Part shown: piece by piece, positions 1 to 62,279 of the stretch
How the letters are laid out: each line of letters begins with the position of its first letter
Numbering within the stretch: the stretch's first letter is position 1
Assembly: GCA_022821275.1 (NCBI GenBank)
Contig: JAJEDY010000068.1
Coordinates: 1 to 62,279 of the forward strand
DNA: 62,279 nucleotides
Direction of reading: 5' to 3'
Origin: Candidatus Latescibacterota bacterium
GTDB lineage: Bacteria; Latescibacterota; UBA2968
Made by a program: the position numbers and the translations under genes
The notes under the pieces: model-generated
What the model was told of the DNA's origin: nothing
Database searches by the model: none
The model's input: the letters and a program-made list of their open reading frames with translations, nothing else

Positions 1-258
1 GCGCTCAGAACCGCCTGAATACACCTTGATATTGCGGCCCTGAGGATACGAAAACGAAGACTGTGCCAGCTTTGTCTCGTTGTCTTTTTTTCCCGTCATG
101 CCCGGATTGTGGAGCGTGTGACCGATCTGACCCCGGGACATTGAGATTCTGGCATTGCCAGGCCACTGAGCCTGAGCCTGATCCAATAGCCCAGTTGCGA
201 GCATACCAATCCCTGCAAAAAAACCAGCAAAAAAAGACCAACAGCGTCTAATTTTCAT
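1..258 (-). CDS. N-terminal part of a secreted protein, cut by the window edge
   Basis: An ATG at 258 (minus strand), preceded by an AAGGAG ribosome-binding site, opens a frame of 86 codons that runs without a stop off the left edge. The first ~31 residues form a signal peptide: Lys/Arg-rich start (MKIRRC), hydrophobic core FFAGFFAGIGMLATGLL and an AQA cleavage site. The mature part seen is polar and rich in Ser, Gly and Asn, with no domain I recognise. The gene is read leftward, away from the long regulatory gap to its right. The export signal is clear; the function is unknown because most of the protein lies outside the window. Confidence 0.72.
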   Translation of the reverse strand, partial: MKIRRCWSFFAGFFAGIGMLATGLLDQAQAQWPGNARISMSRGQIGHTLHNPGMTGKKDNETKLAQSSFSYPQGRNIKVYSGGSER

Positions 259-414
259 CTGGCAACTCCTTCTGTTAAATGTGTTTAAGACTAACTGCTC
301 TTGCAATCACCCCGGCGCATTATCTCTTTATCCCGCGCCCTCCTTTCAGTATGGATTTCTCAATCTCGATATTGAATGTCCGAATTGCCATTATTCGGAT
401 TCTCACAATACTAA

Positions 415-447
415 TGTGTGGGGAGGGTGCGTCTCCCTCCCACACAC
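415..447. other. Strong G/C-rich hairpin
   Basis: GTGTGGGGAGGG pairs with CCCTCCCACAC across a 7-8 nt loop with one bulged G. On the plus strand only a short TATTTT follows, and there is no T-run on the minus strand. It lies in the 5' region of the leftward secreted-protein gene, so it could be a leader structure or a weak terminator. Confidence 0.4.
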
Positions 448-782
448 ACTATTTTGCTGAGGCTAACACTTCTCCATAGCAGTGCTCGCCTAATAGCAAA
501 GATGTCATCAATCATTAGTTATTAAAGCAAAATGAGTGCCAATTTTTTTTATACGCGCTGGCGATCCGCCACCAATAGCCTCTAATGCGAAGACAAGACA
601 TCTTTATCTTTTATTCCATAGATCCTGCCAAACAATTTTCTATATGTACCTAACTTATTGATTTGTATATCAATTGGACAAAAATTCATCAATATATCTG
701 ATCAATTACTCGCAGGTATTTAAGACGATGCCGACTCTATGTATCGATTAAAAAATATTTTTAATTTTTTGACAACACAGAT

Positions 783-836
783 AGAATCCGTCGTGCCAAC
801 AGCGTCAAAATGTCGCTGAGTGCGTCATAGTGTCGC
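783..836. promoter_or_regulatory. Paired palindromes beside a possible -24/-12 (sigma54) promoter
   Basis: GCGTCA-N3-TGTCGC occurs at 802-816 and again at 822-836, exactly 20 bp apart, about two helical turns. Each is a near-palindrome of the form GCGnCA-N3-TGnCGC. On the minus strand, 798-792 reads TGGCACG and, four bases on, 787-783 reads ATTCT. This is a full match to the -24 and a 3/5 match to the -12 element of sigma54 promoters, pointing at the secreted-protein gene. The palindromes could bind a dimeric activator such as the enhancer-binding protein encoded at 1031, but they sit closer to the promoter than usual enhancers. Confidence 0.4.
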
Positions 837-914
837 CTGAAAAACAAAGCAAGACGCGATTAAAAACAGATTGCGCCTTGAGGTTCAGATACAAATTTTA
901 ACAATTCAGTGTGA

Positions 915-972
915 AACCAAATAGGTATCGTATAGTTTAATGGTGGAACCAAATAGGTATCGTATAGTTTAA
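915..972. repeat. Two direct copies of a 26-bp element, 32-bp period
   Basis: The same 26 bases occur at 915-940 and 947-972 with no mismatch, separated by six bases. Each copy contains AATAGGTATCGTATAG. The 32-bp period is about three helical turns, which puts both copies on the same face of the helix. They end 58 bp before the start of the sigma54-type activator, a position fitting operator sites or a small tandem duplication. Confidence 0.75.
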
Positions 973-975
973 TTA

Positions 976-991
976 TAGTAAGCGTTTACTA
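976..991. promoter_or_regulatory. LacI/GalR-type operator
   Basis: TAGTAAGCGTTTACTA is a 16-bp palindrome with a single mismatched pair and a central CG. LacI-family operators characteristically have this layout (for example TGTAAACGTTTACA). It begins four bases after the 26-bp repeats and ends 39 bp before the start codon of the activator gene, where a repressor could block transcription. No LacI-family gene is in the window, so the regulator would act in trans. Confidence 0.5.
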
Positions 992-1030
992 ACAAACTCT
1001 CCAAACACCATCTCTAATTCCGGGAGGCCT

Positions 1031-2377
1031 ATGAAAACACAGATACTGATTGTTGAACCCAGAGATGATCAATTTGAGCAAATCGCCAATACCTTTCAAA
1101 CACCCCAGCACCATATTCACAGGACAATAGACGGTCAACAGGCAATCTCTTTTATTCAAAACAATACCATTGATATTGCCGTTATCCACAGAGATTTGCC
1201 CGACATTGATGGTCTCGAAATTCTAAAGATCCTTCAACAAACAGAACCATCTATTCCCATTATCATCAGTTCCAGCCAAAAAGGTATAGACCCGATGACC
1301 TCATCTCTGCGTTTGGGGGCAATTGATCACATCTCTGAACCGTTCGATCCCAAAGTGCTGCAAATCGCTTTGCGGCGTGCAACAGAATACCGGACGTTGG
1401 CCTTAACCGAAGATGCAGAGGACAAATCAGAACACCTGCTTCAAGGGACATCGCCGTGCATGGTGGAAGTCAGAGAACAGATTCAATACTTTGCTTCCTT
1501 TAAGACAACCGTACTCATCACAGGAGAAAGCGGCACGGGCAAAGAATTGGCTGCAAAAACACTCCACGACATCGGCCCCAGAGCCGCCCATCCTTTTATT
1601 ACTGTAAATTGTGCTGCAATTCCCCGAGAACTGACCGAAAGCCATCTTTTCGGCCATATCAAAGGTGCCTTTACCAGTGCGACCACGACCCGACAAGGCG
1701 TATTTGAGGCAGCGCATCGCGGCACCCTATTTCTCGATGAAATCGGCGATCTGGGCCTCGACGTACAGGCCAAGTGGCTACGCGTTCTGGAAAGCCAGCA
1801 AATAATGCGCGTGGGCAGTACAGACCCCATCGATATCGATGTGCGGATTATTGCCGCCACAAATAACGACCTCAAGAAAGCCGTTGCCAATGGCTCATTC
1901 CGCGAAGACCTCTACTATCGCCTCAATATTCTTCGCATAGACATGCCCCCTTTGCGGCTACATCCCGAAGACATCCCCGCGATGGCAACCGGTTTTCTCA
2001 CAAACTTTGCCAGTGACAACGACCTCGTCCCCAAAGAACTCGCCCTCGATACAATCCCGTACCTTATGGCTTATCCCTGGCCGGGCAATGTGCGCGAACT
2101 CAAAAATACCCTCGAACGCCTCGCCGTTATGGTCAGAAGCAGTACCATATTGCCCACAGACCTGCCCTCCGATATCTATGCCCCGCAGCGAGAGATTTCA
2201 AATGCCGCAGACATCGATTTGAGTATGTTTGAAGGACTGCCTCTGCACACCATTGAAAGACTCATCATTGACCACACCCTCAACCGCGTCAGTGGCAACC
2301 GCACACATGCGGCCAAAAGGCTGGGCATTAGCCTTCGCACCCTCCAGCGCAAGCTCAAAGAATATCGCAGCAACTAA
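1031..2377 (+). CDS. Sigma54-dependent activator (NtrC family) with a degenerate receiver
   Basis: 448 aa with three domains. A receiver-like domain covers 1-115. A sigma54-activating AAA+ domain covers ~138-370, with Walker A GESGTGKE at 165-172, GAFTSA at 212-217 (usual GAFTGA) and Walker B TLFLDEIGD at 232-240. A Fis-type helix-turn-helix (HAAKRLGISLRTLQRKL) ends the protein. The receiver lacks the phosphorylated Asp: the motif reads HRDLPDIDG, with His53 where Asp is expected. The acidic pocket reads EPR instead of DDD, and the conserved Lys is Glu103. It is therefore probably not a phosphorylation switch. GGAGG precedes the ATG. No histidine kinase lies nearby. The upstream gap carries repeats and a LacI-type operator. 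Confidence 0.9.
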   Translation: MKTQILIVEPRDDQFEQIANTFQTPQHHIHRTIDGQQAISFIQNNTIDIAVIHRDLPDIDGLEILKILQQTEPSIPIIISSSQKGIDPMTSSLRLGAIDHISEPFDPKVLQIALRRATEYRTLALTEDAEDKSEHLLQGTSPCMVEVREQIQYFASFKTTVLITGESGTGKELAAKTLHDIGPRAAHPFITVNCAAIPRELTESHLFGHIKGAFTSATTTRQGVFEAAHRGTLFLDEIGDLGLDVQAKWLRVLESQQIMRVGSTDPIDIDVRIIAATNNDLKKAVANGSFREDLYYRLNILRIDMPPLRLHPEDIPAMATGFLTNFASDNDLVPKELALDTIPYLMAYPWPGNVRELKNTLERLAVMVRSSTILPTDLPSDIYAPQREISNAADIDLSMFEGLPLHTIERLIIDHTLNRVSGNRTHAAKRLGISLRTLQRKLKEYRSN

Positions 2378-2393
2378 TTGCCAGTACATACAT

Positions 2394-2434
2394 AAAAAAA
2401 GCTCAGAGATCGCAATGATCTCTGAGCTTTTTGA
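2394..2434. terminator. Bidirectional intrinsic terminator
   Basis: AGCTCAGAGATC (2400-2411) pairs perfectly with GATCTCTGAGCT (2417-2428) over a 5-nt loop. A T-run follows on the plus strand and seven A precede it, giving a T-run on the minus strand. It ends both the activator gene and the convergent PorV-like gene. Confidence 0.92.
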
Positions 2435-2450
2435 TTTATCGCCTCACAAA

Positions 2451-3506
2451 TCAGAACCCAAGTCCCACAGTCAACCAGTGATTATCCTGAAAGAACTCGG
2501 TCTTGCCAAAGGCATAATCCACTTGAAAAGCCATATTGCCCATGGGCACATTGAGGCCAAAGCCAAACGTCGGTCCGAGAATATACTCCTTCTTAAACCC
2601 GTTGGGCAGGGCATCACCTGTTGGAGAAGCCACATACCCGCCGCGCAACTGAAGAATTTGCTTCATCGAATACTCAACGCCAGCTTGATACTCGTCAGTC
2701 GCCAGATTGTTATTGCGGAAAGTCGCTGAAAAAGCAGCTTTGCCCAGCGCGTCTTCATAGAAAACATAGGAAAAACCGATTTCTATGGACGTGGGCAACT
2801 CAGCCGCTGCCAGTGACGTGCGGAAACTGCGCGACCCGGATTGGGGATCGGCCTCGGGAATCGCGTCTTGCAATCTCACCACCCGATCCAGATCCGGACC
2901 ATCAAACCTCAGATCGGGACCAAAGTTTTGCATGGCAATACCCAACGTCAGACCTTTGAGGGCGGTTTTGTACTGGAAACCAAAGTCAAACGCCAGGCCA
3001 TTGGCGACCTCGCGCTTAATCGCCTCGTGGATATATTTGATCGTCGTGCCAAATGCCACGCGGTCTGTCAACAACTGCGAATACGTAAAGGTCACGCACG
3101 AAAACTTCGGCGAGAGTATCTCACCCGTGCCCTCGGGAGATTCCTCGGTCGTCACAACAATATCGCCCACCGCAAACACGCGGGCGCTGATCCCCACCGA
3201 AATATCATCCCGCAGACGCGTGGTAATCGCAAAATAATTCACATCCATATCCGCAATATAATCCAGATATGAAAACATCGCTTCGCGCTTGTGCGTTCCA
3301 AATACCAATCCCGAGGGATTCCACTGCAATGCCTCGGCGCCTTTTACATGAGCCAGTATGGCGCCCCCAAGTGCTGTACCGCGCGATCCAATTGGAATGC
3401 GCAACTCCTGTGCCGCGGCTGTACCGATGCGGCTCTCATCGCCTGCACGGGCATCCTGAACGATCAATGCCAGCGCGGCAAACAGAAAAATCATCTGTTT
3501 GAACAT
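2451..3506 (-). CDS. PorV/PorQ-like outer-membrane beta-barrel protein
   Basis: 351 aa. A signal peptide ends at DARA (~21). The N-terminal stretch GSRGTALGGAILAHVKGAEALQWNPSG matches the PorV/UPF0164/FadL-like pattern: a conserved Gly-Ala region, then an N-P-A/S-G loop. The rest alternates hydrophobic strands and turns and ends in the aromatic LTVGLGF typical of outer-membrane barrels. In FCB bacteria PorV shuttles cargo of the type IX secretion system. The gene follows the large secreted protein by 26 bp and is the last of the three-gene operon, so it may help place that protein on the surface. GGAGG precedes the ATG by 8 nt. The family fold is fairly clear; a T9SS role is inferred. Confidence 0.82.
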   Translation of the reverse strand: MFKQMIFLFAALALIVQDARAGDESRIGTAAAQELRIPIGSRGTALGGAILAHVKGAEALQWNPSGLVFGTHKREAMFSYLDYIADMDVNYFAITTRLRDDISVGISARVFAVGDIVVTTEESPEGTGEILSPKFSCVTFTYSQLLTDRVAFGTTIKYIHEAIKREVANGLAFDFGFQYKTALKGLTLGIAMQNFGPDLRFDGPDLDRVVRLQDAIPEADPQSGSRSFRTSLAAAELPTSIEIGFSYVFYEDALGKAAFSATFRNNNLATDEYQAGVEYSMKQILQLRGGYVASPTGDALPNGFKKEYILGPTFGFGLNVPMGNMAFQVDYAFGKTEFFQDNHWLTVGLGF

Positions 3507-3532
3507 AAGTTATTCCTCCATTCAGCGGTTCG

Positions 3533-6500
3533 TTAAAATGAGTTCAGTGTCTCAGCTTCCATAAACACCGCGCACTTGATAAAATGCGTACCGATATTCG
3601 GCGCATCAAAATGCGCGATATAAATGCCGCTGGCGACCAGCACGCCCTGATCTGTTTTCAAATCCCAGGTGTCAAACGACAGACCATTATTGTGCTCAAT
3701 CGTCCGCACCAGATCGCCCGACAGACTGAAAATTCGGATCGTACACTGCGCGGGAAGATTGGTAAAGCGCATCTGGCGTGAAAGCGAACTAAATTCATAA
3801 GACGAACGCCCCAGATACGGATTGGGCACCGCCAGAATTTTTGTCAAATCCTCCAACGCCAACTCTTGATCGCCCCGGACAGCACCCTGCGTGTTAAACG
3901 AAAACACATCGTTGGGGGTATTAATCTTATTGGCGACCATCAAAAATGAATCGCCATCCTGCGGGAACCGATCTACCTCGCGGCGATTAACAAAAAGGAT
4001 ATACATAATGGGCGGTGCTGGCGCATCGTTGATCAAGCCCTGAGACAACTCCGCCAAATTGGAATCATCATCCCGCTCGGTATAATTTCGATCAAAAATG
4101 AACAGCCACTCGCGGGCGACAAACGTATGGGGTACATCTTCGTAAAATGGCGGGCCCCAGGCCCCATTGACCAGGCCGCTGGCCAGATTGTTTTCCAGCC
4201 AACCCACTTCAAGGCGCCGATTATTTTCGACATCCCATGCCGACAGTGCAATAGGCCTCCGGTCCTGATACACATAAACACCCGGACCTTCTGTATTGAC
4301 GATGTAAGCACTCCAGTCATAAGGCACTTTGGACAGGGTTAGTTCATCGGGAGCAGGTGCAGGTCTGTTCGCGGAGCGCAAATACCGATATCCCCACGAC
4401 ACATTGGGATTTGTCAGATCAAGGGGTTTGTACTGATCTTCACCATCATCTTCAATTACACTCGTAAATCGCAATTCCACATTGACCAACTGCGAAGGCG
4501 ACATGCTCGTGGGACCAAACCAACTATGGGCAACATCGCCCGTTATCGAACCACCAAAGCCTTCAGTAGAAAAACCAGCCAAATCGGGTCTGGTATTCGC
4601 CGGGGTTATCCACCGCTCGCCCGAGGGAATATCCCAATCTTTCATGCCGAGAGGAGGACCCGTGACGCGCACGAGCAAACCCTCGACAATAGGATTGGTA
4701 ATCGCATCATTTAGATTTGCGTGCTGCTGCATATCTGAAAGCACGGCCTGACCACTCGACAGATTGACCAGATCCCACACTGTTCCGACCTCGGTATCGC
4801 GGAAGCGCACTTCGTAAGACGCGCCCGTGACCCGTGTATCGTCAACCACCTCCACAGCCACAATACCATCGCTTACACCCGATGTGTGTTCAACAGCACT
4901 ATCCACACCCACGGTATTGAAGCGCGTACCCGCAGTGGGTCCGCGCGGCACAATGCCATTGGCCGGAATCATCTCATCCGAAAGAGGCTTAAACGTCATG
5001 CGCCCATCAGCCAGAGGTGTGATGGATGTCTCGAGCGTTTTTGGCGACCTGTTCTCATTCAACGAATAGGCCGTCACTGCAAAATAATAGGTTTTACCCG
5101 TCACCAGCCTACCGCCCAAAACCTTATCCTCGGTCAGTTCGATAAAGCGCCGAATACCCGAGTCGCCACCAAATTGCACGGGTGAGTTGACCACCACACC
5201 GGCACCTTCATCGAACTGACTGTCAAAAATAATGGCCGAGCCATTGACTACGTCATAAGTCAAAAGACGCCGCCATGGGCCAGCGACCGACTCGCCCTGG
5301 TACACATTATAACCTTCAAATGCATAATCGCCCGAAGCGACTTCTGAGTCATCTCCCCAGGTCAACTGAATTCTGCCATTGCCCCTGTGATCGCCCGTTA
5401 CCCCCACGGATACTTTGGGTGCAGGCGGAGGCGATGGCAATTCAAAATTGGCATCAAAAGCAGATTGTGCAAATGTATCGTTAAAACGCGCGGCCGTAAT
5501 CGACGTGAGACGATCCTGACCTTGTCCGATAATAATGGCACCCACCACTTCCTGTGAATCGCCGGGCGCGAAGGTAAACGGACCCGCCGTGAGCATCAAG
5601 CGGCGGTCAGCCGGATTTTCGTCAAGCCAGCCCGTACCCGTAACCGGATCTCCATCGACCATAAATGCCTTCACCTGACCCGTAATCGGATCGGTGTGCA
5701 GAGCCACGCCGCCATCCGGATCAACGCCCTTCATATAATTATAGGTCTCTTCTGCGGTTTGAGGATCCGTACCGTTGATGTATTTGTTAAACGACGTCAT
5801 GGGCAATTCCACACCGTCGTCGCCAATAGGACCCTTGAAAAAGTCATATCCCACGGCTGGCGGTGACGAACCATACTGCGCATCTACGTTTGATCCGTTA
5901 TAACAAAATCCAAAGCTGGTCTCTACATCGCAACCCACCAGGTCATTATCGAACTGTCCCAGATCGGGATCAGACCACAGCGACACATACGTGCTATCGA
6001 TGGTATTGCCCCCCTTGTTGATAATCAAAAATTTCATGAACACCACATTGCCAAGCGGACCTGTGCGGTCGAACCCAAATGTCGTCTGCTGTATTTCAAG
6101 ACCCAAAGGCGCGGTCTGCATATTGGCGTGAACACCGGGATCGGCATCGTTATACACCGCCCACAGGGTCTGATCACCCAGCACCATCGGCGTGCCATCG
6201 GGATTGACCGGCGCGCCGTCTTCAACCGGCCACTGCGCGTAATCCGGGTTTTCCGGGCCGTCGCCTCTGTTGATCTTATACACCCGATAGCGGTCGAGTG
6301 CCGGGTCGGCGGGTGTGCCGTCGGGCAAAATTGGCCCGGGCGCATACTCAAACGAATACTCGGCAATCGCCACGCGAATCTCGCCATTGACCTTCCCAGC
6401 AATCCAGGGACCCGCGGCATAGACCGCGGTTTTGCCCGTGCCCTTGGGAAATTCAAGACCCGGACCCCCGGTCGCGGGATCAAAGGCAAATGATCCCTGG

Positions 6501-6676
6501 TTTGTCACTCTCATTGAGATATTGTTCACATCGAAGAATTGATCAGTGCTAATTTTACCCAATCGCGGCTTTTGCGAGGGCGATACAGCCAGCGCAATGC
6601 CGACCATGCTCATCAAACCCATCGCCATAATTGTGGAAGGAATCACACCACAAAATATTTTCAAAAAGCTTTTCAT
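3533..6676 (-). CDS. Large secreted protein with FN3-like and C-terminal FlgD/T9SS-like module
   Basis: 1047 aa. The start at 6676 (MKSFLKIF...) is chosen because GGGAG lies 8 nt upstream; an ATG 15 nt earlier has no such site. A signal peptide spans ~1-30. A middle segment (about 410-540, containing IQLTWGDDSE and YNVYQG) looks like a fibronectin type III domain. The last ~100 residues start at the VPNPYLG motif and continue as a small Ig-like beta sandwich (TIRIFSLSGDLVRTI ... WDLKTDQG). That is the FlgD_ig / type IX sorting-domain pattern widespread in FCB extracellular proteins. The body is low in Cys, Asp/Gly-rich and otherwise unassigned. It lies between the TonB receptor (16 bp upstream) and the PorV-like gene, so the three are probably made together. 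Confidence 0.8.
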   Translation of the reverse strand: MKSFLKIFCGVIPSTIMAMGLMSMVGIALAVSPSQKPRLGKISTDQFFDVNNISMRVTNQGSFAFDPATGGPGLEFPKGTGKTAVYAAGPWIAGKVNGEIRVAIAEYSFEYAPGPILPDGTPADPALDRYRVYKINRGDGPENPDYAQWPVEDGAPVNPDGTPMVLGDQTLWAVYNDADPGVHANMQTAPLGLEIQQTTFGFDRTGPLGNVVFMKFLIINKGGNTIDSTYVSLWSDPDLGQFDNDLVGCDVETSFGFCYNGSNVDAQYGSSPPAVGYDFFKGPIGDDGVELPMTSFNKYINGTDPQTAEETYNYMKGVDPDGGVALHTDPITGQVKAFMVDGDPVTGTGWLDENPADRRLMLTAGPFTFAPGDSQEVVGAIIIGQGQDRLTSITAARFNDTFAQSAFDANFELPSPPPAPKVSVGVTGDHRGNGRIQLTWGDDSEVASGDYAFEGYNVYQGESVAGPWRRLLTYDVVNGSAIIFDSQFDEGAGVVVNSPVQFGGDSGIRRFIELTEDKVLGGRLVTGKTYYFAVTAYSLNENRSPKTLETSITPLADGRMTFKPLSDEMIPANGIVPRGPTAGTRFNTVGVDSAVEHTSGVSDGIVAVEVVDDTRVTGASYEVRFRDTEVGTVWDLVNLSSGQAVLSDMQQHANLNDAITNPIVEGLLVRVTGPPLGMKDWDIPSGERWITPANTRPDLAGFSTEGFGGSITGDVAHSWFGPTSMSPSQLVNVELRFTSVIEDDGEDQYKPLDLTNPNVSWGYRYLRSANRPAPAPDELTLSKVPYDWSAYIVNTEGPGVYVYQDRRPIALSAWDVENNRRLEVGWLENNLASGLVNGAWGPPFYEDVPHTFVAREWLFIFDRNYTERDDDSNLAELSQGLINDAPAPPIMYILFVNRREVDRFPQDGDSFLMVANKINTPNDVFSFNTQGAVRGDQELALEDLTKILAVPNPYLGRSSYEFSSLSRQMRFTNLPAQCTIRIFSLSGDLVRTIEHNNGLSFDTWDLKTDQGVLVASGIYIAHFDAPNIGTHFIKCAVFMEAETLNSF

Positions 6677-6691
6677 GTCCTGATCTCCCAT

Positions 6692-9580
6692 TTAGAAGCT
6701 GAGCGCGAGTCCGAAGCGAACCTGCCGCGGCGTGCCAAAGTTGAATGGGCTTTTCTCTTTGAGCTTGTATTTGTCTTCGCCCAGTTGACCAAAGCGCTCC
6801 ACAAATTTGCGGCCTTCGTCTGTATTCAACCAGCCTGAGGTCGCTGGGCTGCCCGTGCTCGAATACACGGGATTGGTTGCGTTGGCGCGGTTGAACAAAT
6901 TGAGCACCCACACGTATATATCGCCCTGAAGCCCTATAATTTTGAAATGCTTATTCGCCTTCACATCGGTCCTGAATGTCCAGGGACCATAGCTGGAATT
7001 CACTGGCCCCGAAGGACGTGACGAAGAAGCCCCTGTGGTCACTTCATTATACGTAAATGTGGGGGTATAGGGGAACCCACTCCCGGCAGTGAACAACACA
7101 TTGATCCCGGCATTGGACAGCGGTTGACCGCCCAGGAACCTCGGGCCATCTTTATCTACAAAGCGATAGTCGATCGATGCCGAAATTTTGTGGCGTTGAT
7201 CAAAGTCGAGTGGTGCAGTAGATTTGGGAGGCTCGGTCACACCGGGTTGGAATGTCCACGCGATCCGCCGCTGAGTTTGTGGCGATGATCCTGTGCCCGT
7301 CGCATAAGCGAGTGAATAAGATAGACGTAATGTTGTGCGCCCTGTACGACGCATGAGCAAACCAAAGTCCAGCCCCTTGATGGTTCCGTAGTCGGTGTTG
7401 CGGAACGAAGCAAAGGCCGCGGGATCAGACGGGATTGTCGTCACCTGGACGAGATTTTCCACGGCTTTGTAATACGCCGTCACATCGACACTGGCATGAC
7501 CGCCCACCTGCTGCACCACACCCACTTCGTAAGCCGTGGTTTTTTCCGGCCTGAGATTCGGATTGCCAAAGGCAAAATAATATCCCCCCAGTGGCGCTTT
7601 GTATTCCAGATAATCCAGCCCCACATACAGGTCTTCCAGCTTGGGTTGCTGATAAAAAATGCCGTAATTCATGTGAAACACGGTCTTATCTGTAACCGGA
7701 AACCCAACGCCCAGGCGCGGGCTGAGCTTGTGATACACACTATTGCCAGCCAGATCCGATGGATCCAGCGTGGAATCGCCACCCAGTGGCACGCCTTCAT
7801 TCGCCAGCACATCGGTACTCGCATTCAAATAATCATACCGAACCCCCGCATTGATAATCAACCCATCGTATTCCATCTTGTCCTGCACGTAAAAAGAGGC
7901 CAAAATAGGCTCTTTTAGCGCGTCGCGGGTCGAATCCAGAGGCTCGACTACCTGTTTATCCCAGTTGTAATCATACCCGTAGCGGTTCACATCCTGAAAG
8001 CCACCCCTGTCGTCTGGGCTGACAAACGGACCGCGAAAGATCAAACTGGGGGTCAGGTGCCGGTAATAACGCAACCGATGCATCTGCACGTCAAAACCGA
8101 GCTTGAACTGGTGATTGCGGCTAATCTGGCTGGTCAAATCAAAGTCGATAGGCGTGAGATAAAATGAGCTACTTTGCTCAAAGCTATTATATATGCGCCC
8201 CTCATCGCCTTCAAAATACGTTATGGAGCGGTCATTGATGGTTTCCGTTGTCTGCGTAATCTCGGTGGAATCCACATCGCCGCGTGCAAACAAACTTTCC
8301 GCGTCATAACGCGGATTGCCCTGAGGGCGGGCATAGTGGTGCAAATCGTCGAAATGAACCCCGTCTCCTCCCTTGAAATTCTGGTCGAACATACTTGTTT
8401 GCAAAGTGAAGAAGGTCTTTGCACCAAGCGTATAGGTCACGCGGGCAAATGCCGAATAGTTATTTCTTTTTACACGCGGCGCATGCCGCAGATTATAGCG
8501 ATATGTGTGACTATAGCTCAAGCGATCTGTTTTTGAGCCTACAAGCCCGGCTTTCAAATCGATTTCGTCGGACAACCGAAACGCGAGCTTGCCCTGCCAA
8601 CTCCATCGTTCGAGCGTATAATGCGGCAAGATGCCCTCGCTGAGCAAATCGTACTCTTCCTGTGACAACAGATCTTTTTCCCACTCGTGGACTTCCACAC
8701 CCCAGCGCGGGCTGCGGTCAAGGCGATCAATGTATTCTCCAGAGACAAAAAATGAAGGCCCGTTCGTCCCGGGAATGAGTGGACCACCAAATGTTGCATC
8801 GGTCGTGTTATATCCGTAAGAGGGCGCACCAGCCCAACTGCGGTCATTCAGCTCATCGGTAATATGTTCCAGAGACCCCGAATAATTCTGTCCGCCTTCG
8901 CGCGTCACCACCTTGACAACGCCCGACATCACGCGCCCGTACTCCGCTTCAAACCCACCCACAATCACAGACACCTGATCTATAGCACCATTACTCAGGG
9001 CCGTAGTCGATGAGCCGAATTGCAAATCCTTCTGCGATACGCCATCGACGATATAATCGACTTCTGAAAACCGCCCACCGCGTATGTAAAGTGTGCCATT
9101 CCGATTCGTCACACCCGCCTGCAAGGACGTGGCCGCAGCATACCCGCGAACCGGCATATATTCGAGTTCTTCGCTGGTTACGAGGCGCATCGAACTGGTT
9201 TTGTCTTTCTGCACCAGTGGGCGCACCGCCACCACTTCAATAGCTTCTATTTCCAGAGCTTGCGCTGCGAGCACAAAATCAGCTTCGGTAGTCAAATCGG
9301 GCAACACCTTGATGCCCTTGAGCACCACATCCTGATACCCGATAAAACTGCATTTTACGTCAAAAGTGCCTGCCGGCACATTCAAAATAGTAAAATTACC
9401 TTCGGGATCTGATATCGCACCAAAGACACTGTGCAGCCCCAGAACCACCACATTGGCACCGGGCAACCCGCCACCGTCATCTTTGTCAACAATCTGACCC
9501 GCAATTTTACCCGTCACTCCGGCCATCGCCGATGCGGATAAAAACGACATCGCAACAAATGCGATTATCCATCTCGTCAT
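6692..9580 (-). CDS. TonB-dependent receptor with carboxypeptidase-like N-terminal domain
   Basis: 962 aa. The start at 9580 (MTRWIIAFV) has GGGAG 6 nt upstream. A signal peptide of ~19 residues is followed by a carboxypeptidase-regulatory-like beta sandwich (~22-105; GQIVDKDDGGGLPGANV, FTILNVPAGTFDVKCSFIGYQ). Next come a TonB plug (~125-240; NGTLYIRGGRFSEVDYIVDGV, GGFEAEYGRVMSGVVKVVTR) and a long barrel ending in VRFGLALSF. This layout is the SusC/OAR-like form typical of FCB bacteria, where the receptor imports large ligands with TonB energy. No SusD partner is present; instead a secreted protein and a PorV-like barrel follow. The ligand is unknown. Confidence 0.92.
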   Translation of the reverse strand: MTRWIIAFVAMSFLSASAMAGVTGKIAGQIVDKDDGGGLPGANVVVLGLHSVFGAISDPEGNFTILNVPAGTFDVKCSFIGYQDVVLKGIKVLPDLTTEADFVLAAQALEIEAIEVVAVRPLVQKDKTSSMRLVTSEELEYMPVRGYAAATSLQAGVTNRNGTLYIRGGRFSEVDYIVDGVSQKDLQFGSSTTALSNGAIDQVSVIVGGFEAEYGRVMSGVVKVVTREGGQNYSGSLEHITDELNDRSWAGAPSYGYNTTDATFGGPLIPGTNGPSFFVSGEYIDRLDRSPRWGVEVHEWEKDLLSQEEYDLLSEGILPHYTLERWSWQGKLAFRLSDEIDLKAGLVGSKTDRLSYSHTYRYNLRHAPRVKRNNYSAFARVTYTLGAKTFFTLQTSMFDQNFKGGDGVHFDDLHHYARPQGNPRYDAESLFARGDVDSTEITQTTETINDRSITYFEGDEGRIYNSFEQSSSFYLTPIDFDLTSQISRNHQFKLGFDVQMHRLRYYRHLTPSLIFRGPFVSPDDRGGFQDVNRYGYDYNWDKQVVEPLDSTRDALKEPILASFYVQDKMEYDGLIINAGVRYDYLNASTDVLANEGVPLGGDSTLDPSDLAGNSVYHKLSPRLGVGFPVTDKTVFHMNYGIFYQQPKLEDLYVGLDYLEYKAPLGGYYFAFGNPNLRPEKTTAYEVGVVQQVGGHASVDVTAYYKAVENLVQVTTIPSDPAAFASFRNTDYGTIKGLDFGLLMRRTGRTTLRLSYSLAYATGTGSSPQTQRRIAWTFQPGVTEPPKSTAPLDFDQRHKISASIDYRFVDKDGPRFLGGQPLSNAGINVLFTAGSGFPYTPTFTYNEVTTGASSSRPSGPVNSSYGPWTFRTDVKANKHFKIIGLQGDIYVWVLNLFNRANATNPVYSSTGSPATSGWLNTDEGRKFVERFGQLGEDKYKLKEKSPFNFGTPRQVRFGLALSF

Positions 9581-9720
9581 GGTCAACTCCCTTCTGAAAT
9601 AATTTCGAAAACCAGACTTAAAGACGCTCGCGCGCCTCTCATTCATCCCCCTCACGTAAATCGTTCTCAGCTATGTACTGTACCACCTTCTTATTCTCCC
9701 CCGACAATAAGTCATTTACC

Positions 9721-10812
9721 TCACACCGATGACAGCGATATACCCTGATGAATGGGCTTTCCCTGTGACCGGCGCACCCGAATGAGTTCGGACACAATAC
9801 TCACGGCGATTTCTTCGGGTGTATCTGCACCGATATCCAATCCAATCGGCGCGTGAACAGCATCCAATTTTTCTCGCGGAATGCCTTTGGCCTCAAACTC
9901 TTTCCACATCAGCGCGATCTTGCGGCGACTGCCAATCATACCTATATACGCCGCCTGGGTATCAACCGCCTGCTCAATGACCGGCTTATCGTGTTGATGC
10001 CCGCGCGTCACAGCCACCACATAAGACAAATCGTCAATGACCAGATGGTCAAAAGCCGTCTCCATCTCCAGCGTCAGCGTTTCACTCGCCATGGGAAACC
10101 GCTCTTTATTGGCAAACATGGGCCGATCGTCAATAACCACAATCCGAAACCCGACAGAATGCGCGATCTGTGCGATAGCATGGGAAACGTGCCCCCCGCC
10201 AAACAAAAACAACGTGGGTTCCGGACAAATAGACTCCAAAAAGACCACAACGGGTTCCGAGCCGATTTTTATGACCTTGAGCAAACTTTCCGGAATCGCT
10301 TCAAAAGCCGCCACCTCTTCGCGCACACATGCTTCGGCAAGGTCATGGCCCAGGCTCCCCACTGTACTACCATCGGGATGTACCAATAACTTCGCGCCCA
10401 CCTGATCGCCGCCCGAGACCAGCGTTGCCAGCACCGCCGAACCGCGCACTTTGCGAACCCGAGCGATATCGCCGAGCATATCATCTGCGCGACCGGGCAA
10501 CAAAGGCTCGGTAAAAATCTCGACATTGCCACCGCAATTGAGGCCATTTTCGCCCGCGTGTTTTTCCGTCAAAATAAACTTCTGCAACGTCGGCGCCCCG
10601 GTTTCCATCACATGACGGGCTTCGGCCCACACATCGGCTTCCAAACAACCACCGCCCACCGTACCTATAATTTTACCATCGGGACGCACGAGCATCTTGG
10701 CCTTTTTGCTCATCGGCAAAGACCCCTTGCTCGACACAATCGTCGATAAGGCGGCCTTTTCACCCTGAGAAATCAGAGTCAAAGCCTCTTGAAAAACATC
10801 TCGACCAGCCAT
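9721..10812 (-). CDS. XdhC/CoxF-family molybdenum-cofactor maturation protein
   Basis: 363 aa with the two family modules. An XdhC/CoxI N-terminal domain (~10-80) contains GSLPMSKKAKMLVRPDG and GGGCLEADVW. A C-terminal Rossmann-like domain (~200-345) contains LFLFGGGHVSHAIAQIA and MIGSRRKIALM. XdhC proteins bind the molybdenum cofactor, promote its sulfuration and insert it into xanthine-dehydrogenase-type enzymes. The gene is last in an operon with a VWA protein (9-bp gap), a MoxR ATPase and a NUDIX hydrolase, the coxD-coxE-coxF arrangement. No molybdenum hydroxylase subunit is in the window, so its client must be elsewhere. GGGGGA precedes the ATG. Confidence 0.9.
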   Translation of the reverse strand: MAGRDVFQEALTLISQGEKAALSTIVSSKGSLPMSKKAKMLVRPDGKIIGTVGGGCLEADVWAEARHVMETGAPTLQKFILTEKHAGENGLNCGGNVEIFTEPLLPGRADDMLGDIARVRKVRGSAVLATLVSGGDQVGAKLLVHPDGSTVGSLGHDLAEACVREEVAAFEAIPESLLKVIKIGSEPVVVFLESICPEPTLFLFGGGHVSHAIAQIAHSVGFRIVVIDDRPMFANKERFPMASETLTLEMETAFDHLVIDDLSYVVAVTRGHQHDKPVIEQAVDTQAAYIGMIGSRRKIALMWKEFEAKGIPREKLDAVHAPIGLDIGADTPEEIAVSIVSELIRVRRSQGKPIHQGISLSSV

Positions 10813-10821
10813 AACATCCCC

Positions 10822-11958
10822 CTACTTCCAAACAGACCGCAGTGTTCGAGCCAATTGAATCAAACTCTCCAAATTGTGTGCGGGTAAAAAATAATCCAGA
10901 TATGGAAGTGCTGTCTTCATCCCCAAACACAGGGGCTGATACCCCGGCGTGCCCAAAAGCGGATTGAGCCACATCAACTTGTGTACGCGCTTTCGCAAGC
11001 GCGCCATCTCTTGCCGCATCAAATCGGGATCGCCCCGGTCCCAGCCATCGCTCACAATAATCATCACAGTGCGCGAGTGCAACATATCGCGTGCAAACTG
11101 GTCATTAAACTCGCGCAAACACCCGCCAATATCTGTACCACCCGCCCAGTCGTGTACCGTATCAGCCACTTCCACGAGCGATTCTTCAATGCCTTTTGTC
11201 TTGAGCAGTCGCGAAATCGCGGTCATCCGTGTGGAAAATACCCCGACCTCCACATCTCGGATCTCGCGCTTGAGCGCATAGATGAAACGAATTAAAAAGC
11301 GACTATAACAATCCATAGACCCGCTCACATCACACAACAACATCAGCTTGGTCTTTTTGATGCGCCGTCGCTTCATCATCAATTCCACACCATCAGAACC
11401 ATATAGCGCATTGCGCCGCCAGGTGCGCCTGAAATCCAGTTCAGCCCCCCGATTTTCGGGCACCCGCCTGCGACTGCGGCGATTGGCAATGATATTCACA
11501 ATCTCGTGAATCACCTTTCGGGCCTGCTCGATCTCGCGGTCGGACATTGCTGCCAAATCTTTTCCCATCAAAGCCTCATCGGGGCTATACCCAACCTCCT
11601 CGGATTCGCCCTCCCCCTCGGCCTCTTCCTGCAAATCTGCAGTATCCACCACCTCATTGACATCTGCCTGAACATCGAGATCTGGATCCCCGCCGGCCTC
11701 CGTATCGGTCAGCGTCATATCGTCGGGCAAAATTGGCCGCGCCCAAAAAGCCCTGAAAACCTCGTCAAAAGTCTCCAAATCGTCGTAGCGCGACACCAGC
11801 GTCGCACGTGCAGCAGCGTAAAAATCGCTCCGATTGTGCAAACTGATATAACGAAAACTGTCGCACAAATCGATGAGATTACCCGCATTGACTTCAACGC
11901 CTGCACTGTGCAAAGCCCTTGAAAAACCGACAACTCGTCCCAACATGGTTCTTGGCAT
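10822..11958 (-). CDS. CoxE-like VWA-domain protein
   Basis: 378 aa, no signal peptide. A von Willebrand A domain lies in the C-terminal half, with the metal-ion site DVSGSM (DxSxS), followed by GGTDIGGCL and IVSDGWDRGD. An acidic linker (~100-140) precedes it. CoxE-type VWA proteins work with a MoxR ATPase (CoxD) as a chaperone-like pair that matures the metal centre of CO dehydrogenase-type molybdenum enzymes. The neighbours fit this: the MoxR gene ends 8 bp upstream and xdhC/coxF follows by 9 bp. AGGAG lies 5 nt before the ATG. Family assignment is secure; the client enzyme is unknown. Confidence 0.88.
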   Translation of the reverse strand: MPRTMLGRVVGFSRALHSAGVEVNAGNLIDLCDSFRYISLHNRSDFYAAARATLVSRYDDLETFDEVFRAFWARPILPDDMTLTDTEAGGDPDLDVQADVNEVVDTADLQEEAEGEGESEEVGYSPDEALMGKDLAAMSDREIEQARKVIHEIVNIIANRRSRRRVPENRGAELDFRRTWRRNALYGSDGVELMMKRRRIKKTKLMLLCDVSGSMDCYSRFLIRFIYALKREIRDVEVGVFSTRMTAISRLLKTKGIEESLVEVADTVHDWAGGTDIGGCLREFNDQFARDMLHSRTVMIIVSDGWDRGDPDLMRQEMARLRKRVHKLMWLNPLLGTPGYQPLCLGMKTALPYLDYFLPAHNLESLIQLARTLRSVWK

Positions 11959-11966
11959 GTAATCTC

Positions 11967-12878
11967 CTAAACGCCAACTTGCGTGCGTTCTTTTAACAAT
12001 CGGGCCTTCTCAATCAGTTGTGGCAGGCCATCTTCCTGAATTTTTTCAATATCTTCTTTGTACTTCAAAACACATCCCAGTGTCGCATCAACCGTCTGCG
12101 GATCCAATTCTTCAACCCGCATAGCCATCAGAGCCAGTGCCCAATCAATCGTTTCGGCAACACCTGGTTTTTTGTAAAAATCGCGATTGCGCAACAGTTG
12201 CATAAACCCGCAAACCTGTTGTGCCAATTCATCCTGCACGCCCGACACACGCGACCGCACAATATCCATTTCTTTGCCAAACGTGGGATAATCAATCCAC
12301 AAATACAAACACCGGCGCTTCAACGCGTCGTGCAACTCGCGCGTACGGTTGGACGTAAGCACGACAAACGGCACTTGCATCGCTTTTATCGCACCAATCT
12401 CGGGAATCGTAATCTGGAAATCGGACAACACTTCGAGCAAAAACGCCTCGAACTCTTCATCCGACCGATCCACCTCATCGATCAACAACACCTGTTGCTT
12501 TTCTACGCTGCCCTCAAGAGCCGACAAAAGAGGGCGCTTGAGCAAAAAGTCTTCGCGAAAAATATTCTGACCAATTTCAGCCTTGTCAATTCCCCGCGCT
12601 TCTTCAAGCCTTAACTCCAGCATCTGGCGTGGATAATTCCATTCGTACAATGCCGTATTGGCATCAATACCTTCATAGCACTGCAATCGAATCAATTCGG
12701 TATCAAAAATACCGGCCATAACTTTGGCCACTTCCGTCTTTCCAACGCCTGGTTCCCCCTCCAAAAAAATCGGTTTGCCAAGCGACTGCGCCAAAAAAAT
12801 CGTCGTTGCCAATGTGCGGTCCGTGATATACCCCTGCTCGGCAAACCGCGCTTCAACATCTTCAATAGAATTCAGCAT
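11967..12878 (-). CDS. MoxR-type AAA+ ATPase (CoxD-like)
   Basis: 303 aa. Walker A GEPGVGKTE and Walker B LLIDEVDRSDEEFEAFLLEVL are followed by sensor-1 VLTSNRTRELHDALKRRC, the usual MoxR/CoxD pattern. The start at 12878 is preferred: the ATG overlaps the stop of the NUDIX gene (ATGCTGA), AAAGGGTG lies just before it, and the protein begins MLNSIEDVEARFAEQGYI as family members do. The longer frame would overlap the NUDIX gene by 50 bp. MoxR ATPases remodel client proteins together with VWA partners, here the next gene. Translational coupling links it to the NUDIX hydrolase. Confidence 0.9.
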   Translation of the reverse strand: MLNSIEDVEARFAEQGYITDRTLATTIFLAQSLGKPIFLEGEPGVGKTEVAKVMAGIFDTELIRLQCYEGIDANTALYEWNYPRQMLELRLEEARGIDKAEIGQNIFREDFLLKRPLLSALEGSVEKQQVLLIDEVDRSDEEFEAFLLEVLSDFQITIPEIGAIKAMQVPFVVLTSNRTRELHDALKRRCLYLWIDYPTFGKEMDIVRSRVSGVQDELAQQVCGFMQLLRNRDFYKKPGVAETIDWALALMAMRVEELDPQTVDATLGCVLKYKEDIEKIQEDGLPQLIEKARLLKERTQVGV

Positions 12879-13420
12879 AACACCCTTTCTTTTTTGTGCA
12901 ATTCGCCATACTGCGCCACCCAAATTTGCAATGCCTCCCTCGTCGTGTCAAAAGCCAGATCATTCCAGGGAATATCCCGGGGGGCAAATGTAGCCACAGC
13001 CTGCGATTCAAAATTGCCTTCCAACTTTCCGCCCACAACCCGTCCAGTATAAACAATCAGCACCACCCGTTCCCCTTCATAAGACAACACGCCGAGCAAC
13101 TCACCGATCTCGACCTCCAACCCCACTTCCTCGCGGGCTTCGCGCACAGCCGCAACATCGGTTGGCTCTCCCGCATCCACATATCCACCGGGGAACACCC
13201 ACTTGCCAAACCCGGGCTCAATATTGCGCTTGAGCAAGACGACACCACCATCGAGAGTTACAATAACCCCAGCTGCTACCTTGGGGTCGAGATAAGCCAC
13301 AAATCCACACGACGGACAACACGGCCTCTCCCGATCTTCAACTGCTTTTGCAATGAGCAAAGTCCCACAGCGCTCGCAAAACCGGGCTTCGGATTTTATG
13401 CAATTGGGCAAAGGGATCAA
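12872..13420 (-). CDS. NUDIX hydrolase with N-terminal zinc ribbon
   Basis: 182 aa. The N-terminus carries a four-Cys zinc ribbon (CERCG ... CPSCG), as in NADH pyrophosphatase-type NUDIX enzymes. The catalytic NUDIX box follows: GGYVDAGEPTDVAAVREAREEVG fits GX5EX7REUXEEXGU. Such enzymes hydrolyse nucleoside diphosphates linked to another group, often NADH or ADP-ribose; the substrate cannot be read here. The start is uncertain: the frame opens with TTG right after AAGGTGG, and another TTG lies 9 nt on. It heads the cox-like operon and overlaps the MoxR start. Confidence 0.85.
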   Translation of the reverse strand: MIPLPNCIKSEARFCERCGTLLIAKAVEDRERPCCPSCGFVAYLDPKVAAGVIVTLDGGVVLLKRNIEPGFGKWVFPGGYVDAGEPTDVAAVREAREEVGLEVEIGELLGVLSYEGERVVLIVYTGRVVGGKLEGNFESQAVATFAPRDIPWNDLAFDTTREALQIWVAQYGELHKKERVLC

Positions 13421-13494
13421 CCACCTTATTTATATTAAATAATATAGTATAACTTATAGGCAGTAAAATACACATGTAATAGTTTTGGGTCAAC

Positions 13495-13529
13495 GAAAAA
13501 GCCCCGAATTTGAATTCGGGGCAAAAAAA
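13495..13529 (-). terminator. Intrinsic terminator after phoU
   Basis: GCCCCGAATT (13501-13510) pairs perfectly with AATTCGGGGC (13513-13522). Read on the minus strand it is followed by TTTTT. It closes the leftward pst-phoU transcript before the NUDIX gene. A-runs on both sides make it potentially bidirectional. Confidence 0.88.
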
Positions 13530-13530
13530 T

Positions 13531-13556
13531 GGGAACCGGGTCGCGGGCCGGTTCCC
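13531..13556. other. Second hairpin between phoU and the NUDIX gene
   Basis: GGGAACCGG pairs with CCGGTTCCC over an 8-nt G/C-rich loop, right beside the terminator. It has no T-run of its own. It may be a processing or mRNA-stabilising stem at the 3' end of the pst-phoU message. Confidence 0.5.
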
Positions 13557-13612
13557 ATAAGGGAGAATACGTCGTGCTTTGGGTATAATATCATCGCCGT
13601 GTTACAATCGCG

Positions 13613-13628
13613 TGTCGTTTAAACGACA
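13613..13628. promoter_or_regulatory. Perfect 16-bp palindrome
   Basis: TGTCGTTTAAACGACA is fully self-complementary and lies 10 bp past the phoU stop codon. It is about 190 bp upstream of the NUDIX-cox operon, so it could be an operator for a dimeric regulator of that operon. No regulator is identified. Confidence 0.35.
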
Positions 13629-13638
13629 AAACCGTTAA

Positions 13639-14316
13639 TTATTCGCCCTCCCGCAATTCCTCCTTCTTATGTCTCACAATGCGTCCCTGAACGAGATAGA
13701 CGACATTTTCGGCAATATTGGATGAATGGTCGCCTATGCGCTCCAAATGCCTGGACACGAGAATGAGCAAAATTCCCTGATCTACAGTCGAGGGAATACC
13801 CGTGTTTAAGTACGTCAATAACTCGCGGAAAATTTGATCGCGCAACGCATCCATCGTATCGTCAATTCGGCGCACCTCATTGGCCAATTCCACATCGCGA
13901 TTGACAAAAGCATCCAGCGCATCCCTGACCATGCCCCGTGCCAACTCGGCCATTCGCGGAATATCGATCAGCGGTTTCAATTGCGGCATCTGATTGAGCA
14001 ACCGGGCGCGCTGTGCGATATTCACCGCCTGATCATTGATGCGCTCGAGATCGTAATTGATCTTAATAATACTCGCCACCAGACGCAAATCGCTGGCCAC
14101 GGGTTGCTGCACAGCCAACACCCTCAAACACTCTTCTTCTATCGCCACCTCCCAATCGTCGATGTAATGCCCACCTTCTTCAACCACATCGGCGAGATGA
14201 TTGTCGCGTTCTACAAGTGATTGTATTGCCTGTTCAATCGACTCTTCCACCGCACTGCCCATCTTCAACAACTCACCTTTGAGGTGGTCGAGATGCTGGT
14301 CGAGAGTACGCTCCAT
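13639..14316 (-). CDS. phoU: Phosphate-transport regulatory protein PhoU
   Basis: 225 aa, the family size, with two PhoU three-helix repeats. Each has the metal-binding E/D-x3-D pattern typical of the family (ERINDQAVNIAQRA; ERIGDHSSNIAENVVYL). The start at 14316 (MERTLDQHLDHLKGELL) has GGAG 8 nt upstream and matches PhoU proteins; the frame extends further into pstB without a better site. PhoU restrains phosphate uptake through Pst and signals phosphate sufficiency to the PhoR/PhoB kinase system. It overlaps no gene at this start and follows pstB directly. Confidence 0.95.
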   Translation of the reverse strand: MERTLDQHLDHLKGELLKMGSAVEESIEQAIQSLVERDNHLADVVEEGGHYIDDWEVAIEEECLRVLAVQQPVASDLRLVASIIKINYDLERINDQAVNIAQRARLLNQMPQLKPLIDIPRMAELARGMVRDALDAFVNRDVELANEVRRIDDTMDALRDQIFRELLTYLNTGIPSTVDQGILLILVSRHLERIGDHSSNIAENVVYLVQGRIVRHKKEELREGE

Positions 14317-14332
14317 AACCATCACTCCATTT

Positions 14333-15145
14333 TTAGCCAAACCGCCCCGTCACATAATCTTCGGTTTGTTTGAGCTGCGGATTGGTAAACATCTCACTCG
14401 TTTCGGCCATCTCAATCAAACGTCCCAAATAGAAAAACGCCGTATAGTCCGAAATGCGCGATGCCTGCTGCATGTTGTGTGTTACAATCACAATCGTATA
14501 TTGCTTTTTCAGATCTTCAATCGTCTCTTCAATACGCCCTGTCGCAATTGGATCCAGTGCCGAACAGGGTTCATCCATCAAGATCACCGAAGGCTCAACA
14601 GCAATTGCACGCGCAATACACAACCTCTGCTGCTGACCCCCTGAAAGCCCCAGGGCACTGTCATTGAGCCGATCTTTTACCTCATCCCAAAGCGCTGCAG
14701 CTCGCAAACTGCGTTCCACCACCTCATCGAGTACAGCCCGCTGATTTTCACCTGCAATTCGCAAACCGTAAACGAGATTTTCATAGATCGACTTGGGAAA
14801 GGGATTGGATTTTTGAAATACCATACCGACCTGCCGGCGCAGCGAAATCACATCGTATCCGGGACCGTAAATATCGTCATTATCAATAGTAACCACACCC
14901 TCAATACGCACCGAATCGATCAAATCGTTCAGACGATTCATACACCGCAAAAGCGTTGACTTCCCGCATCCGGAAGGGCCGATAAGAGCCGTCACCCGAT
15001 GCTCGGGAATCTGCATATCAATGTCAAAAAGAGCCTGCGTCTCGCCGTAATACAGATTCAGATCCGATACGGTGACAATGGGATTTTGAATATCCGGGAC
15101 AATTGCTTCGGCCTGTGTATTTGCTGCAAGTTCTGCTTCAGCCAT
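14333..15145 (-). CDS. pstB: Phosphate ABC transporter ATP-binding protein PstB
   Basis: 270 aa. Walker [11 protein letters not shown]-loop [14 protein letters not shown], signature LSGGQQQRL, Walker [14 protein letters not shown] and switch VTHNMQQ are all intact. PstB-specific features include the MNRLNDLI stretch after Walker A. It powers phosphate uptake through PstC and PstA. A ~20-residue acidic N-terminal extension precedes the domain. AAAGG lies 7 nt before the ATG. It sits between pstA and phoU in a standard pst operon. Confidence 0.97.
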
Positions 15146-15168
15146 CGCGATACCTTTCTCTCACCTGT

Positions 15169-16797
15169 TTAGAACGTCGCACCACCAACGCGCTTGCGAA
15201 GCCGATTGCGAACCAGAATCGCCACCAGATTCAGAGCCAGCACAATTCCCATCAGCAACAGAGTCGTCGTATAGACCATGGGGCGAGCCGCCTCGACATT
15301 GGGCGACTGGAAACCCACATCGTAAATGTGAAAACCCAGATGCATAAACTTGCGTTCCAGGTGAAAAAAGGGCCAGATACCATCCACGGGTAATGAAGGT
15401 GCCAATTTCACAACGCCAGTAATCATCAGCGGTGCCACTTCGCCAGCGCCGCGCGCAATCACGAGAATAATGCCCGTGAGAATGCCCGGCAGCGCACCGG
15501 GCAAAACCACGCGCAAAATAGTCTGCAATTTGGTCGCCCCCAGTGCCAGCGACCCGGCACGCACATCACTCGGCACGGCAGAAAGCGCTTCTTCGGCTGA
15601 AACAATCATCACCGGCACCGTCAGCAATGCCAGGGTCAACGACGCCCACAGAATGCCGCCAGTGCCATACGTGGGCGTGGGCAACGCTTCGGAAAAAAAG
15701 AACTGATCGATACTTCCGCCAATACCGTAAACAAAAAATCCCAGCCCAAACATACCAAAAACAATAGAAGGTACACCCGCCAGATTATTAACCGCAATGC
15801 GAATCCCTCTAACTAAGATACCTTGCCTGGCGTATTCGCGCAAATAGAGCGCCGCCAATATGCCAAATGGCACAGCCGCCAAACTCATCAAAAAAACCAT
15901 CATAACAGTGCCAAAGATCGCGGGAAATATCCCACCTTCTGTATTGGACTCGCGGGGTTCATCGAATAAAAACTCCCCGATGCGCTCGCAATAAACGCCC
16001 GATTTTCCCAAAATCCCCAGTTGATTGGGACGATATGCACGCACGATATCGGCTGTGGCAATCTGCCGCACCTCGCCGCCAATTAGCCGCACATCTACGC
16101 GGTAAATCTCGTTGGCTGAACGCAATTGCGCCAGTTCGTCAGCCAATTGTTCATAAGCTTCCCAATAGGATCGGCTCTCTCGATCAATCGCATCAATTTC
16201 ATCGGCATCTCCACCGCCCAATTCTATCTCGCGTTTCTTTAGTCGCAAACTTTCGATTTGCCGATTTAAGTCACCAATCGCATCTTTTTCAATTTCCCGA
16301 ATCTGTTCGTGTCGCTCTCGCGTCTCATACAATTGTGCTTGCAACACATCCCAGGTGTTCGACACGCGGGTTTCACCTTCGTACAGAGCTTCGATAAACC
16401 CGTAAAAATTGCCCCACTCGCGCCGCTCAAAAACCACCGCATCTCCGGGATAATCCGTCGATTGAATATCCGATTCATCAATCCATTGAAAATCGCTGCC
16501 ATACACATCGCGATTGCCCACCTTGAGCTGAATGCGAAATTGCCCGGACCCCGTTCGGTTTGATGTGGGAATCTCCTGTTTGTCCCAGCGCTGTCCCAGC
16601 GCTTTCCGACCATCTTTGAGTACCACAGCTTCGATATCCGACGGCCAGAAAAATCCGGTACCATGGTACAAAACCAGCGCGACCAGCCCTATAACCATGA
16701 GCAAACAAAGTGCCAGCGCGCTGCCGGTCAACCAGATAAAAGGCACACCTGTTTTCCAAACATGTGCTGAAGGGCCTCTATTCAGTAAATTTTTCAC
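15169..16797 (-). CDS. pstA: Phosphate ABC transporter permease PstA, long form
   Basis: 542 aa, versus ~280-300 for the short PstA. The C-terminal ~290 residues are the canonical permease, with five to six membrane spans and the cytoplasmic loop EEALSAVPSDVRAGSLALGATKLQTI. The N-terminal part has one membrane span (~20-45) and then ~190 residues outside the membrane. This segment includes a charged, probably coiled-coil stretch (RERHEQIREIEKDAIGDLNR onward, ~160-235). Long PstA/PstC forms are known, for example in Pseudomonas. GTG at 16797 is chosen because GGAG lies 6 nt upstream; an in-frame ATG at 16803 lacks a site. The pstC stop is 16 bp upstream. Confidence 0.92.
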   Translation of the reverse strand: MKNLLNRGPSAHVWKTGVPFIWLTGSALALCLLMVIGLVALVLYHGTGFFWPSDIEAVVLKDGRKALGQRWDKQEIPTSNRTGSGQFRIQLKVGNRDVYGSDFQWIDESDIQSTDYPGDAVVFERREWGNFYGFIEALYEGETRVSNTWDVLQAQLYETRERHEQIREIEKDAIGDLNRQIESLRLKKREIELGGGDADEIDAIDRESRSYWEAYEQLADELAQLRSANEIYRVDVRLIGGEVRQIATADIVRAYRPNQLGILGKSGVYCERIGEFLFDEPRESNTEGGIFPAIFGTVMMVFLMSLAAVPFGILAALYLREYARQGILVRGIRIAVNNLAGVPSIVFGMFGLGFFVYGIGGSIDQFFFSEALPTPTYGTGGILWASLTLALLTVPVMIVSAEEALSAVPSDVRAGSLALGATKLQTILRVVLPGALPGILTGIILVIARGAGEVAPLMITGVVKLAPSLPVDGIWPFFHLERKFMHLGFHIYDVGFQSPNVEAARPMVYTTTLLLMGIVLALNLVAILVRNRLRKRVGGATF

Positions 16798-16813
16798 ATC
16801 CATCTCCAAAACA

Positions 16814-19051
16814 TCAAATCCTGCTATACTTTTCGCGCAAACGCTGCCGCACCACTTCTGCCAGTGTATTCACCAAAAAAGTAATCGCCGCCAGCAAAAC
16901 CCCTGTCAAAAACAACACGCGATAAAGCGTACCTTCATGGGGTGCTTCGGGAATCTCCACAGCGATATTGGCCGACATAGTCCGCATGCCATTAAAAATG
17001 GTCCAGTCCAAAATCGGCGTATTACCCGTAGCCATCAACACAATCATCGTCTCGCCCACAGCGCGGCCAAATCCGATCATAGTCGCGGAAAAAATACCCG
17101 GACTCGCCGTAGGCAACACCACGCGGATAGCTGTTTGCCAGGGCGTTGCACCAAGCGCGAGTGACCCGGCACGCAGATGCTGTGGGACACTCGATAGGGC
17201 ATCTTCACAGATCGTATAAATAATGGGTACCACGGCAAAACCCATTGCAAAGCCCACCACGAGACAGTTGCGCTGATCGTAGCGCGTACCCGCTGTTCCG
17301 AGCAGCCAGCTTTGAAAATTGCCACCAAACAAAAGCGATTCGGCTACTGGGCCGAGTGCAAACGACAAATAGAGCGTAAACAACGCGATACCCGCCAGCA
17401 AAGTTAAAATCCAGTGATCGGGGACTCTGCGGGCAAAATCTTCGGGTATCCGCCCCCAGCCCCAGGCGCACAGCACCACGACAATGGGCACACAGGGCAG
17501 CAACAACAACGCCCCGACGATTCTCGTTTCCAGCAACGGTGCCAACCACAAGCCAGCCAAAAAGCCCAGAATCACACTGGGAAGCGAGGCCATCAACTCA
17601 ACCACGGGTTTGACCACACCGCGCACGCTGGGAGAGGCAAATTCCGATGTGTAAATCGCCGCCAGAATAGCCAGAGGCAGCGCGAATAACATGGCGTAAA
17701 GTGTACCCTTAAAAGTGCCAAATATCAAAGGTACAATACTCAACTTGGGTTCAAAATCATCCGACCCACCCGTAGATTGCCACACGTATTGAGGCTCCGT
17801 ATATCCCTCGTACCACACCTTGCCAAAAAGCGTTTGCAACGTCACTTCGGGATGTGGATTTTGAAGATCGAAATCCGTCACCTGTCCCGACTTGCTCACA
17901 GCCAAAAAGCCATTTGTTTTTGGCGCAAAAGACAGCGTTTGGATGGCACCATCACCGGGCAATTGAAAAAACGTCTGTTCCGATGTCATATGATGCAATG
18001 CAACCACCCCCGACACATCGCCCGATAAAAACTGTTTGTCTCGAGCAGACGACGCCAGAGCAGTCACCGCCGCTGGATGAGACCGCAAAGTGTGGATCTT
18101 TTTGAACATCCTTTTATTATCACCCTCGTACGTCCTGACGGGCATCCAGACAGACACGCGGCCACCCACATCGCCCACGACGAGCGACACATCACCCAGC
18201 ACAAAATCCAGCGCAGTCACCCCCTGATCGGAAACCCGAAAATAATCCAACAATTTGGGCCTGGAACTCGCCCGTCCAACTTCCCATCGAAATACTTCAC
18301 CGCGATCTGTACCCACCAGAACATAGCGTCCCGATTTCGTCACAGCACCCACCCTGGCGCGCCCTTTGATGTCAGCGGCCAAATCGTACAGACGAACAGT
18401 TGTTTTGCCACTGCCCAAAAGACCCCGCTGTTTTTCGGAAATCCCCAAAACGAGCTGCCCGGAATCCGCAATACCAAGCACTGTACCGCGGGATTTCCCA
18501 TCGTGCCGAAATACGAGATGCTCAAGAGCCTCATCGGTTAGATTCATGGTCGATTCAACAGAAAAAGACGGCGTCACAATCTGCTTTCCCTCCGCATCGT
18601 AATCCACGGCAAAATTCACGCGACAACCCAGCATTGTACCATCGTCTAAACCCAAACCAACGTGCGTGTTATCCAGAGCGCGATAAGCCACCCGAATGCG
18701 CCGCCCCTGTAATTCGGGGGGATACACAGATTCTGTCACCGATTTTGTGCTCATATCCACGAAATCAATCCCCGCTTCGTGCACGACAAACATCACGGCC
18801 TGATAGGGATCAACCCCCGTACACAGGACGGGTTCACGGTGCGAAAAATCAAAAGTATGCACCCTGGACGCGCTCGGCTTCAAAAACAGGGGATAGGACT
18901 CCATCAGAACAAAAAGAAAAATACCCAGCACAGACAGGATCACCCCGATGCCGCCAGCAGTGATCACCCACTGTCCAGCGCGGTCCATCAGACGTGCCCC
19001 TGGCGTGATGCCGGGCAATTGTCGCTTTGATGTTGGTTCTGTGGGAAGTGC
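16814..19051 (-). CDS. pstC: Phosphate ABC transporter permease PstC, long form with beta-propeller-like insert
   Basis: 745 aa, far above the ~300 of short PstC. After one membrane span (~25-55) comes a ~370-residue periplasmic region with repeated beta-strand units resembling WD/propeller blades (GRYVLVGTDRGEVFRWEV, SLVVGDVGGRVSVWMPV, KQFLSGDVSGVVALHHM). A second half then carries the canonical permease helices and the loop EDALSSVPQHLRAGSLALGATPWQTA. The start at 19051 (MALPTEPT) is chosen over an in-frame TTG 36 nt earlier. It pairs with PstA to form the phosphate channel. The role of the propeller-like insert is unknown; sensing periplasmic ligand or PstS is possible. Confidence 0.92.
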   Translation of the reverse strand, partial: ALPTEPTSKRQLPGITPGARLMDRAGQWVITAGGIGVILSVLGIFLFVLMESYPLFLKPSASRVHTFDFSHREPVLCTGVDPYQAVMFVVHEAGIDFVDMSTKSVTESVYPPELQGRRIRVAYRALDNTHVGLGLDDGTMLGCRVNFAVDYDAEGKQIVTPSFSVESTMNLTDEALEHLVFRHDGKSRGTVLGIADSGQLVLGISEKQRGLLGSGKTTVRLYDLAADIKGRARVGAVTKSGRYVLVGTDRGEVFRWEVGRASSRPKLLDYFRVSDQGVTALDFVLGDVSLVVGDVGGRVSVWMPVRTYEGDNKRMFKKIHTLRSHPAAVTALASSARDKQFLSGDVSGVVALHHMTSEQTFFQLPGDGAIQTLSFAPKTNGFLAVSKSGQVTDFDLQNPHPEVTLQTLFGKVWYEGYTEPQYVWQSTGGSDDFEPKLSIVPLIFGTFKGTLYAMLFALPLAILAAIYTSEFASPSVRGVVKPVVELMASLPSVILGFLAGLWLAPLLETRIVGALLLLPCVPIVVVLCAWGWGRIPEDFARRVPDHWILTLLAGIALFTLYLSFALGPVAESLLFGGNFQSWLLGTAGTRYDQRNCLVVGFAMGFAVVPIIYTICEDALSSVPQHLRAGSLALGATPWQTAIRVVLPTASPGIFSATMIGFGRAVGETMIVLMATGNTPILDWTIFNGMRTMSANIAVEIPEAPHEGTLYRVLFLTGVLLAAITFLVNTLAEVVRQRLREKYSRI

Positions 19052-19202
19052 CATAATAAGAGATAAAACGCAAAAGGTGAGACGCAAGAGACATGGGCTG
19101 AGGGCTGGGGGGTTGGTCGCAGTTCCTCGCCTCTAACTGAGAACCGGATAGCCCTCTAACGTCTAACGTCCCACCTTTGAGATAGAGTATTTGGGTATCT
19201 AA

Positions 19203-20162
19203 CTACTGTAATTTCTCGAGTTCCTCTTTAACCACCTGATAGGGCACGGGCATATAGCCATCTTTAACGACAATCTCTTGCCCTTCTTTGGAAAAAATGA
19301 ACTTACAAAATTCCCACACCAGCGGATCGAGAGGTTTATTGGGTGCCTTGTTGATGTACAAATACAAAAAACGCCCCAGAGGATAAGATCCATCTATAAC
19401 ATTTTCTATCGTACCCTCTCTAAAGGGTTCGCCAGTTTCCAACGCCAGAGGTACGACGCGCACGCCAGATGTCCTGTAACCTATGCCACTATAACCCATG
19501 CTATACCTGTCTTCGGCCACGCCCTGCACCACCGAGGCAGACCCCGGTTGCTCTTTCACTTCATCTTTGAAATCGCCCTTAAACAGCGCGTGATCTTTGA
19601 AGAACCCATAAGTACCCGACGCGGAATTGCGACCATAAAGGCTGAATGCGGCATTTTTCCAATCGCCTCCCAAACCCAACTGCCCCCATCTCGCAATATC
19701 TTCCTGATACTCACCGCGTCGCGTCTTAGAAAAAATCGCATCTACCTGCTGCAAAGTCAACCCATTAATCGGGTTGTCTTTATTGACAAAAATAGCCAGT
19801 GCATCCAGCGAGGCACGCAACACCGTTGGTGGATATCCAAAATGCTTTTCAAACTTGTCTATCTCCGAAGCCTTCATCGGGCGCGACATAGGCCCGAACT
19901 GCGCGGTACCTTCAATCAGCGCGGGCGGTGCAGTACTCGACCCCTTACCCTCGACCTGAATTGTCACACTGGGATAGTACTTGCGAAAGCCTTCCAACCA
20001 GAGGGTCATCAAATTATTCATCGTATCTGACCCAATGCTGTTGGCACTGCCGGAAATCCCACTCACTTTTTGATACATTGGCTCAGGCGAATCTTGCTGC
20101 GCCTGAGCCACAGCCTGTGTTAAAATAACCACACATGCGATCGTATAAATCATTCTGGTCAT
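19203..20162 (-). CDS. pstS: Periplasmic phosphate-binding protein PstS
   Basis: 319 aa. A signal peptide ends near AQA (~22). PstS-type phosphate-binding segments are visible: SANSIGSDTMNNLMTLW, EGKGSSTAPPALIEGTAQFGPMSRPM, and GRNSASGTYGFFKDHALF. It captures inorganic phosphate in the periplasm for PstCA. GGGAG lies 6 nt before the ATG. A 150-bp gap separates it from pstC, and a degenerate Pho-box-like array (20219-20246) lies upstream. Confidence 0.96.
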   Translation of the reverse strand: MTRMIYTIACVVILTQAVAQAQQDSPEPMYQKVSGISGSANSIGSDTMNNLMTLWLEGFRKYYPSVTIQVEGKGSSTAPPALIEGTAQFGPMSRPMKASEIDKFEKHFGYPPTVLRASLDALAIFVNKDNPINGLTLQQVDAIFSKTRRGEYQEDIARWGQLGLGGDWKNAAFSLYGRNSASGTYGFFKDHALFKGDFKDEVKEQPGSASVVQGVAEDRYSMGYSGIGYRTSGVRVVPLALETGEPFREGTIENVIDGSYPLGRFLYLYINKAPNKPLDPLVWEFCKFIFSKEGQEIVVKDGYMPVPYQVVKEELEKLQ

Positions 20163-20193
20163 TCAATACTCCCTTATGTTATGAACTCACTGC

Positions 20194-20246
20194 GTTATAG
20201 TATGCAAAAAACAAACCTGTATCGCGTTCGTTACATTTATGTAATA
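20194..20246 (-). promoter_or_regulatory. Degenerate Pho-box-like array and -10 of pstS
   Basis: Read on the minus strand, TATTAC, TGTAAC and CGATAC begin exactly 11 bp apart (plus-strand positions 20241, 20230 and 20219). The central TGTAAC is identical to units of the much clearer array upstream of the porin. A TATAAC -10 element sits at 20194-20199, with no good -35, as expected for an activator-dependent promoter. Confidence 0.45.
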
Positions 20247-20254
20247 ACCCATGC

Positions 20255-21208
20255 TCAAAACCTGACATATAACGTCATCCGCGGAATCATCTCCATATCC
20301 ACATCTGGAGCCTGAAAACTTGTGGCCATCACATTGGGCATAATGTGAATATCCTTTACCGGCTCAATGTCAAGCCCTCCGAGAAAGCAATATTCCCCAT
20401 CGTCGTCAGACTTATCGTCTGGATCAAAAAAATCGCTGCGAACAAGCACCTTTATCTTCTCGCCAATCTGTCCTGCGCCGAACAGTGAAAGCCCCCGCAC
20501 CTGTGTCGTATGGTTGCGCCATTGCACAAAGCCTTCCAAACCACCGTGGAAATTTTTCTTTTTTAACCCGATAAACGTAGCAAAAGTCGTGCGATCTCGA
20601 TTATCTGGGCGTTTTTCCCAGTCTATATAAGTCGTCATATTCAGGGTACCGGGATTAAAATGCAACAGACCGTAAACTTTCTTGTATTGATCTGTCTCGG
20701 ACTGCTGTCCGCTGCCATTGGCCAGCATAATCTGGGCATTTAACTTTCCAGCTTCATCCAATCGCGCGCGATATGCAATGCCTATATCAGCCGAAGAGGC
20801 AATTTTTTTTCGGTCCATGAGGGTCTTCTCCACCGAGCGATAACCCCAAACAGACTCCGATACGTTCCATGTTGGCGTACCCGACAGCCCCATATAGAGC
20901 GCATGGCCATTTTTGCGATAGCGCAAATACGCGTGCTTTACAAAAGGTTCTATTTTCTTCTCACTATTAAACCCCGCATCTTTGGCCTCCAGCCGAACCC
21001 GCCCAGAAAAAGCATCATTCCACTTCAGGTCATGGGTGAGATAAATGCGTCGAAACCGAAAGCCATTCTCTTCTTCTCCATTTCCCCTGACGATATAATA
21101 ATCGGCAAACATAACACCCAGGAGCTTAGTATCTACAGCTTCACCCTGTCCTGCCAATACAAAACCCAAACACAACAGTATTCTCGAAATTGCTTTACAA
21201 ACGCGCAT
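20255..21208 (-). CDS. Outer-membrane porin, probably phosphate-selective type
   Basis: 317 aa. The signal peptide ends near GEA (~24). The mature protein is made of alternating hydrophobic strands with Asp/Lys-rich loops and ends in MTLYVRF, the C-terminal Phe signal of outer-membrane barrels. The strand RFRRIYLTHDLKWNDAFSGRVRLE and the following pattern resemble the OprO/OprP phosphate-porin family, but it is shorter than OprP. It lies directly upstream of pstS, and a four-unit Pho-box-like array precedes it. A role in bringing phosphate across the outer membrane is a good inference, not proven by a diagnostic motif. AGGAGG precedes the ATG. Confidence 0.75.
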   Translation of the reverse strand: MRVCKAISRILLCLGFVLAGQGEAVDTKLLGVMFADYYIVRGNGEEENGFRFRRIYLTHDLKWNDAFSGRVRLEAKDAGFNSEKKIEPFVKHAYLRYRKNGHALYMGLSGTPTWNVSESVWGYRSVEKTLMDRKKIASSADIGIAYRARLDEAGKLNAQIMLANGSGQQSETDQYKKVYGLLHFNPGTLNMTTYIDWEKRPDNRDRTTFATFIGLKKKNFHGGLEGFVQWRNHTTQVRGLSLFGAGQIGEKIKVLVRSDFFDPDDKSDDDGEYCFLGGLDIEPVKDIHIMPNVMATSFQAPDVDMEMIPRMTLYVRF

Positions 21209-21268
21209 GTGCTATTCCTCCTGAATGAAGTAAATAAGCCAGTGTCCTCAATAGGGCAACACCATAAC

Positions 21269-21329
21269 GCTATAAATTACCTCCACAACGGTTACATTTT
21301 GATCACATAACTGCGACAGTTGTGTTACA
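21269..21329 (-). promoter_or_regulatory. Pho-box-like array: four TGT repeats at exact 11-bp spacing
   Basis: On the minus strand TGTAAC, TGTCGC, TGTGAT and TGTAAC begin at exactly 11-bp intervals (plus-strand blocks at 21324, 21313, 21302 and 21291). PhoB binds tandem 7-bp TGTCA-like half-sites separated by 4 bp, which gives this 11-bp period. A TATAGC -10 candidate lies at 21269-21274, and the porin ATG is 60 bp further on. The spacing and the phosphate genes around it support control by a PhoB-type regulator. Confidence 0.75.
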
Positions 21330-21399
21330 AATGCATCATTTTCACCATCATCCGGAGATTTTTTATGTCCTTAATTCTCTTCGCAGGGTAACAAATTCA

Positions 21400-21437
21400 G
21401 AAAAAAAGGTCGGATGGACTTATGCCCATCCGACCTT
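21400..21437 (-). terminator. Orphan intrinsic terminator between divergent genes
   Basis: AAGGTCGGATGG (21406-21417) pairs perfectly with CCATCCGACCTT (21426-21437). On the minus strand the stem is followed by a run of T. No leftward gene lies upstream of it, since ppk1 starts at 21532 on the other strand. It may insulate the porin promoter or end a small transcript. Confidence 0.7.
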
Positions 21438-21456
21438 AAAAGATTACCGTTTTTAT

Positions 21457-21484
21457 TTGACAATTTGCCCGGTATCATTATAAT
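21457..21484 (+). promoter_or_regulatory. Consensus sigma70 promoter of ppk1
   Basis: A perfect TTGACA (21457-21462) and a perfect TATAAT (21479-21484) are separated by 16 bp. Transcription would begin near 21491, about 40 bp before the ppk1 ATG. This suggests strong constitutive expression without an activator. Confidence 0.85.
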
Positions 21485-21531
21485 ATCAGACAAATAGCGC
21501 AATTCCGTTGCATCTTCCCCCGGAGTGTGTT

Positions 21532-23649
21532 ATGGACCTCGGCGATACCAGTCTCTATTTTAACAGAGAACTTTCATGGCTGCGTTTTAACCAGCGCGTA
21601 TTACAAGAAGCCCGTACTCCCGACAATCCCTTGCTGGAACGGGTCAAATTCCTGGGCATCGTGGCCAACAACCTCGACGAATTTTTTGAAGTGCGCGTAG
21701 CGGGCCTGCTTCAGCAAGTAGAAGCGGGCATCTCCGACTACGGTCCCGATGGCCTCCTGCCCGAAGAACAATTTTCAGCCATCGCAAAAGAAGCCCATCG
21801 CATGGTCGAGGAACAATACGCCTGCTGGAATGATGAACTCCTTCCCGCATTGCGCGATGCAGATGTTCACATACGCACCATCAGCACACTATCCGACCGC
21901 GAAAAAGCCTTCCTCGACGACTATTGCCACGCAGAACTCTACCCGGTCTTAACCCCACTCACCATCAGCCCTGCACATCCCTTACCACGCCTGATCAACA
22001 AAGCCCTGTGCATCGCTCTTTTGCTCAAAAACCGCGAAGACGAAACACTGCTCGGCGTCGTGCAGGTACCCCGTCTATTGCCGCGCCTGATCCGCTTGCC
22101 CCGAGAAGAAGACAGCCAGCGCATCGACTTTGTCTTCCTCGCCGATATTGTCCAGGCGCACATTCCCGAACTTTTCCGGGGATATCAAATCCTCGACTCG
22201 GCTGCTTTCCGCATCACCCGAAACAGCGATCTCTACCTGGATGAAGAAGCAATCGACGACTTGTTGCTCGCCATTGAAGACGAATTGCAAAATCGGCGCA
22301 AAGGCGACACGGTCCGCCTCGAAATCGAAGCCGATGCCAGCCGGGCACTTGTCAAGCGCCTACAATCGACATACAGCCTCAAAAACAACCAGGTTTATCA
22401 GGTCAACGGACCGGTGAACCTCAACCGTTTGATGGGACTCTATAGCGCGACCCCCAGACCCGATTTGAAATATTCCCCCTATCACCCACCCGACCAGACG
22501 TATGAGGAAATCGATACCCTCTTTGACCAGATCAGACAAAAAGACATACTGCTCCACCACCCCTACGATGCCTTTACACCCGTTGTTCAATTCGTCAATT
22601 CGGCTGCAACCGATCCCGATGTGCTCGCCATCAAACAGACGCTCTATCGCACCAGCGAAGATTCGCCCGTTATCGATGCCCTGATCCGCGCAGCAGAAGC
22701 GGGCAAAGAAGTTACGGTGGTCGTTGAACTCAAAGCGCGATTTGACGAGGCATCCAATATTCGATGGGCGCGCCGCCTTCAGGATGCGGGTGTATGCGTC
22801 GTATATGGGGTTGTGGGCCTTAAAACGCACTGCAAACTCTCGATGCTGGTCAGGCGCGAAGCCAACAACGGGCTACGCCGCTACGCCCACATCGGCACGG
22901 GCAATTACAATCCCTCAACCGCCCGACTTTACACGGACCTGGGATTGCTCACAGCACGCGAAGACATCACAAATGATGTAGCCGAAGTTTTTAACCTGCT
23001 CACCACGCAATCTGCGCATCCCCAGGTCAGCAAATTTCTCATTGCACCTTCTACCATGCTCGATTCCATCCTCAAAAAAATCGACCGCGAAATCGACCAT
23101 GCCAGCAAAGGACGCACAGCCCGCATTGTAGCGAAAATGAATTCACTTCAAGACCCCAAAGTCATTCGCGCGCTGTATCGCGCATCGCAAAACGGCGTAC
23201 AAATTGACCTGATTGTGCGCGGTATATGCTGCCTGCGTGCGGGTGTCCCCGGTATAAGCGACAACATCAGAGTGCGCAGCATCATCGGGCGATTTCTGGA
23301 ACACAGCCGCATCTACTACTTTGAAAATGACGGGAATCCCGATGTGTACATTGGCAGTGCGGATTGGATGCCTCGAAATTTGCGCCGGCGCGTAGAAACG
23401 CTTTGCCCCATCGAAGATCCGGACCTGATTGCACGGATAAAAACAGAACTCCTCAGCACCTGCTTTGCCGACAATATCAAATCGCGCGAACTCCTGCCCG
23501 ATGGCACACACCGTCACATTGCACCCGCCCAAAATGAACCCGCATTCTGCATGCACGACATGCTCATGAACCTTTCCCTGGGTGAACCCGTCGATATCCC
23601 CGACTTTTTCCAAACACCATCCTCAATCGAATCAACCGCTGCTACTTAA
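21532..23649 (+). CDS. ppk1: Polyphosphate kinase 1
   Basis: 705 aa, family size. PPK1 segments occur in order: N-terminal LYFNRELSWLRFNQRVLQEA, middle FVNSAATDPDVLAIKQTLYRT, the catalytic phospholipase-D-like histidine region GLKTHCKLSMLVRRE with HIGTGNYNPSTARLYTDLGLLT, and the C-terminal SADWMPRNLRRRVETLCPI. It makes inorganic polyphosphate from ATP, reversibly. The ATG at 21532 has GGAG 6 nt upstream; an in-frame ATG at 21508 lacks one. It is divergent from the phosphate porin and pst operon, so uptake and storage genes lie side by side. It has its own consensus promoter. Confidence 0.97.
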   Translation: MDLGDTSLYFNRELSWLRFNQRVLQEARTPDNPLLERVKFLGIVANNLDEFFEVRVAGLLQQVEAGISDYGPDGLLPEEQFSAIAKEAHRMVEEQYACWNDELLPALRDADVHIRTISTLSDREKAFLDDYCHAELYPVLTPLTISPAHPLPRLINKALCIALLLKNREDETLLGVVQVPRLLPRLIRLPREEDSQRIDFVFLADIVQAHIPELFRGYQILDSAAFRITRNSDLYLDEEAIDDLLLAIEDELQNRRKGDTVRLEIEADASRALVKRLQSTYSLKNNQVYQVNGPVNLNRLMGLYSATPRPDLKYSPYHPPDQTYEEIDTLFDQIRQKDILLHHPYDAFTPVVQFVNSAATDPDVLAIKQTLYRTSEDSPVIDALIRAAEAGKEVTVVVELKARFDEASNIRWARRLQDAGVCVVYGVVGLKTHCKLSMLVRREANNGLRRYAHIGTGNYNPSTARLYTDLGLLTAREDITNDVAEVFNLLTTQSAHPQVSKFLIAPSTMLDSILKKIDREIDHASKGRTARIVAKMNSLQDPKVIRALYRASQNGVQIDLIVRGICCLRAGVPGISDNIRVRSIIGRFLEHSRIYYFENDGNPDVYIGSADWMPRNLRRRVETLCPIEDPDLIARIKTELLSTCFADNIKSRELLPDGTHRHIAPAQNEPAFCMHDMLMNLSLGEPVDIPDFFQTPSSIESTAAT

Positions 23650-23706
23650 ATGCAGCCCCACCAGACGAGCAACCAGCACCGCCAGATAGGTTTGTCTCCA
23701 AAACCC

Positions 23707-23743
23707 GAAAAACGCCCAGTCCTGACAAGACTGGGCGTTTTTT
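23707..23743. terminator. Bidirectional terminator between ppk1 and the RND pump
   Basis: AAACGCCCAGTC pairs perfectly with GACTGGGCGTTT across a 7-nt loop and is followed by seven T on the plus strand. A-rich sequence on the other side also gives a short T-run on the minus strand. It serves both convergent genes. Confidence 0.92.
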
Positions 23744-23766
23744 TGTTCGTATTTTTTGACCTGTGA

Positions 23767-26700
23767 TTAAGGGGCAGGCACCTTAAAAAAGAGCCTGTAC
23801 ATCACGGGCACGACCAACAGTGTTAAAATCGTGGCAAAAAGCAATCCAAAGATAATTGTGATCGCCATAGGTTCCCAGATAACACCACCGCCAATCCATA
23901 GCGGAATCAACCCCAAAGTCGTGGTTGCCGTTGTAAGCATAATGGGGCGAAACCTCTGTTGAGCAGCAGCCACAATCGCATCTTGTTGTGTGCGCTTAAA
24001 CTCATCCATTTCAATTTGAATGCGATCAATCAAAACAATTGCATTGTTGATCACAATGCCAAATAGAGAAATAACCCCTAAGAAAGGCATGAAGCCAAAA
24101 TAGGAGCCGGTCAACAACAACCCCAAAATCACCCCTATTAAGCCCAAGGGAATGGTCAGCAAAATGATCAAGGGTTTGCGGATGGAATTGAATTGACCGA
24201 TGAGCAAGAGGACAATAATAAAAAACGACATGGGTAGATAGTTCATAATCGCCCCAATATTTTTTGCACTTTCTTCTGCTTCCCCTCCCAATTCATAAGC
24301 ATATCCGGAAGGCATCTCTTGTTGTTCCAACCATAATTCCATTTGATTCATAATCTCTGCAGCAGTATATCCAGTTTGCAGTCCGCTCGTAACCGAAATC
24401 GTTCTGGTCAAATCTCGCCGCAAAATTTTTGCGGCTTGCCATTCAATTTTGAGATCTGCAACCTGCTTGAGAGGCACGTTCTCGCCGCTTTGCTGTACAT
24501 AGACAGGCAGGCTCTCCAGATCCTGAATGCGCCGGCCTTCAACCTGATTATTTCTCATCACAATTGGAATAATTTTATCGCCTTCCCGAAACTGCCCAGT
24601 TTGCAAACCAATCAGCGCGGTTTGCAAAGATACGGCAATGTCCTGACTCGTCACACCTGCAAGCCGCGCGCGGTGTTGATTTATATCAACAATCAATTTT
24701 TTTGTACGTGGCCCCCAGCTATCGCGAATATTTTTTGTTCCCTCAATGCTGTGCAATTTGGCCTCAATTTTTTCCACCAATTGGTAGAGTACCTGTGGAT
24801 TATCTCCGGAAATGCGAATTTCGATGGCGTCGCCGCCACTGCCAGCACCAGACAATCGCTTCACCTTGCTTTTTGCTTCCGGTAGATTTTGAAAGATGAA
24901 ATTATCAACAGAATCAATTACAGGCTGATTGACAGCGGAAGAACTGGTATTGAGCAAAATATGTGCAGAACTGGGCAAAGCTTCTGGCGCAGTGTAGCCC
25001 AGATCGTATTTGGGCGCACCTTCGCCGATATATGAAGAAAACGAAATCACCCCTTCCGCACGACCTTCCTCAACCAGCAGTTCTTCTATAATGTGGTTCT
25101 CTATGGCTGTGACGACCTCATCTGTTCTGTCGATGGTACTACCCAGGGGCAGGTCTATGGTAACGGTGACCAGGGCGCGTTCGCTATCTGGAAAAAAGAT
25201 GAAGGGAATGTAGCGAAAGCACCACAAGGCGATGGCGAAGACAACGACCACACCGCTCAAAAATAGAAAAGGTCGGCGTAGATTGGTCACCAGAATTTTC
25301 TCGTAAAATATCTGTAATCTATTCGGTCCGGTATGTTCTAACTTTGGTTTTACTTTCAAAAAATAGATACACAAAAGCGGTATCAATGTCATTGAGAGGA
25401 GCCAGGAAGAGAGAAGTGCTAAGCTTACCACCACGAATAATTCGCCCATGATTTCGCCCATGACCGATTCTGCCAGATAGAAAGCGAGAAATGCGGCTGA
25501 TGTCGTCAATGAGGATATGAGCAATGGCATAAATAACTCTCTGGCAGACGTAATCGCCGCATCAATAGCTTTTGCACCCTTTTCCATTTTGACAATAATA
25601 GATTCGGAAACAACAATGGCATTATCGACCAGCATGCCGAGCGCGATGATCAGAGAAGCAAGCGAAACCTGGTTCAGCCCCAGGCCAGATTGCGACATCA
25701 ACAATATCGTAGTAATAATTGCCATCGGAATCAAAGAAGCCACAATCAAACCTGTGCGGAACCCGAGAAAGAGCAACATGACGAGGAGCACCACGGTCAC
25801 AGCCTGGTATAGATTTCCGAGGAAGTTCTTCACGGAATCATCTACAACCTCATCCTGAGAAGCAGCTCTAATAATTTGGAATCCCCAGGGCAAAACAGTC
25901 TGGTAATATTCAAGACGCGCATCAATTTCTTTTCCCAATTCAATAATGTTGCCGCCTTTTTTGAGATTGACGCCAATGGCCAATCCCGGTTTTCCATCAA
26001 TGCGTACTATTGATTTTTGAGGTTCGACATAGCCGCGATAAATATTGACAATATCGCCCAGAAATACCAATTCGCCTTCTCCCGAAGAAACAATGATCTC
26101 TTTTATGTCTTCTATCAGGTCAAAATTTCCCGTCGGCTCCAGGATAATCCGCTCATCACCAACTTCAATATCGCCGCCAGAAAAAACGATATTGGTACTG
26201 GAAATAATATTTTTTAATTTTTGTTGCGTAAGCCCCAATTCCGCCAGGCGCGCATTGTCGTAATCGAGATAAACGCGCTCCTCACGAGCACCCACAATTT
26301 TTATTTTTGCAGCATTTGGCAATTTAATTAAATCATTGCGGATGGCGTCTGCTGCTTCCTTTAATTCTGCATACGTAAACCCGTCTGCCGTTAGCCCCAG
26401 GATGATACCATAAACATCTGACAGGCCCTCGTCGTTGAAATTCACACTTGTAACACCAGAGGGCAGTTGGTTGCGAACCGCATCGACTTTTCGGCGCAAC
26501 TTATCAAAAATGGGCTGAAGATCGCGTACGCTATCCTTGAGAAATATCGTAACAATCGATACACCTGTGCGATTTTCGCTCTGGATATAATCTACTTCAG
26601 GTACTTCCTGACACACTTCTTCGATTTTATTTGAAATGAGCAGTTCCATCCGTTGCGGGCTGGCACCTGGAAAAGTTGTCACGACATTGGCGACACGCAC

Positions 26701-26823
26701 CAAAAATGGCGGCATATCATCTCGTGGCATCTGTTCGAAAGCGGAAAATCCTGCCGCGAAAATTACAAATAACAGGGACAAAGTGACGACATTATTTTTA
26801 ATGGCAAATTCTGTGATCTTCAT
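23767..26823 (-). CDS. RND efflux transporter, inner-membrane pump subunit
   Basis: 1018 aa, family length. It shows 12 membrane spans in the RND arrangement, with two large periplasmic loops after TM1 and TM7. The TM4 proton-relay motif reads GMLVDNAIVV, where AcrB has two adjacent Asp; only the first is kept. N-terminal FAIKNNVVTLSLLFV and MPRDDMPPFLVRVANVVTTFPGASP are typical of hydrophobe/amphiphile efflux members. The operon order is binding-domain-TolC fusion, lipoprotein adaptor, then this pump, 12 bp after the adaptor. Substrates are probably organic compounds rather than metals, but cannot be named. Confidence 0.93.
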   Translation of the reverse strand: MKITEFAIKNNVVTLSLLFVIFAAGFSAFEQMPRDDMPPFLVRVANVVTTFPGASPQRMELLISNKIEEVCQEVPEVDYIQSENRTGVSIVTIFLKDSVRDLQPIFDKLRRKVDAVRNQLPSGVTSVNFNDEGLSDVYGIILGLTADGFTYAELKEAADAIRNDLIKLPNAAKIKIVGAREERVYLDYDNARLAELGLTQQKLKNIISSTNIVFSGGDIEVGDERIILEPTGNFDLIEDIKEIIVSSGEGELVFLGDIVNIYRGYVEPQKSIVRIDGKPGLAIGVNLKKGGNIIELGKEIDARLEYYQTVLPWGFQIIRAASQDEVVDDSVKNFLGNLYQAVTVVLLVMLLFLGFRTGLIVASLIPMAIITTILLMSQSGLGLNQVSLASLIIALGMLVDNAIVVSESIIVKMEKGAKAIDAAITSARELFMPLLISSLTTSAAFLAFYLAESVMGEIMGELFVVVSLALLSSWLLSMTLIPLLCIYFLKVKPKLEHTGPNRLQIFYEKILVTNLRRPFLFLSGVVVVFAIALWCFRYIPFIFFPDSERALVTVTIDLPLGSTIDRTDEVVTAIENHIIEELLVEEGRAEGVISFSSYIGEGAPKYDLGYTAPEALPSSAHILLNTSSSAVNQPVIDSVDNFIFQNLPEAKSKVKRLSGAGSGGDAIEIRISGDNPQVLYQLVEKIEAKLHSIEGTKNIRDSWGPRTKKLIVDINQHRARLAGVTSQDIAVSLQTALIGLQTGQFREGDKIIPIVMRNNQVEGRRIQDLESLPVYVQQSGENVPLKQVADLKIEWQAAKILRRDLTRTISVTSGLQTGYTAAEIMNQMELWLEQQEMPSGYAYELGGEAEESAKNIGAIMNYLPMSFFIIVLLLIGQFNSIRKPLIILLTIPLGLIGVILGLLLTGSYFGFMPFLGVISLFGIVINNAIVLIDRIQIEMDEFKRTQQDAIVAAAQQRFRPIMLTTATTTLGLIPLWIGGGVIWEPMAITIIFGLLFATILTLLVVPVMYRLFFKVPAP

Positions 26824-26835
26824 AGTTTTTTTCCA

Positions 26836-27924
26836 TTATTTTAACAATTTCACCGTGATGCCATCTCTAAGACTTTCTACACCTGCGGTTGCGACGAGTG
26901 CACCATTTTGCAATCCCTCAATGATTTCAAATCCCTCCTGGGATAATTCACCTATCGTCACCTTTTTTTTCTGCGTGATGGCAAGGCCATTTTCCTTTTC
27001 TGTCAATGTAAATACGAAATTGCCGTCGATATCTTCTCCCACAGCACCAACCGGAACAATTAATTTTATTTCTGATGCGCGATTGGGAGCAGAAAAATTA
27101 AATGTTACATCTGCCGACATGCCTGGTCTGATGTCGCTGGTTGGGTGTTCAACTGTTACAATCACCGGATAGACAGACGATTGGAGACCAGTGGCAAAAG
27201 ATACTTCCGAAATCGTCCCATCAAAAATTTTATCGGATAGAGACGAAAATTTCACAGAGACTTTATCGCCGATTTTAACGCGAGAGATATATGCTTCTGG
27301 CATACCCACACTGACTTCGATATCATCTTGAGACGTGATTGTAACAACGGCCTGACCCGGACTAATCTGCTCATTTTTTTCTATGGCAACCTGTGAGATA
27401 ATACCATCCATCGGTGCGTCAAGCGCGTAATAGTCCAGCTCTCGTTTCTTCAGGTCTGCATTTCTCTTTTCTGTGTTATAGGCAGAATTTGCCGAAGCAT
27501 ATCTGTCTTTCGCAACCTCGTATTCACTTAAAGACACATTATTGTTCTCGTACAACTCTTTTACCCGGTCCAAATTTGATCGCGCATTGTCTTTTTGAAT
27601 CTCTGCTTTTCTCAAAGTTTCGAGTGCCTTTTCATAGTTGAGTTGTGCATCTGAGTTGTCAATGGAAGCGAGCTTCATGCCTTTGTTGACCTTTTCGCCA
27701 ATTTTGGCATTCACCGCCTCGACAATACCCCCAACGCGAAAGCTCAACGTTGATTCGGTGCCAGCCCTGGACACGCCAGAAAAAATTCTGCTTTGTTCGC
27801 TACCAGAAAGAAAAACTTGCTGATAGCGAACAGGCCTGATAATTTCCTGTTTTTCGGGTTTTTCACCACCACAGGAAAAGAACAAAACTGTGCAAAAAAT
27901 GGTCAATATGTGTTTTGGTTTCAT
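26836..27924 (-). CDS. RND periplasmic adaptor lipoprotein
   Basis: 362 aa. The start at 27924 (MKPKHILTIFCTVLFFSCGG) has AGAGG upstream and opens with a lipoprotein signal, LFFS-C, giving a lipidated N-terminal Cys. The membrane-fusion protein pattern follows: a biotinyl-lipoyl half-motif (GIVEAVNAKIGEKVNKGMKL), an alpha hairpin (~95-160), the second lipoyl half (LDAPMDGIISQVAIEKNEQI) and a beta-barrel region. It bridges the pump and the TolC-like channel in the same operon. The frame extends upstream into the TolC stop, but this start fits better. Confidence 0.92.
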   Translation of the reverse strand: MKPKHILTIFCTVLFFSCGGEKPEKQEIIRPVRYQQVFLSGSEQSRIFSGVSRAGTESTLSFRVGGIVEAVNAKIGEKVNKGMKLASIDNSDAQLNYEKALETLRKAEIQKDNARSNLDRVKELYENNNVSLSEYEVAKDRYASANSAYNTEKRNADLKKRELDYYALDAPMDGIISQVAIEKNEQISPGQAVVTITSQDDIEVSVGMPEAYISRVKIGDKVSVKFSSLSDKIFDGTISEVSFATGLQSSVYPVIVTVEHPTSDIRPGMSADVTFNFSAPNRASEIKLIVPVGAVGEDIDGNFVFTLTEKENGLAITQKKKVTIGELSQEGFEIIEGLQNGALVATAGVESLRDGITVKLLK

Positions 27925-27958
27925 AGGACTACCTCTCTCAGTTTGATGAAAGGATTGC

Positions 27959-30328
27959 TCAATGGGCGTGCTGATTAAAATAAACCTCAAAGCGATTGAG
28001 GAAATTTTGTTGCTCCTCATCTGTGCTCAACAAACTGAATTCTCCCACAGCACGCTCGGTTTTTAACACGCTGATCAAAAATTCATACTCCGAATCCAGT
28101 TTTTGCAATTTCGCGCTCAATGCCGCGTTTTGTGCATCGACCAAATTGACGATAGAAACGCGGCCTTGCGCGTATTCATCCTGTACCAGTGCCAGACTCT
28201 TATCCGCCAACTCAGCCGATCTTTGAGAGGACTCAAGATCAACCGTTTTGACAGTTAAATCCAGAATTGCAGCCCGCACGCGCAACTCCAGCATCTGCAT
28301 CAATCGCGCTTTTTGATCCTCGAGTTTGCCAATTTCGATCCGCGTCCGTTGAATATTCGCGCGGATTGCACCGCCCTGGAAAAGTGGCAGAGAAGCATTG
28401 AGGCTCACACGCCAGGGATTATCAATTGGATTGACGCCAGCGACATTTGAGCCAACACCGCTGCGGGAAAGGACCTGCTGCCATTCTGCACCCAGGCCAA
28501 GGGTTGGTACAAAACGTGCAAGTTCCAATGATCGAAGCGATCTTTTGAGCGCATTGATATTTGCCTCAACTTGCTGAATTTCAGGGGTATTGAGCCGCGC
28601 TTCTTCAATGAGAAAATCCGTATAAATACTCAAAGATTTGGGCGTATCAATATATTCTCTCACAGTGTGGAGATAACCAAACAGACTATCGGACAACGTA
28701 GTCTCGCGTGTAATAAATGCCTCATCAATAGGGCGATTGAGCAATTGATTTAATTGGATATTTGCCAATTCCACATTGTTATTGGCTACTAGCGATGACG
28801 TATTGACCGCAATCAATCGACTTTCCCAGCGATAGACATCCGAACGTCCGGAATAACCGATAGCTTCCCTCTGTCTGGCAATTTCGAGATTTCTTTTGGT
28901 GAGTATCACATTGTCTTGCTGTATTTCGCGCCCTGTTTTGGCTTTTAATACCTGAAAATAAGCCACGGCCGCATCCAGAACAATGTCGAGTTTCAATGTT
29001 TCGTATCGGTGTTGTGACGCACGCAACAGATCTTTTTGAATAGACACATTGCCTATGGCCTGTTGAGAAAAAATTAATTGCTCAATTCCCGCTGTTGCAG
29101 TGATGCTTCGCTGTGGTTGCAGTCCAAAAGAGTTTTCAGCGCGTTTTTTGTCGATCTGCACCCCTGTAGCATAAAAGCTCAAAGAAGGAAAAAGATGGGT
29201 GCGCGAGAGGGCCACATCTTTTTGCGCGGCATTGACAGTACCTTCCTGGATTTTTAGCTCGAGGTTGGCGTTCATCGCTTCTCGCATCACCTGAATTAAC
29301 TCCACGGTACGTACACCTTCCGGAACAAATTCATTGATCAATTCAGCTTGAGTAAGAACGGTAAATTTGGGTGAGAATCCAATTTTTTGGGCGGTTTGCA
29401 TATTGAGCGTCAAATTCTCTTCAAAGCTCATGTGAACAGGCAAATGCGCGGCATCTTCGCCGTTGAGAATCGCTTCGACATGTAGAGAAATGCGCCGAAT
29501 GATTCTGGAGAAATTTTCCTCTGGCGCAATGGCAGCTAAAACGCCCTGCTGAACATCGGCGACAGAAAAACCAAAAGAAGGCATCCCGCTCTCATTTACA
29601 GCGTTAATAAATGCGCGTTTCTCAGTACCTTCATGGGGTCCCAAATACCCAATATAGACAGCATCAATATCCTGACGGGCAACCATAGACAGGATTTCAA
29701 GTTTGTCAGTAAATGGAATCAATACCAATGAAGTTCGATTTTTTTTCATGACATCTTCTACAAAAACCATATATCCGTCAAGAAAACCCGACACTTCGCC
29801 GTAAAAAATAATGCCTACCTTTTGATATGGAAAAATGTCGTAAAAAACATCCAGATCTCTTTCCAAAGATCGCTGAGACCAGAGAATATAGGTGAGATTA
29901 TGCACGTCCGACCTATTTTTTTTTGGCGTGGGTAAGCCCTGCAATTTGGGATCAAAAATGCCCAGTGCAATAACGGGTTTTTGAAAGGTGCTCTGTTGTG
30001 CGATTACCGAACCGTTCAGGATCCCAAAACCTATGATCAGGTCTATATCAGGGTCTTGCATTAGATGTCGGTAGTTTTTGGCGGCAACATCTGCAGACCA
30101 ATCTGCACTGAGAATATTGTCTTCCAAAATTTGGATATGAAATTTTGCACCCAAAAGTGCGTCTAATTCGCGCTCTAATTGCTCAATCAGCATATTTACC
30201 CGCTGTTGCTTAGCATCTACAAGTACGCCAATCTGGATGTGCGTTTTTTCGCTTTGAGCACAAATTTTGGTTGCGAAAAATAAGAAAAAAAACAAAACAC
30301 CAAACGCAAAACACCTTATGTTATTCAT
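27959..30328 (-). CDS. TolC-family outer-membrane channel fused to an N-terminal periplasmic-binding domain
   Basis: 789 aa; a normal TolC protein is ~450. A signal peptide ends at CAQ (~24). Residues ~30-325 have the two-lobed layout of ABC_sub_bind/TrpX-like binding proteins (IQIGVLVDAKQQRVNMLIEQL; DLIIGFGILNGSVIAQQ; QKVGIIFYGEVSGFLDGYM; IDAVYIGYLGPH). Residues ~345-789 are a TolC/OEP domain with two repeats of paired long helices (QEGTVNAAQKDVALSRTHLFPSLSF; YAQGRVSIVNLVDAQNAALSAK). AAGGA lies 6 nt before the ATG at 30328. It is cotranscribed with an RND adaptor and pump, so the binding lobe probably sits at the channel's periplasmic mouth. The fusion is in one uninterrupted frame. Confidence 0.88.
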   Translation of the reverse strand: MNNIRCFAFGVLFFFLFFATKICAQSEKTHIQIGVLVDAKQQRVNMLIEQLERELDALLGAKFHIQILEDNILSADWSADVAAKNYRHLMQDPDIDLIIGFGILNGSVIAQQSTFQKPVIALGIFDPKLQGLPTPKKNRSDVHNLTYILWSQRSLERDLDVFYDIFPYQKVGIIFYGEVSGFLDGYMVFVEDVMKKNRTSLVLIPFTDKLEILSMVARQDIDAVYIGYLGPHEGTEKRAFINAVNESGMPSFGFSVADVQQGVLAAIAPEENFSRIIRRISLHVEAILNGEDAAHLPVHMSFEENLTLNMQTAQKIGFSPKFTVLTQAELINEFVPEGVRTVELIQVMREAMNANLELKIQEGTVNAAQKDVALSRTHLFPSLSFYATGVQIDKKRAENSFGLQPQRSITATAGIEQLIFSQQAIGNVSIQKDLLRASQHRYETLKLDIVLDAAVAYFQVLKAKTGREIQQDNVILTKRNLEIARQREAIGYSGRSDVYRWESRLIAVNTSSLVANNNVELANIQLNQLLNRPIDEAFITRETTLSDSLFGYLHTVREYIDTPKSLSIYTDFLIEEARLNTPEIQQVEANINALKRSLRSLELARFVPTLGLGAEWQQVLSRSGVGSNVAGVNPIDNPWRVSLNASLPLFQGGAIRANIQRTRIEIGKLEDQKARLMQMLELRVRAAILDLTVKTVDLESSQRSAELADKSLALVQDEYAQGRVSIVNLVDAQNAALSAKLQKLDSEYEFLISVLKTERAVGEFSLLSTDEEQQNFLNRFEVYFNQHAH

Positions 30329-30350
30329 AATTATTCCTTTGTGGGTAAGC

Positions 30351-30617
30351 TCACCTTTCAGGCGTTCCCTCCGTTGGATTTTGGCTACCACTTAAATGCA
30401 ATCCAAATCCCAGAAACCCGAGCACCAAACACAACGCCAATAGCCATCTGGGAAGGCTCAAAGTCCAGAGCACCGCGGCCATCACCATTAAGAAAAGAAA
30501 CGGTACAAAATCCTGTCCTTCGTGTTCTTCCAAAAACGGCAGTATAAAAAAAAGCAAAACCACTGAAAAGGCAAGAACAGTGTATTTGTAGTGAGAAAAG
30601 TGCTCCCAGAATTTCAA
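30351..30617 (-). CDS. Small membrane protein at the head of the RND operon
   Basis: 88 aa, about 60 of them in three hydrophobic segments (TVLAFSVVLLFFILPFL; FVPFLFLMVMAAVLWTLSL; WLLALCLVLGFLGFGLHL). The frame opens with TTG, with AAAGG 6 nt upstream, and ends 22 bp before the TolC-fusion start. The sequence resembles the N-terminal membrane part of bacterial two-pore-type ion-channel proteins, so it may be a truncated relic. It may also be a genuine small subunit of the efflux system. The composition is that of a real membrane protein. Confidence 0.5.
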   Translation of the reverse strand: MKFWEHFSHYKYTVLAFSVVLLFFILPFLEEHEGQDFVPFLFLMVMAAVLWTLSLPRWLLALCLVLGFLGFGLHLSGSQNPTEGTPER

Positions 30618-30693
30618 ATCTGGACCTTTACTATTTGATCTCTCCCTGCTGGCCCTCTCTTGCTCCTCTTTCCATTCTCAGCACGATCCGCAA

Positions 30694-31986
30694 TCACCTC
30701 GTCACGCGCCTGTACCAATTTTGCAGCACATCGTACAAATGCGCTTGTTTCTCGGCATTTGTGGGATCGTTCAGCAAATTATTCATCTCATAGGGATCAT
30801 TTTCCAAATCGAACAGATGAGTTGCCACAAAGCCTTCTTTCTCCACCACCAGCTTAAACGCGCCTTCGCGCACCATACACCAGGGCTGCATCTCTGAAAA
30901 CACCGGTCGGTCTAAGGTCTGAGAAGGATCGCTCATCAGAGGCGCAAAACTATCGCCCTCAACCGAAGATTCGGGAGGTTGGCCCGCGTAATCTACACAC
31001 GTCGCAAAAAAATCCACACCAGACACCAGATCATCCACCACCGCACCTGTCGCGCCCCCCGGTGCGCGAACAATCAGGGGAATGCGACTCGACTCCTCCC
31101 AGGCCTTGCCCTTATTTATCTCTCCGTGGCTGCCCTGCAAATCCCCGTGATCCGACGTGAACATCACCACCGTATTATCCCGCAACCCCAGGCGATCCAG
31201 CGCATCCATCATCCGCCCCACATTTGCATCCAACTGCGTCACCATCGCGTAATACGCGCGCAGATATTCATCTAAATCATCACCATAGCGCTGGTAAATC
31301 GGATCGTTCTCCTGCGGTTTGGGACTCGGCGGACTATGCGTCCTCGTATAGGGATCAACCTCCTCACAATTTGGACGCCGCGCAATAGTCACGCCCCGAT
31401 ACATCTCATCGTATTCATATCCCGGTTGCTCGGGATAATGCGGATTCTGATAGGACACAAACAGCGCGAAAGGCGCGTTTTCCGCCATCTTCTCCATGCG
31501 CTCAATCGCAATATCACTCGTCACATCTGTTCGGTGATGATCGTACCAATGCTCATCGCCCGCTTCATCGTAAAACTTCACACTATGCAAAAAATCGTTA
31601 TAACACTGATACCCGATAAACTCCGTAAAATCCGCCCGCAACTCGGGTGGGATCCACACATTACCCGTTGCGCCCAAATGCCACTTGCCCACCCAACCGG
31701 TTCGATACCCCGCGTCATTCAGCGCGCCCGCCAGTGTGCGCGTCCCCTCGGGAATATACCGCCCATTGCGCAACGTATCTGTCTGCGACCCGTACTGCCC
31801 CGAAATGAGCGTCGCGCGAAACGGCGTACAAACCGGTGCATTGGAATAACAATTTCGAAACAAAACCCCTTCTCGCGCCAGCTTATCCAGATTTGGCGTA
31901 TGAATATCCTCTGTTCCCATACACCCCATTGCAAAAGCGTGCATCTGATCGGCAAAAAGAAAAAGAATATTCGGTCTATCGCTCAT
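30694..31986 (-). CDS. Sulfatase (arylsulfatase/choline-sulfatase family)
   Basis: 430 aa, no signal peptide. The N-terminal NILFLFADQMHAFAMGC carries the metal ligand Asp13. The formylglycine site is Cys53 in CTPFR, which fits C-x-P-x-R but has Phe where Ser or Ala is usual. Further family motifs are GYRTGWVGKWHLG and VMFTSDHGDLQGSHGEINKG. It should cleave sulfate esters after Cys is converted to formylglycine by an enzyme not in the window. Lack of a signal points to a cytoplasmic substrate. It follows an Ldh-type dehydrogenase and a second sulfatase in one leftward run. AGGAGG precedes the ATG. Confidence 0.93.
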   Translation of the reverse strand: MSDRPNILFLFADQMHAFAMGCMGTEDIHTPNLDKLAREGVLFRNCYSNAPVCTPFRATLISGQYGSQTDTLRNGRYIPEGTRTLAGALNDAGYRTGWVGKWHLGATGNVWIPPELRADFTEFIGYQCYNDFLHSVKFYDEAGDEHWYDHHRTDVTSDIAIERMEKMAENAPFALFVSYQNPHYPEQPGYEYDEMYRGVTIARRPNCEEVDPYTRTHSPPSPKPQENDPIYQRYGDDLDEYLRAYYAMVTQLDANVGRMMDALDRLGLRDNTVVMFTSDHGDLQGSHGEINKGKAWEESSRIPLIVRAPGGATGAVVDDLVSGVDFFATCVDYAGQPPESSVEGDSFAPLMSDPSQTLDRPVFSEMQPWCMVREGAFKLVVEKEGFVATHLFDLENDPYEMNNLLNDPTNAEKQAHLYDVLQNWYRRVTR

Positions 31987-32016
31987 GCATTGATCCTCCT
32001 GTTGGTTAATACCTTT

Positions 32017-33027
32017 CTAAAATCTCGACCCTTCAAATTCCCCAAACGGCGATGGAACCCCGACACTATCGCCCACTTTCTCCAGCAGGTCGCGGTGATC
32101 ATCGGTCATGGGAATACCGATCTCGCGGTGTTCCTTTTCCCATTGCCATTCCATGCCGCCGGCCAACTCGGCGCGATCGTGCCCCGGCAGGGGTATCGTG
32201 GCGCGCGCCTCGCCGATATAGCGATCCATCTCCTGCTTAAACACCTCCACATCTGCAAATCGCCTCACGTCAAACACCGCAATAAACGCCCCTTGATGTG
32301 GCGCTGCCCCTTCACCTGCACCCGTAAACTCATATCCCTCATTCCAAATACCGGCCAAAATCCCTCCCATCGCCTGTAGCACAGCCCCCAGTCCCAACCC
32401 CTTGAAAACCGCAGCGGGAAACTTCTCAAATGATTCTTCACTATATGGAATAAAGTTCGCCGACATATCCATAACCAGAGGGGGTTGTTCCCCAGTGGGT
32501 ACGGCAATGCTAATCGGCGACCCACCCGACGCGCTCATAACCGTCGCATCTGGATGCGGGCGATAGCGGTGAGAAGACAGGGCCATCCCAATACAATCGC
32601 TGGCAAGCACCATGCGAGAATAATTGCCCGCTGCGCCAAAGTGGAAGTGATTGCGCGTCGTCACCGTACTCACCCCCACCTTTAACGCCTTTTCAATCGC
32701 CATCTCCGTTCCCCGATGCGATGGGAAATACCCCAACCCGCCATCCCCATCCAGTATAGCCGTCGCCTCGGACTCAGACACCACCGTCACATTGGGCCGC
32801 GGATTGGTATGCCCATTCTTCATTTCGGATATATAACTATGCACCTGGCGCGTACCGTGGCTAAACACACAGCGCAAATCATTTGCCGTCAACGTGACCG
32901 CCATATGCTGCGCGTGTTCTTCAGACGTACCCACAGCGAGAAAAAGCGCACGCACATAAGCTTCCATCACCTCACATGGCACGCGAATCCCGTGATCTGG
33001 ATGTGAATTAAACAATCGCGATGGCAT
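32017..33027 (-). CDS. Malate/lactate dehydrogenase-family oxidoreductase (Ldh_2 type)
   Basis: 336 aa, family size. Typical family segments: AVTLTANDLRCVFSHGTRQV, ILDGDGGLGYFPSHRGTEMAIEKA, TRNHFHFGAAGNYSRMVLASDCIGMALSS and the C-terminal IPLPGHDRAELA. The active-site His lies in the TRNHFHFGAAG loop. These enzymes use NAD(P)H to interconvert 2-oxo- and 2-hydroxyacids (malate, sulfolactate, ureidoglycolate and others). The position between two sulfatases suggests use of a hydroxyacid released from a sulfated compound, but this is inference. GGAGG precedes the ATG. Confidence 0.92.
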   Translation of the reverse strand: MPSRLFNSHPDHGIRVPCEVMEAYVRALFLAVGTSEEHAQHMAVTLTANDLRCVFSHGTRQVHSYISEMKNGHTNPRPNVTVVSESEATAILDGDGGLGYFPSHRGTEMAIEKALKVGVSTVTTRNHFHFGAAGNYSRMVLASDCIGMALSSHRYRPHPDATVMSASGGSPISIAVPTGEQPPLVMDMSANFIPYSEESFEKFPAAVFKGLGLGAVLQAMGGILAGIWNEGYEFTGAGEGAAPHQGAFIAVFDVRRFADVEVFKQEMDRYIGEARATIPLPGHDRAELAGGMEWQWEKEHREIGIPMTDDHRDLLEKVGDSVGVPSPFGEFEGSRF

Positions 33028-33062
33028 AAATCCTCCATTGACATTCTTCGGTTTTCATCTTC

Positions 33063-34538
33063 TCACGCATGCCATTGAATCTGGGGCATATCGGATTTTG
33101 GTGGTGGAGGCCAGTGCTGCCCGCGCTGGCTGGTCAACCCCCGGTTGGGACCGGGATGATACGGCTGGTCTGGCAGACCCACCAATTGTCCATTCTCCAC
33201 CCATTTCTCATCCTCGCCGTAAAGTTCGCCAATCAAAAGCTCGGTCAACCGCATCAGGGCCTCGGCGTGTTGCGGATCGGACGACAAATCCACGCGTTCC
33301 TGGGGATCCGTGCTCAGATCAAAAAGCTGCCTGTAATTTCCCACAGAATAGTAAATCAACTTGTAGCGCCCATCGCAAATCATCCGCGTCGCGTGGGCAT
33401 CTTCGCCAACCTCGCCGTAAAACCAATCCCGCTTCTGCTCGCCAACCATCGACATCCCCTCCACGGTATCGGGAATATCTACACCCGCCAGATCCAACAA
33501 CGTGGGCATCACATCCTGCCACCCCACCAGGCGATCATCCACCCGATTGAACCCGACCCGCTCATCGCCAGCAGTACCGAGCAAAATCATTGGAATATTG
33601 GCCGAACCCTCGTAGAAAAGACGCTTCGCCAGCATATTGTGATTGCCCAACATATCGCCGTGATCCGACGTAAAACAAATAATCGTATTGTCGAGCAAGC
33701 CCTCCTCTCTCAGCGTGCCAATCAGCACGCGCAGGCTGTGGTCAATATGAGTACACAGCGCGTAAAATGCACGCCGCGCCATCTCAATTTGCACCGCACT
33801 ATGCTTGTCTCCCCGCGCAGTCATCGATTGAAGACTATAGGGAAGATTCCCAGACTGAACCCAATCGCCCATAAACGGCGTATCGATCTCCATATCCCGA
33901 TAAAAATCCAGATACTTTTGCAATGGCACAATCGGCGGATGTGGATGCCGATAAGAAATAAACCAGAACGATGGGCGCGTGGGATCTCGCCGTTTAATAA
34001 ATCGCGCCATATTCTGAGTCGCCCAATTCGTCGCATGAGTTTCATCGGGCAAATGCCAGGGCACCGCGCCATACTCGTTATTGCTCATACCGTGGTTAAA
34101 GTGCTCGCCCGCATAGCCTTGATCGCCTAAAAAAAGCTCGTAATCGTCGAGAACCCCGTACTGCGTGCGCCCCTCCTCATCTAAAATCACATCGTCAAAC
34201 CCAATGCGATCCCGCTGTGGAAACACGTGCAACTTGCCCACGGCATACGCCTGATATCCCACATTGCGAAACGTCTGCGCCATCGTTGGCACATCGGGCA
34301 TTTCGAGTGTCTCTTTAAACACGCGATCCCCGTGTGTTCTCGGCGTAGTACCCGTCATCAACGTGCGCCGCGCCGGAATGCACACCGGACATTCGGCATA
34401 ACAATTGGAAAAACGCACACCACTTCGCGCCAATTCATCCAGCGTTGGCGTCTGAATAACAGGATGACCAGCACATCCCAAAAGATGCGCCGGCCAATGG
34501 TCTGTCGAAATCAACAAGACATTCGGTTGTACAGACAT
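33063..34538 (-). CDS. Sulfatase
   Basis: 491 aa, no signal peptide. NVLLISTDHWPAHLLGCAG gives the metal site, and Cys53 in CIPAR is a standard formylglycine motif. GYQAYAVGKLHVFPQRD and ICFTSDHGDMLGNHNMLAKRLFYEGS follow as in the family. It is ~24% similar by eye to the 30694 sulfatase over the N-terminal region, so the two are not a recent duplication. It heads the leftward sulfatase/dehydrogenase group and is divergent from the 2-phosphoglycerate-kinase-like gene. Confidence 0.93.
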   Translation of the reverse strand: MSVQPNVLLISTDHWPAHLLGCAGHPVIQTPTLDELARSGVRFSNCYAECPVCIPARRTLMTGTTPRTHGDRVFKETLEMPDVPTMAQTFRNVGYQAYAVGKLHVFPQRDRIGFDDVILDEEGRTQYGVLDDYELFLGDQGYAGEHFNHGMSNNEYGAVPWHLPDETHATNWATQNMARFIKRRDPTRPSFWFISYRHPHPPIVPLQKYLDFYRDMEIDTPFMGDWVQSGNLPYSLQSMTARGDKHSAVQIEMARRAFYALCTHIDHSLRVLIGTLREEGLLDNTIICFTSDHGDMLGNHNMLAKRLFYEGSANIPMILLGTAGDERVGFNRVDDRLVGWQDVMPTLLDLAGVDIPDTVEGMSMVGEQKRDWFYGEVGEDAHATRMICDGRYKLIYYSVGNYRQLFDLSTDPQERVDLSSDPQHAEALMRLTELLIGELYGEDEKWVENGQLVGLPDQPYHPGPNRGLTSQRGQHWPPPPKSDMPQIQWHA

Positions 34539-34680
34539 AAAATACCTCGCGTTTTAGTTGGTCACGTAACCCCTTCTCGCCTCTCTATCGGGCTGTGATA
34601 CAGAGACTTGACACCGTGCAAAAGGTTCACTAAGTTCGGATATAGGTTTTTAAAAAAAGCTGTATTTCGTGGAGATTGCC

Positions 34681-35820
34681 GTGGCGACAATTGTTGATGG
34701 CAAAAAAAGGATTCCATTTTTGCGCGGCATGCTGGCGCACTATTTAATTGAGCATGGATTCGCATTTCAAGAGGCATACAAATTTGCGGACGGCATCCGT
34801 CGGTCACTTCAAAAAGCGAAAGACATCAAAGCCGAAGACATGGCTGAGTTGGTGCAAAAACAGGTACAGCGCGAATTTGGTGACCGGATGATTGGCGATG
34901 CCATATTTTGGGAACCCACATCGCGGCAAATTTTTATCGAAGAAGGCGAAGACAGGACGCTATTTTCTCTGGAACGACTCGCCGATTCGCTCGAAGCCAT
35001 TGGACTGGATCACGACCTCACACACCAGATTGCCTCAGAAGTCGAACAACTACTTTCGAGGTCACAAGGCACGGTAATTAAGCGATCCCAGCTTTTTAAG
35101 ACCACGCTGAAAATCTTAAAAGACAGCTACGGTTCTCGTTATGCCGAGCGCTATGAGGCATGGTATCGATTTCGCAAAGATCGACAACACAAGCCACTCA
35201 TAATTCTCATCAGTGGTGCAAGTGGGGTGGGCAAAACCTCTGTGGGACTGGCACTGGCCAACCAGCTAAAAATTTCGCGCGTCGCATCCACCGATGCCAT
35301 TCGACAAATTATGCGACTGATGATCGCACCCGAACTGATGCCCGCATTGCACGCCTCTTCATTTTCTGCCTGGAAACATACGGGCGCAGAGTTGGACGAT
35401 GAGCACCCACCGATTGTGCAGGCTTTCCGCGAGCAAGCGGTTCGCGTTGGCGTTGGCGTAAGAGCGATGATTGAGCGCACTATTGAAGAGCATGTCAATC
35501 TGGTGATTGACGGGGTACATCTCTTGCCCGATTTGATCGATTTGAGCGCGTACAAAGATCGAGCGACATTTATCTGGATGATCTTGTACTTAGATGACAA
35601 AAAGCAATATGCCGAACGTTTTGAATTCCGCAGTGAAGAGGCATTGCAAAGGACATCGCACCACTATGTAAAAAACCTCGATGCCATTTTGGAAATTCAA
35701 CAACATATCTTAGAAATAGGCGAAGCACATCGCATCATAAACGTTGAGAATATAAATTTTGACGAAACCGTGCAATCGCTCTCCGCACACATTATGGATG
35801 TGTTGCGAAAACGCTACTGA
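34681..35820 (+). CDS. 2-phosphoglycerate-kinase-like protein (ATP-cone plus P-loop kinase)
   Basis: 379 aa. GTG at 34681 is chosen because GGAG lies 6 nt upstream; an in-frame GTG 12 nt earlier overlaps that site. The N-terminal ~85 residues resemble an ATP-cone (KRIPFLRGMLAHYLIEHGF). Residues ~175-379 are a P-loop kinase domain with GASGVGKTS and the downstream STDAIRQIMR and DGVHLLPDLID. The best match I know is the archaeal 2-phosphoglycerate kinase, which makes 2,3-bisphosphoglycerate for cyclic 2,3-diphosphoglycerate. The gene stands alone as a rightward gene among leftward ones. Whether the substrate is the same in this organism is open. Confidence 0.75.
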   Translation: MATIVDGKKRIPFLRGMLAHYLIEHGFAFQEAYKFADGIRRSLQKAKDIKAEDMAELVQKQVQREFGDRMIGDAIFWEPTSRQIFIEEGEDRTLFSLERLADSLEAIGLDHDLTHQIASEVEQLLSRSQGTVIKRSQLFKTTLKILKDSYGSRYAERYEAWYRFRKDRQHKPLIILISGASGVGKTSVGLALANQLKISRVASTDAIRQIMRLMIAPELMPALHASSFSAWKHTGAELDDEHPPIVQAFREQAVRVGVGVRAMIERTIEEHVNLVIDGVHLLPDLIDLSAYKDRATFIWMILYLDDKKQYAERFEFRSEEALQRTSHHYVKNLDAILEIQQHILEIGEAHRIINVENINFDETVQSLSAHIMDVLRKRY

Positions 35821-35828
35821 TCTGCCAC

Positions 35829-36134
35829 TCATTTTCTAATAATCACGGCATATTGAAGCGGGGCATCGCCAATATTTTTTATCCCGTGCAAAATACTGCA
35901 TTCCAGGTGCATGGCTTCACCCGTATTGACCGGATGTGTTTGGTCGCCGTACAGAACTTCGCCATTGCCATTGATGACATAAAAAATTTCCCACCCATCG
36001 TGTCGATGTGGCGGGTGGGCGCGCTGGCCTGGACCCACTTCTGAAACGTGCAGGTGGAGACGGTCAGCATCTGTACCTTCGGTAAACAAAAAACGAGAAA
36101 TACCTTTGATATCGGTGCGGGTTGTGACAGACAT
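35829..36134 (-). CDS. Small single-domain cupin
   Basis: 101 aa. The cupin metal motif is complete: HPPHRHDGWEIFYVINGNGEV (HxH with a downstream Glu), and the second motif has His in ECSILHGIKN. A fold of this size is used for small-molecule binding, isomerisation or oxygenation, and the role cannot be told. It stops 8 bp from the convergent kinase gene and follows the 83-residue protein by 17 bp, so the two are probably cotranscribed. AGGAG precedes the ATG. Confidence 0.85.
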   Translation of the reverse strand: MSVTTRTDIKGISRFLFTEGTDADRLHLHVSEVGPGQRAHPPHRHDGWEIFYVINGNGEVLYGDQTHPVNTGEAMHLECSILHGIKNIGDAPLQYAVIIRK

Positions 36135-36151
36135 AGATAAACTCCTGAAAA

Positions 36152-36403
36152 CTAATGGGGGTGGTCGTCGCAGTCGGGGCGGTTGGGATCATCGGTAAAC
36201 GTACCCGTATCGAGATATTCGAGCGCTTTGGTATAACTACGGCGCTCGAGAAAATGTCTGAGTTGTGCTGGCGTATCGCGATCAAGGCTGCGCTGAATAT
36301 CGTCGAGTTTGAGCAAATGCTCGGCGATATTTTCTTTTTTGTCAATAGCCTCAAACATCTCGATGAGCGTGGATCGAATTTCAGTGGCATGGCTTACTGT
36401 CAT
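36152..36403 (-). CDS. Small hypothetical protein
   Basis: 83 aa, soluble, largely helical (TEIRSTLIEMFEAIDKKENIAEHLLKLDDIQRSLDRD), ending in the acidic, His-containing tail PDCDDHPH. I do not recognise a family. A strong GGGAGG site lies 5 nt before the ATG and the composition is normal, so it is probably a real gene. It lies 17 bp upstream of the cupin. Confidence 0.65.
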   Translation of the reverse strand: MTVSHATEIRSTLIEMFEAIDKKENIAEHLLKLDDIQRSLDRDTPAQLRHFLERRSYTKALEYLDTGTFTDDPNRPDCDDHPH

Positions 36404-36452
36404 GAGGGCCTCCCAAAAAAAGAAAACTTAAAATAGAAGTGTTAAATTATGC

Positions 36453-36511
36453 AAAAAACGCCCGTCGGGATCAACTGCTACCGCAGTTGTACACCGATCG
36501 ACGGGCGTTTT
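36453..36511 (-). terminator. Double-stem intrinsic terminator after speD
   Basis: AAACGCCCGTCG pairs with CGACGGGCGTTT, and inside it CAACTGC pairs with GCAGTTG, forming a two-tier stem. Read leftward, six T follow. It ends the transcript that includes speD. Confidence 0.88.
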
Positions 36512-36528
36512 ACTGTTTTGATTAACTG

Positions 36529-36918
36529 TCATTCCCTAATGTTGTGATCGGTCTCTGCAGCCGATGAATCGCCTTGCCCACGCATGAATTGTCGAACCTC
36601 AATCTGCGTACATTGAAGTGCGCGTTTTAAGTGGGTCAAAGCGCGTTTCGGTCTGGTCTGCGTGCCACAGGTAAACAGGTCAACCGCTGCAAAACCCTGC
36701 TCTGGCCAGGTGTGGATGGTCAGGTGGCTCTCTTGAATGACCACAACACCCGATACACCAAAGGGCGAAAAGTGATGAAACATGCTATTGATAACCGTGG
36801 CACCTGCGCGTTGGGCAGCTTCAACCATAACCGCTTCAAGTGCGGCGACATCATTGAGCAGATCGGCGGGACAACCGTGCAGATCGACGAGCAGATGTTT
36901 GCTCAGTGCATGGGACAT
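36529..36918 (-). CDS. speD: S-adenosylmethionine decarboxylase proenzyme
   Basis: 129 aa, the small prokaryotic class. The self-cleavage region QESHLTIHTWPE is intact; chain cleavage occurs at the Glu-Ser bond and the Ser becomes the pyruvoyl group. DLFTCG and HHFSPFGVSGVVVIQESH also match. It makes decarboxylated AdoMet for spermidine synthesis. No spermidine synthase is in the window. The start at 36918 (MSHALSKHLLVDL) lies 8 bp past the stop of the upstream isomerase gene; no strong ribosome-binding site is visible, so translation may be coupled. Confidence 0.93.
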   Translation of the reverse strand: MSHALSKHLLVDLHGCPADLLNDVAALEAVMVEAAQRAGATVINSMFHHFSPFGVSGVVVIQESHLTIHTWPEQGFAAVDLFTCGTQTRPKRALTHLKRALQCTQIEVRQFMRGQGDSSAAETDHNIRE

Positions 36919-36926
36919 AGGCTCAT

Positions 36927-37697
36927 TCAGGATAAAATTTTTTCGACATATACACGCGCTGCAGCACAAGCCTGGGCAGGTTCGCCCCAGGTGACTTTTT
37001 CCAATTCAATGACGAGTTCACCCTCATAACCCGCGCCATTGAGAATACCGATAACATCCTCAAAAGGCAAATCGCCCTCGCCAAAAGGCACAGGTGTCTC
37101 CCCCTTCTGATCTCTCAGGTGAACAAGACCAATGCGATCGGCAAAAGCTTCTGCAAAAGCCCGCACATCAACACCTGCTGAAAGGAGATGACCCGTATCC
37201 ATCAACACCCTGGCGCGATCGGGAATCTCGGGCAAAATGCCCTGATAATCTTCGATATTCTCGAACAAATTCCCTTTGTGATTGCCTATGTTGAGAGTAA
37301 AATTGGGAATGCGCTCGAGCGCGTGATTAATACCCGTAATAAAATCTTCCCGCGCTTCGTCTGTGCGAGCACCCCCTTTGAGATTGGCACACTGCAGCCG
37401 CAGAGCGCGAGAAAGATGGATATCCCATTCGACCTGGCGCATATTGTATCTCAAATCGCGTTCGTCCTTGCTGGAATTGCGTCCCGTGATATTGCGAATA
37501 TTGAGACCCGTGAGCGTAACGCCCGCATTGTCCAGACGCTCGCGCACTATACGCACCGATGTATCCACGTGAACCGGCGAACTCTCGCTAAACGTGCGAA
37601 AAAGTTCAATGCGATCAAAACCCGCTTCTGTGGCAACTTTCAGAGCATCGGGCAAAAGTAAATCGGGACAAACCGTGGTACTAAAAGTAAGTTGCAT
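36927..37697 (-). CDS. Sugar-phosphate isomerase/epimerase family (TIM barrel)
   Basis: 256 aa. The xylose-isomerase-like/AP-endonuclease-2 TIM barrel pattern is visible: N-terminal FSTTVCPDLLLPDALKVATEAGFDRIELF, central VLMDTGHLLSAGVDV with metal-binding Asp and His, HLRDQKGETPVPFGEGDLPFEDVI, and C-terminal YEGELVIELE with metal-binding Glu. Many such proteins act on inositols or rare sugars in catabolic clusters, beside Gfo/Idh enzymes. The substrate is unknown. It is followed immediately by speD. Confidence 0.88.
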   Translation of the reverse strand: MQLTFSTTVCPDLLLPDALKVATEAGFDRIELFRTFSESSPVHVDTSVRIVRERLDNAGVTLTGLNIRNITGRNSSKDERDLRYNMRQVEWDIHLSRALRLQCANLKGGARTDEAREDFITGINHALERIPNFTLNIGNHKGNLFENIEDYQGILPEIPDRARVLMDTGHLLSAGVDVRAFAEAFADRIGLVHLRDQKGETPVPFGEGDLPFEDVIGILNGAGYEGELVIELEKVTWGEPAQACAAARVYVEKILS

Positions 37698-37752
37698 AAA
37701 GTATCTCTATAAAAAAGTTGGCAGTAATCAGGTCCGCCCTTCCCCTCACATC

Positions 37753-38127
37753 TCACCTGAGATAAAGCACAACATCATCACCCTCGACCCCCACGCGATA
37801 GGTACGCACGCGCAAATCGTCATCCGTAATCGATTTGCCGGTCTTCAGGTCAAATTCCCAGTTGTGCCAGGGACATTTGATAATTTCGTTTTCGCGTTCA
37901 TGGCCGATATCGGTAAAGCGCTCATCGCACACCTCTTCCCCTTCCCAAACGACGAGTGGACGTACGCGCCCCTTGCAGAGCGGACCCAGGCGGTGGGGGC
38001 AAATATTGCGAAGCGCATAGAGATTGCCATCCACATTGAGAACACCAATTTCCCTGTTATTAATCGTCACAATTTTGCGCTCGCCAGGGGGCAAATCCGC
38101 TATTTTCGCTACCCTGTGTTTCGACAT
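37753..38127 (-). CDS. Rieske [2Fe-2S] ferredoxin-like protein
   Basis: 124 aa, a single Rieske domain. Cluster ligands are CPHRLGPLCKG (C-x-H) and CPWHNWEFDLKTG (C-x2-H). The insert between them (LCKGRVRPLVVWEGEEVCDERFTDIGHERENEIIK) is longer than in typical dioxygenase ferredoxins. It should carry electrons to an oxygenase, or be the small partner of one. The start overlaps the stop of the amidohydrolase (TGATG), so the two are translationally coupled. No oxygenase alpha subunit is present nearby. Confidence 0.92.
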   Translation of the reverse strand: MSKHRVAKIADLPPGERKIVTINNREIGVLNVDGNLYALRNICPHRLGPLCKGRVRPLVVWEGEEVCDERFTDIGHERENEIIKCPWHNWEFDLKTGKSITDDDLRVRTYRVGVEGDDVVLYLR

Positions 38128-39239
38128 CAGAAAAGCCCAAGTATCTCAGCGGCATTCTCGCCCATAATTCGCTTCTTTAGATCGGGATCGATATTGCGAA
38201 GGACGTGACCAGGCTCATCCCAATCCCAATGTGGATAGTCACTGGCGAAAATGAGGGTATCTTCGGCGTGCATCCAGCGCAAATACGTCTCCAGATCTTC
38301 TTTCCCTCCGGGTATATCGGGCATGGGTTGCGTGCCCAGACGGATATGCTCGCGGATATACTCGCTGGGCAGGCGTTTAACCCACGGCGTGTAATCGCGC
38401 AGCGCGCGCCAATCGAGATCGAGGTGCCACATAAGACCCGGCAGCCAGAAAGTATCCATCTCGACAAAAATAAAGTGCAAATTCTGGAATTTCTCAAACA
38501 CGCCCTCCACAACGAGACTGGTGACATGTGCCTGTGCAATTTGGGGCCGTGCCATCCGCATCTCGAGATAATAGGTGGGATATCCCGCAGCAGTGGGTGG
38601 TGCTGCAAGGCCAGCGCCTTCAGCCCCAAAATGAACCGAAACGGGCAACCCGTGTCTCTTACAGGCTTCGTAAATGGGATGGTAATGGCGGTTGCCAAAA
38701 GGCATGCGAGCACCAGCGGGCATCATAACCTGCACAAAATCCGGATCGGGACCCAGGCGATCGATTTCCTCTACCGCGAGTTGCGGATCTACAGGACAGA
38801 TATGGATCGAAGCCCGAAACCGCGGATCAGCACTGATCCAGTGATCTTTTGTCCAATCGTTAAACGCACTGCAATAAGCCGAAGCATAGTCCGGGTTGTT
38901 GTGAACAGCTGCTGCATAAGGCCCACCCGTGAGAACCGCATAATCTATATCATACACATCGAGGTGCTTCTCAATACAAACCTGTGGCTGATGGGAGGGA
39001 TTTTGCTTTGGATCCTCCCACAGATCTTTTCGCGCACCGCCTCCCGGCATATTCGTATATCCGAGTCTCGGCATCATCGTGCCAAAATCTTTGATATACT
39101 CGACAAAGTGACGCGGCATATACGGATAAAGCGCATCGCCCTTGCCCGGCGAATGGTGTACATCGCAATCTACAATCTTCATCTTTGTAAGAGAATCAGC
39201 CCTACCATTGGTGCGCGGAGCAGTTGCTATAGCAGACAT
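38127..39239 (-). CDS. Amidohydrolase-family protein (ACMSD-like decarboxylase/hydrolase)
   Basis: 370 aa. The Amidohydrolase_2 fold is marked by VDCDVHHSPGKG near the N-terminus, LPVSHFGAEG-like metal strand (reads LPVSVHFGAEG) and LIFASDYPHWDWDEP with the catalytic Asp near the C-terminus. Members include decarboxylases and hydrolases of ring-derived acids. Coupling to a Rieske protein hints at aromatic or related oxidative catabolism, which is inference. AGGAGG precedes the ATG. Confidence 0.88.
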   Translation of the reverse strand: MSAIATAPRTNGRADSLTKMKIVDCDVHHSPGKGDALYPYMPRHFVEYIKDFGTMMPRLGYTNMPGGGARKDLWEDPKQNPSHQPQVCIEKHLDVYDIDYAVLTGGPYAAAVHNNPDYASAYCSAFNDWTKDHWISADPRFRASIHICPVDPQLAVEEIDRLGPDPDFVQVMMPAGARMPFGNRHYHPIYEACKRHGLPVSVHFGAEGAGLAAPPTAAGYPTYYLEMRMARPQIAQAHVTSLVVEGVFEKFQNLHFIFVEMDTFWLPGLMWHLDLDWRALRDYTPWVKRLPSEYIREHIRLGTQPMPDIPGGKEDLETYLRWMHAEDTLIFASDYPHWDWDEPGHVLRNIDPDLKKRIMGENAAEILGLF

Positions 39240-39294
39240 CTCAACCTCCTATGTGATGGTCAGGAGAATAGATTACTTCCTTTTTAATCTCAAG

Positions 39295-40041
39295 TCAAAC
39301 GATATCAAACGTACGAGCCACCACCCAATCGGGTCGTGGATTATCCACCACACGGGGCTTATTGGATATGGCATTGTACGCGATGATAAATGTCTTGCGG
39401 GGCAATGGCGACATATTGTGACCTGATCCATGCACGATATTGCAATCAAAAAACAGCACATCGCCCGGTTTGCCCGTAATATGCTCAATATCTTCCTCAC
39501 AAATTTTTTCTTTCAGAGTATCTGTATCAATACACCACTGCTTATAGCTCGTCGTAACCGTATCTGCATAGTGCTCCTGACGTCCCCATTTATGAGACCC
39601 CGACACCACCATCAAACAGCCATTATTGAGCGTTGCCCGATCGAGGAAAACCATAGCGGATACGAGACGCGGACCAACCCCATCCCACATCCAGTACCCA
39701 TAGTCCTGGTGCCACAGCCAGACCGTGCCTTCAAAAGCATCCTTGACATTGAGTTTCGAATGCCAGATATACACATCGTCTTTGAGAACCTGCCGAACGG
39801 GATGCAGGATTTTGGGATGACTGATAAGTTCCTGAAAAGCGTCAACACTCCGATGGGCGAGATAAACCTGACGCACAGCACCGCCGCGTTCGCGTTCCCG
39901 ATGCAACCCGTCGTTCTCCCCATTGAGCAAAAGCGGAACATCGCTATTGAGTGCATCAACCTCGTCGGCTGAAAGCAAACCGGGCATAAAGAGATAGCCC
40001 TGTTCATTGTATTGTGCGAGTTTTTCCTCTGTCCATTTCAT
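39295..40041 (-). CDS. Phytanoyl-CoA dioxygenase-family (Fe(II)/2-oxoglutarate) oxygenase
   Basis: 248 aa. The metal triad is visible: WHQDYGYW (His and Asp of HxD) and the distal His in VHGSGHNMSP, followed by the 2-oxoglutarate-binding Arg in RKTFIIAYN. These enzymes hydroxylate a substrate using O2 and 2-oxoglutarate. PhyH genes are abundant in catabolic regions of Latescibacterota- and Poribacteria-like genomes, mostly without known substrates. It follows the cyclotransferase gene by 12 bp. AGGAG precedes the ATG. Confidence 0.92.
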   Translation of the reverse strand: MKWTEEKLAQYNEQGYLFMPGLLSADEVDALNSDVPLLLNGENDGLHRERERGGAVRQVYLAHRSVDAFQELISHPKILHPVRQVLKDDVYIWHSKLNVKDAFEGTVWLWHQDYGYWMWDGVGPRLVSAMVFLDRATLNNGCLMVVSGSHKWGRQEHYADTVTTSYKQWCIDTDTLKEKICEEDIEHITGKPGDVLFFDCNIVHGSGHNMSPLPRKTFIIAYNAISNKPRVVDNPRPDWVVARTFDIV

Positions 40042-40053
40042 GGGTAACTCCTA

Positions 40054-40899
40054 TTACTGAACGAGTTTGATCTCAAATAATTTGGGCCACCACTTGCCCG
40101 TAACAAAAATGCGGTCAGTCGCGGCGTCATAGGCAATGCCATTTAGCACGCCAACGCGGTGGTGCAAGCGATCAGTTTGAGGGAGAATACCCGCGAGATT
40201 GATCCATCCTGTAATCCTACCACTTTTGGGATCAATGCAGGCAATGCGGTCGGTTTGCCATACATTGGCAAAAATTTGTCCCTTGATATATTCAAGCTCG
40301 TTGAGATAATGAACGGGACCCGTACTATCGGTCACTTCGACACGCCCAATTTCTCTAAATGTATTGGGATCCCGAAAATAAATAATATTTGTACCATCGC
40401 TCATAATCAGCTTTTCGCCGTCGTGTGTAAGTCCCCAACCCTCCGTGGAATATGTAAACTGGACTTGCAACTCAAATGTGTCTTTGTCGTACACAAAACA
40501 TATACCCGATTTCCACGTAAGTTGATACAGACGATCGCCAAAAATCGCGACCCCCTCGCCAAAAAAATTGGGAGCAATGCTTTGCTTTGCCAAAACTTCG
40601 CCTGTAGCAGGTATAACCTTGCGAATAGTTGACGCACCGTAATTTCCGGTACCTTCATAAAAAAAACCATCTTCAAACACCAGACCCTGGGTAAACGCAT
40701 TGGGATCGTGCAAATAGGTATTGACAATAGAGTAAGAATAAATGGACGGGATCACAGATTCAGAAACGGGTGAATCTGCACCTGGAGGGGGCGGTGTCTG
40801 GTTGCACGTCGAAAAAAAGAAAATGCACAAAAAAATCGAAAAAACGCGCACACATCTTTTGGTATTGGCAATCAATGGCTTAATTCCAAAAATTTTCAT
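40054..40899 (-). CDS. Glutaminyl-peptide cyclotransferase, five-bladed propeller type
   Basis: 281 aa. A lipoprotein signal (FFFSTC, Cys ~21) opens a five-bladed beta propeller of the plant/bacterial glutaminyl cyclase family: AFTQGLVFEDGFFYEGTGNYG, LYQLTWKSGICFVYD, EGWGLTHDGEKLIMSDG, LNELEYIKGQIFANVW and NGIAYDAATDRIFVTGKWWPKLFE. It forms N-terminal pyroglutamate on exported proteins or peptides. The lipid anchor places it on the periplasmic face of a membrane. ATG at 40899 has no strong site; an in-frame TTG at 40923 is the alternative. Confidence 0.9.
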   Translation of the reverse strand: MKIFGIKPLIANTKRCVRVFSIFLCIFFFSTCNQTPPPPGADSPVSESVIPSIYSYSIVNTYLHDPNAFTQGLVFEDGFFYEGTGNYGASTIRKVIPATGEVLAKQSIAPNFFGEGVAIFGDRLYQLTWKSGICFVYDKDTFELQVQFTYSTEGWGLTHDGEKLIMSDGTNIIYFRDPNTFREIGRVEVTDSTGPVHYLNELEYIKGQIFANVWQTDRIACIDPKSGRITGWINLAGILPQTDRLHHRVGVLNGIAYDAATDRIFVTGKWWPKLFEIKLVQ

Positions 40900-40923
40900 C
40901 TGTTTGGACGGTTGGCGCAACAC

Positions 40924-40952
40924 TTGTTAAATATACGATTATGATACATAAT
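40924..40952 (+). promoter_or_regulatory. Sigma70-type promoter of the amidohydrolase
   Basis: TTGTTA (40924-40929) and CATAAT (40947-40952) are separated by 17 bp, giving 4/6 and 5/6 consensus matches. Transcription would begin about 35 bp before the amidohydrolase start. It lies in the short gap between the divergent cyclotransferase and amidohydrolase genes. Confidence 0.6.
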
Positions 40953-40995
40953 ACTCAAGCAGTGAACATCCGAAAAACGCGAATGGAGGTTAATG

Positions 40996-42246
40996 ATGGC
41001 CGAAGGTAAATTCGACCTGCTGTTAAAAGGCGGGCGGGTAATTGATCCAGCCAACAAGGTGAACGGATTATGCGATGTGGGAATTGCAGATGGCAAAATT
41101 GCAAAAGTAGAAACAGATATCGCCGCGGAAGAAGCAGACCATGTGGTAGATGTATCTGGTCTGATAATAACGCCCGGATTGATCGATATACACATCCATG
41201 CCTATTTCACCCGAGCATCAGGAGAGGGCCTCTTCAGTTCAAGCCTGAACCCAGATGCACATTTCCCACATTCTGGCGTAACAACATGCGTAGATACGGG
41301 AACCGCGGGATGTGAGGAAATAGCGCATTTTCGCCAAACCGTCATGGAACAGGCAAAAACGCGGGTCCTGGCCTATGTAAATATCTCTGCACCTGGTATG
41401 GGCGCGCCCGAGCAGGATATCCAGACCTTTGACGTAGATAGCGCGGCAAAAGCCGCCCTCGAACACAGCGAAGTAGTCGTCGGCATCAAAACAGCACATT
41501 ACTGGACAAGCGCGCCATTTGACGCAATGCATCCACCCTGGGAATCGGTGGAAAAAGCAGTTGAAGCGGGCGATGGATGCGGCATGCCCGTCATGGTCGA
41601 TTTTTGGCCGCGTCCCGAACGGCCCTATCCCGCACTGATTCTCGAAAAACTCCGCCCGGGTGATATTCACACCCATGTCTATGCGAGGCAATTCCCCGTA
41701 GTAGATGACAACGGAAACGTCCAGCCGTATATGTTTGAAGCCAGACAACGCGGAATCTGGTTTGACCTGGGACACGGCGCTGCGAGCTTCTGGTATCGAA
41801 ACGGCGCGCGAGCCATCGCCAATGGATTTGCCCCCGACTCCATCAGCACAGACCTGCACATGGGCAATATTTCTGGTACCGTATTCAGCATGCAAGACAC
41901 CATGTCAAAATGTCTGGCAATGGGCATGACCCTCGAAGACGTAATTTACAGATCAACCGCGACGCCAGCGCAGGCAATCGGACGGTCAGAATTGGGCACC
42001 CTATCAGTGGGTGCGGAAGCAGATGTTGCAGTCCTCGCTCTCGAAAAGGGGAACTTCTCATTTCAAGACTGCGGCTATACGCGAATAGACACAGATCAAC
42101 GCCTGATCTGTCGGCTCACAATTCGCAATGGACAGATCATTTTTGATCGAGACGCGCGCACCGTCCCCCATTGGGAAGATGCGCCCCCCGAATACTGGCC
42201 GGTAACTGAAATACCCGTCAGGGTCCCCAGATTGTGGCGGGCATGA
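40996..42246 (+). CDS. Amidohydrolase/deacetylase, dihydroorotase-related
   Basis: 416 aa. GGAGG precedes two tandem ATG codons; the second, with 6-nt spacing, is chosen. Motifs: GGRVIDPANKVNG, metal site ITPGLIDIHIHAY (HxH), VVGIKTAHYW where the bridging Lys lies in the cyclic amidohydrolase family, DIHTHVYARQF, and the C-terminal ISTDLHMGN with the catalytic Asp. Atu3266/EF0837-type deacetylases have this pattern. It probably hydrolyses an amide or cyclic amide of a sugar or amino acid. It is rightward among leftward genes and has its own promoter. Confidence 0.88.
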   Translation: MAEGKFDLLLKGGRVIDPANKVNGLCDVGIADGKIAKVETDIAAEEADHVVDVSGLIITPGLIDIHIHAYFTRASGEGLFSSSLNPDAHFPHSGVTTCVDTGTAGCEEIAHFRQTVMEQAKTRVLAYVNISAPGMGAPEQDIQTFDVDSAAKAALEHSEVVVGIKTAHYWTSAPFDAMHPPWESVEKAVEAGDGCGMPVMVDFWPRPERPYPALILEKLRPGDIHTHVYARQFPVVDDNGNVQPYMFEARQRGIWFDLGHGAASFWYRNGARAIANGFAPDSISTDLHMGNISGTVFSMQDTMSKCLAMGMTLEDVIYRSTATPAQAIGRSELGTLSVGAEADVAVLALEKGNFSFQDCGYTRIDTDQRLICRLTIRNGQIIFDRDARTVPHWEDAPPEYWPVTEIPVRVPRLWRA

Positions 42247-42260
42247 AAAGAACATTATCC

Positions 42261-42300
42261 GCAGATGGACGCAGATAAAGGCAGATTGTGGCGGACATAA
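42261..42300. repeat. Four degenerate 10-bp units after the amidohydrolase
   Basis: Three units GCAGATnnnn and one GCGGACATAA follow each other in exact 10-bp register. The stretch AGATTGTGGCGG also occurs at the end of the amidohydrolase gene (42229-42240), about 53 bp away. It resembles the GCAGATGGACGCAGAT-type short repeats scattered through some bacterial genomes. Confidence 0.6.
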
Positions 42301-42305
42301 AAACG

Positions 42306-43313
42306 TCAACCCAGCGTCTCTGGGCACACCATCTCGCCCCGTTCGGCCGATGTATCGGCCGCGCATGCCGCCGCGAGCGAGTCGAAGGCATCTTCACCAG
42401 TCACCGCGATCGGTGCATCGTTCACGACCGAATCGACAAACGCGTGAACGGCCCCCGCGATCCCCGACGCTGTACTGTTGTCCAAACCGCTTAAATCTTC
42501 CCAGTCCTCTGCCCCTTCGCGATAGACATGCGGTCCCACAATCATGCCTTCAGAAGCAACCAGTCGGAACGTATCGTCAAAAAAACTCGAACGCGGCCAG
42601 CGCGCCTCATAGGTCACCGTGACCTGACCCACGACACCATCTACAAACTGGAACAGAGCGGATGTTGTTTTATCTCTTGGGAACGCCAGATTGCCGAGTC
42701 GATTGGCGAAAGCACAGACAGACTCGACGGGTCGCCCTGCGTAATGTCGCGCGAGATCCACTTCGTGAATGCCCGAACCGTTCAAGGCACTCCGCCCCGC
42801 CTCCACCGACGCATACCACGGCGAACGCGCAAATTGCCCGCGTTTGTCCTGAATCGCATCGATACGGAGGTGGATCAGATCGCCCACTTCGCCAGCATCG
42901 AGAATCGCTTTGATTCGCTTGAAGCGCGGCCGGAACCTGCGCTCATGCGCTACCATCACTTTCTTCCCCGTCGCCTTTGCCGCGGCCAAAATTGCACGCG
43001 CGTCCTCGAGGTTCGTCGCAAGCGGTTTTGTCTGCAACACGTGGGCACCAGCCTCGAAGCAAGCCGTTGAATGTGGTCGATGGAGATGATCGGGAGTCAC
43101 GACACACACCGCGTCAGGACGCTCCTTTTCGAGCATAACCTCAATCATCTCATAGACGGCATCCACCTCGTCGTGCTCCCTGTGAACCCTTTCGGCTCGA
43201 TCGGCGTCTGGATCCACCAGAACAAGCCTGTCTATATCCGGATGCCCAACCAGCGCACGAACAAAATGCTGGCCCAACCCAAGCCCCACTACTGCTGCCT
43301 TTATCGATCCCAT
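42306..43313 (-). CDS. Gfo/Idh/MocA-family oxidoreductase
   Basis: 335 aa. The start at 43313 (MGSIKAAVVGLGLGQHF) has AAGGAG 5 nt upstream; the longer frame runs back through a terminator stem. The N-terminal Rossmann motif is VVGLGLG. The family EKP stretch reads LQTKPLATNLEDA, and EVDLARHYAGRP lies in the C-terminal domain. These enzymes use NAD(P) to oxidise or reduce sugars and inositols. It probably belongs with the surrounding catabolic genes; the substrate is unknown. Confidence 0.92.
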   Translation of the reverse strand: MGSIKAAVVGLGLGQHFVRALVGHPDIDRLVLVDPDADRAERVHREHDEVDAVYEMIEVMLEKERPDAVCVVTPDHLHRPHSTACFEAGAHVLQTKPLATNLEDARAILAAAKATGKKVMVAHERRFRPRFKRIKAILDAGEVGDLIHLRIDAIQDKRGQFARSPWYASVEAGRSALNGSGIHEVDLARHYAGRPVESVCAFANRLGNLAFPRDKTTSALFQFVDGVVGQVTVTYEARWPRSSFFDDTFRLVASEGMIVGPHVYREGAEDWEDLSGLDNSTASGIAGAVHAFVDSVVNDAPIAVTGEDAFDSLAAACAADTSAERGEMVCPETLG

Positions 43314-43334
43314 AACGTCTCCTTCTGCTTCAGC

Positions 43335-43370
43335 AAAAAGGCGGTCCATCGCATGATGGAGCCGCCTTTT
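43335..43370 (-). terminator. Intrinsic terminator after the ZIP gene
   Basis: AAAAGGCGGTCCATC pairs with GATGGAGCCGCCTTTT with one bulge and a 4-nt loop. Leftward, a run of five T follows. It closes the long metal operon before the Gfo/Idh gene. Confidence 0.85.
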
Positions 43371-43396
43371 CTTATACGAACCTCTTATTTTTTCTG

Positions 43397-44266
43397 TCAA
43401 TGCATCTCGTGCGTCTCCAACCCGTGCACAGCCCCGGACTCGATAAAATACAACCCATACGCGAGCACAATCCCCATGAGGAAAGCCACAGTGAGCTTGA
43501 CGCGGTCATGACTGTGAAAATGAATTTCCGGCAACAAATCACTCAGGGAAACACACAGAAACGCACCGGCTGCCAGAACCAGCACATAACCGACCACCTC
43601 TTCCTCCCAATGCCCCAGAAGCCCAATCCCCAAAAAAGTCAACAAAGCCACCACCGGACAGAGCATAGCGAACCCGACATTGACTGCTATCCGAGTGCGA
43701 AGGCTATGACCGGCGGCCTGCAACAAACCGATAATAGAAAACGCGTCGAGTGGCTTGTGCAAAAGAATCGCAAGAAACACTCCGAGTCCCGCCAAACCGG
43801 CTTCACCTCCATGTATTTCACCAACCCGAATGCTGGTACCCAGGGCGATCCCCTCGGTCACCGTATGCAGCCCCAGCCCCAGGCAGATACTGATCAGCCT
43901 CCTCCTGGAACTGCTGTGTTCATGTTCGTGGGCATGCTCGTGTTCATGGGGGAAATCACCTGCTTCGTCGCCAAATTCGTGCTGATGAAAATTAAAAATA
44001 CGCAACAACAACACCATCAGTATGATACCAAACATCATCAAACCCACGGCTTTTTCGACAGCACCTGGACCGGGAATCAATACCAGACCGTGCGGCAGGA
44101 GATGATACAGCGCGACGCCAAGGATGAACCCCGCAACAAAACTCATCACTATCTGGATACGCGTATGCGTCATCGTAACAATTGTCGGCAAATATCCACC
44201 GAGCAAAGACGCGGCAAGGATAGCGAGGGCGTATCCCAATAAAAGTATGAGAAAATTTGAATCCAC
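43397..44266 (-). CDS. ZIP-family metal transporter with His-rich loop
   Basis: 289 aa with about eight membrane spans. ZIP motifs in TM4 (LHTVTEGIALGTS) and TM5 (LHKPLDAFSIIGL) provide the metal-binding His and Asp/Glu. The TM3-TM4 loop is packed with His and Glu (HEHEHAHEHEH, ~110-122), the classic zinc-sensing or binding loop. ZIP proteins move Zn2+ or other divalent metals into the cytoplasm. It is last in the leftward metal operon, 134 bp after the multi-pass protein. It opens with GTG and lacks a strong ribosome-binding site. Confidence 0.92.
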   Translation of the reverse strand: MDSNFLILLLGYALAILAASLLGGYLPTIVTMTHTRIQIVMSFVAGFILGVALYHLLPHGLVLIPGPGAVEKAVGLMMFGIILMVLLLRIFNFHQHEFGDEAGDFPHEHEHAHEHEHSSSRRRLISICLGLGLHTVTEGIALGTSIRVGEIHGGEAGLAGLGVFLAILLHKPLDAFSIIGLLQAAGHSLRTRIAVNVGFAMLCPVVALLTFLGIGLLGHWEEEVVGYVLVLAAGAFLCVSLSDLLPEIHFHSHDRVKLTVAFLMGIVLAYGLYFIESGAVHGLETHEMH

Positions 44267-44400
44267 AGTTTTAAACCAGAACCTGGTTCACAATAATCTG
44301 AGATGGGGTAGAATGGATGTACGGAATAAGAATAGATGAGAAAAAAGGAAGGGAAATAGCAGTACAGACACGACCAGTACGCCTACCATCGAGACTGTTA

Positions 44401-44889
44401 TCAAAAGAAAATGATCAACAGAATAATACTGCTCAATCCACCAAGCAGAAATCCCACAGCACTGACAATACCGGCCGCCGTAGCGTAATCGGCGAGGCGA
44501 AAAGTCTGTTCTTCAACCGTAAACATCACCTGTGTTCGGTCAATCTCGCCATCGACAAACCGTTTCAATGCATTCTCTGCACCGTGAGCCTCCTTGACCG
44601 AGACCACGGCGACCAGGATCATAGCCATAGCTGATCCAAGCGTTCCCACCGCAAACATAAGCAGTGTCAGCAAGGAAGCCCAGTGATAAGCGGGATCTTC
44701 ACCACCCGTGGATGCACTCATAAAACCGATAATCAACGCGGCACCACCTGCATTGCCAAACAACAACAGGCGTGCTGTCTCGGTAATCATCCTGAACATG
44801 GTACCGCGCCGCAGAGCAACAACCTTATAAAGCTCACGCAACCACTCTTCGCCGATCTCTTCGACAGAAAATTCGTCTATATTCTTCAA
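44401..44889 (-). CDS. Multi-pass membrane protein of unknown function
   Basis: 162 aa. A polar N-terminus (~40 residues) precedes four hydrophobic spans: LLLFGNAGGAALIIGFM, WASLLTLLMFAVGTLGSAM with AMILVAVV, and GIVSAVGFLLGGLSSIILLIIFF. A charged ~30-residue loop (KEAHGAENALKRFVDGEIDR) separates the last two. I do not recognise a family. The TTG start overlaps the stop of the periplasmic binding protein (TTGA) and has AGGAG 8 nt upstream, so the two are translationally coupled. The pair may form a sensor-membrane unit. Confidence 0.75.
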   Translation of the reverse strand: MKNIDEFSVEEIGEEWLRELYKVVALRRGTMFRMITETARLLLFGNAGGAALIIGFMSASTGGEDPAYHWASLLTLLMFAVGTLGSAMAMILVAVVSVKEAHGAENALKRFVDGEIDRTQVMFTVEEQTFRLADYATAAGIVSAVGFLLGGLSSIILLIIFF

Positions 44890-46133
44890 GGATGATTCTC
44901 CTTTTCAGAATGATCGTCACCCAAATGGATCAGTCTGATATAGCTTGAACCCGCATTCTCACCGGATTTAAAATGAATGACCCAATCGCCAATCACGACA
45001 GGCTTAGCCGGTGACATTGCATCTTTCAAGAACTGCTCTCGCGTCAACTTATCGCCCATATTCCCCAACACCTCCGTTTTGTATTCCCGCGGCAATGACG
45101 CTGGCAGCGCGCCCGTCAACTCACCGGCCATACGATCCAACACAGCGATGAGATATCGGCCCAATATATAACCCTCCAGACATACCTCATTAAATGGGTG
45201 CTGATGGTCTTCCGGTGACAATTTTACGGCTTGTTGGAACTGTCGCACGACATGACTATTCACATTTTGAGCGTCTGGCATCACCTCGGTCACCACGATC
45301 CTATCACTCGGCGAATGGATCCGCTTCTCCAACTCGCGGGATAAAACAAAGGACAGATTGGCTATGATGTATTTATGTCCCAGAGAATTGGCCAGATTGA
45401 TAATTTCCGCATTGGCGGCATAGGCTCCCACGATCAGGATGGCGTCCAGATCGGCTTTATCCAATGCGAACAGACTCGCATGGACGGCATGTGTATTCCG
45501 CGAGTAGGAGGTCTTCGCCAGTATGGGAAGGTCGCGGCTATCGAGAACCTCCTTGTAGTTTCTCAAGACCGAACGCCCGAACGCATCATCCTGATATATA
45601 ATGCCGAAACGCCTTTTGCCGAGATCGTCAATCATGTGATGCACCTGTTCATAGATCTCGTCAAAGTAGCCAGCTCTCAGATTGATGATGTGTGGATACT
45701 TTTTAGCCTCGCGCAAAAAGTCGGCCCCCGTAAACGGTCCCACAAAGGGAATCTGAGCCGTTCGCAGCACTGGAACAATGCGCTTGGCGGTCGGCGTTCC
45801 CACGCCGCCGATGACGGCGAACACATTGTTTTCGGAAACGAATCTCTCTGCATTCGCGGCTGCCAGATCAGGCTCGTACGCGTCATCTAAAGAAACGAGC
45901 CTCAACAACCTGCCATACACTCCGCCGCGATCATTCTGTTCCTGAAAAGCGGTCAAAATGCCAGCGCGATACCACAAACCCAAATTTTTGTTTGGACCCG
46001 AAAAGCAAGCGGTTTGTCCGAACACAATCGTACTATCAGTAACTCCCGGAGCCGCCGCCGAGGGCAGGGTGAGCACCAACAGGATGAGACAGGAAGCTAT
46101 GCCCATCGATATGGACTTATTGCGCAGACTCAC
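44886..46133 (-). CDS. Type-1 periplasmic binding protein (branched-chain amino-acid type), orphan
   Basis: 415 aa. GTG at 46133 is chosen: AAGGAG lies 7 nt upstream. It overlaps the end of the HflK-like gene by 17 bp. A signal peptide ends near SAAA (~28). Peripla_BP_6 features follow: IVFGQTACFSGPNKNLGLWYRAGILTAF, ENNVFAVIGGVGTPTAKRIVPVL, FGIIYQDDAFGRSVLRNYKEVL and LDAILIVGAYAANAEIIN. Such proteins feed ABC importers or act as sensors, but no permease or ATPase is near. It is coupled instead to SPFH proteins and a multi-pass membrane protein. Three Cys are not spaced as a metal site. Confidence 0.88.
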   Translation of the reverse strand: MSLRNKSISMGIASCLILLVLTLPSAAAPGVTDSTIVFGQTACFSGPNKNLGLWYRAGILTAFQEQNDRGGVYGRLLRLVSLDDAYEPDLAAANAERFVSENNVFAVIGGVGTPTAKRIVPVLRTAQIPFVGPFTGADFLREAKKYPHIINLRAGYFDEIYEQVHHMIDDLGKRRFGIIYQDDAFGRSVLRNYKEVLDSRDLPILAKTSYSRNTHAVHASLFALDKADLDAILIVGAYAANAEIINLANSLGHKYIIANLSFVLSRELEKRIHSPSDRIVVTEVMPDAQNVNSHVVRQFQQAVKLSPEDHQHPFNEVCLEGYILGRYLIAVLDRMAGELTGALPASLPREYKTEVLGNMGDKLTREQFLKDAMSPAKPVVIGDWVIHFKSGENAGSSYIRLIHLGDDHSEKENHP

Positions 46134-47439
46134 TTTTTTTCTCCTTATCCATGGTTTTGCTGCTGTCCTGCATGCTTTCCGCAGCTTTCGTCTCAATCAC
46201 CGCTTGCTGGTCTGCCTGTCGCACGTTGGTCTGGGGATGGGTTGTCGTATGCTCATGAGAGAATACACTGGGCATGTCGAATATCAGTGATCTCATATTG
46301 GCAACTCTCTGGTGATGGCGTTCCGCGCGCCTTTTGTGGAATTGACCGTCCAGCAAGTGTTTGTCCTCATTAACATTTTCAAAAGTATGCGTATCCTGCT
46401 GCCGCGCCGTTGAAAAAGAAGGTCTATCGACGAGCTGACCGTCAACCGGGGGCGCGTCCAGCAACATATCTGCGGGTGTATGCCCCGCGAGACCTTCTAT
46501 CATGTTGATATCGATCGTCGCCTCGTTGCGGGGATTGACCGCAGACAGACTCGCTTCTGAAAAGATCGTACGCATGCGCTGCCAGTACCGCGTGATAGCC
46601 ACTTGCGTTCGTTGACTTTTGTACTCGGCGAGCAGAGCGCGGAATGCGTCGGCACTGCTTTGAGCCTGCACAATGCGTTCTCGCCCCCTGGCGTGGGCAT
46701 CCATCACCACTGCCTCCGCCTGCCCCCTGCTGTGCGCGAGCATCTTCTCCCGCGTGCGGTTGGCATTGCTCTCTGCTTGCGCACGCTCGGCAATCGCATC
46801 GTTGACATCCCGGAATGCCGCAATCGTTTCTGCAATTGGGCTTATATCGACGATGTTGAGAGAGACAATCTCTATGCCAACGTCATATTCTTCAAGAAGG
46901 TCGGTGATCTTAACCAACAGGTGGTGTTGAATGATATTGCGGTTGGAAGTCAGGATCAGATCAATAAAATTCTGCCCCATGATATTGATCAACTCTTCCC
47001 GCAAGAGCATGGAGACCACCTCGAGAGGATCGACAGATTTGTACAGAAAATTTCTCAGATTATCTATCCGGTATTGAAGGGCGATATCCACCTCAAACAG
47101 GTTTGTATCCCCGGACAATATTGTAAAATTGGCGGTGCCACCGCTCTTACTGGCTATCTGATGCTGGACGATCCGCTTGACCTTGCGAATATGAACTTCG
47201 TCGATAATGGGGATGCAGTAGCGTATCCCGGGACCTATGTCCATACTGACCACCTTCCCGAAACGCAGAACCACGGCCTCTTCCTCTTTCTTTACAATAT
47301 AGAAACCGCTGCCCAACACCACAGCGACGACTATCGCGACGAGCACCGTGATGATTCGCCTTTTGGGATACTGCCCAACGAAATCAAAGGCGGCGTAAAT
47401 CATGCGCGTACTGCGCGGTAATGGTTGTTGTTCATTCAT
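46117..47439 (-). CDS. hflK: HflK-like SPFH/band-7 protein with long His-rich tail
   Basis: 440 aa. One N-terminal membrane span (~28-50), then an SPFH domain (~50-235: EEEAVVLRFGKVVSMDIGPG; EVDIALQYRIDN; LREELINIMGQ) and an Ala/Glu-rich helix (RAQAESNANRTREKMLAHSRGQAEAVV). HflK/HflC pairs cap FtsH protease in other bacteria. The last ~110 residues are unusual, polar and His-rich (HKRRAERHHQ, SHEHTTTHPQ), with no family match. It sits 15 bp after the HflC-like gene and overlaps the binding-protein gene. No ftsH is nearby, so its partner is unclear. Confidence 0.88.
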   Translation of the reverse strand: MNEQQPLPRSTRMIYAAFDFVGQYPKRRIITVLVAIVVAVVLGSGFYIVKKEEEAVVLRFGKVVSMDIGPGIRYCIPIIDEVHIRKVKRIVQHQIASKSGGTANFTILSGDTNLFEVDIALQYRIDNLRNFLYKSVDPLEVVSMLLREELINIMGQNFIDLILTSNRNIIQHHLLVKITDLLEEYDVGIEIVSLNIVDISPIAETIAAFRDVNDAIAERAQAESNANRTREKMLAHSRGQAEAVVMDAHARGRERIVQAQSSADAFRALLAEYKSQRTQVAITRYWQRMRTIFSEASLSAVNPRNEATIDINMIEGLAGHTPADMLLDAPPVDGQLVDRPSFSTARQQDTHTFENVNEDKHLLDGQFHKRRAERHHQRVANMRSLIFDMPSVFSHEHTTTHPQTNVRQADQQAVIETKAAESMQDSSKTMDKEKKSESAQ

Positions 47440-47454
47440 CGTTATAGCCCCATC

Positions 47455-48342
47455 TTATCTGGGTATTGCTTTGCTGTCCAGGTATTTGAACAATTCATTA
47501 TCTGCCGGCAGCATGAGCGTCGTGTTTTTATCGATGATCAGATCGTAGCTGTCAAGTGCGCGGATAAACTTGTAAAACTCCGGATCTTCCCGATAGGCTT
47601 TACCCAGCAATGCCATTGCCTGAGCCTCGGCATTACCGAGAATAGTCGTTGCTTCTGCGTGGGCGGCGGCCATAATTTTTTCGTGCTCGTTGATAGCAAG
47701 AGCCTCGATGGTTATCGCCTTCTCTTCCCCCTCACTGCGATAGCGGGTGGCAATGCGTGCACGCTCGGAAATCATTCGCTGGATCACGCTCGGTCGGTTC
47801 TCTACCGGCAAAGTGTATTCAACGATACCGACCCGTATCAACTCAATCCCATAGTTGGCTTTGGCGATCGGCGCGATCCTGTTGTGCATCTCGCGACACG
47901 CCTCGTGCAGGTCCTCGTGCTCCAGTCCCAGACTGATAAACGCATCGCGTGCCCTATTGCTGATGACGATACCGCTACTTGCAAAATAGAGTTCCCGCAA
48001 ACGCTCAACGGCATTTACATCAGTTCGGATGGCTTCGACATACTTTATGGGATCACTGATACGCCACATCGTATAACCGTCAACCAGGACATTCTTCTGG
48101 TCTTCCGTAATCAACTCGTGGGTAAGACCGTTGAGCGTCTGTATGCGCCGGTCAACCTTGTATATCTTCGATATTGGCCACGGCCATTTGACATGCAGCC
48201 CGGGTTCCTTCACAGGCGGCGAGATCTTGCCAAAGTGGGTCAACACGCCTTGTTGCGTCTCATGGATGGTGTAAAAACAGCTATACGCGATTACACCGAT
48301 AAAAACCACGACAATAGCTGTGACAATTCTTTTAAAAGTCAT
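47455..48342 (-). CDS. hflC: HflC-like SPFH/band-7 protein
   Basis: 295 aa. An N-terminal signal anchor (FKRIVTAIVVVFIGVIAYSCFY) is followed by an SPFH domain with HETQQGVLTHFGKISPPVKEPGLHVKWPWP. The HflC-type pattern continues with VDGYTMWRISDPIKYVEAI, RLRELYFASSGIVISNRARDAF and ISERARIATRYRSEGEEKA, and ends in the LPADNELFKYLDSK segment. It should assemble with the HflK-like protein into a periplasmic/membrane cage. It lies 11 bp after the permease-SPFH fusion and 15 bp before the HflK-like gene. GGGAG precedes the ATG. Confidence 0.92.
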   Translation of the reverse strand: MTFKRIVTAIVVVFIGVIAYSCFYTIHETQQGVLTHFGKISPPVKEPGLHVKWPWPISKIYKVDRRIQTLNGLTHELITEDQKNVLVDGYTMWRISDPIKYVEAIRTDVNAVERLRELYFASSGIVISNRARDAFISLGLEHEDLHEACREMHNRIAPIAKANYGIELIRVGIVEYTLPVENRPSVIQRMISERARIATRYRSEGEEKAITIEALAINEHEKIMAAAHAEATTILGNAEAQAMALLGKAYREDPEFYKFIRALDSYDLIIDKNTTLMLPADNELFKYLDSKAIPR

Positions 48343-48353
48343 AATCTTTCTCC

Positions 48354-50663
48354 CTATCGAGGCCGGGCGTTCGCGTTTGTATTCGCTGGCTTACTCTTCC
48401 ACAGCGCGACCTTTTCGAGGCTCCGCTTGTTGGGAACGATAATTTTCGCATTGCCAGAAAGCGCGGTTTCCAGCTTCTCCCGCCACAACATGGTCTGGAG
48501 AACAGTGGGCGCGCGATTCACTGCCGAGGCCACGACTTTTATCGCATCTGCTTCAGCGGCAGAAGTGGTCACTTTTCTGAACGCTTCGCCGTTCGCCTGT
48601 TCCAATTCGTAAATCGCATTTCCATGTGCACGGGGAACTAACGACGTCAAAAAACGCTGGGCATTGATGATAATCCGCTCTCGATCCTCCTGAGAACTCG
48701 AGATTTCCCGAAAAGCACTCATTGTTTCCGCCACCGGGTTAATACGCACCAGATTTACATCGATCAGTTCAATGCTCTCAAACACAGGACGCGACTGCTC
48801 GACAGTACCCGCAAACAAATCTCTGACATGCTGCTCCAGGGTTGCGCGATGAAAACTGAGCAGATGATCCAGATTCCGGGCGGATACAAACTCGCGCAGA
48901 TGATCCTTGATGGCATCTTGAATGATCTGTTTCGGATTTTGGATCTGGTAATGATAAGTATAGGGATCCTTTACGCGATACTGCGCATTGATGGTAAGCG
49001 CGAGAAGGTTTAGATCGCCCGAAATCAATTCGTACGCGTTCGCATTTGTAATGTACTTCACTTCTTTCACCGGCCATTTATCCACCTGCACAAAGGGACG
49101 GGGCGCGAGATAGGACAACCCCGGCTGCAGATCGCGCCAATAGACTGCGCCGAACAAACGTCCGTAGCCCACATGCCCGGGAGGAATCACTGTAAAACCG
49201 CTACCGAGAAACAGGGCGATTAGCAGACCGTAGAACGTCTTTCCCAATGGCGTGGAAGGAGCGATAATGCCCACAAAAGAACGGTTGCGCGTCACGCGAC
49301 CCCAGAACTCTTTACAGGGTTTGGATACGGGACGAAGATTGAGCAACAAATCTTCATAGCCACTCTTAAAAGCACCTGCGCGAAACCGCCAGAGAATCAG
49401 CGCGATCAGGGCAAAAGCACTGCCCCATTGTATGAGTTGAATGGTCGTTGACTCCGAGGGACCGAGATACAGGGGAACCGTCACGCCAATAGCGATAAGC
49501 ACAATATCGATTACAATACCCAGAGCAACAGTAACAGCGATCACCGATGACACATAGATGGATGCAAAGCGCGCCCCAAACTGACTGACGATAATCGCGA
49601 TAGTACCCGTATTGGTCGCCGGCCCGGTCATGAGAAAAATCATCGCCGCTCCGGGGCTGAACCCCTTGGCGACCAGCGCGGCAGCTATCGGAGTACTCGC
49701 AGACGCGCAAATATAGAGAGGCACACCAACCAGCACCATAACGGGGTAGGACAACCAGCGCGCATACTCATTTGACATCAAATCGCTCGGAATCACCAGA
49801 TAGAGCACGCCACCCAGTGCGACACCCACGAGTAGCGCAAACAAAATATCGTCCGCTATCTCGACAAAGCCATAGCGGAAAATATGCCTGACAATCTCTT
49901 TAAAATTCAGATCGTGTTTATATTTGGACGGATCATCCTCAGAAGTTTGTTTATCCTCAACTGGAATCATGTACCGATAAAATTCCGGTTTCACCCATGA
50001 TCCGAATTTGTGCTGACTGACCGCCTCGGTAAGCCCCTTCAACCAGGAATAAAACAACGCCTTCAACTGTGAGGGACTGACGTAGCAATCATCGCTCCCA
50101 GGCACCAGAGGTTCGTGCCCGTGGTCGTGATCATGATCGTGGTCATGGCCGTGACTATGACTGTGGTCGTGATCATGATCGTGATCGTGCTCTCTTGCCC
50201 TGGCCTCGTCGCTATCATCTCGTATGAGACCGATGCAAAAAATACCGGCGACAACCGCGGTAATAAAGCTGATAACGGGCCTGACAACAGCAGCGATAAA
50301 TCCAAAAAACGCATTCGTGACCAGAATCGAGTCCGCACCTGTTTCCGGTGCCGTAATCAAAAAAGACATACAGGACGAACGGGACGCGCCCTTATTGCGC
50401 ATCTCGGCAACTACTGGCACAACCGAACAACTGCAAAGCGGCACGGGCACACCAACAGCCGCACTTGTACTTACGGACTTCAAGCTATCTTCGCGCAACC
50501 ACCGCAGAATGGCCTCACGCGAGATAAATACGTGAATCAGACCAGAAAGAAACAGCCCCAGCATTAGCATAGGTGCTAATAACAGGAACGACATCACAAG
50601 AAAATCGCAGAAACTGGTCACTGCTTGTATTAAGCCAATGCTTGTATTAATTGGAGCATCAAT
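48354..50663 (-). CDS. Cu/Zn-type permease fused to an SPFH (HflK-like) domain
   Basis: 769 aa from the ATT at 50663, 783 from a GTG at 50705 (numbering below follows the latter). Residues ~25-155 are membrane spans with PLCSCSVVP (Cys91, Cys93), the signature of SO_0444/ArsP-type permeases (PF03773). A His/Asp linker (~173-197) is built of HD repeats. The second permease half (~280-440) has YICASASTPIAAALVAKG and MTGPATNTG. A further span (~490-505) leads to an SPFH domain (~505-690; VGYGRLFGAVYWRDLQPGLS) and a helical tail. No ATG start is usable: GAGGAGGTGA is followed 8 nt on by ATT. A promoter lies just upstream. It heads the SPFH genes after czcA. Confidence 0.85.
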   Translation of the reverse strand: MDAPINTSIGLIQAVTSFCDFLVMSFLLLAPMLMLGLFLSGLIHVFISREAILRWLREDSLKSVSTSAAVGVPVPLCSCSVVPVVAEMRNKGASRSSCMSFLITAPETGADSILVTNAFFGFIAAVVRPVISFITAVVAGIFCIGLIRDDSDEARAREHDHDHDHDHSHSHGHDHDHDHDHGHEPLVPGSDDCYVSPSQLKALFYSWLKGLTEAVSQHKFGSWVKPEFYRYMIPVEDKQTSEDDPSKYKHDLNFKEIVRHIFRYGFVEIADDILFALLVGVALGGVLYLVIPSDLMSNEYARWLSYPVMVLVGVPLYICASASTPIAAALVAKGFSPGAAMIFLMTGPATNTGTIAIIVSQFGARFASIYVSSVIAVTVALGIVIDIVLIAIGVTVPLYLGPSESTTIQLIQWGSAFALIALILWRFRAGAFKSGYEDLLLNLRPVSKPCKEFWGRVTRNRSFVGIIAPSTPLGKTFYGLLIALFLGSGFTVIPPGHVGYGRLFGAVYWRDLQPGLSYLAPRPFVQVDKWPVKEVKYITNANAYELISGDLNLLALTINAQYRVKDPYTYHYQIQNPKQIIQDAIKDHLREFVSARNLDHLLSFHRATLEQHVRDLFAGTVEQSRPVFESIELIDVNLVRINPVAETMSAFREISSSQEDRERIIINAQRFLTSLVPRAHGNAIYELEQANGEAFRKVTTSAAEADAIKVVASAVNRAPTVLQTMLWREKLETALSGNAKIIVPNKRSLEKVALWKSKPANTNANARPR

Positions 50664-50716
50664 AGCCCTCACCTCCTCTGATGGGAAGCATAGTATTTTG
50701 ACCACAGATAATTCAA

Positions 50717-50745
50717 ATTATAAGGTAATATCTCCCACACGGCAA
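50717..50745 (-). promoter_or_regulatory. Sigma70-type promoter of the permease-SPFH fusion
   Basis: On the minus strand TTGCCG (50740-50745) and a perfect TATAAT (50717-50722) are 17 bp apart. Transcription would start near 50710. This gives the SPFH part of the operon its own promoter inside the czcA-to-fusion gap. Confidence 0.65.
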
Positions 50746-50764
50746 GAAATAAAAATACAGACGT

Positions 50765-53700
50765 TTACTGCCGCCGCGTTTCAATCCATTCGTAGATCAC
50801 TGGCAGCAACACGAGTGTCAGCAAAGTCGAAGTGATCAAACCACCGACCACTACCGAAGCGAGTGGACGCTGCGTTTCGGCACCAACACCCGTCGCCAAC
50901 AACAAGGGTACCAATCCGAGAATGGACGTACTCGCAGTCATCAAAACGGGGCGCAAACGCAACTCCGCTCCCCGTCGCACGGCCTCTGCGACACCGAGTT
51001 CTTTTTCGCGCAACTCATTGATAAAACTCACCAGCACAATACCGTTCAACATCGCCACACCAAAAACCGCGATAAATCCAATCGCAGAGGGCACCGACAC
51101 GTATTGCCCACTGATAAAAAGGACCACCATCCCTCCAATTGCTGCAAACGGCACATTGGCAATAATCAGCGCGGCGTACTTAACCGAATTAAATGCAGTA
51201 TAGAGCAATACAAAAATAAAGAAAATCGTCAATGGCACAATCACCGCCAAACGCGCCAACGCCCGCTGTTGGTTCTCGAACGCGCCACCCCATTCGATCC
51301 AATAGCCCGGAGGCAAGTCAATCTGCGCATCGATAGCCGCATTGGCATCGCGCACAAAACCATCGACATCGCGCCCCCGCACATCCATCTGGATCACTGC
51401 GTAACGCTGCAATTGCTCGCGGCGCACAAAAGAGTAGCCTTCCGCAACGCTGACATCTGCAACAGTCGCAAGAGGAACAATCGCACCATCGCTTGTTTTC
51501 AATGGAATGCGCTGAATCGACTGCACCGACGCTTTTGATCGGTCATCAAATCGCGCCGTAATATCGAATCGGCGCACGCCGTCAATCATAGTCGTAACTG
51601 GCTCATTGCCGATGCCAGTGCGAACAACGGACAACACATCGTCCGCATTCACCCCAAATCGGGCGAGTTGCTCGCGCTTGACCTGAATACGGATCTGCGG
51701 CTTGCCGACATTGGCCTCAATCGAGAGATCCGCGACACCTTCAACTTCGGCAATGACATCTTTGACCTCCTCGCTCAACTGATCGAGCACTGCCAGATCC
51801 CCACCGTAAATCTTGGCGGCAAGCGTGGCGCGAACCCCCGAGATCAGTTCCTCTACGCGCATCTGAATCGGCTGGGTAAAAGCGATAACAGCCGACGGTA
51901 CCACCACTTCCAACTCCTCGCGCATGGCCTCGGCAAGGTCTTTGATATCGCGGTCTCCGGGCCATTCGCTCTCGGGCTTGAGTGCCGTATAAATCTCCAT
52001 ATAATTGGCATCGGCGGTTTCGCCTTTCTCGGCACGACCAATCATTGCCACCGTGGTTTCGACCTCTGGGAACTTCGACAGCGCATTCTCGATATCCTTG
52101 GAAATCTCAATTGAATGCTGGAGCGAAGCCGAAGGTATCGAAGTCACGCGCCACATAATCGACCCTTCCTGCAGTTGCGGCATGAACTCTTTTCCAAGAA
52201 AGGGGAACAGCGCCATGCTCGCAACGAGCAAACCCACGGCACAGCCAACCACTACCTTTCTATTCGCCAGAGACCAGGAAAGCAAGGATAGATAGCGCGG
52301 TTTAATGACACGTATGAGCCATGTTTCGCGTTCTCTTTGCGGTTTTAATAACAAAGCCGCAAGCACGGGAATCAGGGTCAACGCGAGCAATAAACTCCCA
52401 CCCATGGCAAACGTGATATTAAACGCCATCGGCTTGAACAGCTTGCCCTCCAGTCCCTCGAGCGCAAACAAAGGCAGAAATACCACCACAATAATCAAGA
52501 TGGCAAAGGTCATCGGATTCACGACTTCGCGGGCAGCAGCCAATACCGCATCAGTGCGGTTGACCTCCTCCGTCTCTGCCCTGCGTTCTGCCATAACGCG
52601 AAATGAATTCTCCACGACGACCACTGCACCATCGACAATCATGCCAATACCAATGGCGAGGCCGGCAAGTGACATGAGATTGGCCGAAAGGCCCGCTTCA
52701 TCCATGAACACAAATGCAATGAGCATTGTGAGCGGAATAGAAACAATCACAACCACTGCGGGTCGCCATTCGCCGAGAAATAAAAACAGAATAACACCCA
52801 CCAGAATCGCGCCTTGAAATAGTGCATTCGTAGCCGTACCCACTGCTTTTTCAACGAGATCGGTACGCTCATAAATGGGTCGCAGGACGACGCCATCTGG
52901 CAGCGACTGATCGATAATGGCGACCTTTTCCTTCGTCGCCTCAACCACCCGGGCGGCATTCTCACCGATGCGCGAGAGCACCATCCCAAGGACGACTTCC
53001 TTGCCATCGCGTGTCACAGCACCAAAACGAAGTGCGCCCCCCTGGCGGATATCGGCGATATCGCGCAAATATACCGGCGCACCGCCTTCGACCTTAACCA
53101 CCATATCGCCGATGTCCCGCTCGTTTCTGACCAGACCCAGGCCGCGCACGAGGTACTGCTCTGAGCCGAGATTGACGTATTGACCGCCAACCTGGCGGTT
53201 ATTGGCCTCAATCACTTCCATGACATCGGTGAAAGTCAGGTCGTATTTGATGAGACTCAGGGGATCCATAACAACCTGAAATTGTCGCTCCTGGCCCCCC
53301 CATGAAATGACATCATCAACGCCGGAGGCCGTTCGCAAGATCAAACGCACATTCCAGTCGTGCAGCGTCCGCAGGTCCATATCGGTAATCGCCGCATTGA
53401 GCTTTTCATCCGCCCGTTCCAGTGTGTACCAGAAAACCTGACCGAGTCCGGACGAGTTGGGACCCATCTCTGGCGTGCCATAACCTTCTGGGATGCGCTC
53501 CCCTACCTCCTGCAACCGCTCCATCACGAGACGCCGCGCAAAGTAGATATCCATGTCGTCTTCGAAATAGACGGCGACATAGGACAAGCCGAAGAGACTC
53601 ACAGAGCGAATCTCTTTCACCTTCGGCAACCCGGCCATGCTGGACTCGATGGGAAAAGTGAGAAGTTGCTCCACATCCTCAGCGGCAAGCCCGGGAGACT

Positions 53701-53854
53701 CGGTATAGATATTGACCTGAGTGGGCGTCACATCTGGAAACGCATCAATCGGCACGGTGACAACCGCACGCCAACCCAAAAAAGCCACGATTCCAAAGGC
53801 AATCAACACCAGGAATTTATAGCGCAGAGAAGTATTTACCAGTGCTTCCAACAT
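50765..53854 (-). CDS. czcA: Heavy-metal RND efflux pump (CzcA/CusA family)
   Basis: 1029 aa, family length. The N-terminal AFPDVTPTQVNIYTESPGLAAEDVEQLLTFPIE, TM4 GIGMIVDGAVVVVENSF and PIERTDLVEKAVGTA-like stretch (reads IYERTDLVEKAV) are diagnostic of the heavy-metal-efflux branch, distinct from the drug pump at 23767. It exports divalent or monovalent metal ions by proton antiport; the metal (Zn, Co, Cd, Cu, Ag) cannot be read from these motifs. Its adaptor precedes it by 9 bp. AGGAG lies before the ATG. Confidence 0.95.
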   Translation of the reverse strand: MLEALVNTSLRYKFLVLIAFGIVAFLGWRAVVTVPIDAFPDVTPTQVNIYTESPGLAAEDVEQLLTFPIESSMAGLPKVKEIRSVSLFGLSYVAVYFEDDMDIYFARRLVMERLQEVGERIPEGYGTPEMGPNSSGLGQVFWYTLERADEKLNAAITDMDLRTLHDWNVRLILRTASGVDDVISWGGQERQFQVVMDPLSLIKYDLTFTDVMEVIEANNRQVGGQYVNLGSEQYLVRGLGLVRNERDIGDMVVKVEGGAPVYLRDIADIRQGGALRFGAVTRDGKEVVLGMVLSRIGENAARVVEATKEKVAIIDQSLPDGVVLRPIYERTDLVEKAVGTATNALFQGAILVGVILFLFLGEWRPAVVVIVSIPLTMLIAFVFMDEAGLSANLMSLAGLAIGIGMIVDGAVVVVENSFRVMAERRAETEEVNRTDAVLAAAREVVNPMTFAILIIVVVFLPLFALEGLEGKLFKPMAFNITFAMGGSLLLALTLIPVLAALLLKPQRERETWLIRVIKPRYLSLLSWSLANRKVVVGCAVGLLVASMALFPFLGKEFMPQLQEGSIMWRVTSIPSASLQHSIEISKDIENALSKFPEVETTVAMIGRAEKGETADANYMEIYTALKPESEWPGDRDIKDLAEAMREELEVVVPSAVIAFTQPIQMRVEELISGVRATLAAKIYGGDLAVLDQLSEEVKDVIAEVEGVADLSIEANVGKPQIRIQVKREQLARFGVNADDVLSVVRTGIGNEPVTTMIDGVRRFDITARFDDRSKASVQSIQRIPLKTSDGAIVPLATVADVSVAEGYSFVRREQLQRYAVIQMDVRGRDVDGFVRDANAAIDAQIDLPPGYWIEWGGAFENQQRALARLAVIVPLTIFFIFVLLYTAFNSVKYAALIIANVPFAAIGGMVVLFISGQYVSVPSAIGFIAVFGVAMLNGIVLVSFINELREKELGVAEAVRRGAELRLRPVLMTASTSILGLVPLLLATGVGAETQRPLASVVVGGLITSTLLTLVLLPVIYEWIETRRQ

Positions 53855-53863
53855 GCAGTTCTC

Positions 53864-54967
53864 CTAATGTACATGACCTGCGCCAAGCGAAGACTTGAGC
53901 ATCAATGACTTGAGGTGGAAAACACCCGTCACGGCGATCTCTTCACCTGCAATAAGCCCGCTGCGAATGACCGTCCACTCGCCCACCGTGGAACCGACCT
54001 CAACAGCCTCGGCATGGAATTCATGTCCGTCCTCGAGCTTGAATACAGTCGGTGAGCCTTTGACCATTATCAATGCCGCACTCGGCACAGCGAGTTCTGG
54101 TGCGTGCGTCCCGGTGACAACCTCTACTTCGACAAACTGACCCGAATGCAAGCTATGAGCCTTATTGGGCACCTCAATGCGCAAGCCCTGAGTTCGGACC
54201 TTTTCGTCGAGGTGGTGATGAAGTTGAATGACCGTGCCTGGAAACCAGGTGATACCATCGGGGATAACCCGCACATTGGCTCCAATACCAATTTCGGATG
54301 ACGCGGTCAGCACCATATGTGCTTTCACCCACATCACCGACTCGTCGCTGATACTGATGAGTACCCGACCAGGCTCGATCAATTCGCCGACAATAAAATC
54401 GTCCTGTAGCACCGTGCCCGCCTGTGAGGCGAGCAAGTCAAAGGTACCGGTCGCTTTGCTGGCGTCTCCCGATTGCATAAGCGCCTCCGCCTGAGCCATG
54501 GTCATACCATAGGCGAGTACTTTGGCGAGAGCCTGTTGTTGTGCAACATGCACTTCGGTATAGCGCTGCTCAGACACGGCCTGCCGACCGAGGGTCTTGA
54601 CGCGTTGCCATTCTCGATCCGCGACAATCAATGCCCCTTGCGCTTCGGCCATCTCAACACTCGAGAGCGCCACCAGAGGTTGACCTACTTCGACTTCATC
54701 GCCGAGTTTCGCATGACGCGCTACGACTTGTGCTGTAATACGCGGGGTAACGAACACAGACCGGTACGCGTTGATCACGACCTCACCCGGAATCCGCAGG
54801 GTCTCGTTGAGCGCACGCGGTTCAACCGTGCCAATAACAATGCCCGCCGCGCGTCGTTCTTCAGCACTCAGTTCAATTGCGGTGCCCTCATGGTCCGCCT
54901 CCTCGGCATACACCGGTTGGATCAGTATCAAACACAGACACACCGCCCAAAATTTTGACATCGTCAT
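53864..54967 (-). CDS. czcB: Heavy-metal RND periplasmic adaptor (CzcB/CusB family)
   Basis: 367 aa. ATG at 54967 (MTMSKFWAV) has GGAGG 5 nt upstream. A signal peptide ends near VYA (~19). The membrane-fusion protein layout follows: IELSAEERRAAGIVIGTVE (typical of CzcB-like adaptors), a barrel-sandwich domain (VVARHAKLGDEVEVGQPLVAL; AGTVLQDDFIVGELIEPGRVL), a short alpha hairpin and a beta barrel. The C-terminal tail ends GAGHVH and the N-terminus has EEADHEG, both possible metal ligands. It links CzcA and CzcC; its stop is 9 bp before czcA. Confidence 0.92.
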   Translation of the reverse strand: MTMSKFWAVCLCLILIQPVYAEEADHEGTAIELSAEERRAAGIVIGTVEPRALNETLRIPGEVVINAYRSVFVTPRITAQVVARHAKLGDEVEVGQPLVALSSVEMAEAQGALIVADREWQRVKTLGRQAVSEQRYTEVHVAQQQALAKVLAYGMTMAQAEALMQSGDASKATGTFDLLASQAGTVLQDDFIVGELIEPGRVLISISDESVMWVKAHMVLTASSEIGIGANVRVIPDGITWFPGTVIQLHHHLDEKVRTQGLRIEVPNKAHSLHSGQFVEVEVVTGTHAPELAVPSAALIMVKGSPTVFKLEDGHEFHAEAVEVGSTVGEWTVIRSGLIAGEEIAVTGVFHLKSLMLKSSLGAGHVH

Positions 54968-55002
54968 CAGGGCCTCCAATACGGTTCTTTGTGTGTTGTA
55001 AT

Positions 55003-56256
55003 TCATTTAAGACCGAGCCAGACATCCACCTGACCCGATGCGCGGAGCCACTCGAACCAGGCACGCCAGACCTGCCCGCGCAGATCGAGGGTACTTTCTT
55101 GTATATCCAGGGTCTCCCCCAATTGCCCAAAATAGTCGGCCATATCCATATCCCCAGCCTGCCAGAGTCGGCGCAGTTGCTCGCTTTGCCGGTCCAGGCT
55201 TTTCCGCCCCATCTGTTCCCACTCATCCCAGGCACTGCGCGATAACTCGTAGCGCTCTGCCGCACTGGTCAAGGAAGCGTGGGCTATCTGCATCGCGTCA
55301 TCGGCGAGTTGCTGCGCCTGATCTCGCTCTGCCAGGGCCGCGATAACTTCATGTGTAAAGCGGTTCCGAATCGGAAGCGGAATGGACAGACCCAAACCGA
55401 TCAACCTTTCGCCATCTTCGTATCCGCCAGTAAAATTCAGCGTCAGGTCTGGAAGCCATTCGCGTCGTCTCAGTTTCACAACCGCGTCAGCCATATTGAC
55501 CCGGTGCCGCGCGGCTACAACCCCGGATAATGCCTGCACCAGAGCCTGTATATCAGCGCCTTGCTCAATTACCTCTGGTAATTTTTCGGGCAGAGAGGGC
55601 CACTGCGCCTCGGGTATGCGCGAGCCAAGGCTGTACACCGCTTGCCGCGCTTCGACCAGATCTGCAGCCGCCATTGCTTTTTGAATACGCGCCTCAGTCA
55701 AGGAGAGGAGAGCCTGATCGAGTTCTATCTGGTCTAACTCGCCGACCTCAAATCGACGCTGCGCCAACACCGCAAACTCCTCCATCAACTGCTGGCGCGT
55801 CTCGGCCAGACGATCGCGTTCAACATCAGTTTGATATTGTGCAAGACCATTGAGCAAATCTACCGCAACCATCCATCGGGCGTCCAGGTACTCCGCCTCG
55901 GCAACGAGACGGTCCAACTCCGCGACCTCGGTAAGCGCCTTGCGTTTGCCGCCCCAATCCAGCGTCTGACTAATCGATAGTGTGCGTATCCTGGCTTGTG
56001 CATTCTCAGCATCCAGCGACAACTCGGGATTGTAAAGAGCGCGCGACGCGGCATCCCTGAGCGCATCACTTGCTTTTAAACCCGAGCGCGCCGCCTGCAC
56101 CCGGGGATTGGAATCGACAACAGCTTGCACAAAACGCGTCAACGCGACACTGGCCCGGGCATTTCCCAGCACCGTTGTCTCGGCGACCAGTGTCGTCCAT
56201 GACATCACTATCAGGCCACACAATACGAAGGCGTGTCGATAGCATAGTTTGGGCAT
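55003..56256 (-). CDS. czcC: Heavy-metal RND outer-membrane channel (CzcC/CusC-like, TolC family)
   Basis: 417 aa. ATG at 56256 follows AGGAGG; a TTG one codon earlier is not needed. A signal peptide ends near VAE (~25). Two TolC repeats of long helices are visible, opening with LTRFVQAVVDSNPRVQAARSGLKASDA and SISQTLDWGGKRKALTEVAELD. It forms the exit duct of the CzcCBA complex. It is the first gene of the metal operon and has a promoter 60 bp upstream. Confidence 0.9.
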   Translation of the reverse strand: MPKLCYRHAFVLCGLIVMSWTTLVAETTVLGNARASVALTRFVQAVVDSNPRVQAARSGLKASDALRDAASRALYNPELSLDAENAQARIRTLSISQTLDWGGKRKALTEVAELDRLVAEAEYLDARWMVAVDLLNGLAQYQTDVERDRLAETRQQLMEEFAVLAQRRFEVGELDQIELDQALLSLTEARIQKAMAAADLVEARQAVYSLGSRIPEAQWPSLPEKLPEVIEQGADIQALVQALSGVVAARHRVNMADAVVKLRRREWLPDLTLNFTGGYEDGERLIGLGLSIPLPIRNRFTHEVIAALAERDQAQQLADDAMQIAHASLTSAAERYELSRSAWDEWEQMGRKSLDRQSEQLRRLWQAGDMDMADYFGQLGETLDIQESTLDLRGQVWRAWFEWLRASGQVDVWLGLK

Positions 56257-56317
56257 CAATCATCCTCCTGATGGTGACAATCAAAAGTAATCCGAAAAAT
56301 TTATCGCGAAATGTATA

Positions 56318-56346
56318 ATTATATACCTAAACGACCCAATTGTCTA
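56318..56346 (-). promoter_or_regulatory. Sigma70-type promoter of the metal operon
   Basis: On the minus strand TAGACA (56341-56346) and TATAAT (56318-56323) are separated by 17 bp. It lies in the ~105-bp AT-rich gap between the MATE gene and the czcC-like gene. Confidence 0.72.
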
Positions 56347-56363
56347 TTAACAATTTGTAAAAA

Positions 56364-57746
56364 TTAAATCTGGTGCTTTTTCCAATGTCCCTGGGCAAAC
56401 TTGCGGACGGTCAGCGCACCCTGTACAATACTATAAACAATAAGCGCGGCCCAGATACCGTAGATATCAAACCCAAGTGTAAACCCCAGAACATAAGCGA
56501 TGGGCAGGCGAACGAGCCACTGGGCAATCAGAGTATAATACATCGGAGGCATCGTATCGCCAGCACCTCTAAGACTGCCGCTACTCGTATTGGCAGCACA
56601 CAAAAAGGGTTCGGCTATAACCATCGCATAAAGGTAGATAACACCGATACCGATCACCTCCTGTGCATCGGTAAAAAACGACATGAAAAACCCCGCAAAC
56701 ACCACGGCAGGCAGCGACAGGGCAATATTGGTCACAACAGAAATAAAGAGAATAGTCCAACCGTGGCGCTCTGCACCAGCGGGCTCTTTCGCCCCCAAAT
56801 GCTGCCCCACCATAGCCGTTGCAACCGTGCCAAAAGCCAGCCCGGTTCGCCGCAAAATGTGTTCCACCTGACTCCCAATCGCATACGCTGCAACCGCAGT
56901 TGTAGATAATGTGGACATTGCAATAAGTTTGAGATAAACCACACCTGAGCCGTTGCGCAAAATCCCCTGAAGACCAGAAGGCACGCCAATCTTGAGGATG
57001 CGACGCGCAACACCCCAGTTAAACCTGTAGGACGTATCGGGCAAAAGTGTGAGCGCAAAACGCCCGCTATAAAGACACCCAAGCCCAATCAAAGTTGCCG
57101 CACTGCGCCCCAAAAGACCGCCCACAGCAGCCCCCACAACACCCAATGCCGGCAACCCCCAGTGACCAAAGATGAGGAGATAACACATCACAATTTGAAT
57201 GCTACTACTGATCAAACTCAGATAGAAAGGCGTACGCGTATCTCCAGCACCCTGAAAACAACTCGCAATCGCGCGATTCAGCGTCATAAAAGGAACGCCC
57301 AAAAAGAAAACCTGTAAATACGGCGTACCCAGAGCCGCCACCTCGGAATCAGAAGTCATCATCGGAATCAAAAAAGGCGAAAGAGCCAAACTGCCCACGC
57401 CAAAAGCGATACTAAACACAAAAAGCAGGGAAAACGCCTGCTTTGCCGCTGCACTGGCTTCGCGCATAGAATCTGCGCCAATCGCCTGAGCGACCATCGT
57501 CAGCGCGCCCCTCGAAATGGACATCATCGCGGTAAAGAGCACGCGCGTAAACGCCTGGGCAATACCCACCGCAGAAAGAGCGACAGGACCGAGCTTCCCG
57601 ATCATAAAGAGTTGCGCCATATGCACAACTGTCTCGATCATGCCTCCCCCAGCAACTGGCAAAGTCATCCAGAGGACCTTACTGGTTAACGAAAGATCGA
57701 CTTTGCGCTCGGTGGGTTCTACTGTCGTTTCGAATGGTTTGGACAT
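56364..57746 (-). CDS. MATE-family multidrug/small-molecule exporter
   Basis: 460 aa with 12 membrane spans in two homologous halves. MATE motifs are PVAGGGMIETVVHMAQLFMIGKLGPVALSAVG in the first half and GLAFGTVATAMVGQHLGAKEPAGAER in the second. It uses a Na+ or H+ gradient to export organic cations or other small molecules. It begins only 4 bp after the sugar ABC ATPase stop, without a strong ribosome-binding site, so it is probably coupled to the sugar transporter. The reason for this pairing is unclear. Confidence 0.94.
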   Translation of the reverse strand: MSKPFETTVEPTERKVDLSLTSKVLWMTLPVAGGGMIETVVHMAQLFMIGKLGPVALSAVGIAQAFTRVLFTAMMSISRGALTMVAQAIGADSMREASAAAKQAFSLLFVFSIAFGVGSLALSPFLIPMMTSDSEVAALGTPYLQVFFLGVPFMTLNRAIASCFQGAGDTRTPFYLSLISSSIQIVMCYLLIFGHWGLPALGVVGAAVGGLLGRSAATLIGLGCLYSGRFALTLLPDTSYRFNWGVARRILKIGVPSGLQGILRNGSGVVYLKLIAMSTLSTTAVAAYAIGSQVEHILRRTGLAFGTVATAMVGQHLGAKEPAGAERHGWTILFISVVTNIALSLPAVVFAGFFMSFFTDAQEVIGIGVIYLYAMVIAEPFLCAANTSSGSLRGAGDTMPPMYYTLIAQWLVRLPIAYVLGFTLGFDIYGIWAALIVYSIVQGALTVRKFAQGHWKKHQI

Positions 57747-57750
57747 AAAA

Positions 57751-58500
57751 TTAAAGATGTTTGGGAATACCCTGTCCCATCACCATCGCTGCGATATCGT
57801 CCTGCGTGACATCACAGATCGGAAAATCGCCGACCTTTTCGCCGTGGCTGAGAATAGTTGTCCGATCAGCAACTTCAAACACATGGGTAATATTGTGCGT
57901 AATAAAAATAACGCCTATACCTTTTTCTTTAGCAGCCGTAATATAGCCCAGCACCTTGCGCGTTTCGCCAACGGAAAGCGCAGAAGTCGGCTCATCGAGA
58001 ATAAGCACGCGAGACCCAAAGTGCAGGGCGCGGGCGATGGCAATCGATTGTCGTTCCCCACCGGAAAGACGGGCAACGGACTCACTCGCGTTGCGAATGT
58101 GAATACCTATCTCACCCAGTGCCGCAGCCGCTCCTGTATCCATCGCCGCCTGATCGAAAAACGCGAACGGACCGACCCGCTTGACGAGTTCTCTACCCAG
58201 ATAAAAATTGCGCGCAATACTCATACTCGGCACGAGCGCGAGGTCCTGATAAACGGTCTCAATCCCCAGATCGCGGGCATCCTGTGGAGAGTCGAACCGA
58301 ACGGCTTTATCCCCAAAATACATCTCACCTCCGCTCGGTGGATAAACACCCGTAATCACCTTAATCAGCGTAGATTTTCCCGCCCCATTATCGCCTAAAA
58401 GCGCGAGAACTTCACCATCCTCAAGCGTGAAATCAATGCCTTTCAGCGCGACAATATGCCCAAAACGGCGACCGATATTTTTTAGCTCCAGCAAAGCCAA
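57751..58500 (-). CDS. Sugar ABC transporter ATP-binding protein, single-domain (CUT2 type)
   Basis: 249 aa. Walker A GDNGAGKST, signature LSGGERQSIAIARAL, Walker B VLILDEPTSAL and ITHNITHVFEVADR are intact. CUT2 ATPases often carry two domains; this has one, like the FrcA-type. TTG at 58500 is chosen (product begins MALLELKNIGRRFG), 7 bp after the permease stop with GAGG upstream. The longer frame would overlap the permease. It powers import of a pentose, hexose or sugar derivative bound by the protein encoded at 59695. Confidence 0.92.
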   Translation of the reverse strand: MALLELKNIGRRFGHIVALKGIDFTLEDGEVLALLGDNGAGKSTLIKVITGVYPPSGGEMYFGDKAVRFDSPQDARDLGIETVYQDLALVPSMSIARNFYLGRELVKRVGPFAFFDQAAMDTGAAAALGEIGIHIRNASESVARLSGGERQSIAIARALHFGSRVLILDEPTSALSVGETRKVLGYITAAKEKGIGVIFITHNITHVFEVADRTTILSHGEKVGDFPICDVTQDDIAAMVMGQGIPKHL

Positions 58501-58507
58501 AGTAGCC

Positions 58508-59686
58508 TCAGCGTTCTTTCCGCACAAAATTGTTAATCACAACAGCCGCAATCATAATAGCGCCAATCGCCCCTCGAAAGGCATTGGAGGGGACCTGCAT
58601 GAGAACAAGTCCCGTGCGCAACATGCCCGTCAACGCTGTACCAATAGCCGAACCGACCAGACTGCCATAACCCCCTGTGAGAAGCGTCCCGCCAATAACA
58701 ACCGCGGCGATGACCTCGAGCTCCAGCCCCGTACCGCGCAATGGATCAACACTCTTGAGGCGCGCGACCTGAATAATGCCCGCAAGTGCGGCGAGAAATC
58801 CCGAAATGACAAAATTGATCACGCGCACGCGATCAATGCGAATACCCTGCAAACGCGCCGCCTGGGCATTGCCCCCCGTGGCAAAAACAGCGTTGCCAAA
58901 GCGCGTTTGACGCAACACAATTGCAAAAACAGACGTAAGCCCAATCCACCAGAGAATACTGGTGCGATAATTATCCATTCCAATGCGTCCGTTGAGCGCG
59001 GAAAAAAAATCAATTTTAACAGGCGTCAAAGGATGGGGTAGAAGTGCCTCAATAACGAGATAAGCAACAAAAAGAAGCGCGGCAACAAGCAGAATTTTGG
59101 ACTTTACGGATTGATTTCTCGCCCGCCAGATATCCCGCACTACCCACAGAACAATAAAAAAAAGTGCGAGCGTCAAAACAAACACCAGCAGACCCGGCAC
59201 TTCGAGAATTGGAGACTCGCGCGAATAGTCCGCATATCGAACAATGCGTCCCCCAGAAATAGCCGTAAGAGGAATGGCGCGATACGCGAGCATCGTCCCC
59301 AGCGTAATGATAAAAGAGGGAATACCCGTCGATATGAGAAGCAATCCGTTGATCAAACCGAGCAGACAGCCGACAATTAAACCAATTCCCGCCGCGAGTA
59401 AAATAGGTACACCATTTACAGTTGCATAGAGAAATGCGAGAGAAGACACCCCCAGAATAGAACCAACTGAAAGATCAAATTCCCCAGAAATCATCAAAAG
59501 CGTAATACCGATCGCGAGGATGCCCGGAACAGCCTGACTGTTGAGAATGGATGAAATCGCACTATGGGAGAGAAATGTATCTGGCGTGGCAAATGCAAAG
59601 ATCAAAAATATAACGGAAAAACCCGCTGCGGCGCCAGCTTCTGGAGAACGCGCAAGGCGGGTGCGAATGGCGTCATAAGGCTTCAA
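58508..59686 (-). CDS. Sugar ABC transporter permease (RbsC/XylH type)
   Basis: 392 aa with about ten membrane spans. The BPD_transp_2 family motifs are MLISGEFDLSVGSILGVSS, GTMLAYRAIPL, FATGGNAQAARLQGI, AVVIGGTLLTGGYGSLVGSAIG. An insert of ~60 residues (residues ~175-235) between membrane spans is longer than in RbsC, as in XylH. It opens with TTG after an AGGATTT site. It forms a homodimeric sugar channel with the ATPase downstream. Confidence 0.93.
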   Translation of the reverse strand: MKPYDAIRTRLARSPEAGAAAGFSVIFLIFAFATPDTFLSHSAISSILNSQAVPGILAIGITLLMISGEFDLSVGSILGVSSLAFLYATVNGVPILLAAGIGLIVGCLLGLINGLLLISTGIPSFIITLGTMLAYRAIPLTAISGGRIVRYADYSRESPILEVPGLLVFVLTLALFFIVLWVVRDIWRARNQSVKSKILLVAALLFVAYLVIEALLPHPLTPVKIDFFSALNGRIGMDNYRTSILWWIGLTSVFAIVLRQTRFGNAVFATGGNAQAARLQGIRIDRVRVINFVISGFLAALAGIIQVARLKSVDPLRGTGLELEVIAAVVIGGTLLTGGYGSLVGSAIGTALTGMLRTGLVLMQVPSNAFRGAIGAIMIAAVVINNFVRKER

Positions 59687-59694
59687 TAGAAATC

Positions 59695-60663
59695 CTATCT
59701 ATAACCAGCGGCCACTAATTTGGCAATACGGTCAACATTTGTTGCATTAATCGCGAACGGACCGGTGAGCACATCCTGGGCGAGAGTGAGACCATAGGCA
59801 TTATTCAAATACAAAAAGGAAACAGTCAGATAACCCTGCAAATAGGGCTGTTGATCCACAGCCTGAACCGTATATCCCCTCCGGATGTGGTCAAATATAG
59901 ACGTACTCGTATCGTGGGTAACGTGCAAAATTTCGCCAGCTTTCTTTCCCGCTTCCTCAACAAAAAGATAAAAAGCATCCGCTGGTAGTGGTCCCAGGGT
60001 AGCGATGGCATTGGTTTCGGGATGACCGAGAAAATAATCGCGCAACAAGCCCGCGGACTGCTCGACATCATTAGATATGGTCAGACCATCAACGACAATA
60101 CCTCTTTCTTTAAAAATGCTCGAAAATCCGGCAAACCGCGCTTCGAGACCACTGTGTCCAAGCTCCTGGATAGGACATACAGCGCGTTGAACCGCGATAC
60201 CGCGCTTTTCCGCCTCGGCGAGAATGGCTTTTGCATTGGATTGGCCGCCGAGATACTCGCTGGCACCCACGTAAAATTGCGTGGGCAGTGCATCATCTTC
60301 CCCCGCATTGGGATCCGCCGTATTGAGCACAATAATGGGGATACCCGCCGCGTGTGCGCGCACAACACTCTCCCGAATAGCTTCGGGATCCGGACACGTA
60401 ATTCCAATGCCATTGACCTTATTTGCAATCGCATCATCGAGAAAATTGGGCATATCCGCAATCGAAAATGTGGGATTACTCAGCCATTGCACATCCACAT
60501 CATAGCGCCTGGCCGCATCTTCCATACCCTTAATCACCACATTCCAGAATGGATTTCCCGGCCCACCATGCGTGACAAAAGCAAATTTGTAGCGTTCCTG
60601 AGCAATTGCGGGGTGCAGACAAGAAAAAGCAAAGAAAAGCGCGAGAACATAGCGAATAATCAT
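59695..60663 (-). CDS. Sugar ABC transporter periplasmic binding protein (RbsB/XylF type)
   Basis: 322 aa. A signal peptide ends at AIA (~20). Peripla_BP_4 features: YKFAFVTHGGPGNPFWNVVIKGMEDAARRYDV, NGIGITCPDPEAIRESVVRAHAAGIPIIVLNTADP, and LHVTHDTSTSIFDHIRRGYTVQAVDQQPYLQGYL. It delivers a sugar to the permease that follows by 8 bp. The exact sugar cannot be read. GGAG precedes the ATG and a sigma70-type promoter lies upstream. Confidence 0.93.
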   Translation of the reverse strand: MIIRYVLALFFAFSCLHPAIAQERYKFAFVTHGGPGNPFWNVVIKGMEDAARRYDVDVQWLSNPTFSIADMPNFLDDAIANKVNGIGITCPDPEAIRESVVRAHAAGIPIIVLNTADPNAGEDDALPTQFYVGASEYLGGQSNAKAILAEAEKRGIAVQRAVCPIQELGHSGLEARFAGFSSIFKERGIVVDGLTISNDVEQSAGLLRDYFLGHPETNAIATLGPLPADAFYLFVEEAGKKAGEILHVTHDTSTSIFDHIRRGYTVQAVDQQPYLQGYLTVSFLYLNNAYGLTLAQDVLTGPFAINATNVDRIAKLVAAGYR

Positions 60664-60695
60664 TGAGAACTCCTATCTCGAAATGAAGGCTTCGC

Positions 60696-60724
60696 AAGAT
60701 ACGCGCCCAAAAAGATCAAGTCAA
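60696..60724 (-). promoter_or_regulatory. Sigma70-type promoter of the sugar ABC operon
   Basis: TTGACT (60719-60724) and TATCTT (60696-60701) on the minus strand are separated by 17 bp, with 5/6 and 4/6 matches. It overlaps the 3' end of the glycosyltransferase gene and drives the binding protein, permease, ATPase and probably the MATE gene. Confidence 0.58.
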
Positions 60725-61393
60725 GTTAGACAAACAGGCATGGGTATATGGTAGGGGATCTATACCCGTAGCGAGCTTTGTAGCGCGCGCATGGGCGAGA
60801 AGAAAATCGAGTTCCTCCGGCGTATCGACATCAAAATAGGGAGGAACGAGACCGAGCGTATGTCCAGCACGCTGAACGCGGTCAATGGTCTGAGACAAAA
60901 CGCTGGACGTACTCCATTCCACATCCTCGAAAATTTCCGGCGTAGATCTCGAGACACCGACGAGATAGTATCCGCCATCTGTACTCGGACCTAAAACAAC
61001 ATCCTTTGTACGCAACAAATCGAATGCCTGTGTAATATGGTAGGCTGGCAGAGAAGGGATATCCGTCCCAATGAGAACCGCTCCTGATGCACCTGCGTCG
61101 AGTTGTTGAACAAGCGCTTCTCGCATACGCACACCGAGATCATCCTGCACCTGGGGAACGTACTGCCATTGAGCCTTCCCACCACCAAAAAGTGCGCGAA
61201 CCTCGGACTCTGCATCGGGCGGATCAAAAGCGATCACCCGTTGATCGACATCGATACGCTCTGCCCGCGCCAGCACATCGCGCACAAACGCGGTATAAAG
61301 GGCTGCAACCTGATCGGGTGCATAGCGCGTCTGCAAGCGGGTCTTAACCGCTCCGGGAATTGGATTTTTGACAAAGACAATAAGGGCTGTCAT
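60716..61393 (-). CDS. DUF2064/TIGR04282-type glycosyltransferase
   Basis: 225 aa. Motifs match TIGR04282 (DUF2064): FVKNPIPGAVKTRLQ, LGVRMREALVQQL, LIGTDIPSLPAYHI and the long GPSTDGGYYLVGV stretch, with a nucleotidyl/glycosyltransferase-A-like fold. The family is often labelled arsenosugar biosynthesis because it occurs with arsM and arsS genes in some bacteria. None of those genes is in this window, so arsenosugar synthesis is not supported here. ATG at 61393 is chosen over an in-frame start 24 nt earlier; neither has a strong site. Confidence 0.85.
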   Translation of the reverse strand: MTALIVFVKNPIPGAVKTRLQTRYAPDQVAALYTAFVRDVLARAERIDVDQRVIAFDPPDAESEVRALFGGGKAQWQYVPQVQDDLGVRMREALVQQLDAGASGAVLIGTDIPSLPAYHITQAFDLLRTKDVVLGPSTDGGYYLVGVSRSTPEIFEDVEWSTSSVLSQTIDRVQRAGHTLGLVPPYFDVDTPEELDFLLAHARATKLATGIDPLPYTHACLSNLT

Positions 61394-61406
61394 AAAGTTG
61401 ATAGAC

Positions 61407-61437
61407 TGTTTACGCAAACACCAAATTTTTGTATCAT
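61407..61437 (+). promoter_or_regulatory. LacI-type operator overlapping a promoter
   Basis: TGTTTACGCAAACA (61407-61420) is a near-palindrome centred on CG, the LacI/GalR operator pattern. It contains TTTACG (61409-61414), which with TATCAT (61432-61437), 17 bp on, makes a sigma70-type promoter for the rightward sulfatase. A repressor there would block the -35 region. Confidence 0.5.
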
Positions 61438-61515
61438 AACAAAGCCAATGGACATAGTACCGGAAAAAGATCTAAAAATCAAATTATTAACTCTCTCAAC
61501 CCCAAAGGAGAACCT

Positions 61516-61965
61516 ATGTCTCAAGACCGACCGAATATTCTCTATATCATGGACGATCAGCACCGATGGGATTATCTGGGATCAATGGGCGCTGAATTTG
61601 TCAAAACGCCCAATCTGGACCGATTGGCCGAGCGCGGCATTCAATTTACACAATGTATAACGAATTGTCCCGTATGTGCGCCCTCTCGCATTGCGGTCGC
61701 ATCGGGCCTGCAACCCGTTCGCCTGGGCGCGCTGGGTAATAACAATTTTCTACCACGCACAGCCACGACATATTACCAACGGCTACGCGATCACAATTAT
61801 TACGTCGGCTGCGTGGGCAAACTGGATCTGGCAAAACCCGATGGGTACAATGGACGCGACGGCGATAGGCCAGCTACGTACATATGGGGATTTACGCATC
61901 CCGTTGAAGTCGAAGGCAAAAGCCATGCTGGCAGGGGCAGAATTCCCCAGGGACCCATTCGCATC
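61516..61965 (+). pseudogene. Sulfatase, truncated by an insertion element
   Basis: The ATG at 61516 has AAGGAG 5 nt upstream. The product begins as a typical sulfatase: NILYIMDDQHRWDYLGSMG carries the metal ligands, and Cys54 in CAPSR is a standard formylglycine motif. After about residue 150 (PQGPI) the homology stops and the frame runs on for ~30 unrelated residues to a stop at 62061. The continuation lies within the transposase end on the other strand. Family members are ~430-500 residues, so over 60% of the enzyme is missing here. The rest may lie beyond the element, outside the window. The exact junction (~61955-61975) cannot be fixed from one end. Confidence 0.8.
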
Positions 61966-62279
61966 AAGTTAAGAGTTACAAAGCGATCAAGAGTTGGTAA
62001 GTATTCGGTATTTTCTTTTTGGTATTCATCCGACAACCATATTGGAGACAGGTTTGAATGATTTTCAAGCACTCTGGCATAGAGATTTTGTTCATCCCGG
62101 ACAGTGCAGAGGCGATTAAGACAGCCTGCTTGCGCACAATCTGCGCGGCCTTGACCAAAGACTTATCTGGATATTTCCACAACCGGGTCAATAAGACCCA
62201 ATGCTGAATGATCATTCCGATAATTTTGGCATAGACCTCTGTCAGGATGCGCCAGGGTTTTTGACTTCTGGATTTATCG
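61966..62279. mobile_element. Left end of an insertion sequence, continuing past the window
   Basis: The transposase frame runs off the right edge, and the sulfatase reading frame breaks within a few bases of the transposase stop. The terminal inverted repeat and target duplication cannot be identified because only one end is visible; the left boundary is approximate. Confidence 0.65.
61976..62279 (-). CDS. Transposase C-terminal part, cut by the window edge (probably IS4-type)
   Basis: The frame is open from the right edge to a stop at 61976, giving the last ~100 residues. The stretch KPWRILTEVYAKIIGMIIQHWVLL followed by QIVRKQAVLIASALS resembles the C-terminal end of IS4-like DDE transposases, as seen in many genomes. 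The catalytic Asp and Glu residues lie outside the window, so the family is tentative. It ends only ~10-20 bp from the truncated sulfatase, as expected for an insertion-element end. Confidence 0.75.
   Translation of the reverse strand, partial: DKSRSQKPWRILTEVYAKIIGMIIQHWVLLTRLWKYPDKSLVKAAQIVRKQAVLIASALSGMNKISMPECLKIIQTCLQYGCRMNTKKKIPNTYQLLIAL

Follow-up and report, generated by a model that had tools for sequence, protein, structure and literature searches.

A TolC-type outer-membrane channel fused to a binding-protein-like domain in Latescibacterota and other bacterial phyla

TolC-type channels are thought to be passive until they are opened by an adaptor. According to the accessible sections of a review in Chemical Reviews (PMC8277102), helix H1 of TolC belongs to the equatorial belt, at half the height of the tunnel and on the outer side of its wall, the lipid anchor of OprM starts at the equatorial belt, and belt loops help to recruit the adaptor. 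Only recently was it recognized that this belt can be occupied, when the lipoprotein YbjP was found on the equatorial belt of E. coli TolC (eLife, 2026; PMC13082787, PMC13095208). In the available excerpts of these two papers, one of them gives three YbjP per TolC trimer (3:3) and suggests that YbjP anchors or positions the channel while gating stays unchanged. Here, we describe a gene that encodes an outer-membrane export channel and a binding-protein-shaped front domain as one polypeptide. It is located on contig JAJEDY010000068.1 of a Candidatus Latescibacterota bacterium (assembly GCA_022821275.1), the whole analyzed stretch of which (62,279 nucleotides) is referred to as the window.

Architecture of the fused gene and its operon

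The fused gene occupies positions 27959–30328 of the minus strand, the strand having been missing from the original prediction, and encodes 789 residues in one open frame (ATG at 30328, stop codon at 27961–27959). A ribosome-binding-like AAAGGA was read from the sequence 5' of the ATG (30340–30335). Judged by the hydrophobic start of the translation, residues ~1–24 (30257–30328) form a putative type I signal peptide with no lipobox, whose cleavage site was placed by eye, and the fusion would be exported via this ordinary signal peptide. Farther downstream on the same strand follow a two-lobed ABC_sub_bind/TrpX-like domain (residues 29–328; 29345–30244), a short linker of ~13 residues, bounded by the end of the 3LKV match and the start of the TolC match (residues 329–341; 29306–29344), and a complete TolC channel (residues 342–789; 27962–29305).

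Both domains had been predicted from the sequence, with residues ~30–325 read as ABC_sub_bind/TrpX-like and residues ~345–789 as a complete TolC, and the HMM searches proposed at that time were significant for the two families. In Pfam, OEP (PF02321) matched the fused protein in two stretches (5e-42), and ABC_sub_bind (PF04392) matched residues 71–328 (5.6e-8; 32.8 bits versus a cut-off of 25.9). TolC-type models of NCBIfam matched as well, whereas the TrpX model NF041285 reached 28.9 bits versus an equivalog cut-off of 390. The front domain was also matched to 3LKV by sequence (E 6e-5). The alignment of the channel with mature E. coli TolC starts at residue 1 of the latter, residues 342–344 of the fusion corresponding to TolC residues 1–3.

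An AlphaFold monomer of the window protein was only of moderate quality (mean pLDDT 66, pTM 0.43; linker pLDDT <50). Residues 29–328 of this model matched the TrpX-like proteins 3LKV, 3LFT, and 6HNI (Z 18.3, 18.2, and 17.8, respectively), and the match to 3LKV (rmsd 4.0 over 280 residues) places the front domain in the two-lobed type I binding-protein fold. Residues 342–769 matched TolC (Z ~23) and contained the long paired helices H423–490 and H651–720 as well as four barrel strands at low pLDDT (383–391, 407–415, 609–615, and 639–647). A weaker model (pLDDT 59.8) was obtained for a diverged relative below the PF04392 cut-off (L041). Its best full-length matches were again TrpX-like proteins (6hnj, Z 16.6, 266 residues), and its lobe 2 also matched a single-lobe Rhodothermus protein.

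The fused gene is followed on the same strand by genes for a periplasmic adaptor and an RND pump, as the original prediction had stated, with gaps of ~35 bases between fusion and adaptor and ~12 bases between adaptor and pump. The adaptor (26836–27924, minus strand; likely start 27924), an RND membrane-fusion protein that is possibly a lipoprotein (FFSC), was identified by TIGR01730 (223 bits, cut-off 94.9), PF13437, and PF16576. The pump (23767–26823, minus strand) matched PF00873 (1.2e-172), MexK (2.4e-155), and 6vej (7.6e-153). Channel, adaptor, and RND pump in a row constitute an RND tripartite exporter operon, and the fused protein would be the outer-membrane channel of a dedicated exporter of this kind. 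The other flank of the fusion is a sulfatase gene, and neither importer permease nor ATPase genes flank the fusion in the window. Just upstream of the fusion, 30393–30656 (minus strand) encodes the first ~88 residues of an Ion_trans_2 channel gene, the pore part of which is missing; this gene is longer in two genomes of the same genus, G035 (L079:832–1542) and G038 (L081:7917–8672).

The window contains further transport-related genes. A second, ordinary RND operon (50765–56259, minus strand) encodes an unfused TolC (55003–56259), an adaptor (53864–55006), and a pump (50765–53854) and is adjoined by a MatE-family gene (56364–57746). A single frame at 48354–50705 (minus strand) combines an ArsP_1 permease with an SPFH/Band_7 domain, near which a second Band_7 gene is located (46117–47439). 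Two consecutive BPD_transp_1 permeases are encoded at 15169–19087 (minus strand), the longer of which (16814–19087, 757 aa) has a WD40-like propeller region ahead of its permease part, and a polyphosphate kinase gene (21508–23649, plus strand) lies near this pair.

Distribution, operon conservation, and origin of the fusion

A full-length fusion was found in 13 of 64 Latescibacterota genomes, comprising the window genome, G035, and 11 more, with the coiled coil being incomplete in one case (G018, L014). In a fourteenth genome (G038) only a 128-residue N-terminal fragment of the front domain is left (L081:7019–7897). This remnant adjoins a transposase-like frame, and the sulfatase-like and dehydrogenase-like genes upstream of it are arranged as in the window (all three labels by reading of the sequence). 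Among 395 Bacteroidota genomes, sampled evenly from a larger group and searched with at most two candidates scored per genome, 17 contained a full-length fusion and one more a fusion truncated where its contig stops; the matches that followed were ordinary TolCs, with a drop from 428 to 134 bits. A scan of named genomes with a single sequence returned no matches, while the same kind of scan with an alignment yielded 11 loci, ten of them from records titled Latescibacterota or Gemmatimonadota and one from a Flammeovirgaceae record (Bacteroidota); several records of Latescibacterota bear the Gemmatimonadota title. Fusions were also present on a plasmid of Sulfuricurvum kujiense (L043; 96% of the query covered) and, with a shorter front part that Pfam does not recognize, in plasmid records of Cetobacterium somerae. 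The Sulfuricurvum gene sits behind a TetR-family gene.

That the fused frame is an assembly artefact or a chance frame fusion has a practically negligible probability, considering that the same architecture recurs in these Latescibacterota and Bacteroidota genomes. An assembly join, which the original prediction had named as a possible refutation, is excluded because G035 carries the architecture on its own contig at 75% identity and the 11 other genomes of the phylum share it. The fusion, whose frequency had been left to be checked, is a recurrent, real, and widespread variant of the export machinery that occurs in at least three bacterial phyla.

This family is mostly hidden from annotation, the front domain of most members being below the Pfam cut-off. 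Only three of 16 fused proteins scanned against Pfam passed the PF04392 cut-off (the window protein, L003, and L043), and in a phylum-wide PF04392 search only the fusions of the window and G035 reached the report limit. Nevertheless, a front-domain profile pooled from 18 fused proteins, with the three that pass the Pfam cut-off left out, matched four standalone ABC_sub_bind proteins of the phylum with a probability of 96.2% over 300 columns. Profiles of small subgroups, which make for a weak comparison with the standalone binding proteins, gave 62.6, 64.8, 10.1, and 1.6 for the Bacteroidota groups, 12.2 for the main Latescibacterota group, and 0.2 for Cetobacterium. The front part of the Cetobacterium proteins is thus a putative, unproven TrpX-like fold.

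The operon structure is conserved too, which for the RND neighbour had been a proposed check. Of 34 loci, 30 have an adaptor and an RND pump directly behind the fusion, namely the window and G035, nine of the ten other intact Latescibacterota loci, 17 of 18 Bacteroidota loci, and both Cetobacterium loci. Among the exceptions, the contig ends before the adaptor in L037 (Latescibacterota), the pump is broken in L080, and neither adaptor nor pump lies beside the fusion in L091 (Bacteroidota). In Sulfuricurvum, an adaptor, an RbbA-like ABC protein, and an ABC permease are found in place of the RND pump. Because the partner can be an ABC pump, this locus suggests that the front domain acts for the channel and is not tied to a single type of pump. 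Genes beyond the operon had no shared theme (10 proteins scanned of 92 neighbours listed).

In all nine genomes searched, the pump closest to that of the window was the pump of the fused operon, followed by a distant runner-up (for example 1178 versus 290 bits in G042). Pumps of this clade were detected in 13 of the 64 Latescibacterota genomes, 11 of which also possess the fusion, in ten cases within one operon. The contig of G048 stops inside the adaptor, and G025 encodes the clade adaptor and pump with no channel gene before the adaptor. By eye, a large sensor-kinase-like membrane protein precedes this adaptor–pump pair in G025 (L146:3–1733). In Bacteroidota, with at most two candidates scored per genome, pumps with >570 bits were present in 18 genomes. 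The fusion occurs in 17 of these, whereas the remaining one (G413) encodes an unfused TolC on the opposite side of the pump gene. The pumps of the fused operons thus form a clade of their own, which is inherited together with the fusion.

In a tree of the TolC halves, the 34 fused sequences were located on one side of a branch with a support of 100, versus 29 unfused sequences on the other. The tree was calculated by a quick method, and its unfused sequences had been chosen from the same genome sets by their similarity to the fusion (30 were read, and L020 was left out as too short). After omission of the partial sequence L098, identities were calculated for all pairs of 33 fused proteins, and those of the front half correlated closely with those of the TolC half (r = 0.975, 528 pairs), with mean identities of 29% and 36%, respectively. 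The separate branch of the fused TolC halves is consistent with one old fusion event. The window and G035 are separate from the other Latescibacterota fusions in the tree, most of which group among those of Bacteroidota. Transfer of the fusion between phyla is therefore likely.

Position and possible function of the front domain

The TolC part would trimerize, and three domains with a binding-protein fold would then surround the channel. As residues 342–344 match TolC residues 1–3 and helix H1 lies in the belt, we infer that the front domain is located at the equatorial belt, outside the wall, roughly halfway down the periplasm and far from the periplasmic mouth. The original prediction had instead suggested that the lobe could capture the substrate at the periplasmic mouth, from where the exported compound would be fed to the channel or the pump. 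A binding-protein fold on a channel with adjoining pump genes would suit this function, but RND pumps load from their own pockets and the same domain is also paired with an ABC pump. Moreover, the lobe is tied by a linker of only ~13 residues to TolC residue 1, in the belt and outside the closed wall (PMC8277102, accessible sections). Substrate capture at the mouth is thus very unlikely.

All 33 fused proteins compared lack a lipobox according to a simple pattern, and another kind of anchor is therefore plausible. The reading that we tentatively prefer, and that in our estimate falls somewhat short of being probable, is that the fused domain is a built-in belt partner, which keeps the channel in place and promotes the docking of the cognate adaptor, perhaps tuned by a ligand. 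The domains would hold the channel between the outer membrane and the peptidoglycan, analogous to YbjP on E. coli TolC and to the lipid anchor of OprM, and closure of the lobes on a ligand or a wall component may tune positioning or docking. The single clade of fused TolC halves, the correlated identities of the two halves, the low dN/dS of the front domain (see below), the conserved operon with its specific pump clade, and the ABC pump as an alternative partner fit this reading. Against such a belt function stands that the domain's position is predicted from its attachment point, with an AlphaFold model that is a monomer of low confidence in the linker, and that a plain anchor need not be a two-lobed domain of 300 residues under purifying selection. 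Furthermore, the clade pump of G025 has no fused channel beside it, and the fusion of G245 has no pump beside it. In the excerpts available, the authors of the YbjP studies regard a signalling role as unsupported and report that TolC reaches the outer membrane without YbjP.

The conservation of the front domain bears on whether it binds a ligand. Comparison of the window with G035 yielded a dN/dS of ~0.23 (0.126/0.559) for the front domain and of ~0.19 (0.168/0.892) for the TolC part, which points to purifying selection on the front domain like that on the channel. Across the 33 fused proteins (L098 again omitted), N144 and N309 are invariant, R278 is conserved in 32, and Y147 in 30; the family-wide invariant positions fall in the stretch between the lobes, and the N144/Y147 loop reads NxTG in 3LKV. 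An acidic position of lobe 1 (126) is D in 23 of the 33 proteins. An Asp in lobe 2 is important in type I binding proteins. It is present in 3LKV and in the proteins at L099 and L101, but is absent at positions 228–230 in 33/33 fused proteins (two are gaps). According to the available part of the CD0873 literature, from which only part of the contact residues could be compared, the side-chain preference of TrpX-like proteins is set by two positions, A246 and Y262 of 3LKV (PMC6816091). These positions align with S255 and F273 of the fusion and vary freely (n = 33). Because of the low dN/dS, the variable side-chain positions, and the missing lobe-2 Asp, the front domain is maintained and yet does not appear to form a TrpX-type amino-acid pocket.

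This pattern can be read in two ways. A decayed binding protein might serve as an inert spacer or peptidoglycan contact that binds no ligand. The lack of conservation at the pocket positions, the divergence of most relatives past Pfam detection, and the shortened lobe 2 of the Cetobacterium versions (which lack ~50 residues) are in line with such a role, but purifying selection near that on TolC and the invariant positions between the lobes make it unlikely. Alternatively, the domain could function as a Venus-flytrap sensor that closes on a periplasmic ligand and thereby switches the opening of the channel, as the original prediction had also suggested, or the docking of the adaptor, so that export would be controlled at the outer membrane. 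The retention of both lobes in the window protein and L041, the frequent D126, the N144/Y147 loop shared with 3LKV, and a dN/dS about as low as that of TolC all fit this possibility. The freely varying side-chain-selecting positions, the missing lobe-2 Asp, and the incomplete lobe 2 in Cetobacterium speak against it, and we regard such ligand gating as possible but doubtful. The more specific version, in which the three Venus-flytrap domains of a TolC trimer respond to a compound in the periplasm and determine when adaptor and pump engage the tunnel, appears slightly more doubtful still. If it were true, a ligand-gated exit duct would mean that the channel itself regulates efflux, and does so at the outer-membrane end.

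The main support for a sensing role, circumstantial as it is, comes from standalone relatives of the domain. Eight standalone PF04392 loci were found in the phylum, and the neighbours of four were scanned against Pfam. Three of these four lie between a TonB-receptor gene and a gene for a HAMP-containing sensor, not beside an ABC importer, whereas the fourth (L107) lies beside an importer permease. The sensor and TonB-receptor neighbours suggest that the family serves more than import at these loci. The cassettes, from three genomes (L099, L100, and L101), consist of a TonB receptor, an ABC_sub_bind protein, and an sCache-HAMP sensor. The sensors of L099 and L100 have histidine kinase domains, and the frame in L101, which was followed in part, contains PAS.

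Comparison with known systems

Searches of an open-licence literature collection returned no description of the fusion. The genes themselves already carry annotations, which read substrate-binding protein in Sulfuricurvum and TolC in Cetobacterium, and it seems that only the fused architecture has gone undescribed there. It defines a channel clade in at least three phyla that carries a covalent binding-protein-like domain where the belt should be and is accompanied by its own pump clade. Belt function and ligand control would thereby become directly testable in one polypeptide.

Like other TolC/OprM factors, the fused protein has a complete OEP pair, a TolC fold, and an adaptor and pump encoded downstream, but it adds a binding-protein domain of 300 residues in front and forms its own clade. 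By sequence, the closest solved relatives of the window pump are MexK and 6vej (the latter presumably TriC), and the channel partners of these pumps are ordinary outer-membrane factors. With the TrpX-like proteins VC_1101 (3LKV), SP1069 (3LFT), and CD0873 (6HNI) the front domain shares the two-lobed fold (Z ~18) and a PF04392 score above the cut-off; unlike them, it is linked to a channel and lacks an ABC importer, the side-chain pocket, and the lobe-2 Asp. Eukaryotic receptor channels (ionotropic glutamate receptors) also carry the same broad fold on a channel (Z ~11 with the L041 model), but this is a resemblance in layout only, as the channels are unrelated. In the TolC–YbjP complexes (9tg4, 9v52), as far as the source texts were available, an accessory component likewise occupies the belt, where the fused domain would be expected with one copy per protomer. 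YbjP, however, is a separate lipoprotein, whereas the domain of the fusion is covalently attached and has a TrpX-like fold.

Follow-up and report, generated by a model that had tools for sequence, protein, structure and literature searches.

A permease-HflK fusion in Latescibacterota and a candidate family of SPFH-caged metal transporters

The window analyzed here, a 62,279-nucleotide stretch of Candidatus Latescibacterota DNA (contig JAJEDY010000068.1), carries a gene in which an SO_0444-family permease is fused, by way of a membrane anchor, to an SPFH domain of HflK type (K1), followed by genes for an HflC-like protein (C) and a second HflK-like protein (K2). We think it probable (roughly 0.6) that the three products make up a dedicated SPFH assembly for the traffic of a metal, most likely zinc, with the fusion protein as the transporter-bearing subunit, and we infer that the assembly is a cage. 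The features of the region are:

50765..56259 (-): genes for RND metal efflux resembling cusC-cusB-cusA, immediately upstream of the fusion (TIGR00914, TIGR01730, PF02321)
48354..50705 (-): fusion gene, SO_0444-family permease, membrane anchor and HflK-type SPFH domain, 783 aa (Pfam and NCBIfam matches; full length kept in relatives)
49392..50609 (-): permease domain, residues 33-438, containing PLCSCSVVP (NF033936, PF03773)
50115..50207 (-): His/Asp-rich repeat, residues ~167-197, in the permease central loop (located between the two halves of the permease; aligns with stand-alone permeases)
49239..49391 (-): actual junction of the two parts, residues 439-489, rich in K/R and predicted cytoplasmic (10 K/R against 3 D/E; dN/dS)
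49182..49250 (-): one membrane anchor, residues 486-508, preceding the SPFH domain (hydrophobicity; helix at 486-501 in the model)
48420..49190 (-): HflK-type SPFH domain (K1) and long helix, residues 506-762 (TIGR01933, 7vhp, Foldseek)
47455..48342 (-): HflC-like gene, C (TIGR01932; in the transporter-linked HflC clade)
46117..47439 (-): second HflK-like gene, K2, 440 aa (PF01145, TIGR01933; sorts with K2 proteins from other triples)
44886..46196 (-): Peripla_BP_6 binding protein with a signal peptide (PF13458, E 5.5e-41; kept in the cassette)
44401..44889 (-): 162-aa membrane protein, TM4 (no family match; conserved across two phyla)
43397..44266 (-): ZIP-family transporter with a His-rich loop (PF02535; adjoins Latescibacterota cassettes)

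The fusion is a single uninterrupted frame with GTG as its start codon, as a first-pass annotation made from the sequence alone had read it. The domain search which that annotation suggested places PF03773 at residues 33-400 (E 2.8e-45, 155 bits) and PF01145 at residues 506-682 (E 6.6e-15, 56.0 bits, against a gathering score of 23.6), and the permease signature it had picked out, PLCSCSVVP, lies at residues 89-97. Against NF033936 the permease half scores 323.4 bits over residues 40-438 (cut-off 300), and it shares with the SO_0444 family both the CSC motif and the His-rich central loop; it departs from that family in the added C-terminal HflK and in the zinc-uptake genes that neighbor its relatives. 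The His/Asp-rich stretch had been taken for the linker through which the two halves are joined, but it is within the permease, in a central loop (residues 162-286, with 16 His) between predicted membrane segments 4 and 5. Stand-alone permeases align with the same loop and have a shorter, degenerate HD stretch there, and the position and this shared loop together rule out an inter-domain linker. Every fused cassette permease from Latescibacterota and from the second fusion-bearing phylum has an SWVKPxFY segment in the loop, and the stand-alone forms do not.

The annotation's view of the second half, a membrane anchor and then an SPFH domain, is borne out, with one segment (residues 490-508 by hydrophobicity) preceding a domain of HflK type. 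The SPFH half is HflK-like without being an HflK equivalog, scoring 125.2 bits against TIGR01933 over residues 522-762, below the equivalog cut-off of 159.4. Its closest known structure by sequence is solved HflK (7vhp, E 1.7e-20), and the top solved Foldseek matches to its predicted model are HflK/C cages. Structure prediction, also proposed at first pass, was of partial use: the AlphaFold monomer gives an SPFH fold with a long helix (pLDDT 62-78 in that part), but the model as a whole is poor, with a mean pLDDT of 56. Hydrophobicity and charge predict eight permease segments, which would leave the His/Asp loop and the joint in the cytoplasm and put the SPFH domain across the membrane from them, as in the HflK topology.

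The fusion was found in 24 genomes of three phyla: 14 of 64 Latescibacterota genomes, five of 18 in the second phylum, and five of 284 sampled Myxococcota. In OX638329.1 (L016, the same locus as G007) it is on a single contig of 6.53 Mb, and same-genus MAGs and the relatives L016 and L019 are 91-96% identical to the window. Permeases also occur separately, the layout that the first-pass annotation regarded as usual; stand-alone forms that are 68-82% identical and end at the joint are present in the same genus (G001, G006, G008) and in the same class (G037, G040, G061). The G001 and G006 loci are otherwise syntenic, with the permease followed by the ZIP gene and with the cage genes, cusA and cusB all missing, so the permease can work alone. 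These close relatives are what would be expected if the fusion were an accident in which the SPFH half is a passenger, brought in by an assembly error or the loss of a stop codon. We regard this as barely credible, given that the same joint recurs across three phyla in 24 genomes or more, including a single-contig chromosome, and that it is kept in all full-length relatives in the alignment. A lost stop codon, which the first-pass annotation had named as the finding that would undo it, is excluded, as is an assembly artefact, because the fusion recurs in this way and the junction is under purifying selection (dN/dS 0.10-0.14 over residues 439-485, for genome pairs within the genus). In a tree the fused and the Latescibacterota stand-alone permeases form one clade (100/96) with the stand-alone forms nested inside it, and one old fusion with later losses would suit this topology without being proved by it. 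The scaffold that had been described as placed directly on a metal permease is indeed attached, and is specifically HflK-like. A survey of proteins with both domains had also been called for; beyond the recurrence above, we found no publication describing a transporter-HflK fusion among the open-licence PMC papers searched. Permease frames of 610-750 aa in other genomes of the class were rejected as SPFH fusions, the two tested being ZIP-ArsP fusions. In same-class genomes a ZIP-like segment is fused before an ArsP_1/SO_0444-type permease in frames of 613-633 aa (L039:2452-4353 and L040:2707-4548).

The order fusion-C-K-binding protein-TM4-ZIP is identical in three Latescibacterota families, with all of the genes on the same strand in the window. 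The C product scores 176.5 bits against TIGR01932, above the cut-off of 134.4, yet falls outside canonical HflC in the tree, and K2 is HflK-like and not an equivalog (148.4 bits against TIGR01933, below 159.4); both are well above the PF01145 gathering score of 23.6 (72.0 bits for C and 62.5 for K2). The likely true start of the Peripla_BP_6 protein is the ATG at 46106, 10 bp past K2, and its nearest solved relative is 4kv7, a probable Leu/Ile/Val-binding protein. TM4 has no Pfam or NCBIfam match and its predicted model (pLDDT 68) is too weak for use, but its alignment columns average 82% identity over two phyla and it is more conserved than the neighboring binding protein. Elsewhere in the same genome there are a canonical hflK-hflC pair (G000:C73) and, at another site, a ZnuA-type protein; the annotated neighbors of the cassette include no ftsH. 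In one cassette (L018:12590-13906) K2 is split into two frames, probably by a frameshift, and relatives have intact copies. Stand-alone relatives of the permease are also near ZIP genes in L033 and L087, and in L033 near genes for a CDF protein, a CobW/COG0523 GTPase and a DUF2946 protein.

The fusion-C-K2 triple is common to all three fusion-bearing phyla, and its neighbors in the other two are zinc-uptake genes. In the second phylum zur-znuC-znuB is divergent from znuA, which is followed by fusion-C-K2-binding protein-TM4; co-transcription of znuA and the fusion is uncertain because they are separated by a gap of 240-330 bp. Zur-box-like palindromes are present at zur/znuA in this phylum (TGTTATATTATAATG and similar, with one or two mismatches in L084, L082 and L018), and another such site, TGTTATGTTATAACA with one mismatch, is near a second znuA. 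Two Myxococcota contigs (L117 and L118) have fusion-C-K2-znuA-znuC-znuB with overlapping genes, and in a third (L119) a ZnuC-type gene is before the fusion. A search for Zur boxes near the window's cassette gave 14 matches against 19 expected, using a consensus that is proteobacterial.

A wider search was made with relatives of K1, screened for long frames, and it recovered triples in which K1 carries other transporters, which the first-pass annotation, having correctly seen the fusion of one permease with an SPFH domain, had missed along with the HflK-HflC-HflK set itself. A CDF transporter (PF01545) is on K1 in triples of an Aquibium plasmid, Verrucomicrobiota and Myxococcota (including L144, L152 and L153), a P1B-ATPase is on K1 in Verrucomicrobiota (TIGR01525, 563 bits; L146 among them), and EamA is on K1 in Myxococcota (L154 and L155). 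The P1B-type heavy-metal ATPase-HflK proteins (L146:7637-10609, L147:2940-5954 and L149:130-3009) are 959-1004 aa long and are encoded by the first gene of the triple, and the EamA-HflK fusions (L154:4058-8251 and L155:956-5218) are beside further HflK/HflC-like genes. The plasmid is the conjugative NZ_CP018172.1 of Aquibium oceanicum, in which CDF-HflK, HflC and HflK are beside a heavy-metal P-type ATPase (L096:4415-8060); the record labels the fusion simply HflK, and a search for more K-C-K triples on plasmids gave Aquibium only. In the HflC tree 23 triple-associated proteins are separated from 12 canonical ones with support of 97/94, and K1, K2 and canonical HflK sort into groups (three changes, against a shuffled mean of 24.6); strict K1 and K2 clades are compatible with the data but are not established by them (AU p 0.37 against the free tree). 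This separation and grouping suggest that the SPFH triple is a single ancient system whose transporters can be exchanged.

An unfused counterpart appears to be present in Pseudomonas aeruginosa. PA2434-PA2439 there, which encodes HmtA, two proteins annotated as HflC and one as HflK, is raised in a znuA mutant and has a weak putative Zur site (PMC4542158), although another study is reported in a review to have found no binding of Zur at hmtA (PMC10393844). In zinc-depleted cells the HmtA and PA2437-PA2439 proteins rise (PMC11761036). Judged by the published gene list, this zinc-starvation operon looks like the cassette in having three HflK/C-type genes beside a metal transporter; it differs in that the P1B-ATPase is a separate gene, and the set of permease fusion, binding protein, TM4 and ZIP is unreported for it. 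According to a survey of the SPFH proteins of P. aeruginosa from 2026, a three-SPFH operon (PA14_33070/33080/33110) is patchy in distribution and probably horizontally acquired; the description gives it no role in zinc, with HmtA or in transport (PMC13086221). From gene number and arrangement we take these genes (PaFlo5-7) to be the counterparts of PA2437-PA2439.

These observations suggest a model of a caged zinc transporter. The permease would end in the cytoplasm and one membrane segment would take the HflK-type domain into the periplasm, where K1, C and K2 would co-assemble into a dome resembling the cage that HflK/C forms around FtsH. The covalent link would fix the transporter inside the dome or at its wall, and would guarantee transporter copies in each dome at a fixed ratio of SPFH to transporter. 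The cytoplasmic His/Asp loop, separated by the membrane from the SPFH domain in the predicted topology, may bind or gate metal. The dome would confine metal exchange between the transporter and periplasmic ZnuA, the Peripla_BP_6 protein and TM4, either by limiting the diffusion of metal or by presenting these proteins to the transporter, and zinc limitation would be the likeliest condition. For the fused CDF and P1B relatives, metal may be released into the enclosed periplasmic chamber and be used or recaptured there. SPFH cages with membrane cargo are of a known kind. HflK/C domes around FtsH are established (PMC12048511), as are stomatin domes that enclose AQP1 and UT-B (PMC12407830); the latter likewise surround a transporter or channel, but are eukaryotic, homo-oligomeric, non-covalent and not metal-related. 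The evidence points to a family of caged metal transporters that has not been described previously.

Two other readings of the triple have to be weighed against the caged zinc transporter. In one, the permease is an exporter of Cu or Zn that works with the CusCBA encoded upstream, and the cage only stabilizes it. CDF and P1B transporters usually export, and fused relatives of both kinds occur. The permease scores above the NF033936 cut-off, and S. oneidensis depends on the prototype of the SO_0444 family to grow when stressed by Zn and Cu, a mutant phenotype that suggests efflux (PMC3219624) and is the one basis for Cu/Zn export by the family. This phenotype, CDF/P1B export, the upstream cusCBA, the lack of a Zur-box excess in the window, the weak structure model and the cage-less loci of G001 and G006 all count against a caged zinc transporter. 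However, it is only in members of the window's genus that the cassette has a cusCBA similar to that of the window at its flank, and these genes are outside the conserved cassette; the RND set near the cassette in G058 and G059 is more distant, with CusA 46% identical. Moreover, the neighbors in the two other phyla are zur and znuABC, the window itself has a ZIP neighbor, and the P. aeruginosa counterpart rises under zinc depletion. Pure efflux or resistance thus seems rather unlikely to us, and gene context slightly favors import or retrieval, although family precedent favors efflux.

In the other reading the triple serves regulated proteolysis or quality control, with K1-C-K2 recruiting FtsH and the fusion bringing the permease (or the CDF transporter or P1B-ATPase) to it for metal-dependent turnover. 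The best-known role of HflK/C is to bind and control FtsH (PMC12048511), and the SPFH parts of the triple are of the same HflK and HflC types as in the E. coli FtsH modulator, each with one N-terminal membrane segment. The canonical complex has two subunits, whereas the triple has three, with the transporter on K1, an HflC clade of its own and no adjacent ftsH. The C and K proteins of triples group apart from canonical ones, and the genome keeps its separate canonical hflK-hflC pair. We consider recruitment of FtsH improbable.

Beyond zinc, the K1-C-K2 cages may be a general class of membrane microcompartment, apart from HflK/C-FtsH, in which K1 is fused to interchangeable transporters (the SO_0444 permease, CDF, P1B-ATPase or EamA), so that each cage would be born around its own transporter with a private periplasmic metal chamber; we put this forward tentatively, as a little less than an even prospect. 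The surroundings of the fusion, with the K-C-K triple and the other transporters, are of more interest than the fusion itself. The cargo of bacterial SPFH proteins is largely open beyond FtsH, and here the genes name it: the fusion of a cage subunit with a transporter recurs, involves metal transporters of unrelated families, and is seen in zinc operons. Transporter-HflK fusions make possible a direct test of the idea of a membrane encapsulin, invite a second look at 'Cu/Zn efflux' as the label of the fused permeases, and suggest what orphan SPFH operons, PA2437-PA2439 among them, may do. In L150, L151, L156 and L158 the HflK has an N-terminal part of 270-430 aa with no Pfam match, and the triple is beside a separate P1B-ATPase gene; this HflK is possibly of the Pseudomonas PA2437 type. 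The neighbors in L156 also include CobW/COG0523 and Fur-like proteins.
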